From Tubiluchus corallicola (lineage: Eukaryota; Priapulida; Priapulimorpha; Priapulimorphida; Tubiluchidae): a stretch of DNA of 64,000 nt. Shown piece by piece: positions 1 through 64,000 of this stretch. Under the pieces are notes generated by a model that was given only the letters and a program-made list of their open reading frames with translations, did not search any database and had not been told where the DNA came from. The stretch spans positions 510,447 through 574,446 of the forward strand of contig JAQGDQ010000013.1 of the NCBI GenBank assembly GCA_030141605.1, written 5' to 3'. Both the position numbers and the translations under genes were made by a program. Position 1 is the stretch's first letter. Every line of letters starts with the position of its first letter.

Positions 1-3000
1 GAGGCTGGGGTATAATGTACTGTTATCTTATGTACACTAGGCAGGCGCTCACACCAGTGTATGAAATACACCTTCAGGAAACTAAAGACAAGTGTGATCG
101 CACCTTAACTGGACTTTGCGAGCAAATTCATTGTACTTAATTGAATGTTAGCTGCATTGTGTAAATCAAGTAGTGGATTTTGCATAGAAACAGCTGAAAA
201 TGCACGTAGACTCTGCTCTCCATCATAAGAATCATTTAAACGTTTCCAATTGAAGGGAAGCAATTTTATCATTCAGTTTAAAGGAAAGGCCAAGACTTTT
301 GGAAAATTATACTTATTTCAGTTTTCGCGAAAAATTTTTGAGGGATTTAGTACTGAAACTGCAATGTAGTTAGTAAAATCACTTTGTATGTCGAGATCAC
401 TTCCTGCTTGGACGCTTCCATTTTCAATTCCCATTCTTCTTCCAATGACGTCATTTGTCATTGCCAGTCTTCATCAAAAGGACAATAAGTTTTTACCAAA
501 AAAAATAACTAGCTAATTTGGTAGTATTTTTTCGTGAATATATTTGAGCTGCAGCAGTTTGAATTAGTTTAAGCAGCGCCCGCTTACGGAAAACCACGAC
601 GCGCTTACGAGAAGTCACGAAGTCTCCCAATTACGTCATGATTTTCAAGTAAATGGCGGCAACCACCAGTCCAAATTTCTATTCAGCAATAGTGTATTTT
701 AAATTTATGCTTTATAGATAGTTTTGTGCAAGATGTTTTTATATGTATTTTGCTAATTTTAGTGATAATAGGAAAGTAAACCCAACATACTGAGTGACTT
801 GTTCTTTCCTTTAAGTAATATGAACCAGGTAGCAAATTTTTCTACTCGAAGCGATCTCAAGTTTTTAAATCTCTTCAAGCTTATTTCTTTGGTTGCTTAA
901 GTGCACCAGGATCAAAGTGGGCGTCTTTGTTTGTTTTCTTTGGTAAACTAAGAAAATATATTTCCATTATTGATGCTTTTTCAGTAGGTTTTGACAAAGC
1001 ATTAAATATGCTATTGACCGTTCTTAAACCTAAATAAATATTTAGTTTCTTATACATCATAGTTCTTATAGTTTCGTATTGTTCTTATACGTCAAGGACA
1101 AAAAGGGGTACCTGAAGTAGGTTTAAGAAAAAGCGCTTTAAAAATTATATTGCTTTACAGCAATTTTATGCGTATGTCGTACTAACGCTGTAAGGATTTT
1201 TTGTTTGGTTTCGTTTTAAATTTCGTGCAATACTGTTCCGACTGCGCCATTACATGAAGTCATATACGCACAACGTAAATTAGGGAAAGGAAAGTATTAT
1301 TGACGAATGAGTCGGTTTAATCATCAATAATGCAAATTCAAAATTGTGAGTTATTAGATTTTTGAAACAACACAAAAAAGAGATCGAACTGAGGCGGCTG
1401 ATCATCAATTTGAACTGCATGGGGATTTTCCGATTACAAGTCTAGTGCTATAAGTCCATGTATGAACCATATTATGATTAATGTAGATAGTAATATAGTC
1501 GTAGTAGGTCACCGATCACTCCAACATTTTTAACCTTGTATTAGTTTTACTCATTTTACTAAACTTGTGTGTAATCTATTTAGGATTCAGTATCTTTAGA
1601 CTATTAATTACTAATGGTAAATTCGTTTTTTTGTTGGCCAGTTCATTTTCTTCTACGAGCTTACATTCATCCTAGCTACGTAATAATCTTAACACATCTT
1701 ATTCTAATTACCAGTAAAAGTGTTTACATCACACTAATAGAACCTGTAAGAATGACTTAATTCAACAACCTGACAAATTAATTGGTCTGTTGCGATTGTA
1801 AATGTCACATTGTCACGTCAATGTCGTATCTGTGCGCAAACATTGACACACAACACTTTGTTGACTGTCATCTTCTTACACTGTTGATCAGGGAACGGTA
1901 AAAGTGTGATTTCACCTTATCATAGTGCACTTACATAGATTATATAAATATTATACCTGGGAAAGAAACGCGGATTGAACACCTGCTGCTCGTGCGCACC
2001 TTCAGAAAGGCGTATCCCACAATGCGAGCTGACATAAATACTTGTGATGTGTTAACTATGGACACTGACTCATCTTAATGTGAGGCTGTGCTTTGAATGT
2101 CAATAAATGGTTGGGAAACAATAATCGCATGTCTATTGAACACTGCAACACGCATTTAACTTGAAATGTTTGTCTAGTTTAACGATTTCGTTGTTTAGCA
2201 GGTTAAGTGTGTATCCAAGACAGTAGCAACAAATTCCAAGTTCAGAGATATCTAAAAGTGGCCATTTAAGCTCTTATTGTACAGAACACCGTGCACAGTT
2301 TGCGCCATGTGCTTGTGTTTGTACTGTTTTCGCTTTGGACTTTTGTGCTACAAACATAATTTGAATTTAATCGACAATTTACTGGATTTCCACGATGATT
2401 TAAAGTAATTACACCGAGCAACGTTTATGAAGTTTCACTTAACGCGCAATAATCATTCTGATTTCACCCTGGTGGTGTGTAACCTATAAGTTGCAGATCT
2501 GTTTACCTAGTATACTAACAATTAGTACTTAATGTGTTCTGTTAAGTTTAATCCTTTGAGCCACTGAATGCATAAATGCTCAGCAATTTCTGGCGTGATC
2601 TCACCTAGATTACAGAGAAAACTCACTTCTTGTCATTCTGATTTCCATATGAACTCAGCAGCCTCCCCCTAAGCCCATCGTAAACACTCGTGTTTTTCCC
2701 GCTTTTCTCATGCAAATGTCTCGTCTTTGAGAGTCTGTAGTACTGCATAATTGATGACAGTAGTTATTGTAGCTTACACCACAAGCCTGAAACGAACCCG
2801 TTACGATGTGTTTGCACTAAACGTGTACATTCGTCGTCTTTATCTTGGCTCTTTATCACTCTTGCTGTTCATTTCTTTACATGATTTTTATAGGACTGTG
2901 CTGTATTTTCATTGGCTGTTGTTGTCATGTGTGTAGTAACACCCTTGTACTGTTATCTATCCTGTCCAGAGTAAACACGTGTAACTGGTGTCTTACAAAG

Positions 3001-3298
3001 GAATCTTCATGGGAATTTGAGGGCCAACCAGTTTTCTCACGCTGAAAGGGGCAGAGGGGTACAAACGAAGTCCCATAACCTGACAGAACCTTTTAGTTAC
3101 TCATCAGCTTAGTGTAGGACCCATGTTGCTTCTATAGCTGTAGGGCTGAAAAAAAGATAAATTGACTAATTTTAAACTCAAGGCTCAAAAGGAGAGATTT
3201 TTTTTCTTATAATTTCATAATTCTTGTAAACTCAAACCAAGAAACGGCAAAATAAGCGAATTGCAAATTGAAAACCACTTTTTCTAAATGTCGTCACT

Positions 3299-3516
<218 letters not shown>

Positions 3517-4986
3517 GATTTTGTTGTATGCAGTAGAAGTTAATTCATTAACTTTTGAGCAAAAAATATTTTATAAGTTTGCTGGAACACAGCCTGTAGG
3601 AAGATTTTTAATTACAGACGTAATGGGAGTGTTTAAGGTTTTAATGAATTACTGTGGTACTATGACTGCAAACTTTCTAGCTGATTGTAGAAAGTTAAAT
3701 TTTTTAAAGAAAATTCGAAACGAGCATCGACAATATTCAGTTAATGTTGTATTTTACTAACGATAGTCATTGTTTCACTTAGTATGGTTAGTAGAAGAAA
3801 GTATGGCTTATCTTTGAACTTTGGTAACGTGAATGTTAAAAAGCTACTCATTAAGGCTTTTAATGTATGTTTGCAACATTAGCTGTGAACGATATGTAAA
3901 AACTAATGATATTTTTATGTACGATTACGTACGATCATTCTCATTTTTATAATTTTTTTATTTTAGGCATGCTAATTTCTTTCTATTTTGTGAATTTATA
4001 CTAACTATTTCTTGTTACATTTATTTATTAGTAGATGGCTGTATCTGTAATGCTACGAAATAATATAATAATAATAATAACAACGACGACGACAATAATG
4101 CAACTTTTGATGATCATTTGGCTGTGTACAATCTACCATCTATCTCCGTCTGCCATTTAGATTCAATCTCTTTTATTGGGAGCTAACGTCTTTTGAGCGA
4201 TGTGGAAAATTGCTAAATCGTACTAGGCGATAATAGTGTGATTACCGCCACGTTATGAAAACATTTTGAAAAAACTCGCATGGCATTTGAAAATGCAGGG
4301 CGATCTATTCAGTGTTACATATGATTGGGGTATTTTATACAGACCGTGTTCAGTAATGGCTCCATGTGTAGACGGGGCATGCTATTAGATGCGCAAGCTT
4401 GTCTTTCAATTTGCCCGCTGCCTTTTTTTATCCCGACTCAAAGCGTAATTCCTATCTGGATTAAGTGCGAAGCAGTTTGTTCTAAATTGTTTTATATTGC
4501 ATGAGATGCTGTTTCTTTCTTCCAGAGGAAAATAAGTTTCTTTCTGCTAGCTTCTAGTTTATATAATTACGTTGTTGCTACATATAATTGTATGATACGT
4601 TTAACTATTGGCACTTCATCTCTACACTCTGTTTAACTTGAAAAGTCATTTTTGGCTACTTGAAGTGTTAATTTCATGTAAAAATAGCTGCTGCTCTGCA
4701 AATTTGTGTTTATGAAAAAGTGCAATCAGTATATCTGCTGATTAGACATTAGTTGTAACTGTCATGTTGTTTAGTTTAGTTTAGTTTAGTTGGACAGTTG
4801 TTGTCAAGCGTGAGCTATTGTCTCAAATTCTGCTGAGCGTGATTACGTCACAGCGGAGGCGGAGCGATGGACCAATATGTTTGACGTCACTTGTACAGCG
4901 TAATAAGTTAGTGTGTGTACCAGTCTTCAATTTTACTGACAGACATACGTAGTGTCATTTGGACACAACATCAAAGTTTAATAAAC

Positions 4987-5255
4987 TTTTAATAAGTAAA
5001 CAGAAATGGGCCTAATATAATTCTTTGTTCAAGACCATAATAATTCAACATGAGGCTTTAATAAGTAAACAGAAATGGGCCTACTATAATTCCTTGTTCA
5101 AGGCCATAATAATTCAACATGAGGCTTTAATAAGTAAACAGAAATGGGCCTACTATAATTCCTTGTTCAGTACCATAATAATTCAAAATGAGCCTTAATA
5201 AGTAAACAGAAATGGGCCTACTATAATTCCTTGTTCAAGACCATAATAATTAAGC
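4987..5255. repeat. 69-bp tandem repeat, four copies, next to a Notch splice acceptor
   Basis: Units start at about 4991, 5060, 5129 and 5197 and share the core AATAAGTAAACAGAAATGGG. The spacing is 69, 69 and 68 bases. The last copy ends some 20-25 bases before the acceptor AG at 5277-5278, so the array supplies the branch-point region of this intron. Confidence 0.93.
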
Positions 5256-5278
5256 ATCATTTTTTGTTTTTATTACAG

Positions 5279-8200
5279 GTGTCCGGTAGAGTATGTTGGT
5301 GAATATTGCCAGTATACGAATCCATGCTACAGTGGACCAGGACCAAGATGTCAAAACGGAGGAACGTGTAATGTTTTGATGAGTGCCACTTCCGGTGTCT
5401 CATTTTCATGTAAGTGTCCTCTCGGATACACGGCGACACTGTGTGAGATTGCCGAGCCAAACGCCTGTGAGAGTAGTCCGTGTTTGAATTCAGGGACCTG
5501 CAGACTGCGTACCCTCGACACGTACACTTGTGTTTGCGCTACGGGTTATAGAGGTTAGTATGAAAAATTCAATTTATACTTTTCAATAATAATTTTGTAT
5601 ATAATTATGATCAGTTGTCAAATTTACATTTGAGTTTCTCACATTTGTATTTAAAACTTAAAAATAATCTTGTTTTGGAAATTTAAAGCTTTATATTTGG
5701 CCAACTCATTTCAGTTTATTGTACAATCGTGAATTTTCTGTCGTAGAAACACTTTGTCAAGTGATTGTCAATAATGCCTATATTTTCACTGCTAAAGCAG
5801 CAGCCATTTTGATTTCTTGGTACAGCTTAGAAACGTGAACTTAAGCAGCGCAAGTCTGTTTCGTCCAACTGGTGTTGTTCTTAACATTACAAGAACCTGT
5901 TCTACAGATTAATAGTGACATTCAAATTCCACCTGTTGCTGTCTTGTGGTGAATTATTAATCCTTTTGTGCTGCAGCGCCATCTTTCGGTGATTTGTTTC
6001 AATTTTGTTGGCGCCAGTAGCTATCAGTAAAACAAAGAAACGAAGACAGAAGAACATGACAGTTGGCATGTAATCGAGTTAAACTTTTAACAGTGCAACA
6101 TTTAGCTGCCTGAGCCTTCTATTTTGAAATTTTATTTTTGGTAATAAATCTTGAGATAGCCAGGTAGATGAATGAATTTAATGACTTGGCAACACCTATG
6201 CTTTGTTAGCAGGAAAAGGTCTTTGGTCTGTTTGAAAGAAATCCTAGTGAAAAATAAATAGTACCTCCTCCTGCGTATGTAAATTATGTAAAGTGTACTA
6301 CATTGTATACATTGACTACATTCCAATTAGCAGCATGTGAAAGTTATTAGTGAAACACCCTGGTGTTTCCTTTATGCATATATACCTTGTTAGGTTTGCA
6401 TTTTGTTCACGCATGGGAATTTGATACGTCTGACGCAATTCCTGCTACCTGCTTTGGCTAGCGCAATGTTTGCTAATAAATACAATGATGCTGGCAACAC
6501 TTGAATTTTCAATACAGCAGCAGGAGTTCAGGTGACCTCTGTGGATTGATTGTGAAGTTAAGGCAAAAGTTGAATGATTCCAAATGAGTTACTGCTTACA
6601 GCAACACAGCAGGTAGTAAAGAACTCTTTTGTCTCTATATGTCTATTGCAAAACCTATATTCAAGTGCCTGAGTTTACCTGAATAATGCACCTTATTGAC
6701 CCAAAGTTCCAAACATCACTAGGGTTGCTAGGTTAGAAAATTAGGAATACAGAACACTCTTGAAATCTCTTTCTGCATTATATAAGTTTATACGTGCCTA
6801 CACACCCACACCGATATAATTTTTATTGTAAAAGTAGAGACAAGTTAAAAACGTAAAGCGAGTTGCAAACAGGTAGCAAACAAGCCAGTCTGAGAAAACA
6901 TCTAGCAACACTAGTTTCCTCATTACATTTGGGTTATTTTCATCAAGAGAATATGAGAAAAAAGTCTAATTACTTATAAACTTACAACTAAGAACCGTAA
7001 GAAAATAGTAAAAATATATTTTTATTACGAATTTTGAAAATGAACTAAATATGAGACATTTGGATATCAGTACGGGAACATGTCCCATATATAAGGGGCG
7101 GCAACCTTAAACATGACAAACATCATTTTTTAGCATTTTCCAGTATTTACAGCATCAGCAAAGAAAAGTAAATAATTATTCTCTGTCAATCTTCTTAGCA
7201 TCATATTAAAATGCATTTTTGTCGTTTTTTTAACCAGTTACTTGGTTTATTGCAGGTCGCAACTGTGAACTGATTGACCATTGTTCTTCCAAACCTTGTC
7301 GCAACAATGGTACGTGCACATCCGGCGAAGATGACTTCTACTGCACTTGTTATCCGGGCTTCCAAGGCAAAACCTGTACAGAAGATGTGGATGAGTGCCT
7401 TGAGAATCCACCGTGTCTTAATGGAGGTGTCTGCGAGAACAGAGTCGGTGGATATACGTAAGTCTTGTCATTACCACAGCCGAGGCAAAAATGTTACTAT
7501 TTGTAATTTCAATAAGCTTTTCCACAGTTCCAATGATTGATGGTGAGTGTGAAAAATTTAAAGATTAAGAGTACCAGACAACTCATTTGTGTACACTTGA
7601 CATCTCCTCGCTAGTCCATGCTGTTGTAATAGTAACAGGTAGCTAGAACCTTGCTTAGTTCATTTTTTCTTGTCCCCAAGCAAGATCCTGCTAGTACATC
7701 ACTCTACATGCAGACTAATGCGTAATTAAGTAAAGTTGACATAAAACAACTGAAATTACTGATCTGATGCAGCAGACGATTTTGCTTTAGCCACATGTTA
7801 CATGACAGTTGTAGTTAAGACGCATTGATGTGGTACACTTAACCTTTGACCTACAGCCACGTAAGTCATAAGTCAACTGAGCTTGCACATGATGAAACTG
7901 TGAAAAGACTTGTTGAAACCCATATGGTGCATATCAAAACATTTTAATCAAATTTGTGGCTTCATTAATATTTTAGTAACTTGTACATCTTGTGATGCAT
8001 TTAAAAACAAGAGCTACGAACTACTCGTTGGAAGACATATAATGAAAGTTAGGACAGGATGTAAATCAGAAAGGATACCAAAACATTGCTCTCTTACATG
8101 AGCGTACAGTAATTATATGCATGTTTAAATACAAACTGTTGTATATGCATTACGCATCATAACTGGCTGAATCCTTTAGCACTTGAGAATACTGGCTTTA

Positions 8201-9917
8201 TATGAAAAGGCAGTAAAGGCCTTACAAGAGAAGCATAGTCCAACTGCACTAGCTTTTCTAACGATATTTTTTGTGTTTTTTTACAGAGCATTACTTAATG
8301 ATATAGAGCTTTGAAATTGACACACCTGTCTTAAACGTAGGCCCACGCCTTGAACATTCAGCCTGTCAGATCACTCTTTTTGATAAACGTAAATGACGAG
8401 TTAGATTGCTTTCAACCGTAACTGATAAAAAAGCAAGATATTCATAACTGTTATTGATTTTTTTTTGTTTTAGTTGTAATTGTCCTGTGGTATATACGGG
8501 TCGTAATTGTGAGAGTAAGTATATCCCATGCAATCCGTCACCTTGTCAAAATGGTGGAACATGCGTAGTCACGGGTCAACTATCTCACAACTGTCGTTGC
8601 AAGCCAGGTAAGAATGTCATTTCTCTCTAACGTGCTTAGACGTATTATTTTCTCTTCTAACTTCTCGTTAGGTGGCAGCACTTTTCTTGTCAAAGTTTTG
8701 CACAGCCATTTTTTACCGACAAAAACTTAAGAGAAGTATTTGTAATTGTATAAAAACAAAACCTCTTCAAGAGCATTTTTCGTGATTGTAACAGAAATGT
8801 TTTCTACAACAAACATTGTTTTCGTTTGTTGAGTATGAGAAGCAAAATTGTTTAGTTGTTTATATTTGCAGAACGGATTTGTTTTTGCATTCATGACAGC
8901 ATTCGCATTCTCTAGGGAAAGTGTTTCTCAGTCAGTCTGTTTCCTGGATTCATTCAGTTTAAATTTCACATTGAGAAAATCCAGGAATAATCTGAAGAAC
9001 AGATTTCTTTGAAAATGCAAAAGAAAGAATGTAGCATTTAGGAAGCTACGTTAATGGTTGGTTTACTCTTTAAAAATCTGAGCTGTGGAGTCATTACATT
9101 AAACGCCTGACTCTGGCTTCGACTCCGACTCCTAGAATTTTAGAAAATCCAACTCCGACTCTGATTCCAGCTCCTAAAATTTTAGGAGTCCCATCTCTGA
9201 CTACTGCCTTTAATTAATAGTTTGTAGTACTCTCAATATCTAGCTACAGTGGCATTTCTACTTCTTATGCTCGAAAAACAGTCTAGCTACATAGACACCA
9301 ATACGAAGGCGTCCCAAAATGAGACATTATGCATAAATGTGTTAAAAGAGGAAAGTAACTGGAGTCTGAGTTTGTCTGTTTTTTACCGACCCGAACATCG
9401 ACTCCTCTGACAGCCCCGACTCCGACTCCAAAACCCTAATTTTTAACAATTCCAACTCCGTTCACAATAAGTTTACTGCCAACTCCGACTTCACAGCCCT
9501 GTTGAAAACATCCAGAAATAATGTCTTATTAAAACAGTTTTGAAAGCATCCACTGGTAGCCATATTTTACAAAATGTTGCTTCTCGTGCAGTGGAATTCA
9601 AAATGCCATTTCATTTAAATGTGTTGCTTTGACTTGTGACCTAGTCTTGGTTTAATTCTTCTGGTCTTGGGAGTACAAGCTTTTTTTGGGGGAAATAAAG
9701 ACCAAGATTATGTTAGTAATTATTTCCTAAGAGCATAATTGGACTGGTGTCCAGTTTACGTAGATTAGAGTTTAAAGTTTTTGTTTTGTTTCAGGTTTTA
9801 CAGGTCAAAGTTGTGAAGTTAACATCAATGACTGTGAAGGTCACGGATGTCAAAATGGTGGTACTTGTATAGACGGTATCAACAGTTACACATGTGAATG
9901 TCCACTTACATTTACAG
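5279..9917 (+). CDS. Notch: Notch exons coding EGF1 (end) to EGF7
   Basis: Four exons. 5279-5553 starts in the last loop of EGF1 ([10 protein letters not shown]) and covers EGF2 and most of EGF3. 7256-7457 finishes EGF3, codes EGF4 ([12 protein letters not shown]) and opens the calcium-binding EGF5 (EDVDEC). 8474-8607 finishes EGF5 and codes EGF6, whose spacing lacks the calcium consensus as in vertebrate EGF6. 9795-9917 finishes EGF6 and codes EGF7. The vertebrate second exon break also falls within EGF1, which supports assigning this as the exon after it. Introns are 1.0-1.7 kb and hold transposon remains (7509-7907, 9078-9501). Confidence 0.93.
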
Positions 9918-12900
9918 GTAAATTTTAGTTAAATCTGTAAACAAATATTCAACATCAACACTTTTGCTTTTTTAAACTACTTACATATTCTAACTAATAA
10001 TAATAAGTTTATTTATCATCATTACAACCAAAAAATTGAATTACAGCACATCACAAATTGCAAAATATACAATTTTTAAAAGAATAAGCATGGTAGAACA
10101 TAAAGTAACAAGCACGACTGCAATGTTACAAGATACATGAACGAAATAAGTTAAAATGAGTCAAAACTTAAATTTGGAAATTAAATAAATCATATGAGAT
10201 AAAACTGCTCTTGAATCTCTGTGTTCTGCATTTAGGTAAGGGGTATTTCAGATGGTGGCGATATTTATGAGTATGAGCATCTGGCAATAGAGTGTGGATT
10301 GTATTATACAACTTTTTGCAAGAACTAATTTTATGACTAGGAATTTATGATTGATTAATGTAATTCTGCTCTAACTCGATTTCTTACATAACATACTGTA
10401 ATGAATGCGCAAAACCATGCTGGTTACAGTGCAAGTAAAGTTTGAAAACATTATACATAGTGATGATTTTACACTCATATCTCGGTTTGCCGGACCTCGC
10501 TTTCACGGATATTGAAAGAATCGGACAAAATCTAGACCGGTAAAAAGTCCTGCGTACTACGAACTCGCTTTTGCAAGCTGACCGCTAGATGGCAGACTGC
10601 CACTTTATTTACATCATGACATCAGTGTAACCACATGTATATCTCTCTGTATAAAAACATAGAATCAATTGTGCGGAGTTATTTGAGTCAATTTATATAT
10701 ACAGTTTTCATATACTTTACGATTGATTCTATGTTACTGTGAGATCTTAGTATCAGTAAATACAGACAATCGGCAAATTCGGATGGCTGTCTCCCCACAT
10801 TTGTCCGGCAAACAGAGAGTGTATTTTGTTTTACTAGCATTACAGGTATGTAATGCCTGTTGTATGAAAAGCCTTTCACCTACTTGAACAGCACTTACCA
10901 CGAGGCTTGATATTTATAAATTTAACTTATTTTATTAAATTAGTTTCATGTGTTATGTTAAAGGTGAATTCTGTGAAGAAGACGTGGACGAATGCAGTCT
11001 GTTTAAGGACATTTGTCACAATGGTGCAACCTGCAACAATTACTTTGGTGGTTGGACTTGCATATGCGTCAACGGTTGGACCGGTCCACATTGCACGGAG
11101 AATATTGATGACTGCGCTAAAGCTGCATGCTTCAACGGTGCTACCTGCCACGATCGCGTTGGTTCGTACTACTGCGAATGTACACCCGGGAAAACTGGTA
11201 TGTTGTTGTTTGCAATGGTTCTACAGCTAAGTTAAATGAGGCACTTGAAATTGTGGATCTGGATTGTAAAGAAATAGTTTGGAAATATTTAGAGAATGCC
11301 ATAGTGATCTTATTAATGTAAAAAGTGTAGTCATTGTATAAGTTTGTTTTGGTGATGTTTTCATTCCTTTAATGCAGGTTTGCTATGTCACTTGGATGAT
11401 GCTTGTATCAGTAATCCTTGTCACGATGGTGCACAGTGCACTACCAGTCCTATTGATGGTGGCTACAAATGTGAATGTCCAATGGGTTATACTGGCATTG
11501 ACTGCAATATTGATATTGATGAGTGTGCCGGAGGTAAGTGGCCTGTGCTCGTCCGGGTAGTATTCACTTATTGTTTGTTGTTTTTATTGTTTTTAAATGT
11601 TTTATTTAAATACTCATTTGTTTTTGTTTTTAAATGAACTTCCTTTTTAGGTTGTAATCTATTTAATAATCTATTTAATATCACTAATCTATTTGACTTA
11701 AGTATTAACAATTTTCTGCTTGTTAAGTGCAATAATTAATTATACTGCTTTTATGCTGAGATTGAGTTTTTAGCCTAGAGCCCTGAAATTGTGTTTTTGA
11801 AATTATAATCTTTCTGGGATAAAAAACTCCTTCAGGACCGTAAGAGATTGCTACATTTTGCATGGGTTCATGAGAAATTGCTCTCACTAAGTAGCTATTA
11901 CGTTATATTTCATAGATTTTGTAGGTTTGTACTCCTCACACAATGGATTTTCATGCAAAATTATATATACAACACATTTGCTTACCTTAGGCGAGTTAAA
12001 AATCAGTTTTTGACAAACAAATTGAAAAAAATCTTTCAGTAACTGCAGTATTTGCACCGTAGCAAAGTACCGTATCACTTGTGTGAAATCTGCTAATGCA
12101 GAAAAATCCAACTATCCAGACGCAACACTCCGATACACTTTCTTAATCTCATCCAGTTAAATCACTTATTGCGTGATTGGATAGCCGAGATTCTCCTGAA
12201 TAAAACAGTACCTAGTTTGTAATCATTTAGTTACATCTGTGCTCATGCAGTAGCAGAAAATTCATAGGTCATATAAGACGTATTTTGAATTTTGCGGTCC
12301 TACAGGAGTTAAAAAATGCCCGTGTCTATGATCATTTCAATATGTGACCGGATTTTTGTTGAACCATTGATAATTAGATTTTTTTCTCATATATTTACTT
12401 TACACAGAAGTCTTGTCTAAAAAAATGTAGCTATTAATTCAAGGTTTTGCAATACTGTTTTTAACTAGATAAATTGTTTTGTATGCAAATTTTTGCTTTT
12501 CTATAAAGGTTATCCATGTGAGCACGAAGGTGTCTGCGAAAACACTCCTGGATCATTCCGATGTGTTTGTAATCCCGGTTTCATGGGTCCCCGATGTGAG
12601 ATAAACATCAATGAATGTGCTTCCAATCCTTGCCTTAATGATGGTAGCTGTTTAGACGGTATTGGAGAATTCAAGTGTGCTTGCATGTCTGGTGAGTGTT
12701 CATGCAATATTGCACGTATGGTTGTTTTACTATCTATAATTTTTCTTGAGAATTAAATTTTCTTGCAAAAAACACATTTTTTGTTTAAATTGGAAACATA
12801 ACTCTTTCATTTAAGTTTTTGAAGTGTACTTTTTATTACCCTTAACTGGAATGAATGCTTTATCATTTTAGCACGTTATTTTAACGTATGTGAGTAATAC

Positions 12901-15900
12901 TGTTTAGCATATCTATTTACAAAAGTTTTGGAAGGAGTTTAAAATTCTCCACACAATTTATATGCAGCAATTGGAACTCTATCTTTAACCCTAGCCCTAA
13001 TTTGCTTCACGAATTAATTTCTTGTGTATGGGGAATTGTAATCTTTTTAAAATTAATCAAACTTTTTAATAATAAATGTGAAATGTTTGAAAGTCGATTC
13101 TCTAAAGTTGATAATTCGTTTGTCTTTTGTAATTTGTAATTTGATTACTAATAAAGATTTTAATTTTTTGTCCAGGTTTTACTGGTCCGAGGTGTGAATT
13201 TAATCAAAATGAGTGCAGCACCAATCCATGCAAGTTTGGCGGAATCTGCGAGGATCGTGTGAACAGTTATAGGTGTCGTTGTCCTCCAGGTACACAATTC
13301 TGCTATGTGATATACGTCATTATTTTGGAAGCATTAATTATTCGTTGTTGTAATTTCAAGCTGGTCAAGTGAATTCGCATTCATTAAATTTTTGATAAAC
13401 ACTGTAGATATATATGTACATATGTACTTAGATTAGCTTTTTGTAATCAGGTACCTTGGGAGTAAACTGTGAGATAAACCTGGATGATTGTGCGAGTAAT
13501 CCTTGCCTGAATAGTGGCTCTTGCTTTGACCTCATTGACAACTATCGCTGCCACTGCTTACCGGGATTCCGTGGTCGAAATTGTGAAGTAAATATTGATG
13601 ATTGCTCGCCAAATCCGTGCCATCGAGGATCTTGCATTGATCTAATCAATGGTTATAAATGCCAGTAAGTAACTTTAATATTATTGGAGTTGAAAAGTGA
13701 ATGGTGAATAGTATACTCTTAATCTGCAAAAAAGCTTGTAGTGAAAAGGCATTAAAACAAACAAAAGCTTTGGATAAATGTTTGGCGCTTTGAAATAAGA
13801 GACTTTGCAAACTTGTTTTAAGCACAAGTTTTGTACAGAAAAAGTTTCTGTATACTATACGAATTATTTTTCAATTTTACACGCAAAAGATTTCTTCTAT
13901 TTCTTTTCATGAAAATTCATTATTTATGAAACTGCTGGCAGGCAAACTTTAATATCTGCTTTCTTTCTAGATTTGTTACGATTTAATTTTATGGCAGGAT
14001 TTGTTTGAAATCGTTGAACCACATAAATGTTAATTATCTTTATCTTTTCACAGATGCAGCCCTGGGTGGACTGGAAAGTTTTGCCAGAACGAAATTAATG
14101 AATGTTCTAGTAATCCGTGCAAATATGGAGGAACGTGTATTGACAAGATTAATGATTACCGCTGTGTTTGTCCTCCCGGCACCTCGGGACGCAACTGTCA
14201 GTTTAATAACAATGAGTGTGCAAGCAACCCTTGCAGAAATGCAGCTCGCTGTGAAGATGGCATAAACACGTTTGTTTGTCATTGCCTGCCCGGTTACACT
14301 GGATTGCATTGTGAAACTAATATTAATGAATGTGCCAGTAGTCCGTGCGATAACCGTGGAGTTTGTACGGATTTAGTAAACGGTTTCAAGTGCAAGTGTC
14401 CACGTGGTTGGTACGGACCGCGATGTCGAAGCGATCGTAACGAATGCGCATCCAATCCTTGCTTGAATGGCGCCACCTGCGAGGACGATAAGAGCCGGTT
14501 TATTTGCCATTGTCCGAAGGGTTATTCTGGTCCGCGATGCGAGATAGAGATTAACGAATGTGCTTCAAACCCGTGTCAGCATGGTGGTATATGTGTCGAC
14601 AAGCTTGGTTCTTATGAATGCGACTGTTCCGGGACAGGTTTTGAAGGTTACAATTGTCAGTTCTACATTGACGACTGTCGTGGAAGTCCTTGCGGCAACG
14701 GAGGCACGTGTATCGATCAGGTCGATGGCTATAAGTGTTTGTGCGAATTACCATATACTGGAGTAAACTGTACGGAACGAATGGATCCGTGTTATCCACC
14801 AATGTGCCGCAATGGTGCCTCGTGTGAACCTACTGCAAACTACATGGATTTTCAGTGCCGATGCCGGCCAGGTAATTTTTTACACTTACTTCATGGTCGG
14901 TCAAGCTTAACAGTGTAAGAAGTTTGCGTTGTGTGTTTAAAGACTGGATGGATTTTGTTTGTTAAGCTGTTAAGTCGCAATGCTGTCTTTCTCGCTATAA
15001 GTTTATAAAACTTTCAATGTGCATTAGCACTTTCGTTGATTAAGAAGCTTTTGCTTCCCTCTTCACTTCTAATTAACCTGAATATTACCTGAAATGGTTC
15101 AAATCCATGTTAGGTTGGTGAAAAAACGTATTTGAAATACTCGGCAGCTAAAATGGTTTTTCATTTTTATGAAATGAGGTAATGATTGATAACTGGATCA
15201 TCACAAACATTTAAAGTTTAGAGCAAAACTGGACCCAATCTCAAACTATGGGTCAAAACAACCTATTCTTTAAAATATTGAAAGGAAACATACTATATTT
15301 TCAAAAATGACTTGCATGAAAGAATTATTTCACATAAACACAATTTCACATTCGCGCCACAAGTTCTTTGCTTTTGCATGCATTTTGCCATTCTCTAGGT
15401 AGATGGAGATGAGCGCCTGCATTTCAGAAATGCATTGCATAAAAAAGAGGTGCTGTACCTCTCAGTTCGGATGTGTTAGTTCGTGACATACTGCACATTC
15501 GTCTGCTCATCCATGTGTGCAGCAGTAAATTTGAAATTTGAATTTTTATCTTGAAACTTACATAGTTCAAGTACAACACACTGAATATCTTACAGTAGCA
15601 CTGTACTTCAATTTTTAATTTTTGCAAACATGTTCAACATGCTCGTGGAATATTTTTACTGCCGAAAATCATGTTGGCTTAGTGCCGTTACCACTAGTTG
15701 GGCTCGTACACCATCAATTAAGTTTTTGATCTGCTATTTAACTATCAGAAATGCTTTTGCTGTATTAACTGTGTTAAAATGTACACTTTTTACCGGACTT
15801 GAAAATGGGGTATCTTCCTTTAGCGGAAACTTGTGTCAACACCAACTATTATTTTGCAGGTTTTACTGGACGTCTTTGTGATGAAGACATCAATGAATGT

Positions 15901-18900
15901 GAAAGAGCGTCACCCTGTCATCATGGCGGCACCTGTCAGAACTTGAACGGTTCATACAACTGCTTGTGTGAACCTGGCTTTACTGGCAAAGGTTGTGAAG
16001 ACAATATCAATGAATGTGAATCCTGTAAGTAATTGTTAGCTTATTGTTTCTATCATCGGTATTAAGGTCTTCTGTCTGTTCTCTTGTAAAGTTTATATGA
16101 TGTCTGTGTGTCAACTGATAGCTGAGCATAAAAAATAAGAAAGGAACTTTAAATACGTGAAATTTTTGATAGGGGTGAACATTTTATTAACTCGAATCAA
16201 ATTTGTGTCTTTCAAATTCAAAGCAATCCTGATTTCCAGATTTTTGAATCCGAATCGAATTCTAATTAAGTTTTAAAGATTTTTGAATAAGTTTTCGAAT
16301 CACTAATAAAAAGTGGTGTCAGAAATGTCATGCATATATTGCTTGATTTTGTTTCACAGTAAAAACCAATAAACATTGCTTGCCTTTTCTATTTGAACAT
16401 AAACTTTTAGCAGCATCTGAATAGTAACGTATTGTGAAATACGTTAATTATTCACTTACTGTAGGGTCACTGAAACAAAATGAATGATAGTCCAACTGTG
16501 TTTTCTTAGAAATGATTCTCTTTATTGCTTTACAATTTTGGGCATTTGAAAGATTATAAAATTCATCATTCTAATGACTGCATTTGACATTGCAGCACCA
16601 TGTCAGAATGGAGGAACATGTGAAGACGGAATAGCCGAGTATCGTTGCTTGTGTGTCGAGGGATTCGGCGGAAATCACTGCCAGACTGACATTGATGAAT
16701 GTGCTTCAAATCCTTGCTTACACGGTGCCACCTGCAGGGATTATGTCAACAGTTATACTTGTACTTGCCCAGTTGGCTTCAGCGGTGTCAACTGTCAGAC
16801 AAATGATCAGGACTGTACTCCAAAGTATGTAGCCTCGAATGTTTTACGCTTGTCATTTTCCAGATGTTTGCTCAAAGTCGTTTTTTGCTATTTCCTGTAC
16901 ACATTACAGGATTAATCGAAAATGTCTGCTACAGTGGTGCATGTTTCTGGTGTTTTTTGCATTGAGTACAGTTAATGCTGTTGTTGCAGGTTATGCATGA
17001 ATGGTGGGACGTGCATTGACGGTGTGAATAATTTCACATGCAAGTGCGCACCGGGATACACCGGAATGTACTGTCAGGATCATATCAATGAATGCGACTC
17101 CATACCCTGCAAGAATGGTGCAACGTGTATAGATCATATTGGTTATTTTACGTGTCACTGTCCATACGGTTACACCGGAGACAAATGTGATGTAAGTTTT
17201 ACGTGATCTAGTATATATAAGTGATCATTTGAACAGTTGGTTTTTTTAGCAATTGTCGAGCAGAAGTAATTTCACTGCATTCTAAGTTCATTTTTACTTG
17301 AATGATGTACAGTGTATTCAGTATCTCCAGTATTATGATAATATTGGAATAAGCCTTTTCACAGTTCCAGTGATTGATGATGATCGTGAAAAGGTCAAAG
17401 GTTAAATTTACCACACAACGCGTTTGTGTACACTTGACTACGCCTCGCAGCCCATGTTGTTGCATTGGTAACAGTTTTAGCAGCTAGCTAGAACCTTACC
17501 TAGTCTGTTCCAAACAAGATCCTGCTAGTAAATCACTCTACATTCAGATTAATGCATAATTAAGTAAAGTTCATGTAAAACAACTGAAATTACTGAACTT
17601 GTGCCGGAGGAGGCGGCTTTGCTTTGCACACGTCACGTGACGGTTGTAGTTAAGACGCGTTGCTGCAGTACACTTAACCTTTGACCTACAGCAGTTGCAT
17701 TTGCTCACAATGAAATTATGAAAATGCTTACTGGAAGCTTGTGTTTGTATTGGTGACAAGCTTCTATTGTAAATGTCTCACCTTTATGTGATAGCAATTT
17801 CGTTCCAAGGTTCATTAAATTTCTGTGCATTGTTCATTAGTACATGGAGATACATTTGTGCTGCGTTTAAACTTGACACAAATACACCTTCATGCAACAA
17901 AAAGCATAATACCAAGTCCTTGCTTTTTCAGTCGTATGTGGACTGGTGTGTAAACAAGCCATGCTACAATGGTGCCACCTGTGTGCAGAAACATAGTCGC
18001 TACAATTGCACTTGTGCTCCGGGCTGGACGGGAATGTTGTGTGACGTGAGCATGGTCTCCTGCAGGGATGCAGCCTATCAGAAAGGTTTGTAAACTTCTC
18101 TACAAGACTCTAAGTGATGGTGACATTTGGATAAAACTTCATTTACTTCTGTCGCCTAGTCGATTGAGCTGATAGGAAAAAGCACTGCAGAAAACTGGGA
18201 AAAATTTACAAAAATTGCGGCTAAAGCTACATCTAAAATGACAAGTGGCCACACTGTAGTGCTGAAATGGCGTGACAGATCGATTTCTGCACTTTTAACG
18301 AAAAATGAAATTAATGTCATTAACAGTTCACTGTGCTGCAAATCAACTATATATATTAAAGAATCATTTTAAGTTATGTTTTTTATGTTGGGAAAGTTAC
18401 GCGAGGTACCTGCTTAAGCAGACAGTCATTGTAGTGACTTGGCACATCCTGCTCTAATATTGCTCAGAGCTTTTAGACTAAGTATTAACTAAAATGCTAA
18501 AGTTAAAATTATCAAGTGCCAAAATTTCTAATTTTTTAAGATAGATTTAGTTTGTCGTTATATCTTATGAGTTGTTATTGATTTACAGCCAAGTCTGTGT
18601 TTCGATTTATAGAAGAAAAGTGAATCATCCTTTTGTAAGTAATAATCACCTGTTGTTTTCAGGTGTACTGGTAATGAACCTTTGCCAAAACGGAGGCACC
18701 TGTATTGACATGCACAACACGCACAGATGCCAGTGCGCTAGCGGATATTCCGGGAGCTACTGTCAGGACGACATCGACGAATGCAAGAGTGCACCGTGTA
18801 AGAATGGCGCCACCTGTAACGACTTGAAGGGAATGTACAGCTGTGATTGTCCACCTGGCTTCCAGGGCATCAACTGTGAGTTTAACATTGATGATTGTGA

Positions 18901-21900
18901 TCCAAACCCTTGTCAACATGGAACATGCATCGATGGTATCAACAAGTTTACCTGTTCTTGTCCACCTGGAACTTCAGGTATGAAGCCATTTATTTCTACA
19001 TACGAGAACATTGCAAATGATTGCTAAATGAAAGTGTTGCGATAAGAGTAAAGTACATTACTTGTTTGCTAAATCACGTGTGCACTTGTTTAAGGAATTC
19101 AGTTAAAATGATGATTAATAATATTTTTGATGCTTAATATTGACACAAATTTATTTGCATATAACACATTACATCTTTTACATGTCTAGTGTCCAACATT
19201 AGTAAATTGGTTGAGTCACACGCTAAATGTTCCATGTATAAAAAAACAAACAGTAAAAACAAAATATTGCTTTTTTTTCTAGGTATGCTCTGTGAAGAAA
19301 ACTTTAATGATTGCTACGATGGTGCTTGCCATCATGGTGGTACTTGTGTTGATCTTGTGGGTGGTTTCAACTGCTCTTGTCCGCCTGGCTTTGTGGGACG
19401 TCGCTGCGAAGGAGACGTCAACGAATGTTTGTCAAATCCATGTGATGCTGTAGGAACCCGAGACTGTGTGCAACTTGTCAACGACTATCGTTGCGACTGC
19501 AAACACGGATATAAAGGAAGAAGATGTGAGATTCGAATCAACTGGTGTTCGTCAAGCTTTAATCCATGTAAGAATGGTGGTCAGTGTCTACAGCTAAATA
19601 ATGATGGAGCTATTGGGTACAGATGCCTTTGTCCCGAAGACTTTTTAGGTAAGCTTTCAAATGGTCATTTATTTTAAGTAGAACAAGATTTGATTTGATT
19701 TAATATTTTATTTCAAACTTTACAAAGTTCATATACACATCACAAATTAATACAAATAATACAATAACTCATGACACAGAACAATAACACAAATAACAAT
19801 TAACGATATAACAAACTACGCCAATGATGTCTAATTACAGAAGAAATGTTTACATCACTGTTTAAAATGTTCTTGCATATAAAATTTTCACTTTTATTCA
19901 GCCTGACGTGTAAACTGTATGCACATTTTCTGTGAATCACATCAAAATAAATAATATTAAGTCTAGTAGAAATATATCTGGCACTCGTATCATATGAAAA
20001 GTTAAACAGCTTCCGTGTTGATACATTATATGCAACCTTGAGTTTGCTAAGACTGTAAGAATAAAAATGTCTCCAAGTGGACATACAATAAAAAGTAGTG
20101 CAGTAAGCATTAAACAATTGTCTCTTCACGTTAACTGTACAGTGTGAAGAGTTTAATTAAAAACAAGATTGGTGACTGATACAGTTCTAAGAATGAATAT
20201 TAAGTTCGTGACTTTGGCGAAATTTCTAAGTCTGACGTTCGCTAAATATGTTCCAAAAAATTCGCCAAACAGTCACAAAATATTCATTTGGTGTTCACAA
20301 TCGTCGCCTATGGATCGCTGACTTCGGCAAAAAAATTTAAAATGTTTAAAGCTTGTTTACACTTTGAGAATGCTGCGATGACTTTGTGACAATTTTCCAA
20401 TATTGTGGTGACATTTGGAGAATGTAGGTTGTCCCGTACTTCTTTCTGCGAAAATTTTGTAAAATTGTCATGAAATGATCGCAATACTCTCGTGTGAATG
20501 TTGCCTCGGGGGAAAGAGCTCAAAATTTGCAAAAATGTGTCAAAATTACTGAGAACTTTGCATGAACGACAAACCACAATTACGAGAATTTCTTGGCGAC
20601 TTTTGTTCATGGAAACTTTTCCGTCGTTGCTAAAAAGTAGCGGCTCGGTGAAACACCGGTTTTAGTAAAACATTAGCGAAAAATTTTTCTGAAAGTTTGA
20701 AATATTTTAATTTGTTAAGATCTCTCTAATATTTAGTATTTAACTACTAATAATTTACTATAATTAATTGGGGTATGGAAGTACAAAATGACAGGAATTA
20801 AATTTGCTATACGTAGTTAACAAATCTACTTGCATTTGTATCAAGAGAAATATAAGAGATCAAATATATATTTGCTTATATTTATTTTCAAGATTGCTAA
20901 GACTATTTTTCTTGAACAGGTGACCATTGTGAGTACATAGCCAGTCCAAACAATCCATGTGACAGCAATCCATGTCTTCACGGAGGCGAGTGCGTGCCAT
21001 CCTCCAAGGGTTACGTGTGTCACTGTCCCGTAGGCACCGCTGGACAGCACTGCGAGTATGATCAGCTAAATGAATGTATGTCTTCTCCTTGTCGCAATGG
21101 TGGCCAGTGCATTGATAGAGTTGGTAAGTATTCCTTGTTACTTCGTAATCCTTTTTGTGATTCTTTTTAAATAAAAGGCAATTTTAAAGTTTATCACAGA
21201 GAACCTTTCACATGAGATTATGTTACTTAGTATTACGCTTACCAGCTTGAAAGACTCATGTAACTAGACAAGAAAGTTGCTAGTAATTTGAAATTTTCGT
21301 GCCACCTAGTATCACTGTGTATCTCCATCCCAGAGTGCACCACTGACTCACTAAAAAACACATTACTGATCTTATTGAAAATATGAAGTTGTTTTTACTT
21401 TTGCTTGGTTAGTGAAGTGTGTGCTTACAAATATTCTGATTATTTTTTCAAACTTCATACAATGTTATCTACACTTTGTTTCAAATGATTTACTGTTACA
21501 ATAGTCATCGCGGTAGTTTAATTTCACAAGTTTTATACAGCGTTACTGTTAACGCAAGCTCTGCATGCAATAAGACAACATGTAACTGGTATAAAATTTC
21601 ATGTCAGTACCTGAAGCAACTCTTTATTTTACAGGCACATTTGAGTGCAGCTGTCCTGCTGGTTGGAATGGTCTGCGATGTGACATGTACGATTCCAGCT
21701 TCCCGGGAGGCATAGGGCGGGACATTTCAGTGCGGACAGTTTCCACCACACCAAGTGATGATCAGGAGCATTGTCGCAAGCACAATTGTGCTGCTAAAGC
21801 AAACAACAGTCACTGTGATGTAAGTACTGATCACATTGTCACAAGCTTAATTGTGCTGCTAAATCAAAAGCAACAGTTGCTGTTATTGTAAGTACTGACT

Positions 21901-24900
21901 GCAGTGTCACAAGCACAATTGTGCTGTTAAATTGAACTATAGTCACTGTGATGTAAGTACTGATTACATTTTAGCAGCACAATTGTGCTGCTAAAGCAAA
22001 CAACAGTCATTGTGATATAAGTACTGATTACATTGTCGCAAGTATAATTGTGCTGCTAAATCAAAAGCAATAGTTACTGTGACGTAATTTTTGGTTACAG
22101 CGCATACATCATACTGATGATTTGAAAAAAGTTTTCAGCTGGTTAGCTGTACATAATAAAAAATGTGTTCTGTTTACAGTACGCTAACTGATGTGATAGT
22201 TCATAATCTGTCTGGCATTTTTGTCGAGTGCTTTTGAAAACTTCTTATATCTACCTTCATGAAAAGACAATATTGGTATCTGTAAATCTTGTTCTACAAT
22301 CCTGAAATTCAACTGTATAATTAGAACTTATTTGTCCGACATTTCTGTAAATGTTTGCAAGCATTTCTGATTTAATAATTATTTACGATTTTTTCATTTC
22401 TAGGAGGAATGCAACACATATGCCTGTAATTGGGATAACCAGGAGTGTTCTTTACATTACAACCCCTGGGTCAATTGTACTCACTATCCGGGAAGAGCTA
22501 AATGCTGGGAAGTGTTCAAGAATGGAATTTGTAACCCCGAATGTAATAACGCCGATTGCTTCTATGATGGTTTTGACTGCAGTCCCGTCGAACCCTGCAA
22601 TCCTACCAGTGAATTATTTTGTGAGCGTCACTATGGCAACAACATTTGCAATCCGGGCTGTGAGGCTGCTGGCTGTGGCTGGGATGGTTTAGACTGTGAC
22701 ACTGGTGAAACTAGGCTTGCCGACGGAACTTTAGTTCTCTATGTGTTGTTGGAGCCCGAGGTGTTTGAAATTGAAAAGCAGATGTTCTTACGCAATCTGA
22801 GTATTTTACTGCACGCAACTCTGCGTATTAAACGTGACCAATATGGTCGAGAGATGATATATCCTTGGAGCAAGACGGAAGCTGTTGACGATGGGTACAC
22901 CAGACTACAGAGATCCATTCGAAGTGTCCTTGGGCTTCCTGTAGAGGAAAAGCTAACTCGAAGCAAAAGAGAAACTGGATTCATTATTGGGTAAGTTCTG
23001 ATTTATGGGTATCTTGGAGGGTCGTCATTAATTTTTTGGTAGCTTGTCTATGTTTTTTCTAAGAGTGTATTTATTTTTTACAGTGGAAGAACTCTGATTA
23101 GTAATATTAGTGTATGTCATTCCACAATAAGTAAGGTTTATATATAAATCTATTTTCTGAGACTTGTGTTTGTGGTTGGTCAACGGACGTTTGGCCTCAA
23201 GCAGTTAATACAGTTGTCGTGGCTTGCTGGAAATTGCTTTTACGGATATCAGAAGAATCGGACAAAATTTGGACCATTAAAAAGTCCCACATTCTACTGA
23301 CACAGTCTGTTGTTTTGCTAGCTGACCGCTAGTTGGTGGGCCGCCACTTTGTTTACATCATTACATCAGTGTAACCAAGCAACGTGTAATGGCACTTTTG
23401 TAGTGACAAGCAAAACCGCGTATATTACATACAGCGAAGTAAGACGACATAAAATGAGTAAAAGCTAATTGGTCGCACAAAGTATCTTATTTTATTTAAG
23501 CATGTGCAGAAATTATGCGGAGTTATTTGTGTTAATTGCCGACAGTTTTCATGCACTTCTGCATAGGAACGGCCTGTAATAGACGATTTTGAGACAATTA
23601 GGCGATTGATTCTACATTACCGTGAGCCTAATACACGCCTACTGTATTAGCTTATTATCGGTAAATACTGACAATCGGCAAATTCGGACCGATGTCTCCC
23701 CACTCGGCTTTTGTTCAGCTAACCGAAATGTGATTATATTCCCTTTATACTTTTTTTTGAACACGAACATTCTGTCTAGTTAATTTATATGTACCGTTTA
23801 TTATTTTAGTACCAAAGTGTTTCTAGAGATAGACCTGAGAATGTGTGAAATAGAATTTGGAGAAGAATGTGTGATCAATGCTGAGGAGGCAGCAGGATAC
23901 CTTGCTGCAGCTTACAGTCGGGATACATCGAACGAGATGCTAACTCCACTGTACGCAGTCGGGACAGACAGTGAGGCAGCTGCAGAGGCCGGCCCAACAA
24001 ACCTCATTTATGTTTTTATTGGCGGTACATGTGTGGTCCTCGTTGTCTTACTGATTGGAGTGCTTCTTTCAACTCAACGTAAGAGGGCTCATGGCACTAC
24101 TTGGTTTCCCGATGGTTTTGTCCGAAACAAGCAGTCAGCTAAACCTACTGTGGTTAACAGGAAAGGCCCTGATGGGGAAGAAATGAGGTAGTTGTTTTGT
24201 GTTTTGCTTATAAAATTACTTTTTCTTAATTTAAGAGTAGTAAACAAGCAATTTTTGCATCATGATTTAAAAGCGTAATTTCACTTTACTGATGACAATT
24301 GCCTCAGAAAGCAATTTTATATTTTACTTTATGAATAATTTGTGACTTATATGGCTTTTGGAGGAATTTTGACAATTTCGTCACAATTTTGTTTTATAAT
24401 AAAACAGGCAATAATAAAGTTGTAAGTTAAGAAAAAGTCCAAGTGTTTTAACTCATTTATTTTTAACATTTTATTTAATGATTGCATAAATAAATCGTTG
24501 ACTGCTAGAATCTGGTGTCTTCATCTGGTTTTATTTGTTTTTACAGTGAATACCTTCAACAGCTTACGATATTTTGTATTATTTTTAGGAACTTCCAACA
24601 AGGCTCAAACTTGAAGGTTCCAAATGTGTACGATTCTAATGACAATGCCATGAACGGTCAGTTGCCGTCTGAATGGGATGACGACGATGACCTTCCTGCC
24701 AAACCAGCTAAAAGAATGAGAAAAGATAGCACTGGCAATGACGGCGCCGATGACGTAGATTCTCGTCATTGGACTCAACAACATCTTGATGCAGCAGACA
24801 TTCGTAATCCCGATGTTCTTGCTCTGACTCCTCCCCATGGAGGTGATCACGATATTGATCCTTGCGGTTTGAATGTCGACGCTCGTGGGCCGGGTGGTCT

Positions 24901-27534
24901 CACTCCTCTGATGTTGGTGTCCTTGCGAGGAAATGGTATAGACCTGGAGGATGATGCGGAGAATGATGACGACGGATCTGCAAGTGTGATCCAAGATCTT
25001 CTCATGCAAGGTGCTTCACTTGGTGTGCAAACAGATAGAACAGGTACAAACATTAATTTCACCTTTTTCATTATTGGTGAGCATTAAACATTCGAGTTCG
25101 AGCATTCGAATTCCATTCGAACAGGTTTTTTTATTTCGAATTCGATTTGGACCTAAAATTATAGATTCGAATAATTCAGCACTTCAGCCACATGTCTTCT
25201 TTATCATTAAAATGTTTGAAACAGCATGCAATTAGTACAATTTCGCTGCAGCTTCTGTGCAAAATTTTTAACAAACTAATAGTAGTTTTACTGCAGAGCA
25301 AAGTCAAATAATACGCATGATCTTTGTAAAACCACTTTTTACTAGTGGTTCAAGAATCTTTCAAATTCAATTTGAATTCAAAATACTGAAATTTGGTTCA
25401 TTCGAATTCAAAAGTCACAAGTTCAATTCGATTCGTATTCGCTTTCTGGTATAGAACACTCACCTCTATTTTTCATAGATTCTTCTAATTTTCAAGTTTT
25501 GCTTAAGTCAATTGTTTCTAGTCTATATTTATATAAATTTCTGCATTTTTATTGTTGTCTGCTAATTTGTTGTCCTCCAGTAACTGATCTCTCTCTTTTT
25601 TTCTCAGGTGAGACATCCCTACATCTTGCTGCACGATACGCAAGAGCTGATGCTGCAAAGCGCTTACTCGATGCTGGCGCTGATGCAAATGCCGAAGATT
25701 TCACTGGTCGGACACCTCTGCATGCAGCAATTGCAGCCGACGCTCAGGGCGTCTTTCAAATACTTCTCAGAAATCGAGCAACAGATCTAAACCACCGAAT
25801 GAACGACGGCACAACACCGATGATCCTTGCTGCTCGTCTAGCCATTGATGGCATGGTGGAGGAACTGATTAATGCCGACGCAGACATCAATGCTTCTGAT
25901 GATCACGGTAAAACTGCTCTTCATTGGGCGGCTTCTGTGAACAACGTCGACGCCGTCCGCATTCTGCTTGCTCATCAGGCTAATAGAGATGCTCAAGATC
26001 ACAAGGTAAAAATATGTACCATTCTTTATCTGATCTAATAATCAAACTTCATTGAGAAATTAATGAAGGACGGAAAACTTTACTGTTGAATATCAAATTT
26101 TGAAATATTGGAAAAACCGTTGTATTGGTTAAGTGATGATATTATTTACTTTTTGTTTCTTTGCAAATGTAAGTACTTTAAAAATGACTATAAGTATTTC
26201 ATCTGTCACTGTTCAAATTTACTGATAGTTGGTTTTGTCTGTCCTAGGATGAAACGCCATTATTTCTTGCGGCACGTGAAGGAAGCTTTGAAACTGCCAA
26301 GGTTTTACTTGAACATTATGCAAATCCCGATATTACTGATCAGATGGATCGTTTGCCTCGCGAAATCGCTAGCGAGCGAAGACACCTTGATATTGTTCAG
26401 CTTCTGGAAGAATACGCAACGCGTAGTCCGCCCGTGTCGAACATGCTCAACGGTCAGCACACAGGTTCTCCGGGAATGATGGGTAATTCCACTTACGCCG
26501 TGATTGGCAGCGTGAAACCTACGAAGAAAAAGAAAGTGCAGAGGCAACAGAGTGGTCGTCACACACCTGTACGTGATACAGGACCCCAGCCGCTCACTCC
26601 TCCCACAGCTGGTGGCAAGCCAAGTAAAAAGAGACGAAAGGACTCTCAGAGTACAACGCTGTCGCCGAGTTCTGCCTGCACGCTGTCTCCAAACAGTCAT
26701 TTATCGCCCACCAGCCATTATGAATCACCTGGCCAATGTTACGAAAGCCCAAATCATTATGATTCAGCTGCGGGCCTTAACTCTTTGTCTCCCAACACAT
26801 TGTCGCCACCTCATTCACTGTACTCGCATTACGGGACGGCGCCTATGTTAACTCACCAAGGAAGTAATCATGCTTATGAGGAGATTACGCGTTTAATGCA
26901 AGAACCACCACAGCAACAACATTCCGTCATTCCTAGGAACAACAGTGGGATGTTACCACAAAATTTAATTGATATGAATATCCCTCCTCAGCAACATCAA
27001 CAACTGTCGTCACAATGGGCGAGTACCACCCAGCCGACAATGACGACGTCACCCGCAACGACGCAAGTACAGAGCCCGATGGTCATGTCACCATCGAGAA
27101 AAAATTTGCCAACGTCGCCGATGCACATGCATGCCATGGCAGCGCATGCAAAGCAGAATCACGTGAGAAGCCCTTACAGTAGTGTTAAATCTCCCCAGAA
27201 CTATGTAGATATAAACAATTTATCGTATACAAATCTAAATAACCCAACGCAGGACAGTTCACAACAATTGCAACACCACCATAGTAATTATGCTCACTTA
27301 CTGGGAGTTGACAAGTATCCAACTCCCCCGTCACAGCACAGCGTGGGTGGTGAATATACTCCTCGCCATATGTTGCAGCCGGAACAGTACCCCACGCCTT
27401 CGCCAACGTCTCCTGGCCAGTGGTCATCGTCATCTCCGCATTCTAATTCTGATTGGTCGGAAGGAATCTCGAGCCCGCCAGCTTCGTTAATGCAGAATAT
27501 ACCGCAGCGTGATTCAAATGGCATATACATATAA
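5279..27534 (+). CDS. Notch: Notch receptor (5' end missing), 23 exons
   Basis: Single-pass receptor for DSL ligands; proteolysis releases an intracellular domain that acts with CSL/RBPJ in the nucleus. Exons: 5279-5553, 7256-7457, 8474-8607, 9795-9917, 10964-11197, 11378-11533, 12509-12691, 13176-13289, 13451-13664, 14054-14871, 15860-16024, 16596-16824, 16990-17191, 17932-18085, 18663-18977, 19283-19648, 20920-21123, 21635-21819, 22404-22990, 23810-24187, 24589-25043, 25608-26005, 26248-27534. All have AG/GT borders and the phases add up to 2458 residues before the TAA. Domains in order: EGF1 (end) to EGF36, LNR1-3, heterodimerisation domain with a furin site, membrane helix, RAM, ankyrin repeats, PEST-like tail. 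Human NOTCH1 has about 2555 residues, so the total size is close. Most EGF introns are phase 1 (GG|GT between the last cysteines). The signal peptide and first EGF half are not in view. Confidence 0.97.
5554..7255 (+). other. Notch intron, nothing recognised
   Basis: A 1.7-kb intron between the EGF1-3 and EGF3-5 exons. It is AT-rich and has no long frame or repeat boundary that I can define. Confidence 0.7.
7509..7910. mobile_element. Non-autonomous DNA transposon (family 1), copy 1
   Basis: Shares most of its length with 17343-17735, including the internal segments AAGATCCTGCTAGTA and CACTTAACCTTTGACCTACAG. The ends are diverged inverted repeats: left AATAAGCTTTTCCACAG, right CTGTGAAAAGACTTGTT. 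It carries no coding capacity. The target duplication could not be fixed. Confidence 0.8.
9078..9501. mobile_element. hAT-like non-autonomous element in a Notch intron
   Basis: Ends are CTGAGCTGTGGAGT on the left and ACTTCACAGCCCTG on the right, an imperfect inverted repeat (CAGGGCTGTGAAGT when read inward from the right). The interior is palindromic and rich in CGACTCC/GGAGTC. Flanking octamers TTAAAAAT (9070-9077) and TTGAAAAC (9502-9509) agree at 6 of 8 bases, fitting an old 8-base hAT target duplication. Confidence 0.75.
9993..10445 (-). mobile_element. Truncated LINE 3' end
   Basis: Begins on the + strand with a (TAA)n run followed by TTTATTTATCATCATTAC, which read on the - strand is a polyadenylation-like 3' end with a simple-repeat tail. 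Read on the - strand, the interior resembles the degenerate C-terminus of a non-LTR retrotransposon ([12 protein letters not shown]-like). It has many stops. The family is not identified. Confidence 0.45.
10472..10821. mobile_element. Tigger/pogo-like MITE (family 2), copy 1
   Basis: Left end CACTCATATCTCGGTTTGCC, right end GGCAAACAGAGAGTG, flanked by TA on both sides (10470-10471 and 10822-10823). The interior is shared with 23211-23732 and, inverted, with 58513-58775 (for example ACAATCGGCAAATTCGGA). TA target sites suggest the Tc1/mariner/pogo superfamily. No transposase frame. Confidence 0.8.
10964..13664 (+). CDS. Notch: Notch exons coding EGF8 to EGF15, including the ligand-binding EGF11-12
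   Basis: Five exons: 10964-11197 (EGF8-9), 11378-11533 (EGF10 and start of 11), 12509-12691 (EGF11-12), 13176-13289 (EGF13), 13451-13664 (EGF14-15). The EGF8-10 text tracks vertebrate Notch closely, for example GWTGPHC, then [14 protein letters not shown] for EGF10. EGF12 keeps the C2-x4-S-C3 O-fucose consensus (CLNDGSC) and the calcium-binding NINEC start. EGF8 keeps CHNGATC, another O-fucose consensus. EGF15 has the short C2-C3 loop (PCHRGSC) that vertebrate EGF15 also has, which fixes the numbering. Confidence 0.94.
12937..13041. mobile_element. Short inverted-repeat element with CCCTAA-type core, copy 1
   Basis: The ends GTTTAAAATTCTCCACACAA and TTGTGTATGGGGAATTGTAA are inverted repeats, and the core contains AACCCTAGCCCTAA. 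A second copy lies at 43329-43447. Confidence 0.7.
14054..14871 (+). CDS. Notch: Notch large exon coding EGF15 (end) to EGF22
   Basis: An 818-base exon, by far the longest in the EGF region, holds seven complete EGF repeats (16-22) with no intron. Most start with NEC or DDC calcium-binding boxes and carry CASNPC or CASSPC, the C1-x-S-x-P-C2 O-glucose consensus. EGF21 ends in ELPYTG, matching the LLPYTG of vertebrate EGF21, and EGF22 (MDPCYPPMC) lacks the calcium box as in vertebrates. The acceptor is at 14052-14053 and joins in phase 2 to 13664; the donor is GGTAAT at 14871/14872. Confidence 0.95.
14872..15859 (+). other. Notch intron, nothing recognised
   Basis: A 1-kb AT-rich intron between EGF22 and EGF23 exons, with no repeat boundary or conserved motif that I could identify. 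Confidence 0.65.
15860..19648 (+). CDS. Notch: Notch exons coding EGF22 (end) to EGF34
   Basis: Six exons: 15860-16024, 16596-16824, 16990-17191, 17932-18085, 18663-18977, 19283-19648. EGF26 (CMNGGTC) and EGF27 (CKNGATC) keep O-fucose consensus threonines. EGF28 shows the VDWC...C variant of vertebrate HWC, and EGF29 begins SMVSCRDAA like vertebrate SVSCEVAA. EGF33 has the unusual CDAVGTRDC loop, and EGF34 opens INWC, so the order is the same as in vertebrate Notch1. The intron after 17191 is in phase 0, unlike most EGF introns here. Confidence 0.95.
16170..16390. repeat. Interspersed repeat rich in TTCGAAT (family 4), copy 1
   Basis: Shares a ~220-base layout with 43055-43275: GGGTGA(A/G)CATT start, several AATCGAATT blocks, TTTTAAAGATTTT, then TTGATTTTGTT and CAGTAAAAAC. 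A third copy, inverted, is at 25081-25460. Ends are not defined well enough to classify. Confidence 0.65.
17343..17735. mobile_element. Non-autonomous DNA transposon (family 1), copy 2
   Basis: Left TAAGCCTTTTCACAGTTCC...GGTCAAAGGTTAA; right end, inverted, TAAGCATTTTCATAATTTC...GGTCAAAGGTTAA. The inverted repeats are therefore about 55 bases long. It is colinear with 7509-7910. Confidence 0.82.
19687..20135 (-). mobile_element. LINE 3' fragment in a Notch intron
   Basis: On the - strand it encodes the C-terminal end of a non-LTR retrotransposon ([16 protein letters not shown], later [11 protein letters not shown]) and ends in an (AAATC)n-type tail at about 19690. The 35740-36185 element shows the same reading (FNAYCNSFYCMTTWRH) and the same tail, so both belong to one family. 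It is 5'-truncated, the usual result of target-primed insertion. Confidence 0.85.
20136..20919 (+). other. Notch intron remainder, nothing assigned
   Basis: Contains short inverted segments with TTCGC/GCGAA (for example 20215-20290 and 20630-20690) that may belong to an old transposon. Boundaries could not be drawn. Confidence 0.5.
20920..21819 (+). CDS. Notch: Notch exons coding EGF34 (end) to start of LNR1
   Basis: 20920-21123 finishes EGF34, codes EGF35 ([12 protein letters not shown]) and opens EGF36. 21635-21819 finishes EGF36, spans the linker ([12 protein letters not shown], like SFGGGAGRDIP of vertebrates) and starts LNR1 (CRKHNC...CD). The donor at 21820 is GTAAGT. The last 48 bases of this second exon, with the donor, have been multiplied in tandem in the intron that follows. 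Confidence 0.94.
21771..22092. repeat. 65-bp tandem repeat made of exon end plus splice donor, five copies
   Basis: Copies are aligned on AATTGTGCTG at 21784 (in the exon), 21849, 21917, 21981 and 22046, spacing 65, 68, 64 and 65. Each unit consists of the last ~48 bases of the LNR1 exon and the first ~17 of the intron. Copies 2 and 3 retain a good donor (TTGTAAGTACTGA, GATGTAAGTACTGA); in copy 4 the GT became AT (GATATAAG) and in copy 5 the context is weak (GACGTAATTT). The coding frame is partly kept in copies 2 and 3. Confidence 0.95.
22404..22990 (+). CDS. Notch: Notch exon coding LNR1-3, NOD and the furin (S1) site
   Basis: Begins in LNR1 ([15 protein letters not shown]), then LNR2 ([14 protein letters not shown]...DGFDC) and LNR3 (...GNNICNPGC...CGWDGLDC). 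These calcium-binding modules mask the activating cleavage site. The NOD part of the heterodimerisation domain follows, then RSKR at 22959-22970, a furin-type site corresponding to vertebrate S1 (RQRR). The donor GTAAG follows 22990 in phase 2. Confidence 0.96.
23211..23732. mobile_element. Tigger/pogo-like MITE (family 2), copy 2
   Basis: Colinear with 10472-10821 but longer, sharing ACGGATAT, GCGGAGTTATTTG, ACAGTTTTCAT and ACAATCGGCAAATTCGGA. The left end follows TA (23209-23210). The right end, near AACCGAAATGTG, is diverged, so that edge is approximate. It lies in the intron between the Notch S1 and S2/S3 exons. Confidence 0.75.
23810..24187 (+). CDS. Notch: Notch exon coding NODP, S2 site, transmembrane helix, S3 site and start of RAM
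   Basis: Starts with [12 protein letters not shown], the C-terminal half of the heterodimerisation domain. An Ala-Val pair (codons 23955-23960, LYAVGTD) sits where vertebrate metalloprotease cleavage S2 occurs. The membrane helix runs from about 24003 to 24073 and contains GVLLS; its Val codon, 24060-24062, corresponds to the vertebrate S3 valine cut by gamma-secretase. RKRAHG stops the helix, and TTWFPDGF opens RAM (vertebrate LWFPEGF), the high-affinity CSL-binding motif. Confidence 0.96.
24589..26005 (+). CDS. Notch: Notch exons coding RAM linker and ankyrin repeats 1-5
   Basis: 24589-25043 carries a basic nuclear-localisation stretch ([10 protein letters not shown]), the conserved [12 protein letters not shown] box and the first ankyrin repeat ([13 protein letters not shown]). 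25608-26005 carries the core ankyrin repeats ([53 protein letters not shown]). These bind CSL and Mastermind. An upstream in-frame acceptor at 24545-24546 could add 14 hydrophobic residues to the first exon; the 24589 start is preferred because its join matches other Notch proteins. Confidence 0.95.
25081..25460. repeat. Interspersed TTCGAAT repeat (family 4), inverted copy
   Basis: Runs of TTCGAATTC and ATTCGAATT at both sides, with the CAGTAAAAC segment of the family present as its complement (GTTTTACTGCAG). It fills most of the intron between the RAM exon and the ankyrin exon. Confidence 0.6.
26248..27534 (+). CDS. Notch: Notch last exon: ankyrin repeats 6-7, NLS, C-terminal PEST region
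   Basis: Opens with [20 protein letters not shown] and ends the ankyrin domain at DIVQLLEEY. Two further basic clusters follow ([10 protein letters not shown] and [10 protein letters not shown]), then a Ser/Pro/Thr/Gln-rich region. The end is strongly conserved: TPPSQHS, then [15 protein letters not shown], the degron region recognised after phosphorylation in other Notch proteins. The TAA is at 27532-27534. The tail is somewhat shorter than in vertebrate Notch1. Confidence 0.96.
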   Translation, partial: DETPLFLAAREGSFETAKVLLEHYANPDITDQMDRLPREIASERRHLDIVQLLEEYATRSPPVSNMLNGQHTGSPGMMGNSTYAVIGSVKPTKKKKVQRQQSGRHTPVRDTGPQPLTPPTAGGKPSKKRRKDSQSTTLSPSSACTLSPNSHLSPTSHYESPGQCYESPNHYDSAAGLNSLSPNTLSPPHSLYSHYGTAPMLTHQGSNHAYEEITRLMQEPPQQQHSVIPRNNSGMLPQNLIDMNIPPQQHQQLSSQWASTTQPTMTTSPATTQVQSPMVMSPSRKNLPTSPMHMHAMAAHAKQNHVRSPYSSVKSPQNYVDINNLSYTNLNNPTQDSSQQLQHHHSNYAHLLGVDKYPTPPSQHSVGGEYTPRHMLQPEQYPTPSPTSPGQWSSSSPHSNSDWSEGISSPPASLMQNIPQRDSNGIYI

Positions 27535-28714
27535 AAGTCTATGTGACAATTTCTCACGTGCAAGTGACCAAGTGATAACAAAGAAATGTTTTAGGCTGCA
27601 GCCATTGTCGATTGTCATTTTTTGAGACATTTGTCCTTTTGACTCAAGAGTCAACAAAGTGATTACTGCCTCATAGTGTTCGTGCCATGTTACTATAAAA
27701 GAGCAACTTCGCTCAAGTGATGAACAAGATTCACATATCAATAGTGAATTGTTCACCTGTGCTTGCTATAGAAATACCTTTAGTGAAGTGTGTACTACAG
27801 CAAACAGCCTAAAGTGTATCGGCGTAGACCAGGCAAAGCATTCCGCCAGTGTTCCTTTGAAAAAGGCTTAAGCTCATTCCAGAACAAGCTGCTCTTGTTT
27901 AAATTTGCTCATTTGTTGTGTAAATCTGTATATATGCTTTCATAAAACCATTATGGTGTTGCAATAAGAAGCTTTCTACTAACTGTCGCAATGTGCTAAG
28001 ATTTTTTTTATAAACTTGTCGTAATTTTGTGAGCAAGGCTTTTAGAGTAAAGAAGAATCACATTTTTAAATTTTGTGTTCTCATGTAAATATACATTTTT
28101 ACCAGTTTGTAATTGCCGTGCCTTTTAAGAAGTTTGTGTAAATTGGTTAATCAAATGATGTGTTTTCTGTTTGTCCAGTTTTATCATGAGATGCAGTTGA
28201 TGGTTAAATAAATGAGACAAAATTGACTTGTGCTTGTTTCGCGCAATGCTGTAACATAGTTACGCATTGTGAGCAAAGTGCTGTAACAGTGGTCAGCCAT
28301 TTTTAATTATTTACCAACTGTAAGATTGTAAATATGATTATTTTGTAAGATACTTTTAAGGCTTTTATACGAAGAGCATTATGTTTAGACGACATTGTTA
28401 AGTTGTTATGCAAATATTTATTGACTTTATATAACTGTGGTAACAAAAAAATGAAAGGCCTTGGTAGTTTTGTAAAATTGTAAGCAGTATTTTGTTATAA
28501 TGTAACCCAATCGTTGCTTTTAGATACCGTATACGTAATCTTCCTGGGTCGTTGTGCAAATTTTACACGTACAATGCTGTACCACTTTTATACTACTTTT
28601 TTAGTAATTTTTACAAGCATAGCTTTTGTAGCTTGTTTATAATGTGAAAGATCAGCTGTACAAATTTGGCATTAAGATGTAATACGTTTCATAAACTACA
28701 ATTTACTAAATAAA
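27535..28714 (+). other. Notch: Notch 3' UTR with two candidate polyadenylation signals
   Basis: AT-rich trailer without a frame. AATAAA occurs at 28207-28212 and at 28709-28714; the second would give a 3' UTR of about 1.2 kb. The exact end is not visible. Confidence 0.6.
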
Positions 28715-28877
28715 TGATATTTGCTAAACTCTTTGCGTAGAGTAATTTGCATATTCAACAGATCTTTTTTAGGAACACACAAACACATAACTGTATCTGT
28801 GTATATAGCATTTTGTTTCATATTTTAGTACTATAAATCCTTTTGTTTGTATCAAAATGAAATATAATCTATAGTAC

Positions 28878-28883
28878 TTTATT
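28878..28883 (-). terminator. Polyadenylation signal of the acyl-CoA synthetase gene
   Basis: TTTATT on the + strand, so AATAAA on the - strand, 64-69 bases beyond the stop codon. It lies under 200 bases from the distal Notch signal on the opposite strand, so the two transcripts converge tightly. Confidence 0.6.
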
Positions 28884-28946
28884 ATCGTGTTGTGTATTTG
28901 ATCATTTATGCGATATTCAAAACCTTGCTAGTACTGTTCGTTTACA

Positions 28947-30557
28947 TCACACTTTCAACAATCGCCGCAATATTTTCCCACTTGGACTTTTTGGAATTTC
29001 GTCTACAAACTCGACACCACCTCTTAGGTTTTTGTATTGAGCAACATTCTCTTCCACAAATTCGATAATTTCGGCTGGTGTAACCGACTTTGTTTTAGGC
29101 ACAATGAATGCTTTTGGAAGCTCTCCAGCATATTCATCTGGGACTCCAACAACAGCTACATCAGCTACCCCTGGGTGAGCAGAGATTACCGATTCTAATT
29201 CAGCCGGTGGTACTTGAAAACCTTTATACTTTATCAGTTCCTTCAGACGATCATATACATAGAAGTCATTGTCGTTGTCATAGTGACCAATATCACCTGA
29301 ATGACACCATCCGTTAGTATCTACAGTTTGTTGAGTTGCCTCTGTGTTACCAATGTAACCTTTCATGACTTGTGGACCTCTGATCCAGATTTCACCTTTG
29401 CTGTTGGCAGGGAGTGGGTCTCCAGTTTGTGTGTCCACCACGAGCGCTTCTGTACTCGGAACCACACCACCTACACTTCCTATTTTTGTGGAGTTTTTAT
29501 TAGCTGCTAATCCTATAGGGCTGAGCTCTGTCATTCCCCATGCTTGCTGTAATATTTGTACACCCGGGAGCCTCCTGAATACAGCCTCCGTCAATTCTTT
29601 ACCCAGTGGAGCAGCTCCGCAAACAATTCTTTTCATAGAGGACAGATCGTAATTTGCTACCAACGGGTGCTTGGCCAGAAAGAGAATTAAAGGTGGTACC
29701 GCATACACAAATTGCAGGCTGTATCTCTGGATTGCTGCCAGAAAGCTTTCCGGTTCAAATTTTTGAAATTGAACAACCCCCGAACCAGTTTTGCATGTGA
29801 TCAGAGAGTTGACAGCACCATAGATGTGAGAATTGGGCATAACAAACAGTCGACGTTCATCTGGTTCAACATGCAGTAATGATGGATTAATATACTGGAA
29901 CAAATTTGCAATGAGATTGTGATGCGTTAACATCACTCCTTTTGGAAATCCCGTTGTTCCACTAGAGAATGGTAACATTGCTGTTTCTTTGTATACATCT
30001 AGCGATACCATCTCAAAGTTTTCCCCATTGTTATTCTCAAGTTCAGTTAGGGGTTTCCATCCGTGATACTCCCCAAACGTATACCTCTCTTTTATTTTCT
30101 GCTTGTTAACACACTGCTTTATGGCCTCGCTCAATTTCTCATTGTAAGTTGGATGCCCAATGACAAAAGAAGGATCCGATATGTTTAAATGATATTCCAA
30201 TTCTTTGCTAGTTAGTAAAGGATTATAAGCAGTGAGTATTCCACCCAGAGCAGCCACTGCCAACATGATGGGGGTATACTCAATCTCAGTTGGTGCTACA
30301 ATAGCAACCACATCTCCACGTGTGAATCCATCAGACCCCAATCCACTGCCATATTTCACCATCAGGTCACGAACATCCTGGAAGGTCAAAGTTCTACCGG
30401 TTGTTCCATCAGTAAATGCTTTTCTTTTGCCATGCTTTTCACAGTAAGATGTCAGCAGCTCACTCATGTTATTATACGCTGGTATACTCAGTGGAGGAAA
30501 TTCACTGTTAATGATGTATCCTCGGTAATCAGTGGAGGAACACAGACATCTCATGAA
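28947..30557 (-). CDS. Acyl-CoA synthetase, 4-coumarate-CoA ligase/luciferase family
   Basis: Adenylate-forming enzyme that activates a carboxylic acid to acyl-AMP and then acyl-CoA. 535 residues from ATG 30552-30554 on one uninterrupted exon, the usual family length. Motifs: P-loop SSGTTGFPKG (197-206), adenylate-binding WGMTE (339-343), SGD (419-421), hinge YDRLKELIKYKG (434-445), and catalytic lysine in SGKILRR (525-531). The C-terminus is LLKV, with no SKL-type peroxisomal signal, and no signal peptide is visible. A good acceptor (TTTTTTTTCAG on the - strand) lies just before TTCATGAG, so an upstream exon, probably non-coding, is expected. The substrate cannot be told: animal members include medium-chain synthetases and luciferase relatives. 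It is convergent with Notch. Confidence 0.93.
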   Translation of the reverse strand, partial: FMRCLCSSTDYRGYIINSEFPPLSIPAYNNMSELLTSYCEKHGKRKAFTDGTTGRTLTFQDVRDLMVKYGSGLGSDGFTRGDVVAIVAPTEIEYTPIMLAVAALGGILTAYNPLLTSKELEYHLNISDPSFVIGHPTYNEKLSEAIKQCVNKQKIKERYTFGEYHGWKPLTELENNNGENFEMVSLDVYKETAMLPFSSGTTGFPKGVMLTHHNLIANLFQYINPSLLHVEPDERRLFVMPNSHIYGAVNSLITCKTGSGVVQFQKFEPESFLAAIQRYSLQFVYAVPPLILFLAKHPLVANYDLSSMKRIVCGAAPLGKELTEAVFRRLPGVQILQQAWGMTELSPIGLAANKNSTKIGSVGGVVPSTEALVVDTQTGDPLPANSKGEIWIRGPQVMKGYIGNTEATQQTVDTNGWCHSGDIGHYDNDNDFYVYDRLKELIKYKGFQVPPAELESVISAHPGVADVAVVGVPDEYAGELPKAFIVPKTKSVTPAEIIEFVEENVAQYKNLRGGVEFVDEIPKSPSGKILRRLLKV

Positions 30558-30583
30558 CTGAAAAAAAATGAAGAAAAGATTAA

Positions 30584-30794
30584 ATGGCGTTTATCTAGCA
30601 CCCGGAATGCCTTATGCGTTATCCACCTGCGGCGCAGCTGAGGAAAACGCATTGACATCCGCAAGTTACATCAACACCATCTAACGTAGGTCAGATAAAC
30701 GGGTGCATTGAAAACAAATTAAACAATATAAACCGATTTTATCTATTCCGCACCCCCATAATGCACGTGGTCCGAAAGCTAACATAAACGCCAC
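30584..30794. mobile_element. Palindromic MITE flanked by TTAA, copy 1
   Basis: Left ATGGCGTTTATCTAGC..., right ...GCTAACATAAACGCCAC, an inverted repeat extending into GGAATGCGT/ACGCATTCC-like blocks. TTAA occurs on both sides (30580-30583 and 30795-30798), the target of piggyBac-type elements. A related copy is at 31879-32064. Confidence 0.7.
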
Positions 30795-31878
30795 TTAATG
30801 TTACGGTAGACTTGAAGACCTATAAGGTGAAATTGGGCGGACTAATAGCTCCAGGTCAAATTTACCGGCAGTACCCTACACCAGGTACTAGTTACCCGTT
30901 AAAACTGTATAACCGTCTTTATACGTCAATAACTCACGGTTATAAACCAGAATTTATTTTTACTCACACAACTGTCATGCAGTATAATGTCATTTGTAAG
31001 TCCACGTAATGGCGTTTACGTGTGATTAGCTTTAGACTTGTTCACAGTTTAGATTTTGCATAAAATACTTTAAGAGGGTTGACGTGTGAATCCACTAATG
31101 CATAGTATTAATAGTAAAGGAAAGCTGTTTAAAATAGTGATGTAAGATCAAATCATTAATTAAATTACTAAATTAATAGAGATTAAATCCTTGGCGACGC
31201 TAGACTAAATTATCGTCTTGGCTAGAAGCCCAGTTTGGAGTGGCATATCACGTGATAATCAGCTGAGGTTCGACCGGCTGAGTCAGAAGTAAAGATAGGT
31301 GATGTAATTTTTATGCGCAGAAGCGCAGTGCGCATTATGTAGTTAGACAAAAGGAATTTGAGGCCTGCACCTCGGGCAGATTAGGAACTGTCTTGAAGAT
31401 GGAGGGCTAGCATTACTATCCTCTCATGTATACTGTGTTTGTGCTTGATATTTAATAAACGTGTAATTTGTTAAATAAAGTCTTGACAGTTTGCCATGCC
31501 CCTCGTGGCTGTTCCACACGCAATCTTCACGAGCCACAGTCACCAACACAGTAAACAATAATAACCAACAAGCAGCTATAGCCACTGTCATAAACAAACT
31601 TTAGTTCATCAGAAACAGCTATTATCTTACTTTAATAATAATAACGTAGATGTTATTGAAGTGTTATCAAAATGTGTGAATATACACAACTGTGTGTATT
31701 AAGGATAAATTAATTTTTACCTGAAAAAATAAATATAATCCATGTATGGAAGCTTATGTACTTTTACACACTGTAATTTAGATTTCCTGTGATGCTAAAA
31801 CACGATCATATTGAGTATCACTATGCATGATTGCAAAAGTCTAAATAAATTTCACAGAGAAACTAACAAAATCATTAA

Positions 31879-32064
31879 GTGGTGTTTATGTAGCATGCGG
31901 ATGCGTTTTCCACCTGCGGAAAGAAAGTCAATAGGAAATAGCTGCATAAAAAGAGTAACGCATACGCAGGCTGCGTAACGGGTGTGTTGAAAACAATATA
32001 CACCAATTTTACGCATTCCGCGTCCCCAAAACGCTTACGCATTCCGAATGCTACATAAACGCAA
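31879..32064. mobile_element. Palindromic MITE, copy 2
   Basis: GTGGTGTTTATGTAGCATGCGGATGCG at the left is mirrored by CGCATTCCGAATGCTACATAAACGCAAC at the right; the interior shares GGGTG(C/T)(A/G)TTGAAAACAA with copy 1. The left flank is TTAA and the right flank TTTA, so the duplication is imperfect. Confidence 0.65.
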
Positions 32065-32225
32065 CTTTAGTGTCATCTACCTCTTTCATGGACCGACGTG
32101 ATGACGTAATTCGTCTTATTGCGATTCGTCTTGCTGAGGAAAACATTACTGACAGCCAATAAAATATTGTAAGCTCAAGCGAAGCACCCCGAGGACTTTA
32201 ATAACTAAATAAACGGTTTAGAACG

Positions 32226-32585
32226 GTCAATACACACTACGCATTGCGTGCGTAAGACTTGCAATGAAGGTGCTTTTACGAATTTTCGCGAAGACGAGGC
32301 TAAGTAACCTGTAATTTTTGGTAGCCAAAGTAAAGCATACGTATAAATTGTCAATACACACTACGCATTACATGGTGCGGTTACGAACTTTCGCGAACAC
32401 GAGGCTAAGTAACCTTTAATTTTTGGTAGCCAAGGTAAAGCATACGTATAAGTCGTCAATACACACTACGCATTGCGTGCGTAAGACTTGCAATGAAGGT
32501 GCGGTTACGAACTTTCGCGAAGACGAGGCTAAGTAACCTGTAATTTTTTGTAGCCAAGGTAAAGCATACGTATAAATCGTCAATA
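32226..32585. repeat. Tandem repeat, three copies, 105-124 bases
   Basis: Units start with GTCAATACACACTACGCATT at 32226, 32350 and 32455. The second copy lacks about 19 bases (the GCGTGCGTAAGACTTGCAA part). Each has GAGGCTAAGTAACCT and AAAGCATACGTATAA. Confidence 0.95.
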
Positions 32586-33454
32586 AACAGGTAAATGCCA
32601 GAAAAATGTCGACAAGGGATGGAAGAGCGAGGTAGAACTAGCGAACCACGACCAAAATTCAGGTTCAGAGTATAAACATTGTCTGTAATGAATCGACGAG
32701 GAAGTGGTCTCTACATTAGTGCCTAGAAACACACATGATATGAGGCAACCTAGGCACTAGGCCGGTAGAGAAAGATATTACGGATAAAATCGTTTGTTGG
32801 TGTATTTGCAATGAATGACTACTGGACGAATACAATAAACATACATGATGTTGCAGAATACATGCACAATCAGTTACATAGTTTTTACAATCATATAACA
32901 AGGATAAAAATAAAAGATCACGCGAATGATGCATTTATCAATTCGATTTAAATGATTAAAACACACAAAAGAGCTATTAGTGAATTACTAAATATACCTA
33001 CCATGTAAAAGAGGGCTTACTGAAAACAAAATGTGGCTTAATTTACTGTAATAAAATGACTGGCGAAACGTGAAAAGGGTAACTAAACTCGGTATAATAA
33101 TAGAAAAGCCTGGGGTTTCAGAGGAAAATAATTATTACTGGGAGTGCATACTGTACACTCAAACAATTTAAACTATATTATCGATCTTTTTACAAAATCT
33201 ACAGATCTCACTACTGACTGGCACTGAACGGTCACCGTCATAGTAATTATATAATTATGATTAAATATATCATATGATTATATTATGTGATTATTTATGA
33301 CTATGTGCTTAAAAACGTACCCGCCCACTATCAAAGCTTTTTACTGACATAAACGGGCAGCTTGGAATGAAACGACATGGTCTTTTCGACGTTCCGTCTC
33401 TTTTCTTTTTATCATGTTTGCTTTTGTTCATCTTTATCTTGTAAAAAATTACTG

Positions 33455-33494
33455 ACAAATTACTTACTTACTTACTTGCTTGCTTGCTTGCTTG

Positions 33495-33553
<59 letters not shown>

Positions 33554-33562
33554 GCTTACTTA
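33455..33562. repeat. (TTAC)n tetranucleotide microsatellite
   Basis: About 25 units of TTAC/TTGC. The Leu-Thr-Tyr frames over it are artefacts. Confidence 0.97.
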
Positions 33563-34261
33563 TTTGTCGACATCCCTACATTATTGCGCGCGCGAAAAGG
33601 CTGCATGGAATAAAAAGATTGAGAACCACTCTATGCCATGTGCACTATAATTACATTATGTTACAGTTCTTGCAAAAAATCTCGTAATAGTAATCCATTA
33701 GCTTTGAAGAATTCACAAAATAAAAAAAGCCCGCCGTTACCTTCTTTTTTATTTTGTTGTAGTAAAAAATTCTTGCTTTGAAAAATCATCCAATTGCGCA
33801 AATTTGTAAATTTTTTGGGAAGTTATAAAGGTTTTCCTATACGAATTATTAAGCCCCTCATACAAATATGCAAATTGAAACAAATTAAGCGTGAAGTGAA
33901 TTTACACAGCAACAAAATTCATTTTAGTTTGAGGGAGGCGTAACACCAATGGGGGCCATTTGTATTGCAGTTACTCTGAGAATAAAGACGCTATTCAAAA
34001 TATTTGACAAATAAAATAATCATGAATTCTCACATTTAGCCTAGAACCATGTCAGTCAAGCCCGATTTTAAGCGAAACTTGAAACATTAACAACTTGAAC
34101 AAATTATTGCACAAAATTTTGCCCAAGCTCTTCCCAAAGCCAGAAAAGAAGGAAATTATTATGCTTATGAGGGAAAGAAAGGGATAGGTCTGGTTGAACT
34201 GAGTGTCTGTTTGACAGTTCCCCACCCCATCTCCACATTGTTAGTGTAATTTACTGATTAT

Positions 34262-36185
34262 AATTTCACTGTTTTTGTAGGATTCTATTAAGAAATACAA
34301 ATAAGACCAGGTTGGAATGACTTAGTTGCGGAAAAGCATAGGTACTCCCGGCAATGTTTTTTGAATTGGCGTCTGCAGGGCAAACCTCGTTTTGGTTCGC
34401 TAGCGGAAGAAAAGCGTCGTTCTTGCGCGCAGTTTAAATATGCTTTGCGCGAATGTAAGAGGCATGAACAGAGCATTGTACCTGATAAATTAGCCTATCG
34501 TCTGTTGCGTTGTGATTCTAAACATTCTGGAATGCAATGAAAAACAAACCAACTCCAAATTGCCTCTTCCATCTTGTATTGGAGAATTTCATGGAGAAAG
34601 TGACGTTCGTAGTATGTGGGGAGAGGAATATAGAAATCTTTTTTAATTCTGTAGACAATGCCTATTTGTCTGATAAGTTACAGCAAACGCCCAATGCTAA
34701 TATTGAGGCTGTACCTAATTTTTCTGTAATGGAAATTCACAATACTATGCGTAGCCTCTCTGCGCATAAATCTGCAGGACTAGACGGCATGCAGGCAGAA
34801 CATTTTATGTATGCATTGATATTGTTGCCAATACTCCTGTCTCTATTTTTTAATTCACGGTTAAGTCAAGGTCGTACTTCTCCCTTTAGCTAAAGACAAG
34901 AATGGTGATATAACAAACAGACTTATAGCATTGTCAACCATTGCTAGCAAAGTCATAGAAACCTTACTGCTGAATCGTTACAAAAATCTTATTCCTGCAA
35001 CCAATTTGGCTATGTCGAGAAAGTACAGAAATTTGTATAGACACTTTAAAAGAAATTATTGATTGCTACATAACACGAAATAGTTCTGTTCATATCGTTT
35101 TTATAAACGCGTCTAAAGCGTTTGACAGAGTAAATTACTTTAAGCTTTTCTTAAATTCGACTAAAACTACTTTTCCAAACATTGCTATTCGTCTACTCGT
35201 ATACTATTATATGAATCAAAGTATGCTTGTTAGATGGAGTCGCATCCATTCTAAAATTTTCAGCATAAGAATGGGGTACGTCACAGCGACAGAATGTCTC
35301 CAGTTTTTTTCAACTTCTATTTCTGAGACTTAAGTGCTAAATTGTCACGCGCTCAGCTTGGATGTAATAATGCTAATACGATTATTTAATCATTTAATTT
35401 ACACAGATGACGTATGTTTATTAGCGACAACTACTACAGCACTTCAGCGCCTACTTGATGTATATGCTTCTTATGCTGACAGTTTTGATATAAAGATGAA
35501 TGTAGAAAAGACAAAATTAATGTCTATCAGTTCAAAGGAAATGCAAACTTTTGTTTACGGCAAAATTAAACTTAAAAAATAATTATTTGAAGAACTGTAA
35601 TGCAGAAAATATTTGGGACACGTTATTTCAAGTGAAAATAATGATGACCTTGATATAATTAATCAACGATCTCTGTATTATTGCCGTAGTAATAAACTTA
35701 TCAGAAAATTTGGAAATTGCTCAGTTAATGTAAAAATTTGTTTATTTAATGCATATTGCAATAGCTTTTACTGTATGACCACTTGGAGACATTTAATTTA
35801 TACAACATCAGAAAACTCAGGGCTGCTCACAATATTTCAAAACGTAAATTTTTTAATTATGAATATGATTACAGTGCTCGGTCTCTAAGTTTTACAGTTT
35901 GGTGTAACTTATTTTGACGTTATCTATAGGAAATGTATTTAATGGTAATACTAATGTTATATGCCAAAGTTTACTTCATAGTCACGTAAAATTTACGTCG
36001 CATATCAGACGCCATTGGTGGAACTTACTATTAACTGTATAATTGTTGTATACATCTCTGTGTATTAATTTGGTGTGTGAATGTGTGTGTGTGTGTTTTT
36101 GTTTCTTGTTGTAAATATGAAAATGTTTTATGCTATGAACCTTTGGTTTGAAATAAAAAGCAAAATCAAATCAAAATCAAAATAT
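34262..36185 (+). pseudogene. Degenerate LINE (non-LTR retrotransposon) with reverse transcriptase remains
   Basis: Readable in several frames because of frameshifts and stops. 34300-34490 resembles the linker before the RT domain (PGWNDLVAEKH, LRECKRHEQ). 34690-34880 carries SAHKSAGLDGMQAEHFMYA, the usual N-terminal RT motif. 35085-35130 carries INASKAFDRVN. At about 35400-35425 the catalytic box reads YTDDVCLLA, where active elements have F/YADD. The 3' end has a short GT run (about 36080-36095), AATAAA and an (AAATC)n tail. 19687-20135 is a second, shorter member. The clade (CR1/L2-like or other) is not certain. Confidence 0.85.
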
Positions 36186-36673
36186 TAAGTATAGTGTCTC
36201 GTACTCAATCTATAGATTTTTTGTTAATTTTGATATACATAAAATACACATTAACACTGTACTGAGTAAATTGTCCAGTCTCCCAGTTTGAAGCTTTTCC
36301 TCGGATTGACATCTCTGCGTGATTCCTCGCCTGACTAACTCCCTTGCATAATTATAGCCCCTAAATAGACTAAAACTTAACACGCAAGGATATGAAAAAA
36401 ACACAAAACACAAAATTTGGTGGGCGTACTTTGATTTTTACCCTTCGTGTACGCAATGTTTGAGAGCAGTCAACTAAGTGCAAGTTTTCAAGAGCATCCC
36501 CTGTTTAAGAATGGTAGAGTAATCAGACTCATTTTTCGTCTGCTAAGTCGTCAATTCTGTTTTCACTCAGTAGATGTCGCACAATATGGAATTTGTGAAT
36601 AAGTTTTAGTAGAGCGCGGCGTTATTTCATCTACAGATACACGTCAGGCATTTAGAGGTTCTTACCTCACTAA

Positions 36674-36697
36674 ATGACTAATGTTCGTAGTTATTAA
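36674..36697 (+). promoter_or_regulatory. Upstream ORF before nicastrin start
   Basis: ATG at 36674 opens a seven-codon frame ending in TAA at 36695-36697, one base before the preferred nicastrin ATG at 36699. Its placement suggests an effect on initiation, but the transcript start is not known. Confidence 0.35.
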
Positions 36698-36698
36698 C

Positions 36699-39600
36699 AT
36701 GGCGGTGTACCATCAGTTGCTTTTAAGACTTCTGCTACTCCTTTTTGCGGCATGTTCCACCACTTTTAGTGATGGTGTTCATAATAAAATTTATTATGAT
36801 TTTACTGGCAAAGCTGCTTGCGTTCGATTACTAAATTCTACCCATCAAATAGGATGTCAATCGTCTCGAAAAGGAAACGTGGGCGTGCTTTTTTTGGTAA
36901 AATGTATTTTCAGTGTTCTTTTAAAAAATTGGTTCATTTTTCTGCACGACTGCAGGTATAATAAAGCAAACTATCTGCATTTTAACGTAGCGAAGATCTG
37001 TGAAATCGTTACTGCTAATACGCTGATAGACTGTACGTAGTAACAACCTAAAAATTGAATAATAGAAGAACGTAACGACTGCATAAATTATTTTTAAGTG
37101 CGTTTGTTGAGTGATCACAGCGTGTGGTTGGTGTCACAAGTTAAAGTTAGCCAGTAAGTGGATGGGGAGAAAAGTAACTGCCAGGTTTAGTGTTCACTGT
37201 GGGTGGTTTTATCTTCATACTGATTTTGGCTGTTTAATGAGTAAGGGATGTATTATTCACATCCGTACATGGACGAGATACCTCTGCTGGTGTGTTACTT
37301 TAGAATGGTGTCATAAAATAGTGAACCAAAGTTTGGTTTTGCTACAAGTCCTGTCATTGAGTACTGAATTTCGGCTTGTATTGCGCCAAAGTGTACAAAA
37401 ACGTCTTGTGGAACAGTTCTTTTAGGAATCAGTTGCATTTAGCAGTTATATTTACAGCAGTATTTACATTGTCACATTTGTCTGTTACATCGTTATTTTA
37501 ATTTAAGTGGTGCAGTTGTAGTTTAGAAAATAATTATTGTTACTATGGACTTGGTAGAAGTCAAACATGCTGAAAAAGACGAATGTGACTGTGTAGTGAA
37601 ACTTCATATGAATTGCCAACAATCAACACTTGAATAGCCATTAGAAGCTTCAGTAATTTTGTTAATACACTAATAATTCTTAATTGTCAAAAATTAGTGA
37701 AAGTGATCATGATAGGCCGGAATTTAATCCTTACAGCCAATGTAGTAATTAGGAACTTATAGCCTGTGATGATCAGTGGGGTAGAGTAGTCTGCTAGTTA
37801 TGTTCACCTTATACATGAAAGTTGCTTGGCTTTGTGCCAACTTTTCATGTCGTCTTTCGGACAAGTTTGGTTAAAAAATATAATCATCTGTGTTCATTCT
37901 ATTATTAATAATAACATCTAAATTAAAGTTATGACAAGCTAATTTGCTGTTTCTAATTTTTACTGCTTTTTTGATGCAGGTGAGAAATGAAACAGATCTA
38001 AAACTGATTAGTGATTCACCTCATAAGCCGTACACTGCAATAGTACCATCAGCTTTCTTCAAATTATCAACGCTCAAAGCATTAAATGAATCAGACAAAG
38101 TAAACGGAGTACTCGTGATTGAAGCAAACAATTCATACATTCCTTACAAGCGGCCAGACATGTTCTCGGCAGATTACAGTTGCCCCAATAATCGCTATGA
38201 CATGTACAGAAAATTAGCTCAGGAAAAGTACGGCAACTGTCAAGTTGTGCAATGGAACAATCCATATGGAGATGGCATACACTTTTATGACTGGCACATA
38301 CCTATATTTGTTTTAACTAATTCCACAGAGATTGCTTCTTTGATCGACTGTTACAACAACTTCAATTTACCGGTTGGGGGCAAGTCGCCGGATTGGCCAC
38401 TTTGTTCAGCACATTTAGGAGACAGAATGAACGCTGCCGTAAACTCCGAGACATGCTTACGGAGGCACTCCCTTGGTGCCAATATGTTGCGGTTTAGCCC
38501 TGGTTACTGTGATCCACTCGGTGATCGAAACATCTGGGCTGCATTAACGCCAATGAGTAAATCAAATCCTCCGACTAAAAACTCTGTTATTGTTGTAGCG
38601 GCACGCATGGACGCATTTAGCATGTTTGATAAATTATATCCAGGTGCCAACTCGGCTGTCACAGGTATTGTTACTGTACTAGCGGCAGCTGAGGCACTTA
38701 GTAAATACAAGCATCAGTTAACTGCTAAGAACATCTTATTTACTTTTTTCCAAGGAGAAGCTTTCGACTATATTGGATCAAGTCGAATGGTATATGATAT
38801 GAGAAATGACGCATTTCCAAATAAGTTAGTCGACGCCATGTCAGAACAGACCGCGCTGATTAATTTGGAGCACATTTCCACTATTGTAGAGGTAAGTCAA
38901 ATTGGTAAAATTGACTTACAAAAGAAAATTGTATGGGCTCACACTGATCCAATAACAACTAAAGATAGTCCTGTGGTTAATGCTTCAGTCACTAATATTG
39001 TAAGTTTGCTAAAACAGTATGCTAAGGAAGTGAATCTAGCGGTGAGTGAGCCGTCTGAATCGCAGCCTTTACCACCTGCTTCAACACAGAGTTTTTTGAA
39101 GTTTGCGCAGCACATAGCTGGAGTTGTATTAGCTGATCATGAAAGTTCGTACACTAATAAATTCTACAATAGCCGATTGGACACCGCAGAAAATATCGAA
39201 TTGAGGTTTGAAGATGACAGTTACGATACAGTTACTGAGCAAAGTAGAAGGCTTACCGATGTTGCAACTGTCTTAGCACGTACATTGTACTCTTTGGCTT
39301 TGGACAATAGTACAGCAGCTAGCAGCATTTCAGCCGATGTCAAAACGGTTACACACCTGCTGTATTGTTTTCTTTATAAAAACAATTGCGAGTTACTACG
39401 AACTGTGGTGGAGCCAGATCAGGGTGATAAATTGCGCAATGGCTCTTCGTCTTTCTACGTAACTGTAAGCAGCGTTATAAACCAACACACCATATTTGTC
39501 CGTAATCTGCTAGCATATTTTCTTGGCGACAGAACTCCAGTTGAAAGCAAAGACGAATGTAAACAAGACAAATCCCAACAACTGTTTACCTATTTATTTA

Positions 39601-39905
39601 TGAGAGGCCCGAAACCGAATGGGACGACGCAGCATTATTGCGTAAAGAGTTCAACTAATTTTTCACATGCTACCTATGCCGTTATTGATGATTTAGAATC
39701 CTATAATTTCTCTTCAAACGAGTATCCCATCTGGACGGAAAGCGTGTGGTCTACATTTACTGTAAGAATATTTCTGCAACCCAGCTGGCAGCATGAAGTT
39801 ATGACATTGTCTGCAGGTTTAGTCGTTCTTGCGATTGCCGCACCATTTGTGTATATTGTACAGAAAAATTTGGACACCCTTTTTACCCCACGTTCAGACA
39901 GATAG
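36699..39905 (+). CDS. Ncstn: Nicastrin, gamma-secretase subunit, two exons
   Basis: Type I membrane glycoprotein of the gamma-secretase complex (with presenilin, APH-1 and PEN-2), which cleaves Notch at S3. Exons 36699-36896 and 37980-39905 join in phase 0 to give 707 residues, against 709 in human. A signal peptide follows the start (LLLRLLLLLFAA). Family text: CVRLLNSTHQIGCQSS at the N-terminus, QGEAFDYIGSSRMVYDM around residues 325-341 (Glu 326 corresponds to human Glu333 of the DYIGS region), SGVVLADH-like and LDTAENI further on, ESVW near the end, and one C-terminal membrane helix (about 39795-39860). An in-frame ATG at 36681 would add six residues; 36699 is preferred for its context (AACATGG) and signal-peptide position. 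Nearly the whole protein is on one exon. Confidence 0.96.
36897..37979 (+). other. Nicastrin intron
   Basis: The donor GTAAAA follows 36896, and the acceptor TTGATGCAG ends at 37979. Short frames inside show no family resemblance. Confidence 0.85.
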
Positions 39906-40574
39906 GACATGATTAGAATTCACGTTACTAGCCAATTACTCGTACTGTGATTTTACTTTCTTGTATATAATTTAATGTCGTTCCTGATTTTCTGTAAATC
40001 TGTAACTTATTCTAGATTGTGTACTATATACGTATCTTTCATGATTTTGCGCTAATGTGAAGTTAATGCATTTAGTGCTGTATAAGACAGACTCTAGAGA
40101 AAATGTCGGACCAGAAGAACTTGAGTCTTAAATAACCCCAAATTTTTTCTTTTTATCAACCAGATGCTTGCTTAGAACTGCTTCGTTATAATGTTTGTAA
40201 ATATTTGTATAATTAAATTTAATTAGTCCACTCTTGGTGCTGTATGATACAATAATTTGTGTAAATAACAGAGATAATATAGATATCCAGGGGTAATAGA
40301 AACTGTTGTTGCATTATATTAAACTTGTTTGTGGTGATGACTTACTTAGGCAGTAGGCTGGCCGATTCTTATAGATATGAAATCGATCAAGAACATCGGT
40401 CTGTCCAGTAAAATGACATAAAACGTAACTTTACATTAAGAACAAAATCAGTGGTGATTACACTACTGTTTGTGCGTGTACCGCAATGTCATAATGTGTG
40501 CACTGGTGTCCAAAACAGCACAAAGCAAAGGCTTCCATTTACAGATTTTATCAATGGCACCATTACTTTGCATT

Positions 40575-41240
40575 GTTATATGTATGCTGGCATAGCAACA
40601 TCATCCATAAATCAGCAATTAAATTTTTCTAGTTATTCACATATTCTGAATCTCTATTTCATGAGGATTGTTTTCATACCAAGCTCACTGCTCTACGTTA
40701 TTTCTAAGCTGAGATAATCCACGTTGAAGTTGAGGTGCACATTACACACTGAAAAACGTAACCTTGAGGAAATCACTGTTAAAGTCAGCCATTGTTTTTT
40801 GTCACGTTTCTACAAAACACTTAGCAACCGTACAAATATTGGTTGCAATGGACTTTGTAAGAACACATTGAAGTTATGTTTAAATCCAGTACATGGCTCT
40901 TCCAGGCAAAGATCTGGGCTCGGCAAAAGAAAAAACCCGAAGCAAAATGATTACTTCCAGGAGTTACTATCAGAGTTTGAAAATTCGAGTTTTTTACCAT
41001 TGTGGTACTAGTTTCTAGACAGAAAACGGAGTACGGAGTTATAAAATTAAATTTTTTGTGTTTTAGAACACTTTATAATATGATACTAGAAATTCAAAAG
41101 TGCAATATATTTAGTGTTTTATAACATATGAAAAATTGACATTTGACCCAATTTTTGGTGCATTCTACTTTGAAGCAGCATAGCTTAGTTTTAACTGTGC
41201 GAGCTTATGGATGGTTTTGGTAAGCAAGCACACATATGAT
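40575..41240. repeat. Interspersed repeat family 3, copy 1
   Basis: Colinear with 46020-46680 and in part with 49785-50215. Shared blocks: TATGCTGGCATAGCAA, TTTTTCTAGTTATTCACATAT, TTTCTAAGCTGAGATAATCC, CCATTGTTTTTTGTC, AAATTGACATTTGACC and TTATGGATGGTTTTGGT. No coding capacity and no clear terminal repeats. Confidence 0.85.
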
Positions 41241-41804
41241 ACCAAACAATTTGGGTAACACCCCAAAATTGTTTCTTTCTGCATATCTCTTGATGAACTC
41301 ACAACTATAGACACTGCATGGTTGCTAGGCAACAACAGTACATTGTCTCATTTATTGATGTACCAAGGTAAATTACTTATGTGTCAGTGAAAGTTTTAGT
41401 CATCAAAAATAACAATACCATCATAGACACTAGTATTATAGATATTAACAAAATTACTGCAAACTGTACTGTGTGGTAGGATTGGCAGATGTTTTTATTA
41501 CTTATAAAAATATTTTCCACAGTGTGATTAGTATAATTAACGACAATGATTAAATCAACTCATTATACAGCTACAGGTAACAGTTCAGCAACATCATGAT
41601 TTGGCACCTTTGATTATTTTTATATAAATGAAAATATAAAGTTAAAACCTGAACATTATCACAACAATCATCACCTTCTAGGCTTCTAAAAGACGAAATT
41701 CAACAACTTGTTTTACTGTCACTGGTCAATTCATACAATCTGACAAGGTTCTATAATATATTATTGTAAGTAGCATTATACATATACATAAATACAGTCA
41801 AACC

Positions 41805-42397
41805 TCATAATACTGCACCCCTGTTATACCGCAAAATTTGTTTGCTGCCTGCAAAATGGCCAGGAACAAAGCGGCTGTATTAAACTATATTTAAAAATAA
41901 CCTATTATACTGATTCTGCTACCTGCCATCAAAATTAATAATTATACGTTCAACGGATTGCTAGCTAGACCAGCGATGTTGATATTACACCAGCCTCCAC
42001 TGGTTATATTACGCTGACCAGTTTACAAGCTGTACTGTACATTGTACATCACAGCTCTGATATTATTGTCAATGCGCCACGCAGTCATAATAACAAATGA
42101 CAGAAAACACATGGCTCTCTTTTCACCGCAAGAGACGTTTTTTTACTTGTTTTCTAAAAATCATCTAAGCAAATTCCTGCAAGAAACATGTACTCATGAC
42201 TCAACCTTTTTTTACATACACATGATTAGTGCAGCAATACCTTTAGAGTAAAATGGAGGACTCTAAGCTGTGTACACTTGTCTGACTGTTCTGTGATTTG
42301 TCGATAGCAAAATTTAACACCTCGTTATAATGCCGAACTCGCTGTAACGCCAACTTTTTTCCAGTCCGAAAGTGGCCGGTATAAAGAGATTTGACTG
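41805..42397. mobile_element. Tigger/pogo-like MITE flanked by TA
   Basis: Left end CAGTCAAACCTCATAATACTG, mirrored at the right by CGTTATAATGC...AGAGATTTGACTG. TA is present at 41803-41804 and 42398-42399. The interior has no transposase frame. CAGT(C/T)-initial ends with TA targets are typical of Tigger-type elements. Confidence 0.8.
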
Positions 42398-42460
42398 TAT
42401 ACCTATGATGAATGAACAGGTTTGTATGTAAATGACCAGAACAGATTCCCTGAAATTTGG

Positions 42461-42466
42461 TTTATT
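42461..42466 (-). terminator. Polyadenylation signal after D2HGDH last exon B
   Basis: TTTATT on the + strand (AATAAA on -), about 30 bases past the stop codon of the 42495-42917 exon. Confidence 0.65.
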
Positions 42467-42494
42467 TGAGCACAAGTGATTCCTTAATTTCCTT

Positions 42495-42917
42495 TTAATC
42501 ATCCGGTAAAGTCTTGTATGGGTTGAGTATGCCTTTAGGATCCATAACTTTTTTAATTTCTTTCATTAAAGTCACGGCCAAACGTTTCTTACTGTAATAT
42601 ATAAAATCTTTCTTATGTAGGCCCAAACCGTGCTCAGCGCTAATACTGCCATTTTTCTCAGACACCCACTCAAACACGTAGGGTTCCATCTTATCCACTG
42701 CCGACTTATCAAACTGCGGCGAAGTCAAGTTCAAGTGAAGATTGCCGTCGCCCAAGTGACCGTACCCGCAACAAGTTAGCACCGAATCACCAAGTCGCTC
42801 CCGCATATCCACCACAAGGTTGTAGAATTCCGGAGTCGGAATGGAAACGTCGTATTTGTAGGTGTAACCTTCATGCATCAGAGCTTCGACAATTCTTTCT
42901 CGAAGAGACCAAAGTGC
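42495..42917 (-). CDS. D2hgdh: D2HGDH last exon B (canonical)
   Basis: 140 residues plus stop, acceptor TTTTAG at 42919-42918, phase 0. Starts [13 protein letters not shown], contains [23 protein letters not shown] and SAEHGLGL, and ends [15 protein letters not shown]. All the residues expected of the catalytic metal site (the His of GHLGDGN, the His of LHLN and the Glu of AEHG) are present. It is followed by a polyadenylation signal. Confidence 0.95.
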   Translation of the reverse strand, partial: ALWSLRERIVEALMHEGYTYKYDVSIPTPEFYNLVVDMRERLGDSVLTCCGYGHLGDGNLHLNLTSPQFDKSAVDKMEPYVFEWVSEKNGSISAEHGLGLHKKDFIYYSKKRLAVTLMKEIKKVMDPKGILNPYKTLPDD

Positions 42918-45900
42918 CTAAAATAGAACAGAAATTATTCCTAACGTACAGCACAAACCTAAGAAGTAATTTACAATGGTGGTTCTTGATAACAAAACAA
43001 ACTCCAACGTGCCGGCAAAACGAAGAACGGTTTTTTTGCATAGGGACCAATATTAGGGTGAGCATTCTGTACCAGAAAGCAAATTCGAATCGAATTGAAT
43101 TTTTGACTTTCGTACTCGAATCAAACTGAATTTCCAGATTTCGAATCTGGATTGAATTAAATTTTAAAGATTTTCGAAGAAATTTGCATATCATAATTTA
43201 AAAACAGCCTCCTAAACAGCATGTGCAACACTTGATTTTGTTCTGCAGTAAAAACACCAATAATTTGCTTAAAACTTGTGCACAGAAATCATGTTAAATT
43301 GGGTTGATTGCGCAATGTTTAGGAAGGAGTTTACAATTCCCCACACAATTCAAATACCCTAACCCCAATCCTAACCATAACCCCAAATCTAACCCTAATC
43401 CCAATCTACTTCACAAATTGATTACTTTTGTGTATGGAATTGTAAACTTTAGCTGAAATGGGAAGTAAATAGGTGTGTAAATACATTAAACATTAAATAC
43501 ATTACATCAACACTCACAGAGACTGTGTATGATAACAAATGCAAAATAAATCGAAAAGTTATTGATTAGGAATACTTTCTGTTCTTATATTAGACACTTT
43601 CGGCTCTTCGAGAAAGAATTGTGAAAGCTGTAATGGAAAATTATGAGGAAAACGCATAACACCTGCATCTTCACAAGCAGTAGACCAAGACAGTATAATA
43701 CGCACAAAAAAAAAACATCTCTTGACTTGAATTAATTTCAACAAAGCGACAAACCTAGAGTTAATGTTACTAGACCTTAAAAAACATGTATAGTAATGCT
43801 ACATTCTTTTTGTAGACTATCCAGAAGCATTTTTTAATTGATAACGTTAAAACTGCATTTCATTAACTGGTTGCAAAACCTGAACAGCTGCAGTAACCAT
43901 AAAATTTGAAACAACTGTTTATGCTCTATGAGAATATAGAAAAATTACGAACACTTTACATTTTACTGTTTATTTTATAAGAAAGAAGTAAGAATATTAT
44001 GAAGAATTTCTTAATCTCCCAGTTACAAGAGACTCCACTAATGCTGGACATCATAAATTACTCACGGTACAGATCTGTAAGAACGACTTCTATCACACTT
44101 ACACAAATGCTTGTCTAGTACACTTAACCTTTGACCTTTTCACAATCATCATCTATCACCAGAACTGTGAAAAGGCTTATTTAAAATATCTCATGATGCT
44201 CAAGTGATAGAAAATTACTATAAGAGTTTAAAATAATTATTTAAATAAAAATTATATAGCACATAATTATATAAAATAAGAGACACTTTCAAGTGCCCAT
44301 TAAGCTAGTATTTATATACAACATGTGTTTAAAGTGTTGAAAATACAATGTAGTAAAACAATCATAATAGTATCACAATTACATATCACATTATTGATTT
44401 CATCACATTATGCTTTGTATCACAAGAAATCTTTTGTAAAGTTTGAATTTACGTAACGAAAAAGGAAGATACAGTAAGTCCTCGCTTAATGACGCTGATA
44501 CGTTCCATCAAAATGCAAAGTTAAGCGAAACGTCATTAAACGAAGCAAAGACTTCGATAGAAAGTAATGTAAAAGAATTGGGATACGTTCCAGAGATAAA
44601 AATCAAAGCTGCTTAAATCATATAAATTATACGTTTTATGAATTTTACTCAATTTTTCTACTAATTAATTTCTGTTTGCTTGCTTGGAATCACCTATGTC
44701 TTACTTACCTAGCTAGCGGTTTCTCTTTAGTTGACTTTAAAAAGTCTAGGCAGCGGGTAAATAATAAACACTGCAGCAGAGTCAAAGCCAAGCCTGGGGC
44801 AACCTTGGCAATTTCATCTATAAACTTAGAATGCACTAGTCTGGTTGCTATAACAACAGGTTGCAGGTAAAATTCTTTCACATAAGATTTGCTTCCAGGG
44901 CTCAGCATACACGAATGGCTAACATTGGTGGTCAGTCGGGAAGCAAAAACATATTTACTTATATTGTAATTGCAGTGCTTATGCTGCTAGTGCATTTCAG
45001 AACAGAATAATGCAATATGTACTGCTTCAAGGCATCAAATTGAGTAAAAAAGTTGTTGATAAAATAAAAATTGGCTTTCAGCAAAGCAACAAAAATTGTC
45101 GTTAAAAGGAAACGGTGCGTCGTTAACTAAGAAACAAGGTGTCAAATGTTCAGAGTGGTACGTCGCTAAACGGGGAGTCGTTAAGTTAGAAACAAGGTGT
45201 CAAACGTTCAGAGTGGTACGTCGCTAAACGGGGAGTCGTTAAGTTAGAAACAAGTTGTCAAATGTTCAGAGTGGTACGTCGCTAAACGGGGAGTCGTTAA
45301 GTTAGAAACAAGGTGTCAAACGTTCAGAGTGGTACGTCGCTAAACGGGAAGTCGTTAAGCAAGCACTTACTGTAACTTGTACAAAATCAATCATCTTTCA
45401 TAAGAGTTTGTCCCGTGCCGGCAGGACTATTAGAGAAGTGAACAGTTCTTGTGTAAAATTCTCACTTCTCTGGCAAAGTCTTGTAAGGATTCAATATGCC
45501 TTTTGGATCCACGATTGCCTTAACTCTTTTCATCAAATTTACGGCTAATTTTGATTTGTTGTAATATATGTAATCCCTGTGAAAACCTATTCCGTGCTCA
45601 GCACTAATACTGCCGTTTCTCTTCACTACCCACTCATATATGTAAGGCACCATTTTATCGAAGGCCAATTTATCGAACTGTGGCGAAGTCATGTTCAAGT
45701 GAAGGTTGCCATCGACCACATGACCAAAACCGCAGCAAGTCAGTACTGACTCGCTAAGACGTTCTCGCATGTCTAAGACTAGATTATAGAATTGTAAAGT
45801 TGGTAAACACACATCAAACTTGTATCTGTAACCTTCATGAAACAAAGCTTCACCAATTCTATCTCTAAGAGCCCAAATTGCCTACATAAGAGAAAAATGA

Positions 45901-47396
45901 TGTTAAATTTTAATCATTGTAGCTAACAATATTAGATGTGGATTGTAAATTTAAACAAAAAAAATGTTATACAGTAAATCGTTTGATTTTTTTCCATTCA
46001 CAGCTTCTTCACATGTGCAGACCTCATGGTATTGCAATGATATATGTATGCTTGCATAGCAAAATCGTCCATAAGTCGGCAATGAAGTTTTTCTAGTTAT
46101 TCACATATCCTGAATCATTTTGATACCAAGCTCATCGCTCTATATTATTTCTAAGCTGAGAAAATCCAAGTTGACGTGCAAGTTACGCACTGAAAAACAT
46201 AACCTTGAGAAAATCGCTAATAAATTACCATTGTTTTTTGTCGCGTTTCTACAAAACACTTAGCAACCGCACAAATGTTGGATTTTGCAAGAACACGTTG
46301 ATGTTATGTTTAAATCCAACTGATGGCTCTTTCTGGCAAAGATCTGGGCTTAGTAACAAGAAAAAACCCAAAGGAAAATGATGGCTTCCACGAGCTACTA
46401 CTGGGGTTTGAACATACAAGTTTTTTACAATTGTAATACTAGTTTCTACACAGAAAAGTGAGTAGAGGGTTATAAAATTAGATTTTTAGTATTTTTTAAA
46501 CATTTTCTTGATAATTTCATGCTAGAATATTAAAGTCCAGTGTATTTAGCATTTGTTTTTATAAAAAACAAAGAATTGACATTTGACCAAATTTTTTTGG
46601 TATATTCTACTTCAAAGCCAAGTGTCAACTATATGCTGACTTATGGACGGTTTTGGTTTGCAAGCACACATAACATTTATAACTGAAACACTTGAGTTGT
46701 TTTCCCCATTTGTATGTTGTTGTGTACAAGTAAACACACATTGTTGTCTAGTTGGTCGTTAGTTAAACTTCGGATAACCTTTCTTATTTAAAACGTTAAG
46801 GCATAAAAATTTAATTAGAAGTTTATATCATTTTGGATCAACTTTATAACTTTTGCTAATAAAAAAACGTCCACAGAACTGTCATACAACAAACGTCTCG
46901 AGTATTTCATTGCAAAATTTTAAAGCGCATGTTTGTCAACCTATTTGTGCAAACATTTTACACCAGCCTGTCAACAATGAAGTTACACTGAACATCAACA
47001 GTAGGAAAAGTGGCACATTAACCCTTTCACTATGGAAGACGGCACACTGCCGTCTATGTTTTTCATGCAAGGGATGGAAAGAGGTAGACTGTCGCCCAAC
47101 CTGAGCACTGAGCGCAGTCACCCAGGCCTGTTTATTTCACTGCTACGGCCATACAAAACATTGTAGAAAAGTTTAACAGCCGTGGGATTGGAGTTGCTTC
47201 GCAACAAGTAACGCTAACCAACCAATCAGCATCTAAAGCCAGGTGCATTCCACAATACTGTACTGTAAGGTATGTTCCCACGCTTGTAGATCGTTGATGA
47301 AACGTATGTTTAGTTGTTCCACGTTTTTATAAAATGAATGGGTATTACGAATTAGTATTGTGGTTTCTAAACATAAGTATGTGCTTATTTATGAGG

Positions 47397-47427
<31 letters not shown>

Positions 47428-50400
47428 CGTGTATGTGTGTGTGTGCATGTCTAGAAATAAAACTAATATTTAATATTAGCACTTAATATACAGGCAACTA
47501 TTTGTTTATTTACAAGATTCTGCTTTAGTAACACACCACAAGAAGTTATTGTCAAATGTGGCCAGTTAAAAAACAACTACATAGTGAAAGGGTTAAGTGA
47601 ATGTGGACAGAATTAGAAAACAAGTACAAAAGCACAAATACAAGCACACCTTTTGCTGCAAACTATCTTGAGCAACTGTGCCATCAGCTACACAACCTTC
47701 GTTCATGGCAACTTCCAGAAACTCGTTAAGCTTTTCCTCGTCATGCTCTGCCTTAGAACCAGACGTTTCAATCAGAATGTAAAAATTGTTGTCCGATATG
47801 GGATTCCTGTAAAAGTGATATACATGTATAATTATTAACACTCCGTTTAATTTTAAATTGTTGATTTTATTGTAGAAATTTGCAATCTATTAATTGTAAA
47901 ACGAATACAATGTTCACAGATGATGGTGGAATGTAGAATAACTGTATAACTTGTTTCGTTACCATAAAAATTCTCTCCACACACAGTGGCATAAAAGCAA
48001 CAAACAATTTACTGAAAAAACCTTGCACTCAAAAACATAACCTTTAACATTGCTGTCTTTTGATCAACTGGAACTTGCATGCCTGAGAGAATAAAGCTCT
48101 AATCACACGACCAGACATACAAGTTCCTATTGGAAGGTACATTAAGTTCATGCATACAGACCATAAAAGGAAAGGTCACCTACACTCTACAGACTACTAG
48201 TTAAACCAAAATCAAAGTCTACTTGGCTTCTTTGATAGCAGAATAAAGATTATTGGTTTACAGAAAGCTGCGTTATAATGTTATAAATTTTCTCTATTAA
48301 AATTTGAATAAGAGAGTTAGAACCAGAATTAAAGCATGAAATTAACAACCTAACTACTCTGATTAATGACTATTTCTAAAAGCAAAAGGAAACAATATTT
48401 AGAAACTCTCTGACAAACTTTGTACAATTAGAGTGTAGATGGCAGCATAGACTAAATCAGTACTTAAGTGTAGTAGACTGACAATTAAATGGATCACATA
48501 ATACCACAATCGCGTACTTGGTACAATATGCGACATTTATATTGAATTTGATTTTATATTGACGCTAGGGTAAATAATTTTTATGTTAATCATTGTCAGA
48601 ACTGTAAATCCTCGACACCTTGTTTGTGCCACTGTGAAAATGTTCATCAAAGGCGGGAAAGAAGCCCAAAGCTACGTACTGCATTTAACTATCAAAGAAG
48701 CCATACGTGGAAGCGAAACGTTCCAACGTTTGTTCTCGTGATGCTCTGCTTAATGAAATTTTAATTTAAAGTTCGACAAAAAATTGATAGAACTCAGCCA
48801 GAGATAGAGATAAGAGATAGACAATAAGAGAGGGAGCAACGATAACTTCAATTGGTAAGTCCCCATGGTGTTACGACACGATGACTGAAGCTGTATAAAC
48901 ACACAAATAACTCTGCCCGGAGTTTAAGATGTTTAACTAAAAGAGTGACTCTAATTCATTCTTCAATTTATACTGCACACTGTAACAGTAGCGCCAGTTA
49001 ATAGAAAAAGCTTTTCACAATTGCTTAACCCAACAAAAATGTTTCATTGAACTAAAAACACGATAAAGTGTCCAAACAAGAATTAAATTGGCAAAACTGC
49101 GCCTGCAACTACTACGGCACTCCTAGCAATAAGGGAAATCAAATGTGTGTTTAATTTCACACACAACTTAATGCCAAATGCATTAGCGTAGTGTTATGTT
49201 GACATTTGCATCTCTCCATTTCTGTCCCCCTTTATTTTGGCACCTGAGAATTGTTGCCACAGGATACTTTTCTTCTCTGACGCTTTTCTTAAAATTTTGG
49301 AGATAAAACTATTTACTTATAAAAATATGGTCGAATTAGTAAACAGTCAAAATGCATCATAGAAATCTGTCAATGACTTTTGCACTTTTTACGACTTCAT
49401 GATCATTTGCAATGAAAAGATATTAGTGAGTTGCGATTTTTTTTCTGTAAAAAAAGGAGGGAAAGCATGCTACATGCTAGCAGTTGTAACTAATAGAATT
49501 TGGGGAGCTTCTAATTTGCAGGTGCTAACGCTTACGGGCACTTCTAACACTTCTAACACTTCTAGCACTTCTTAAGTTACTAACACTTCTAAACACACTA
49601 TTTTTTGGTTTTGGGAAAGTTTTAGAAATTTTCCAAATAAATACTTTATACATGCCAAGGAAATGTTCTTGTGCTAAATTTCTTCAACGCGGGAGTTGCC
49701 AAAAATATGATCCACCAAGGGTCAAGCAAAGGTCAGTTAAACAAATTTCCAAGATAAGCTCAAATTCAGAAAACGAAAAATGTGTGCTTATATAGCAAAA
49801 ACGTCCAGCAATTAAACTTTTCTAGTTATTCTCATATCTAGAATCTCATTTCACGAGGATAATTTTGGTACCAAACTCAAAGCTTTATATAATTTCTAAG
49901 CTGAGATAATCCACGTTGAAGTTGAGATGCAGGCTGTGTACTCCGTATACTTAAAGTCAGCCATTGTTTTTTATCACGTCTCTACAGTACTGCCTTCAGA
50001 AGTTGGACAAAGTGGGTAAAGGGTTACAAAAACAATTTTTTTAGTACATTTCGAACATTTTTCTGACGATTTGACGCTAGCATATAAAAGTTAATATATT
50101 TAGCATTAATTATAAAAAGAAGAAATTGACATTTGACCCAGTTTTTGATGCATTGTACTTTGAAACATCGTAATGTAGTTTCAACGTGCCGTCTTGATGC
50201 TTAAAGAAATATGTTCATAAAGAAGCTCAAACCCACAAATAGCTTCCCCAAAATACAATAAACGTTAAAAAAACTTTGCTTACTTGAGATGTAAATACTT
50301 TGAAACAGCTTTCATTGAAGCGCTGTCTTCCATTTCAAATGCGGATAAAATTTCGCCTAACATTCTTTTGGCTATGCTAAGTGTTTTTAAGACGTCGCTG

Positions 50401-53400
50401 AATTTTTCACAACCTAAAACATGTAGAAAAGAGTATATATTCAATTTAGAAAGAACAGGCACTACACTTACAGCAATATGTCTAAATTCCACTACGTATA
50501 TCTTATATATTTATCAAGAAAAGAAAATTTTAAAAACATTACGATGTCATTTTATGATTTTTCTGTTAGTGGGTCATAAAAACACTTTATAATCCATACC
50601 TAGGAAAGCTACATTAATAGCCGATGAACGACGCGGACAAAGTATGGCCACCTTTGTTACAATTCCTAATGTTCCTTCAGATCCAATCAGAAGCTGTTTC
50701 ATGTCGTAACCCGTGTTATCTTTTCTCACTGTTGACATGCAGTCGAGTATTTCGCCGTTACCCAACACCTACGAAAACTGACGGTGAAGGTTCCCAATGC
50801 AAATTTCATTATCATGAGAATGGCCAACATGATGAGTGCAGCATAAGTGTTTGTTAGTGCATACAAAAACTACAAGTAATAATACAGAACAAGAAATTGC
50901 ATAAAAGTTTAGCTGGAGCACTGGTGAATCTATCACATTCTCAGTTTTTAGTGCAGAAGCGTCTTAAGTCTTGCACAATCTGCATTCTTAATGAATAAGT
51001 CTCGTGTGACCTGCAATCTTAATGAAGAAGTCTCGCGTGACCTGCAATCGTAATGAATAAGTCTCACGTGACCATCAATCTTAATGAATAAGTCTTTCGT
51101 GACCTGCAATCTTAATGAATAAGTCTCGTGTGACCATCAATCTTAATGAATAAGCCTCGCGAGAGACGTTAGATCTGATCTGCAGAAAAAACCTGAAGCC
51201 ACAATTTCGGAAACGACTAAAGATAAATTTTATTCTGGTAATGTGTCAGTTTTTAAAATGCACAAGGCCTATCCAGTTTTATTTTTTAATAGCCAAATCA
51301 ATAATGTGCAAACATTCTACATAGTCTTTCCTTACTTTTTTAATGCTGGTAATAAGCTAACAGACGTATATAATGTAATAACATCATAGCAACTGCAGCT
51401 TTTAAGGTTAGTAAGCAGAGTATAATGTGTTGATTACATGAACAACGGCTTAACATCACCTAGTCTTCCATGCTGTGAGAATTGTAGTTACAATGATTGT
51501 AAAAGAACTTCTTTCTTTGACTTAAACTACAAAACTTAAAGCTGGGATATTAAACTTTAATGTTTAAATATTTGAAAATAGCCAGAACATGTGGCCAAAA
51601 CTTTGCAAAATAAACATTATCATTGACTAATCCAATTAACTGAATGCAGTTCAAACTCACAGCCTCTAAGCCAAGAACGTTGCCATGTAAAGAACCATAT
51701 CTTAGCAGTCTTAGTCCACCAGCACATGTAGAAACATTTCCTCCAATATGACAACTTGCTTTTGCTCCTAAATCTAATGGCATCATTAGAGAATAATCGG
51801 CCAGGTAATTGTCAAGAGTTTCCAAGATGCATCCTGACTGACAAATAAGAACACCTAAAACAAAATATGTACAGTAAGTCCTCACTTAAATATGTTAAAC
51901 ATTTGACACATTTTTCTCACTTAACGATGCATGTTTTATTTTAACGAAGATTTTTTACTTTGTTCAAGACCAATTTTACTTTATCAACAACTTTTTACCA
52001 AATTTGCAGCATTGGAATAGCACATATTGCGTCATTCTGTTCTAAAATCACACTAGCAATGTAAAACAGTACAGTTATTATAACTTTTTCATCCCTATTC
52101 ACTACTAAATGCTACCCATTTGTATCAAGCAAGATGTATTTGCAATTTATACAGGCAGCTGAGTGTAAACTTCATGCTAGGGAATTTGATTGCAACCTGT
52201 TGCTACAGCAATCAGACTGAGTACCTTGTTCCAAAGTCACTCCAAGCTATGCTTTCACTATTGTTAACATCATTTTATTTCGAATATACTCTACACAAGT
52301 AATTAAAAAAAGTGTTAGCATTCAAGTTGTAGTGTTCACCTGCTAACTGCCTAGGCTTTCAAAGAGAAACCACTAGCTAGGTATTGATAAGACAGACAAA
52401 CAGTGGCAGCTCATAGCTAAAATTAGTGGGGGTGCTGCTTCAGAAAATGTTTATCCATTGTTAATAGTGTGTAAAACGAAACAAACATATGCAATTTTAA
52501 GGTTGTAACTGTAATTTTAAACAAGTTAACATACAAAATTCTCTGGGATGCCAGGAGGCCGTGATTAAAATATTTAAATTTTAAGCGCAACGCACGATGA
52601 GTCAAAATCTAATTCTACACTTTATCACATTCAAGAATATGCCGGTATACGGTTTCTAAGCGTGTGACAACTGACAATACACACTGCATGAGCGACAGTA
52701 GTCTCTCTATCTAAACTACAGCGTCTTATCTCAGATATTTACGCATGGCCGCATTCGCAAAACAGCCAAGCAAACAGTACTACCTTCATATGCTCTCGTT
52801 CCGTACAAGTATAAAGAAAGAATTAAAGAAAAAAGGCTCATTATACTGAATATTATCAATAATAATGAGTGAAAATAAGGGGTGCTGCACTTCCACAGTA
52901 CCTATACAGGAACCGCCACTGCAGATAAGTGGTTTCACGCAATCAGAAAGAAATTAATCAGTAGAAATATGAATAAAACCCACAAAATGTTTAATTTATA
53001 TGAATTTAGCAACATAAATTTTTGCTTTTAGAACACATCTCAATTCTTTGTTTTCTATAGAAGTCTTGGCATCAATTAACATAGCATTTTGCTTTAACGT
53101 ACTGGCATCGTTAAGCGAGGAATTCATAAATCATGTACACTTGTTATAAGAACAATGTTAGCAATGCTTTGTCTTACAGTTTACGAAATTTTTTTGTCTC
53201 ATGTCTTATTATATCATTAATTACAGAAAAGCTGCTTCTTTGAAAGAACACACTTGCCACTTATTCTAATACCTTTGAATTAAATTAAAATTTTCAAAAA
53301 ATTTGAACATGTTTGCACCAAGCCACGAAATTATAAATGCTCAGGAGTACCAAAAGCCTCCATTGCATTTAACTGTTGCTTTGAAGACACCATTTTAGCC

Positions 53401-56400
53401 TTCTACTTTTTAGTTCCCATTTTGCTGTCTTGCTTCGGTAATTCTTTATTCATGTAATAAACAACATATTCATGGAACAAGCAACATGTCTGTTTAATTT
53501 TGTTTGTAAATTCAATTTGGTGATTTTTGGTGAAATGGCGCATCCAGTCAATATAAAGCCATCAAGTTCACTCTGTTCTTGTAGAATTTGACTAGGTGAA
53601 AGCAGCGACTCAAAATAAGCTATATCATCTTTGTTTAGTTCAGCAAAGTCGCTTCGATGAATATGTGGATATCTAACGCTTGTTAAATCAACGTTAATAA
53701 CTGTTCTAGACAAACAAAAATTCACAGGTTACGTCATTTTGACTTCCAATCAGAAAAAAATGTTGCATTACCCATAGTTTACATTTAACTTTGGAAACAT
53801 GACAAAACAGCTAAGTGGTCACTGAGTGTGCATAACAGCAAAAGTTAAGCAACACTGATAGTTGTCAGGAAATAAGCTGGAAAAAATCACCAAAAACTAG
53901 AAATAAAATTCAAACTAATAAACTGTAATAAGAAAATTAGACTCACCAGACACTTCATCTAAGCTGATGACTTGATTAAGAAGTTGCGTAGAAATAATAA
54001 TCTCGTCAAAGACGGGCACACTACCGCCAACAAGTCCAGTGTTGCCACCCTGGGGAACAACTGCAAGGTTTCTACCATGACAATATTTCACAATCTCTGA
54101 GACCTGCTCAGTAGTTTTAGGTTTTAATACCAAACTACTTGCACCTTCAAAAGAAAAAAAATCTTAGCTAAATGTGAATACAACGCAAATAAAGAATTCT
54201 CTGATGTGTAAAAATACATAAGAGTCACTAACATCTGACAATATGAATGTGATGAATTAAACGCAAACTACAATTGCAATAAATCAATCAAAATGAATGT
54301 GTAAGAAGTTGAATATTTACTACGTTTCTTTGCATATAACATACAATTTACATGCACAATTAAGTTATGGGAATCATAAAATGATAATATGTTACAGTAC
54401 AAATTATAAGTACAGTAAACTCTCGCTTAATGACTCCACATTTAGCGACATCTCGCTTTAACAACGCTGATAATTTGAAACCTTTTTTCACTTAACGACG
54501 CACTGTTTCGCTTTTATGACATTTTTTTACTTTGCTCGAAGCCAATTTTTATTTTGTCAACAACATTTTAACTAATTTCATGCATTCAAAAGCACATATT
54601 GTGTTATTTTCTTCTAAAAACGTGCTAATAATGTAAACAGTGCTTATACAAGTATTTATTTTCACTTCTCGACTGACCACTAAATGTTAGCTGCTTGGCG
54701 TTATCAAGTGAGACCTCGGAGCAAGAAATTTTGCCTGCAACCTGTTGCTATAGTAACCAGGCTAGATCAAATTCTCAATGTCACCCAGCGCTTGGGTTAG
54801 ACTCTGCTGTAATGTTTATTGTTTAACTGCGGCCTAAACTTAAATGTTAACAAAAGAGAAATCACTAGCTAGCTATGTAGGTGGCTTCAAGCAAGCAGAA
54901 AGAAATTAGTCAATAGAAATATGAATAAAACTCATAAAATCTTTAATTTATATGATTTAAGCAGCATTGATTTTTGCCTCTAGAACGAATCTCAATTCTT
55001 TCACATAACTTTCTATGGAAGTCTTGGCTTCGTTTAACATCTAGTTTTGCTGGAGTGCATAGCGTCGTTAAGCGAGGACTTACTGTAATACATACATAAA
55101 TTAGTTAAAAGGATTATCAACACTGATATTATTTCTTCGTTTGTAAATCAGAGAAACTGAAATTTATTAGCAGCAGTCAAATACAGTACACAAACAATGT
55201 CAGGTTCACTACGATGTTGATTACCACAAACTATTATACTAAAAAAAATGCGATTTCTATCAAAATTAGTTAAGTTTGAACACTGATTTAGAAAGGACAT
55301 AGTACAAAATATGCTAATTGCAGTAGCACATAGTACAAAATATGCTAATTGCAGTAGCGCATAGTACAAAATACGCTAATTGCAGTAGCACATAGTACAA
55401 AATGTGCTAATTGTAGTAGCACATAGTACAAAATATGCTAATTGCAGTAGTGCATAGTACAAAATATGCTAATTGCAGTAGCACATAGTACAAAATATGC
55501 TAATTGCAGTAGGACATAGTACAAAATATGCTAATTGCAGTAGGACATAGTACAAAATGTGCTAATTGTAGTAGCACATAGTACAAAATATGCTAATTGC
55601 AGTAATGCATAGTACAAAATATGCTAATTGCAGTAGCACATAGTACAAAATATGCTAATTGCAGTAGCACATAGTACAAAATATGCTAATTGCAGTAGGA
55701 CATAGTACAAAATGTGCTAATTGTAGTAGCACATAGTACAAAATATGCTCACATAGTACAAAATATGCTAATTGCAGTAGACATAGTACAAAATTGCAAT
55801 TGAGTAGACATAGTACAAAATATGCTAATTGCAGTAGCACATAGTACAAAATATGCTAATTGCAGTAGGACATAGTACAAAATATGCTAATTGCAGTAGG
55901 ACATAGTACAAAATATGCTAATTGCAGTAGCACATAGTACAAAATATGCTAATTGCAGTATTGTCAATCTTTCTTTACAAACATTGCGACTGTTTGGCAG
56001 CTAGATTAATAAAAGATTCAATTTCAGCAATACAAGTACCTCATGCCATGTGTGAATTTTTCGAAAGCAACAAGACACAGGGTAAAACTTTTCAAAATTC
56101 CATATTTCAACATTTATAATTGTTATATATTTATCAGATAAGTTAAGACACCCGTAAACTGAGCAGGAAAATCATAGAAGCAATTTTAACAAAGCACTAT
56201 TATCTGACAAGAGCTTTTTATTTTTAAATGCATTTGTGAAGTTCTTGTCAGAAGCTGAAATAGAGCTATACAAACAGAAACAAAATATTTTAACAATTCA
56301 AGAGTGGAACACTAAACGTTTTAACAAATGCAAAAAATTCCATTTCATAATATACCTTTCCAATGGCGCATCCAGTCAATATTAAAGCCATCAAGTTCAC

Positions 56401-58345
56401 TCTGTTCTTGTAAAATTTGACTAGGTGAAAGCAGCGACTCAAAATAAGCTATATCATCTTTGTTCAGTTCAGCAAAGTCGCTTCGATGAATATGTGGATA
56501 TCTAACGCTCGTTAAATCAACGTTAATGACTGTCCTAGACAAACAAAACGTCATTTTGACTTCCAATCAGAAAATGTTGCATTACCCATAGTTTACATTT
56601 AACTTTGGAAACATGACAAAACAGCTAAGTGGTCACTGAGTGTGCATAACAGCAAAAGTTAAGCAACACTGATAGTTGTCAGGAAATAAGCTGGTGATTG
56701 TCAAAAAAATGCATCTAACATCAATCGTAATGCTGTATTTGGCTGTTTACATCATTGAGAAGAGTAGGTTTGAATGCAGGTAAGACACTGCTACTGCTTT
56801 TACAGAGGATTATCATTGATAACGAAGTAGATGCTGGTGCTGCTACACCTATATTGTGTAGGCTTTGCTGTTGTTTATTGGATCTGACTTGCAAAGTTCA
56901 GAGCTTTTTGTTTTTAAAAGATTCTCAGCATGTCTTTACTGTCAATACCATCTTCAATATCTTTTATTTGCTATCTAAACCAGTAGGAGGAACAGCAACT
57001 GTTACATATACAGTTTGAAAAATTGCAGCAGTAGCTCTAACGTCATCACAATTACTGTACAGAAATTTACACTTTTGACCTTATGTTTAGTACCGGGTTA
57101 CAATGATAACAACACAACAGCATCAATTACTTATAAGAAAACCGGACAATTGATTAGACTCAATCTCGTTTTAATTTACTGTTAAAAATATACATTTTCT
57201 ACTCTATAAAAGTTACCAATTGTTTCTAATATTTGCCTAACTAACTTGTAAAGTGAATTAACGACAATTGAACATGGCTACCGCTTATGTCACAAGCTAA
57301 CCACAGTTTGTGCAATGGCGGGGATCTTCCTCCATATCAAGTACGTTAGTGTAAGCCAGGGGTGTGCAAATTGCGGCCCGCGGGCCACTTGCGGCCCGCC
57401 GAGAGAATTTGTGCAGCCCGCGAAGAGATTTGTCAACCTAATGAAAGTGCGGTCAGGGCGATTAATTGAGTGTATTCAGCTGAAGTCCGTGCCACGATCC
57501 CAAAGATAGTGCGGGTAGTTTTTTCTACTAGATCAGATGCCATTAACCCTTACAAGATGGTTGTAGCTTAATGTTACTGTAATACACAGACTGTGTGATA
57601 CACATTACTAATATGCATTGTAATGAAATTATCACTGTCTGTCCTGAAAGTAGAAATATATGGTTTGTAATATAAATTTTAATAACTTCTAAAATAGTTT
57701 CTTGAGTGTAGTAGTAATGATGTACGCAGGTATCGTCATTAGGCCTCGTCATCGTAAAAAACTCGTTATTAGGCCTTTCTGTACTTGGCTCCTTGATCAA
57801 ACTGCCTGTGGCCCGCAGGAATTGCGGGAAAGTTTAATGTGGCCCGGCTAGTCAGATAATTTGTACACCTTTGGTGTAAGCAAAGATTGCGATAAGACGC
57901 TGATGTGACGTCATGAAAAAATCTCTATATCACAGTGACATCATAGATGAACATTGCAGTTCATGATCATGTTTATCACGGCACCACGTCTATTTATCGG
58001 CCAAGCGAATGTGACAAAAGGTGCCACTGCTAGTCTTACTTAATGGATTCGCTGAGCCGTGTGTAGCCTTGAAAGTTTAACAAAATTCAACTTTTCAATA
58101 TTTTAAAACAAACTTTATTTTGAACTAATGTCTACACAATCGTCCAGTTTTCCTTTAAGGCAGAGGAAAATTCTGAATGCTTTCACAATTTTCTTGAAAA
58201 CTTTTTTCACAAAATGTGACAAGCACAACCTTATTTGTGAGGTAGAAAAGGTTTTATTCATTAAACGCCCGAAGGACGATCGATTTATCCTAGTACAATG
58301 GCGGATGTTCCAAGCAGCAAATCTGAGAACCTGTTTAACAAACAT
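42495..58345 (-). CDS. D2hgdh: D-2-hydroxyglutarate dehydrogenase, mitochondrial (D2HGDH)
   Basis: FAD enzyme of the mitochondrial matrix that oxidises D-2-hydroxyglutarate to 2-oxoglutarate and passes electrons to ETF. Exons on the - strand, 5' to 3': 58345-58230 (candidate presequence), 56534-56356, 54144-53947, 51854-51661, 50768-50600, 50413-50284, 47806-47650, then last exon B 42917-42495 or last exon A 45881-45462. All joins keep phase. With B the protein has 521 residues, equal to the human length; with A it has 520. FAD-binding_4 motifs: [43 protein letters not shown] and [13 protein letters not shown]. The C-terminal FAD-oxidase domain has [11 protein letters not shown] and SAEHG, the metal and substrate site. 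The introns are packed with MITEs and tandem repeats. Confidence 0.94.
43055..43275. repeat. Interspersed TTCGAAT repeat (family 4), copy 3
   Basis: Same layout and orientation as 16170-16390: AGGGTGAGCATT start, CGAATCGAATTGAATTT, TTTTAAAGATTTTCG, then CTTGATTTTGTTCTGCAGTAAAAAC. Confidence 0.7.
43329..43447. mobile_element. Short inverted-repeat element with CCCTAA-type core, copy 2
   Basis: GTTTACAATTCCCCACACAA at the left and TTTTGTGTATGGAATTGTAAAC at the right form an inverted repeat. The core is a run of degenerate telomere-like units (CCTAACC, ACCCTAA, CCCAATC). Confidence 0.8.
43560..44471 (-). other. D2HGDH intron segment with a family 1 transposon fragment
   Basis: Mostly featureless AT-rich sequence. 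44110-44185 is an inverted one-end fragment of DNA transposon family 1 (TTAACCTTTGACC...AACTGTGAAAAGGCTTA). Confidence 0.65.
44472..45372. mobile_element. Tigger/pogo-like MITE (family 5), copy 1, with internal tandem repeat
   Basis: Ends CAGTAAGTCCTCGCTTAATG and CGTTAAGCAAGCACTTACTG, with TA on both sides (44470-44471, 45373-45374). It shares internal text with 51872-53125 and 54413-55085. A 58-base tandem array (45129-45361) has grown near its right end. Confidence 0.85.
45129..45361. repeat. 58-bp tandem repeat, four copies, inside a MITE
   Basis: Units start at about 45129, 45188, 45246 and 45304, each with AGAAACAAG(G/T)TGTCAAA and GGTACGTCGCTAAACGGG. The unit is the MITE terminus (CGTTAAG...) multiplied. 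Confidence 0.95.
45462..45881 (-). CDS. D2hgdh: D2HGDH last exon A (duplicate, alternative)
   Basis: 139 residues plus stop, no frameshift or internal stop, acceptor TATGTAG and phase 0 as in exon B, so it can splice to 47650 in the same way. It reads [45 protein letters not shown] and ends [15 protein letters not shown]. The two middle residues of GHLGDGN are V-V, and the copy is one residue shorter near HR-DYIYY. No AATAAA or ATTAAA is seen on the - strand between its stop and the transposon at 45372. It is either a functional alternative last exon or a young duplicate still intact. Confidence 0.85.
   Translation of the reverse strand, partial: AIWALRDRIGEALFHEGYRYKFDVCLPTLQFYNLVLDMRERLSESVLTCCGFGHVVDGNLHLNMTSPQFDKLAFDKMVPYIYEWVVKRNGSISAEHGIGFHRDYIYYNKSKLAVNLMKRVKAIVDPKGILNPYKTLPEK
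46020..46680. repeat. Interspersed repeat family 3, copy 2
   Basis: Colinear and in the same orientation as 40575-41240 for nearly the full length, for example CTAAGCTGAGAAAATCCAAG and TTATGGACGGTTTTGGT. Confidence 0.85.
46690..47649 (-). other. D2HGDH intron segment with GT microsatellite
   Basis: Holds a (GT)n run at about 47397-47447. No exon is recognised. Confidence 0.7.
47650..47806 (-). CDS. D2hgdh: D2HGDH exon 7
   Basis: Reads [17 protein letters not shown]...[22 protein letters not shown], matching the human FYVLIETSGS segment of the C-terminal domain. Acceptor TTTTACAG, donor GTGTGC, phase 0 at its end, so it can join either last exon. Confidence 0.92.
47810..49780 (-). other. D2HGDH intron, nothing recognised
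   Basis: About 2 kb of AT-rich intron with a small (TTCTAACAC)n run near 49540-49590. No repeat boundary was assigned. Confidence 0.65.
49785..50215. repeat. Interspersed repeat family 3, partial copy 3
   Basis: Shares TTTTCTAGTTATTCTCATAT, TTTCTAAGCTGAGATAATCC, CCATTGTTTTTTATC and AAATTGACATTTGACCC with the other two copies. The middle is shortened. Confidence 0.75.
50284..50413 (-). CDS. D2hgdh: D2HGDH exon 6
   Basis: Reads [29 protein letters not shown], matching human [23 protein letters not shown]. Acceptor GTTTTAG, donor GTAAGC, ends in phase 2. Confidence 0.92.
50600..50768 (-). CDS. D2hgdh: D2HGDH exon 5
   Basis: Reads [20 protein letters not shown], then [19 protein letters not shown], the FAD-contacting core of the FAD_binding_4 domain. 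Donor GTATGG after CTAG. Confidence 0.94.
50980..51165. repeat. 31-bp tandem repeat, about six copies
   Basis: The unit is close to GTGACC(TG/AT)CAATCTTAATGAATAAGTCTCGC. It lies in the D2HGDH intron between exons 5 and 4. The unit sequence is unrelated to the 31-base satellite at 55295-55960. Confidence 0.93.
51661..51854 (-). CDS. D2hgdh: D2HGDH exon 4
   Basis: Reads [35 protein letters not shown] and [14 protein letters not shown], nearly identical to the human segment. Acceptor TTTTAG, donor GTGAGT. Confidence 0.95.
51872..53125. mobile_element. Tigger/pogo-like MITE (family 5), copy 2, interrupted by a hAT-like insertion
   Basis: Left end CAGTAAGTCCTCACTTAA after TA (51870-51871). The right end decays near CGTTAAGCGAGGAATTCATA. 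Its interior matches 54413-55085 on both sides of the insertion at 52401-52921. Confidence 0.75.
52401..52921. mobile_element. hAT-like non-autonomous element nested in a MITE
   Basis: Ends CAGTGGCAGCTCATAGC and GGAACCGCCACTG (CAGTGGCGGTTCC read inward), with inner GGGGGTGCTGC/GGGGTGCTGCAC. Flanking octamers CAGACAAA (52393-52400) and CAGATAAG (52922-52929) match at 6 of 8. The host element resumes with GAAACCACTAGCTAG before and AAGTGGTTTCACGCAATCAG after. Confidence 0.75.
53534..53880 (-). pseudogene. Duplicated, broken copy of D2HGDH exon 2 and its upstream intron
   Basis: Nearly identical to 56362-56694 over about 340 bases. The exon copy has lost one base (ATATAAAG against ATATTAAAG), shifting the frame, and the similarity stops just before the donor, which is missing. 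The flanking intron is also copied, with a ~14-base insertion (TTCACAGGTTACG). It lies downstream of exon 3, so it could not be used in order. The low divergence means the event is recent. Confidence 0.92.
53947..54144 (-). CDS. D2hgdh: D2HGDH exon 3
   Basis: Reads [20 protein letters not shown], then [20 protein letters not shown], the pyrophosphate-binding loop of the FAD domain. Acceptor TTTTGAAG, donor GTGAGT. Confidence 0.95.
54413..55085. mobile_element. Tigger/pogo-like MITE (family 5), copy 3, complete
   Basis: 673 bases with ends CAGTAAACTCTCGCTTAATG and CGTTAAGCGAGGACTTACTG, and TA on both sides (54411-54412, 55086-55087). This is the cleanest copy of the family here. Confidence 0.87.
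55295..55960. repeat. 31-bp satellite, 22 copies, with five-unit higher-order pattern
   Basis: The unit is close to GCACATAGTACAAAATATGC plus TAATTGCAGTA. I count 22 copies of CATAGTACAAA. The variants TGTGCTAATTGTAG (copies 4, 9, 14), TGCAT (6, 11) and GGACAT (8/9, 14) recur every five units, so amplification later proceeded in blocks of about 155 bases. It lies in the D2HGDH intron between exons 2 and 3. The frame over it ([10 protein letters not shown] repeated) is an artefact. Confidence 0.96.
56356..56534 (-). CDS. D2hgdh: D2HGDH exon 2
   Basis: Reads [20 protein letters not shown], then [12 protein letters not shown] and [10 protein letters not shown], matching the human N-terminal RERYPV...DLAAFERIV...NVDWLRTLRG. 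Acceptor TTGTCTAG at 56536-56535, donor GTATA at 56355-56354. This is the intact copy of the duplicated exon. Confidence 0.94.
57357..57873. mobile_element. hAT non-autonomous element with perfect 8-bp target duplication
   Basis: Ends CAGGGGTGTGCAAATT and AATTTGTACACCTTTG (inverted repeat, CAAAGGTGTACAAATT inward). GTGTAAGC is duplicated exactly at 57349-57356 and 57874-57881. The GC-rich subterminal GCGGCCCGCGGGCC is mirrored by GGCCCGCAGG/GGCCCGGC on the other side. 517 bases, no transposase. It lies in the first D2HGDH intron. Confidence 0.93.
58230..58345 (-). CDS. D2hgdh: D2HGDH exon 1, candidate mitochondrial presequence
   Basis: ATG at 58345-58343 opens 38 codons rich in Arg, Lys, Ser and Phe and without acidic residues ([12 protein letters not shown]..., [20 protein letters not shown]), as expected of a matrix-targeting sequence. 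It ends AAG|GTTGTG, a moderate donor, in phase 2, exactly what exon 2 needs. Using it gives a total length equal to human D2HGDH. No homology can be shown for such a segment, so this rests on composition, phase and length. Confidence 0.55.
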
Positions 58346-58512
58346 TATTGTAGAAGTGCTTCAAATATTCCACAGCTACTAGTCAGTGAAATTCAAACCC
58401 TAAAATAAACAACAAAAAAACGATATATGTAAGGCCTAGGCCTAGGCTATATACGTTAAAGTTTACACTACAGAATGTAAAAAAGACAAAAAGCATTTCA
58501 GTTGCACATTGA

Positions 58513-58775
58513 CAACATTCTATATGGTAGGCGCCGTTTATTAGACTTGTGGTTAATAGAATCAGTCGCCTAATTGACTCACAAACGTCTAGTACGGGCC
58601 ACTCCTATTCAAATGTATATAAAAACTGTCAGTAGATAACTCAAATACTCTGTATGTTTTGTTCACGTAGTTAAAATAAGATATTAGTGTATGACCAAAG
58701 AGCTTTACTGCCTTTATGTCATCTTTACTTTGCTTTTGTGGACTATAATATACGTAGAAACTATCATGTTAGCTA
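58513..58775. mobile_element. Tigger/pogo-like MITE (family 2), inverted partial copy
   Basis: Read on the - strand it follows 23430-23645: AGTATTTGAGTTATCTACTGACAG, then AGGAGTGGCCCGTACTAGACG and CAATTAGGCGACTGATTCTA. The terminal parts are missing. Confidence 0.75.
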
Positions 58776-61469
58776 CAGCTTTGTTTATAAGCAGGTACAG
58801 TATGTTTATCATATGTGCTAATATGTTAACGTAGCTGTTTTGCTTTGAATCTGTCACCCGCTTGTCCGCTGCAGTTAACCTCATTGTTTCTGGAAGCTAA
58901 ATATTTAAAAACTTCCCCAGTGGTTTGATTTTCACAGAGGAAACAAGATCATAACCAACTGCAGCTCAAGCACTAGGTGACTAGGTGTTTTGCATGAATA
59001 TGTACAGTATACAGCAACAGATTTTTTAACATTTTTATCATTATGAGAGTTTCATAAACCAACTTCTTCGTGAAGAAATTAAGTAACCGACCTCGCCTGA
59101 AATTTTTTGTGGTAATAATCAGATTTGTGTGATTTCTTTATTTTCTTTTTTTATTAATTCACTTATATAAATTAGTATTCTTAAATAATTTTACCTAGGA
59201 ATTTTGACGTTAATTTGTTTCTAAGCCGTCATTTAAAGCCTTTGCAAGGCATACTAAGGTGATGAGTGATGAGCCATACTTCTATAGTAGTAATAAACTA
59301 CAACCTTCAGCTAATTGAATCAGTTGATTAATTGGGTCAAAACACTTCCATCCCAAAGTAAGTCTATTAAGCGGCGTCTACTGTATTACCAACTTACTGA
59401 AATTCCTATCGCAAAATCTTATAAAATATTGTTTATGAAACTAAGATTATCTTCTCGAAAGCTATAAATCAAAACCGGTCGGTGGGAATGCACCCTTATG
59501 AAAACCGTCGTTTATGCAGGTAAGGAGCCTTCACTACGTTGTAAACTGAAAAATATGTGACAGAGGAATGGCCTTTTTAGCAAGACAGTACAACCAGGAT
59601 GAACACAGCTTAGTGTCTTCCTATAAGTTACTTGTAAAGGCTCACCACAAAACAAATTTAATTTAAATAAAATTTTGTTATATTTCGCATAAGGCCATTA
59701 TTACATACATTTTGTATATATGTTATCTAACTTTGTAATGGCAGACAGACTGTACAGTGTCTGAACCCGGACTCAATAAAAGTCACCTACCGCCCCAATA
59801 TTGAAAATTTGACTTATTGCACAAGAGTTTTAGATTAGTAAACCGATGGTGCTACAACCTGGTAATCTATTTGTAAAAGAACTGAAAACTGCCGGAAATA
59901 TATTTCATGATTGCTGTTAAAACGGGGTTATGTGTTTATCCTATTTTGAAGAAAACCTCGATATGTATTACTTTAATTGCCTGTGTTTTACTACTTTGAA
60001 CGTTTGACCCCTCAGATTATTTAGCCTACACCAAACACTGAGGCAACCAGAAAAGCAATGAATAGTCATGGTTATATCAAGCATTGCAATTCGCACTGGC
60101 TTTTTAGGACACATTTGGTTATGAAGATGTGAGATAAAATTAAATTCTCTGTTCTCCCACTCCTGACTAAGTGAATGCGGTATAATTATTAAATTAAATC
60201 TATCTCCATCGTAATTACTGTCATCGTGTACGGTCTGACATAATATAATAACATTATAGCACCACAATAATAAAAAATACCACACCTAAACTGGTCAGTT
60301 ACTTTTTTCGAAATCCCTTTTATGCTCATTTGTTACAATTAAAATCTTTTATCATAAATAAACGCACCTATAATCAAAAGTAAATATTTAATAATGTGTA
60401 CACAAAAATGACATAATTTACCCCAAAACACCAACAACACACTCTCTGGACGCAGCCATGTTCAACAGAAATCTTGCAATTGGTTTGTGTCTTTGCTACT
60501 CGCCCATAGACACAGTTTATACAATAGTATTACACACACACGACGTTTATACTATTGTTTAAACTGTGCCATGGACGTCTACTAATAAAGATATATCGTG
60601 GGCTCCGTGCCGTGGAAGCTGGACGTTAACATTATTCTCTCTGCAAAGAACACGTTGTAAAGTCTTAAACAACAACAATGGTAGTGGCATTAATAACATC
60701 AGTTACAACAATTAAGAGTCGCAAAGACAATTCATTTCAAAACAATAATGTATTTTGTCTGTGTTTACCACAGCTGCTCATTTTCAGTAATTACAATAGC
60801 TTGTGATCTGGATTTTCGTTAGCTGTCAATTTCATTAAGTAGTTATATAATTGTCCTGCAACATACACTGTGGACCTCAGTCCAAGCTTGTGGGATATAA
60901 CTTGCCAAACTATACAGTTGTTTAGGTTAAGATTACAGGTATATTATGGTATCTTATCCAATAGTGTATCCACATACTGGGCTGACTAAAGACAGATCCA
61001 ACTTTAAGTAAAGTTATAAGCAGAATAATGGCAACTGGGTAATAATGTCACTTAAATGATATGCGTCACTATACAGGTTGTAATATTATCTTTTGCTAAA
61101 GGGGTACAAAAACATTGCATTATAGTACTGAGTAACAATGTTAAACAAAATACTGTAGAATAAACAGAAAATTCACCATGTTTCCAATGACTAGTGTGAC
61201 CTGCATAACCTGCAGTCTTCAGGATTAATGAATAGAGCAAATCATTCTGAACTGAGTGGGCTGGAAATTCACCAGATCTCAACATAGCTGAATGCACAGG
61301 AGAGTGGTTCTGAAGAAAAAGCTAAAATAATCAAAATTTTACTGTTGATCAGTAATCAAAAAGAGATGAAAAACATGAAAAATCGATTAAAAGAGAAAAC
61401 CGTTTCCTGTGTACACCGATTGATAATGTGGACAGTTGGATACATTGGGTTAGTTCACAATAAGGCCAT
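58776..61469. other. Intergenic region between D2HGDH and small Maf
   Basis: No supported gene. A 26-base imperfect inverted repeat with an 18-base loop lies at 60504-60574. Short frames on both strands show no family resemblance. Confidence 0.55.
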
Positions 61470-62225
61470 CGATTAATCTAAAGAAGGATGTGTCAGGTCA
61501 GATTTCCTGTTATTTCTGGTAATTGAGTATTTGGAGTGGTGGACAACTAGAGGGGCAGAGTGACATGAAATGGAAGTACACATGATTCCTGAACTGGCAT
61601 TTGGGTTTTGCAGATGACATAGCACTGATGAATGTTTGAACATAATGCGGATGCAGACCACAAGGCTCAAGCGGGCATAAATCTTTTAATTCTGGGAAAT
61701 CATGCTTGGTTTATATATTACAGACGCGACAAGAAATAAGCTAAACTAACATAATCTTCTGGGAAAAAATAAAAAATACTGAAGTACCATATTGTATAAA
61801 ACTGTTTGTTATGTCAAACTGGAAAATTTATCGATCATACTTTCTGGTCAAAATTAAAATTTAGTATAGAATCATAATCTGTCTTCCATCTGAAATTTTT
61901 AGGAGTATGTTTGAACTTTCGAGATTCGAGGATTCAGATTCGACTGATATCTGATGATCGTCCAACACATCTTACAAATGCCTCACAACTCCCTAGCTAT
62001 ACACAGGGTGAGCGAGTGGAATATTCTAGAGGCATGCAGGCCTTTTTATTAGTGGCTGCCAGAAGAAATAAAAATTCCAATAAACATTCCAGTAAACTTT
62101 GTTTTGATTAAGGAGGTTTAATAAATTATACTACGCTAATATACATTATGAAACCTCTTTGGGGGCTTGGGCTGAGCACCGAGCAGCTGACTGTTTCGCA
62201 GTAGCGTGTGCTAAATAAATAAAAA
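61470..62225 (+). pseudogene. Probable degraded LINE remnant
   Basis: 61601-61630 reads LGFADDIALM, the reverse transcriptase catalytic box (FADD codons at 61607-61618), with stops on both sides. A possible 3' end at 62150-62225 finishes in AATAAATAAA. Whether the two parts belong to one insertion is not certain. Confidence 0.5.
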
Positions 62226-62765
62226 GATATCACCTATTGGATTTACAGAATAATCTAGAGAACGGAATCACGAAGCTACCGTACTAGTTCTGCTTACAAT
62301 TTACAAACTTACGAAAGTCTTATAATTAGTAAATTTCAGAAGAGCTTAGCGCTCCGAAATTTTCAGTAAATTGCCAAAATTGGCGGTTCTGTTCATGAAC
62401 TTAAAAGCAACCCAAGGTTAAGGTAAGGCTAACTTACTTAGAACCGCAACTATCAATCGTTTTCAGTGTTCTAAGACACCTTGAATAAATGGTATGGTTG
62501 ATGAAAAAATGATATTAATGCAGAGAAACCACATTACATCATTAGGTGCCGCTAAAACGAATGAAACGTCGCATTAATATACATTTACAAATAGGCCTAT
62601 CTAGTAATAAATGCTAGTAGAATGCAATTATAAACAAATCGCTAACATGGTATATCGTTAATTTTACCACATTATCTATCCTTAGGTTGCCTACTTGGTA
62701 GAGGAGTGTCAAGATTAATCTTATCTTTTTTAGTTGCAAGTCTCTTCAAATGTTAACTTATTGAA

Positions 62766-64000
62766 ATGGGGAAGACCACAAAAAAGATCAAAAAATCCAG
62801 AGTGGCAACTCGGAAGAAAGTTGATTTAGCGGTAAGATATATTCTTGATTCCATGTGTATTGACTTCCAGAAGTGATTACAGTTTGTAGCGAATAGTAAA
62901 TTTTCATTTTCAATAGTAGTGACAATAAGTAATTATTGTTACTGGCATACTACAGTTGAATGCTGGTAATACGATTCGGCTTGTATTGAAACTCTCAGTA
63001 CAATGATGATTTTATTATGGCCTCGCCACGGTTTATAATAAATCCTATGCAGTCACTGATGGTTAATATGAAACTCATCACTACACGCTGTTTTATATGG
63101 CATTTTTCATATTCCCGTCAATATGAACTCAATATAAAAAACCACTTGGAATACAATTTCTGGTGTGCCCGCCCCGTATAGACACTCTTCACTTGTTGCT
63201 AACCGTGACGATAACTCAGTAGATTGTTTTTGCAACTCAATACACATCATAACATAATGCATATACATAGTATCATGGCTAGGCCTACTGTTGATTTAAT
63301 CAATTAACTGTATAGATTAAAATGACACCAGTCAAATTATTAATTTCCAGAAAGACTTAGGCTTTCCACTCTGATAAAAATTTGACATTGTGGTTTAAAT
63401 TAGCCTATGTTTATTACTACCGGCTACTTACAGGTATCCAATTATACATGTACTATCGACTCACTGGCAGTTTGCTGTTTGTAATTTGTACTTGTGGGAA
63501 ATGAGGGTTAAACTAACTTAGATTACGTTCACTAATTAAAAGATAACAATGTAGAGGTTACAGGTGTCATATAATTTTTGTACCTTAGATAAAAATAACA
63601 GTAGGAGTTACTAGAAGTGTACGTAATGATTACTACGAAACATGCTTAATACGAAAAAATATCTGGGTCCCGTAAAAATCTTATTACTGGGATTCAACTA
63701 TATCATCCCACATAAAAGTTCTACAGTGTATACTTTGTGTATTTATCTCTAGGTAAAAAAAGAAGAACCCGACTTTCTCGGTCCAGAAGATTCCATCATT
63801 AGCGATGATGAGCTCGTGTTCTTACCGGTTCGAGAACTGAATAAACTTCTAAAAGGTCATCCGCGAAACAAAGTAATTTCGTTAAAACAAAGACGAAGAA
63901 CATTGAAAAATCGCGGCTATGCGGCTAGTTGCCGGACAAAACGAGTGGAGAAGATAGACACATTGCAAGAGCAAAAAGATAAATTGGACAAGGAAATACT
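62766..64000 (+). CDS. Small Maf bZIP transcription factor, first two coding exons (truncated by window end)
   Basis: Exon 62766-62831 (start context GAAATGG, basic N-terminus [12 protein letters not shown]) and exon 63753 onward join in phase 0 (acceptor TCTCTAG). The second exon has [19 protein letters not shown], the extended homology region, then [20 protein letters not shown], the Maf basic region, and the start of the leucine zipper ([16 protein letters not shown]). The short N-terminus without an acidic/proline activation domain marks it as a small Maf (MafF/G/K type), which dimerises with CNC proteins or itself on MARE sites. The rest of the zipper lies beyond the window. Confidence 0.94.
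62832..63752 (+). other. Small Maf intron 1
   Basis: GTAAGA donor at 62832, acceptor at 63751-63752. No repeat was assigned. Confidence 0.85.

Follow-up and report, generated by a model that had tools for sequence, protein, structure and literature searches.

When a gene carries its last coding exon twice in tandem, does it make two proteins, or is one of the copies a relic? The question is raised by the minus strand of a 64-kb window, by which we mean the whole stretch of 64,000 nucleotides analyzed here from the priapulid Tubiluchus corallicola, wherein a D2HGDH gene extends from 56534 to 42495 and its terminal exon is present in tandem as an upstream copy, A, and a downstream copy, B. We consider it likely that the two are selected alternative C-termini of this one gene, a composite terminal exon being the simplest form of the arrangement, and the gene can probably make two enzyme forms, as far as its sequence allows one to judge.

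Six exons common to both forms were modeled on the minus strand ahead of the duplication. The most 5′ of these, exon a (56356..56534), has an open frame that extends to an upstream ATG, its 5′ limit being uncertain; it is followed by exons b (53947..54144), c (51661..51854), c2 (50600..50768), and d (50284..50413), and by the penultimate exon e (47650..47806), with the donor AAG/gtgtgc. Terminal exon A (45462..45881; 139 codons and a TGA) and terminal exon B (42495..42917; 140 codons and a TAA) each have a phase-0 TAG acceptor, accompanied in A by a pyrimidine-rich tract, and all modeled junctions of the gene are GT-AG. A sequence-only reading of this DNA had claimed two intact terminal segments at these positions, either of which could be joined to exon e. 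Both claims stand, as each segment has an acceptor in phase 0, an open frame, and a stop, and exon e ends in phase 0 with the frame continuing into either; the span from exon a to the stop comes to 482 or 483 codons, stop included, for the two terminal exons.

Both products match human D2HGDH, an FAD-linked oxidase (6lpn; E = 2.5e-49 for B and 2.1e-42 for A), and the Pfam profile FAD-oxidase_C (PF02913) recognizes B with 147.3 bits and A with 126.8 bits against a gathering cut-off of 21.2. The last exon corresponds to positions 106–247 of the 248 in this profile; since it starts at position 106, the isoforms would also have the beginning of the C-terminal domain in common. Thus, the earlier claim of a shared FAD domain followed by an alternative exon encoding the whole C-terminal catalytic segment has to be trimmed: the shared FAD part holds, but it is not the whole C-terminal domain that alternates. 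Over 40000–58000, none of the 4227 Rfam families gave a match at gathering score.

The two copies lie 2.5 kb apart on one contig, and a search of the 343.5-Mb assembly gave no other close copy. They are 72% identical in nucleotides over the exon, and their proteins agree in 98 of 139 aligned columns (71%), one column being an in-frame gap of a single codon that is missing in A. In searches of the assembly, whose match counts are lower bounds, the exon-B protein had at least four matches, of which two are B and A themselves and the other two are remote, at 38–39% identity; the protein of exons a to e had at least ten, comprising the six exons, an exon-a copy, and three remote matches at 25–26%. 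Given that exons a to e occur once each, bar the exon-a copy and the three remote matches, no second D2HGDH gene was found in the assembly search.

A and B are homologous in DNA only from 20 nt ahead of the acceptor, within the intron, to around the stop codon. That the flanks can no longer be aligned suggests that the duplication is old and that A has been constrained for most of its history, the flanks having become saturated, and the coding part not, because the flanks were unselected. A contrast is offered by the copy of exon a at 53508–53806 on the minus strand, between exons b and c, which is recent: it is 88–89% identical to its source, flanks included, with 50 identical encoded residues, and yet it is already frame-shifted near its end and lacks a donor at the matching place, and is thus dead or skipped, whereas the old copies A and B are both intact.

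The substitutions separating the two exons bear the stamp of coding constraint. The 115 differences in the 139 aligned codons are spread over codon positions 1, 2, and 3 as 27, 20, and 68, a bias greater than expected by chance, and when neutral evolution was simulated at 0.65 substitutions per site, just 1 of 1000 runs remained stop-free. A maximum-likelihood fit of a codon model to the pair gave a dN/dS of 0.121 with a dS of about 1.5 (0.03–0.20 across 60 codon bootstraps), and rejected both omega = 1 (p = 3e-16) and omega = 0.5 (p = 4e-8), the latter being about the lowest average that the pair should show had A evolved neutrally ever since the duplication while B stayed under full constraint. 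The NG86 method put dN/dS at 0.075, at a saturated dS of 2.4, and the maximum-likelihood method of Biopython at 0.134. Open frames arising by chance were discounted on the codon-position bias, the neutral simulation, and the dN/dS rejections. The earlier suggestion that both exons have been kept by selection, against which a ratio near 1 would have told, is thus upheld by a ratio of 0.12, and it is well supported that purifying selection long kept both A and B.

A pairwise dN/dS is an average over the entire history of the two copies, and a recent loss of function in A would be compatible with the value obtained. In simulations presupposing a background omega of 0.10, the 41 differing residues in the 139 aligned codons fit a neutral spell covering 0–10% of A's branch, with a spell of 20% yielding a 95% range of 47–68 differing residues. 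When human is taken as the outgroup, 13 single changes (one of them the missing codon) are assigned to A and 6 to B, 22 sites differing in all three; the excess in A, polarized on this one outgroup, is not significant (chi2 2.6).

A further question is whether the alternation touches the part of the enzyme that matters for catalysis. Nine residues line the substrate pocket of the human enzyme, namely R386, T390, K401, Y432, H434, H441, N443, E475, and H476 (PMC7801405), and all nine fall in the alternative exon. Exon B retains eight of them, the exception being T390V, and exon A seven, with T390G and Y432F; those kept by A (R386, K401, H434, H441, N443, E475, and H476) are zinc or substrate residues, and the zinc ligands H434, H441, and E475 and the base H476 are present in both copies (roles from PMC7801405). 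The human enzyme, the closest solved relative by sequence, thus has its zinc and catalytic residues in common with the products of both A and B. In the C5-carboxylate pocket formed by T390, K401, Y432, and N443, three of the four are kept in B (T390V) and two in A (T390G, Y432F). As T390 and Y432 are in contact with the substrate's distal C5 carboxylate (PMC7801405), the contrast between the copies lies where the tail of the substrate is read, and it might affect specificity or rate. The sequence-only reading had proposed isoforms differing in the active-site part, and the differences at pocket residues 390 and 432 agree with isoforms that would do so.

Whether such changes are tolerable can be approached from two sides. 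Human T390 mutants show activity lowered 2.6–3.4-fold, and the Y432 mutant could not be expressed (PMC7801405), from which it follows that A's changes at 390 and 432 may be harmful. Bacterial homologues were also surveyed: at least 555 of 596 listed stretches were confirmed and the best 80 kept, of which 68 entered the residue table, the other 12 being dropped when the script found no open frame of at least 150 aa holding GH..DGN. Any homologue that passes this filter must have H434 and N439, and one of the scan patterns admitted only Y or F at 432 and G or V at 436, such that columns 432, 434, 436, and 439 are biased in the table. Within that bias, F occupies position 432 in 59 of the 68 homologues, and G is found at 390 in 5, suggesting that neither change in A is alien to the fold. 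Since K401 is present in only 47 and N443 in 54 of the 68, some of these homologues may be other 2-hydroxyacid dehydrogenases rather than D2HGDH.

Three further residues set A apart. Beside a zinc ligand, at position 436, its residue is V; G is present here in 66 of the 68 homologues and V in none, though V was allowed by the scan; K482, a K in 66 of 68, is absent from its loop, which is one residue shorter; and S405, an S in 56 of 68, is replaced by C. The first of these is by itself no reason to regard exon A as dead, as the human G436V variant has 87% activity (PMC6619364) and is listed among variants with 69–94% activity (PMC7801405). Across the 32 columns conserved in more than 80% of the 68 bacterial homologues, A matches 28 and B and human 30 each; A breaks three that B keeps (S405C, G436V, and the missing K482), and B breaks one that A keeps (432). 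A may be either a specialized or a somewhat relaxed copy, with its zinc and catalytic residues retained.

How two such exons might be deployed is indicated by their 3′ ends. A polyadenylation signal, AATAAA, lies at 42461..42466 on the minus strand, beginning 29 nt past the stop of B. Past the stop of A, the first AATAAA comes at 1488 nt, with neither AATAAA nor ATTAAA in the 1.48 kb downstream of A and a variant AGTAAA at 503 nt. That each last exon has a 3′ end of its own, as the sequence-only reading would have it, is therefore doubtful. The lack of a near canonical signal at A makes a composite terminal exon the simplest arrangement, and the AATAAA of B is possibly shared by A-type transcripts.

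The history and workings of the locus would then be as follows. An ancient tandem duplication would have copied the terminal exon of D2HGDH, 3′ splice site included, and both copies would have been retained by selection as alternative C-termini of a single gene. Exons a to e would be spliced to either acceptor A or acceptor B: an A-type mRNA would stop in A and run on through exon B as 3′ UTR to the AATAAA of B, and a B-type mRNA would lose A within an intron, the choice of isoform thus being merely a matter of which 3′ splice site is taken. Choosing A would leave the FAD part the same and change the substrate pocket, the A form having, relative to the B form, G for V at 390, F for Y at 432, V for G at 436, and a shorter loop at 482. 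It is from the selection and the anatomy taken together that we infer the use of exon A.

A second element of the locus, one that the sequence-only reading had not anticipated, might bear on this choice. The interval between A and B holds, at 43566..43635 on the plus strand, an inverted duplicate of acceptor B together with the opening 42 nt of exon B; it is identical to its source at 60 of 70 positions and is antisense in the pre-mRNA. Its partner in a stem predicted by RNA folding is acceptor B with the 5′ end of exon B (42876..42945, minus strand). The acceptor-B stretch has three matches in the assembly, namely B, the antisense arm, and A, and the arm pair is the only inverted repeat reported in the window (at least 40 nt, arms within 3 kb). 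With acceptor B the arm has a predicted pairing energy of −84.5 kcal/mol, against a mean of −23.7 and a best value of −42.2 in 741 control windows, and with acceptor A one of −51.9 kcal/mol, against a mean of −23.0 and a best value of −39.8, likewise in 741 windows; by predicted energy, one element can thus pair at both exons beyond chance, as expected of a docking site and its selectors. The minimum-energy fold of 811 nt contains 65 long-range pairs joining the arms in a stem of about 65 bp over acceptor B, a fold of 801 nt has a z of −5.5 against 20 shuffles, none of which was as stable, and in a fold of 3.2 kb the arm pairs with B and not with A. Judged by identity, the arm postdates the A/B duplication; of its 11 differences from B (one a gap), 5 arose in the arm and 2 in B, the remainder being undecided. 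A function of the stem as seen in wobble-preserving change is unsupported, a G-U pair being kept at 4 of the 11 differences, which gives no sign of constraint. It is a possibility, though on balance a doubtful one, that this arm, copied backwards after the exon duplication, folds onto acceptor B, hides it, and steers splicing to A, while also pairing, less strongly, with acceptor A.

The reading of A and B as selected alternative C-termini has to be set against other accounts of the same observations. It is unlikely, albeit consistent with several features of A, that this exon was long an alternative last exon but has recently become non-functional and is starting to decay, B alone being used: the conserved K482 and G436 have been lost, the single changes specific to A are the more numerous, a near canonical polyadenylation signal is missing, and up to about one-tenth of A's branch may have been neutral. 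Yet its frame, stop, acceptor, and phase are all intact, its zinc and catalytic residues have been kept, and the G436V change leaves the human enzyme most of its activity (PMC6619364, PMC7801405). The past constraint on A, strong as it was, could also be explained without alternative splicing if a second D2HGDH gene had once stood in tandem with this one and had lost by deletion every exon but A, its 3′ end, the constraint dating from that time. This we hold to be decidedly improbable, as no remnants of exons a to e were found between A and B, those elsewhere in the assembly are limited to the recent exon-a copy, which lies after exon b, and the three remote matches at 25–26%, and it is unlikely that all other exons would be lost while the last remained intact and still matched the phase of exon e.

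That the pair is an assembly artefact of merged haplotypes is very improbable: the assembly is indeed a draft of 2344 contigs, but a nucleotide identity of 72% without flanking homology is far beyond the usual allelic divergence, and both copies are on one contig at a distance of 2.5 kb. We give as little credence to a view that concerns the stem alone, and is compatible with A and B being alternative C-termini, namely that the duplex of about 65 bp, rather than serving as a splice switch, is mainly a dsRNA substrate (e.g., for A-to-I editing of both acceptor B and the beginning of exon B) or else is inert. A long, near-perfect intramolecular duplex is predicted, the arm is young, and changes that preserve a G-U pair (4 of 11) are not clearly in excess, all of which would suit such a role; on the other hand, it is the sole inverted repeat of such size and spacing in the window, and it sits on one of two competing acceptors.

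Duplicated terminal exons (AOX, Drosophila pip) and the control of duplicated exons by competing RNA structures are phenomena of a known kind, and the D2HGDH locus can be placed among them. In the oyster AOX gene, the terminal exon 10 is duplicated in tandem and both mRNAs have been observed, one of which carries both exon copies and stops in the first; this first copy evolves faster and is altered near functional sites (PMC5589949). The parallel is close in that both genes code for a mitochondrial oxidoreductase with a tandem terminal coding exon and a choice of 3′ splice site, and in both the second copy is more conserved across species and the first altered beside functional sites that are themselves kept in both copies (PMC5589949). 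However, the oyster exon encodes 41 aa as against 139–140 aa in D2HGDH, and its two mRNAs shift in ratio on air exposure; the antisense copy of the acceptor in the D2HGDH locus also has no counterpart mentioned for the oyster gene in the available text of the same source (PMC5589949). Among the literature matches listed, with subscription papers and preprints lying outside this set, there was no alternative catalytic exon for D2HGDH, and oyster AOX was the sole fit for duplicated terminal exons.

Competing RNA structures built of a docking site and selectors control mutually exclusive exons, for example in Dscam (PMC6071210), and such control also applies to the 3′ variable regions of PGRP-LC, the same source reporting duplicated terminal exons for Drosophila pip (PMC9013439). 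As described for Dscam and PGRP-LC, in the D2HGDH locus one element is complementary to both duplicated exons, and the structure could mask or favor a splice site; unlike in those genes, the arm does not go back to an ancestral intronic arm but was formed later, by inverted copying of acceptor B and coding sequence. The term "inverted duplication" was absent from the splice-switch literature matches listed. The inverted acceptor copy may be a new route to a splice switch: if the model is true, a competing RNA structure would have been born when the splice site itself was duplicated in inverted orientation, which is distinct from duplicating one arm of a pre-existing intronic stem. A parallel might also be struck with coq-2 of Caenorhabditis elegans, a quinone-synthesis enzyme with mutually exclusive exons 6a and 6e, the choice of which has been tested genetically and which, like A and B, alter few active-site residues (PMC8659336). 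The same source names D2HGDH as quinone-coupled but not thought active in energy metabolism (PMC8659336).

Were both exons in use, one gene would yield two D2HGDH enzymes with a common FAD part and different substrate pockets, which would bear on how animals tune the removal of D-2-hydroxyglutarate and would add, beside oyster AOX, a further mitochondrial oxidoreductase with a duplicated terminal exon. The locus also offers a clean test case for whether an inverted acceptor copy can work as a splice switch.

Several other features were noted in and around the gene. A tandem repeat of 58 bp occupies 45110–45399, starting about 60 nt past the stop of A, a position that counts against A as a working last exon, and beside this array the gene contains two tandem repeats of 31 bp, at 50934–51181 and 55201–55990. 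An interspersed element of about 400–600 bp is present in three copies (40568–41195, 46032–46596, and 49806–50185), one of which lies in the D2HGDH intron between e and A and one in that between d and e. On the minus strand, a single 547-codon open frame at 28947–30590 codes for an AMP-binding enzyme resembling acyl-CoA synthetases. The plus strand carries Notch at 14034–27534, where the open frames tested encode EGF, LNR, NOD, and ankyrin domains, as well as nicastrin at 37935–39905, its domains falling within one 656-codon open frame. Nicastrin is a component of the protease that cleaves Notch, and the two genes lie here on the same strand about 10 kb apart.
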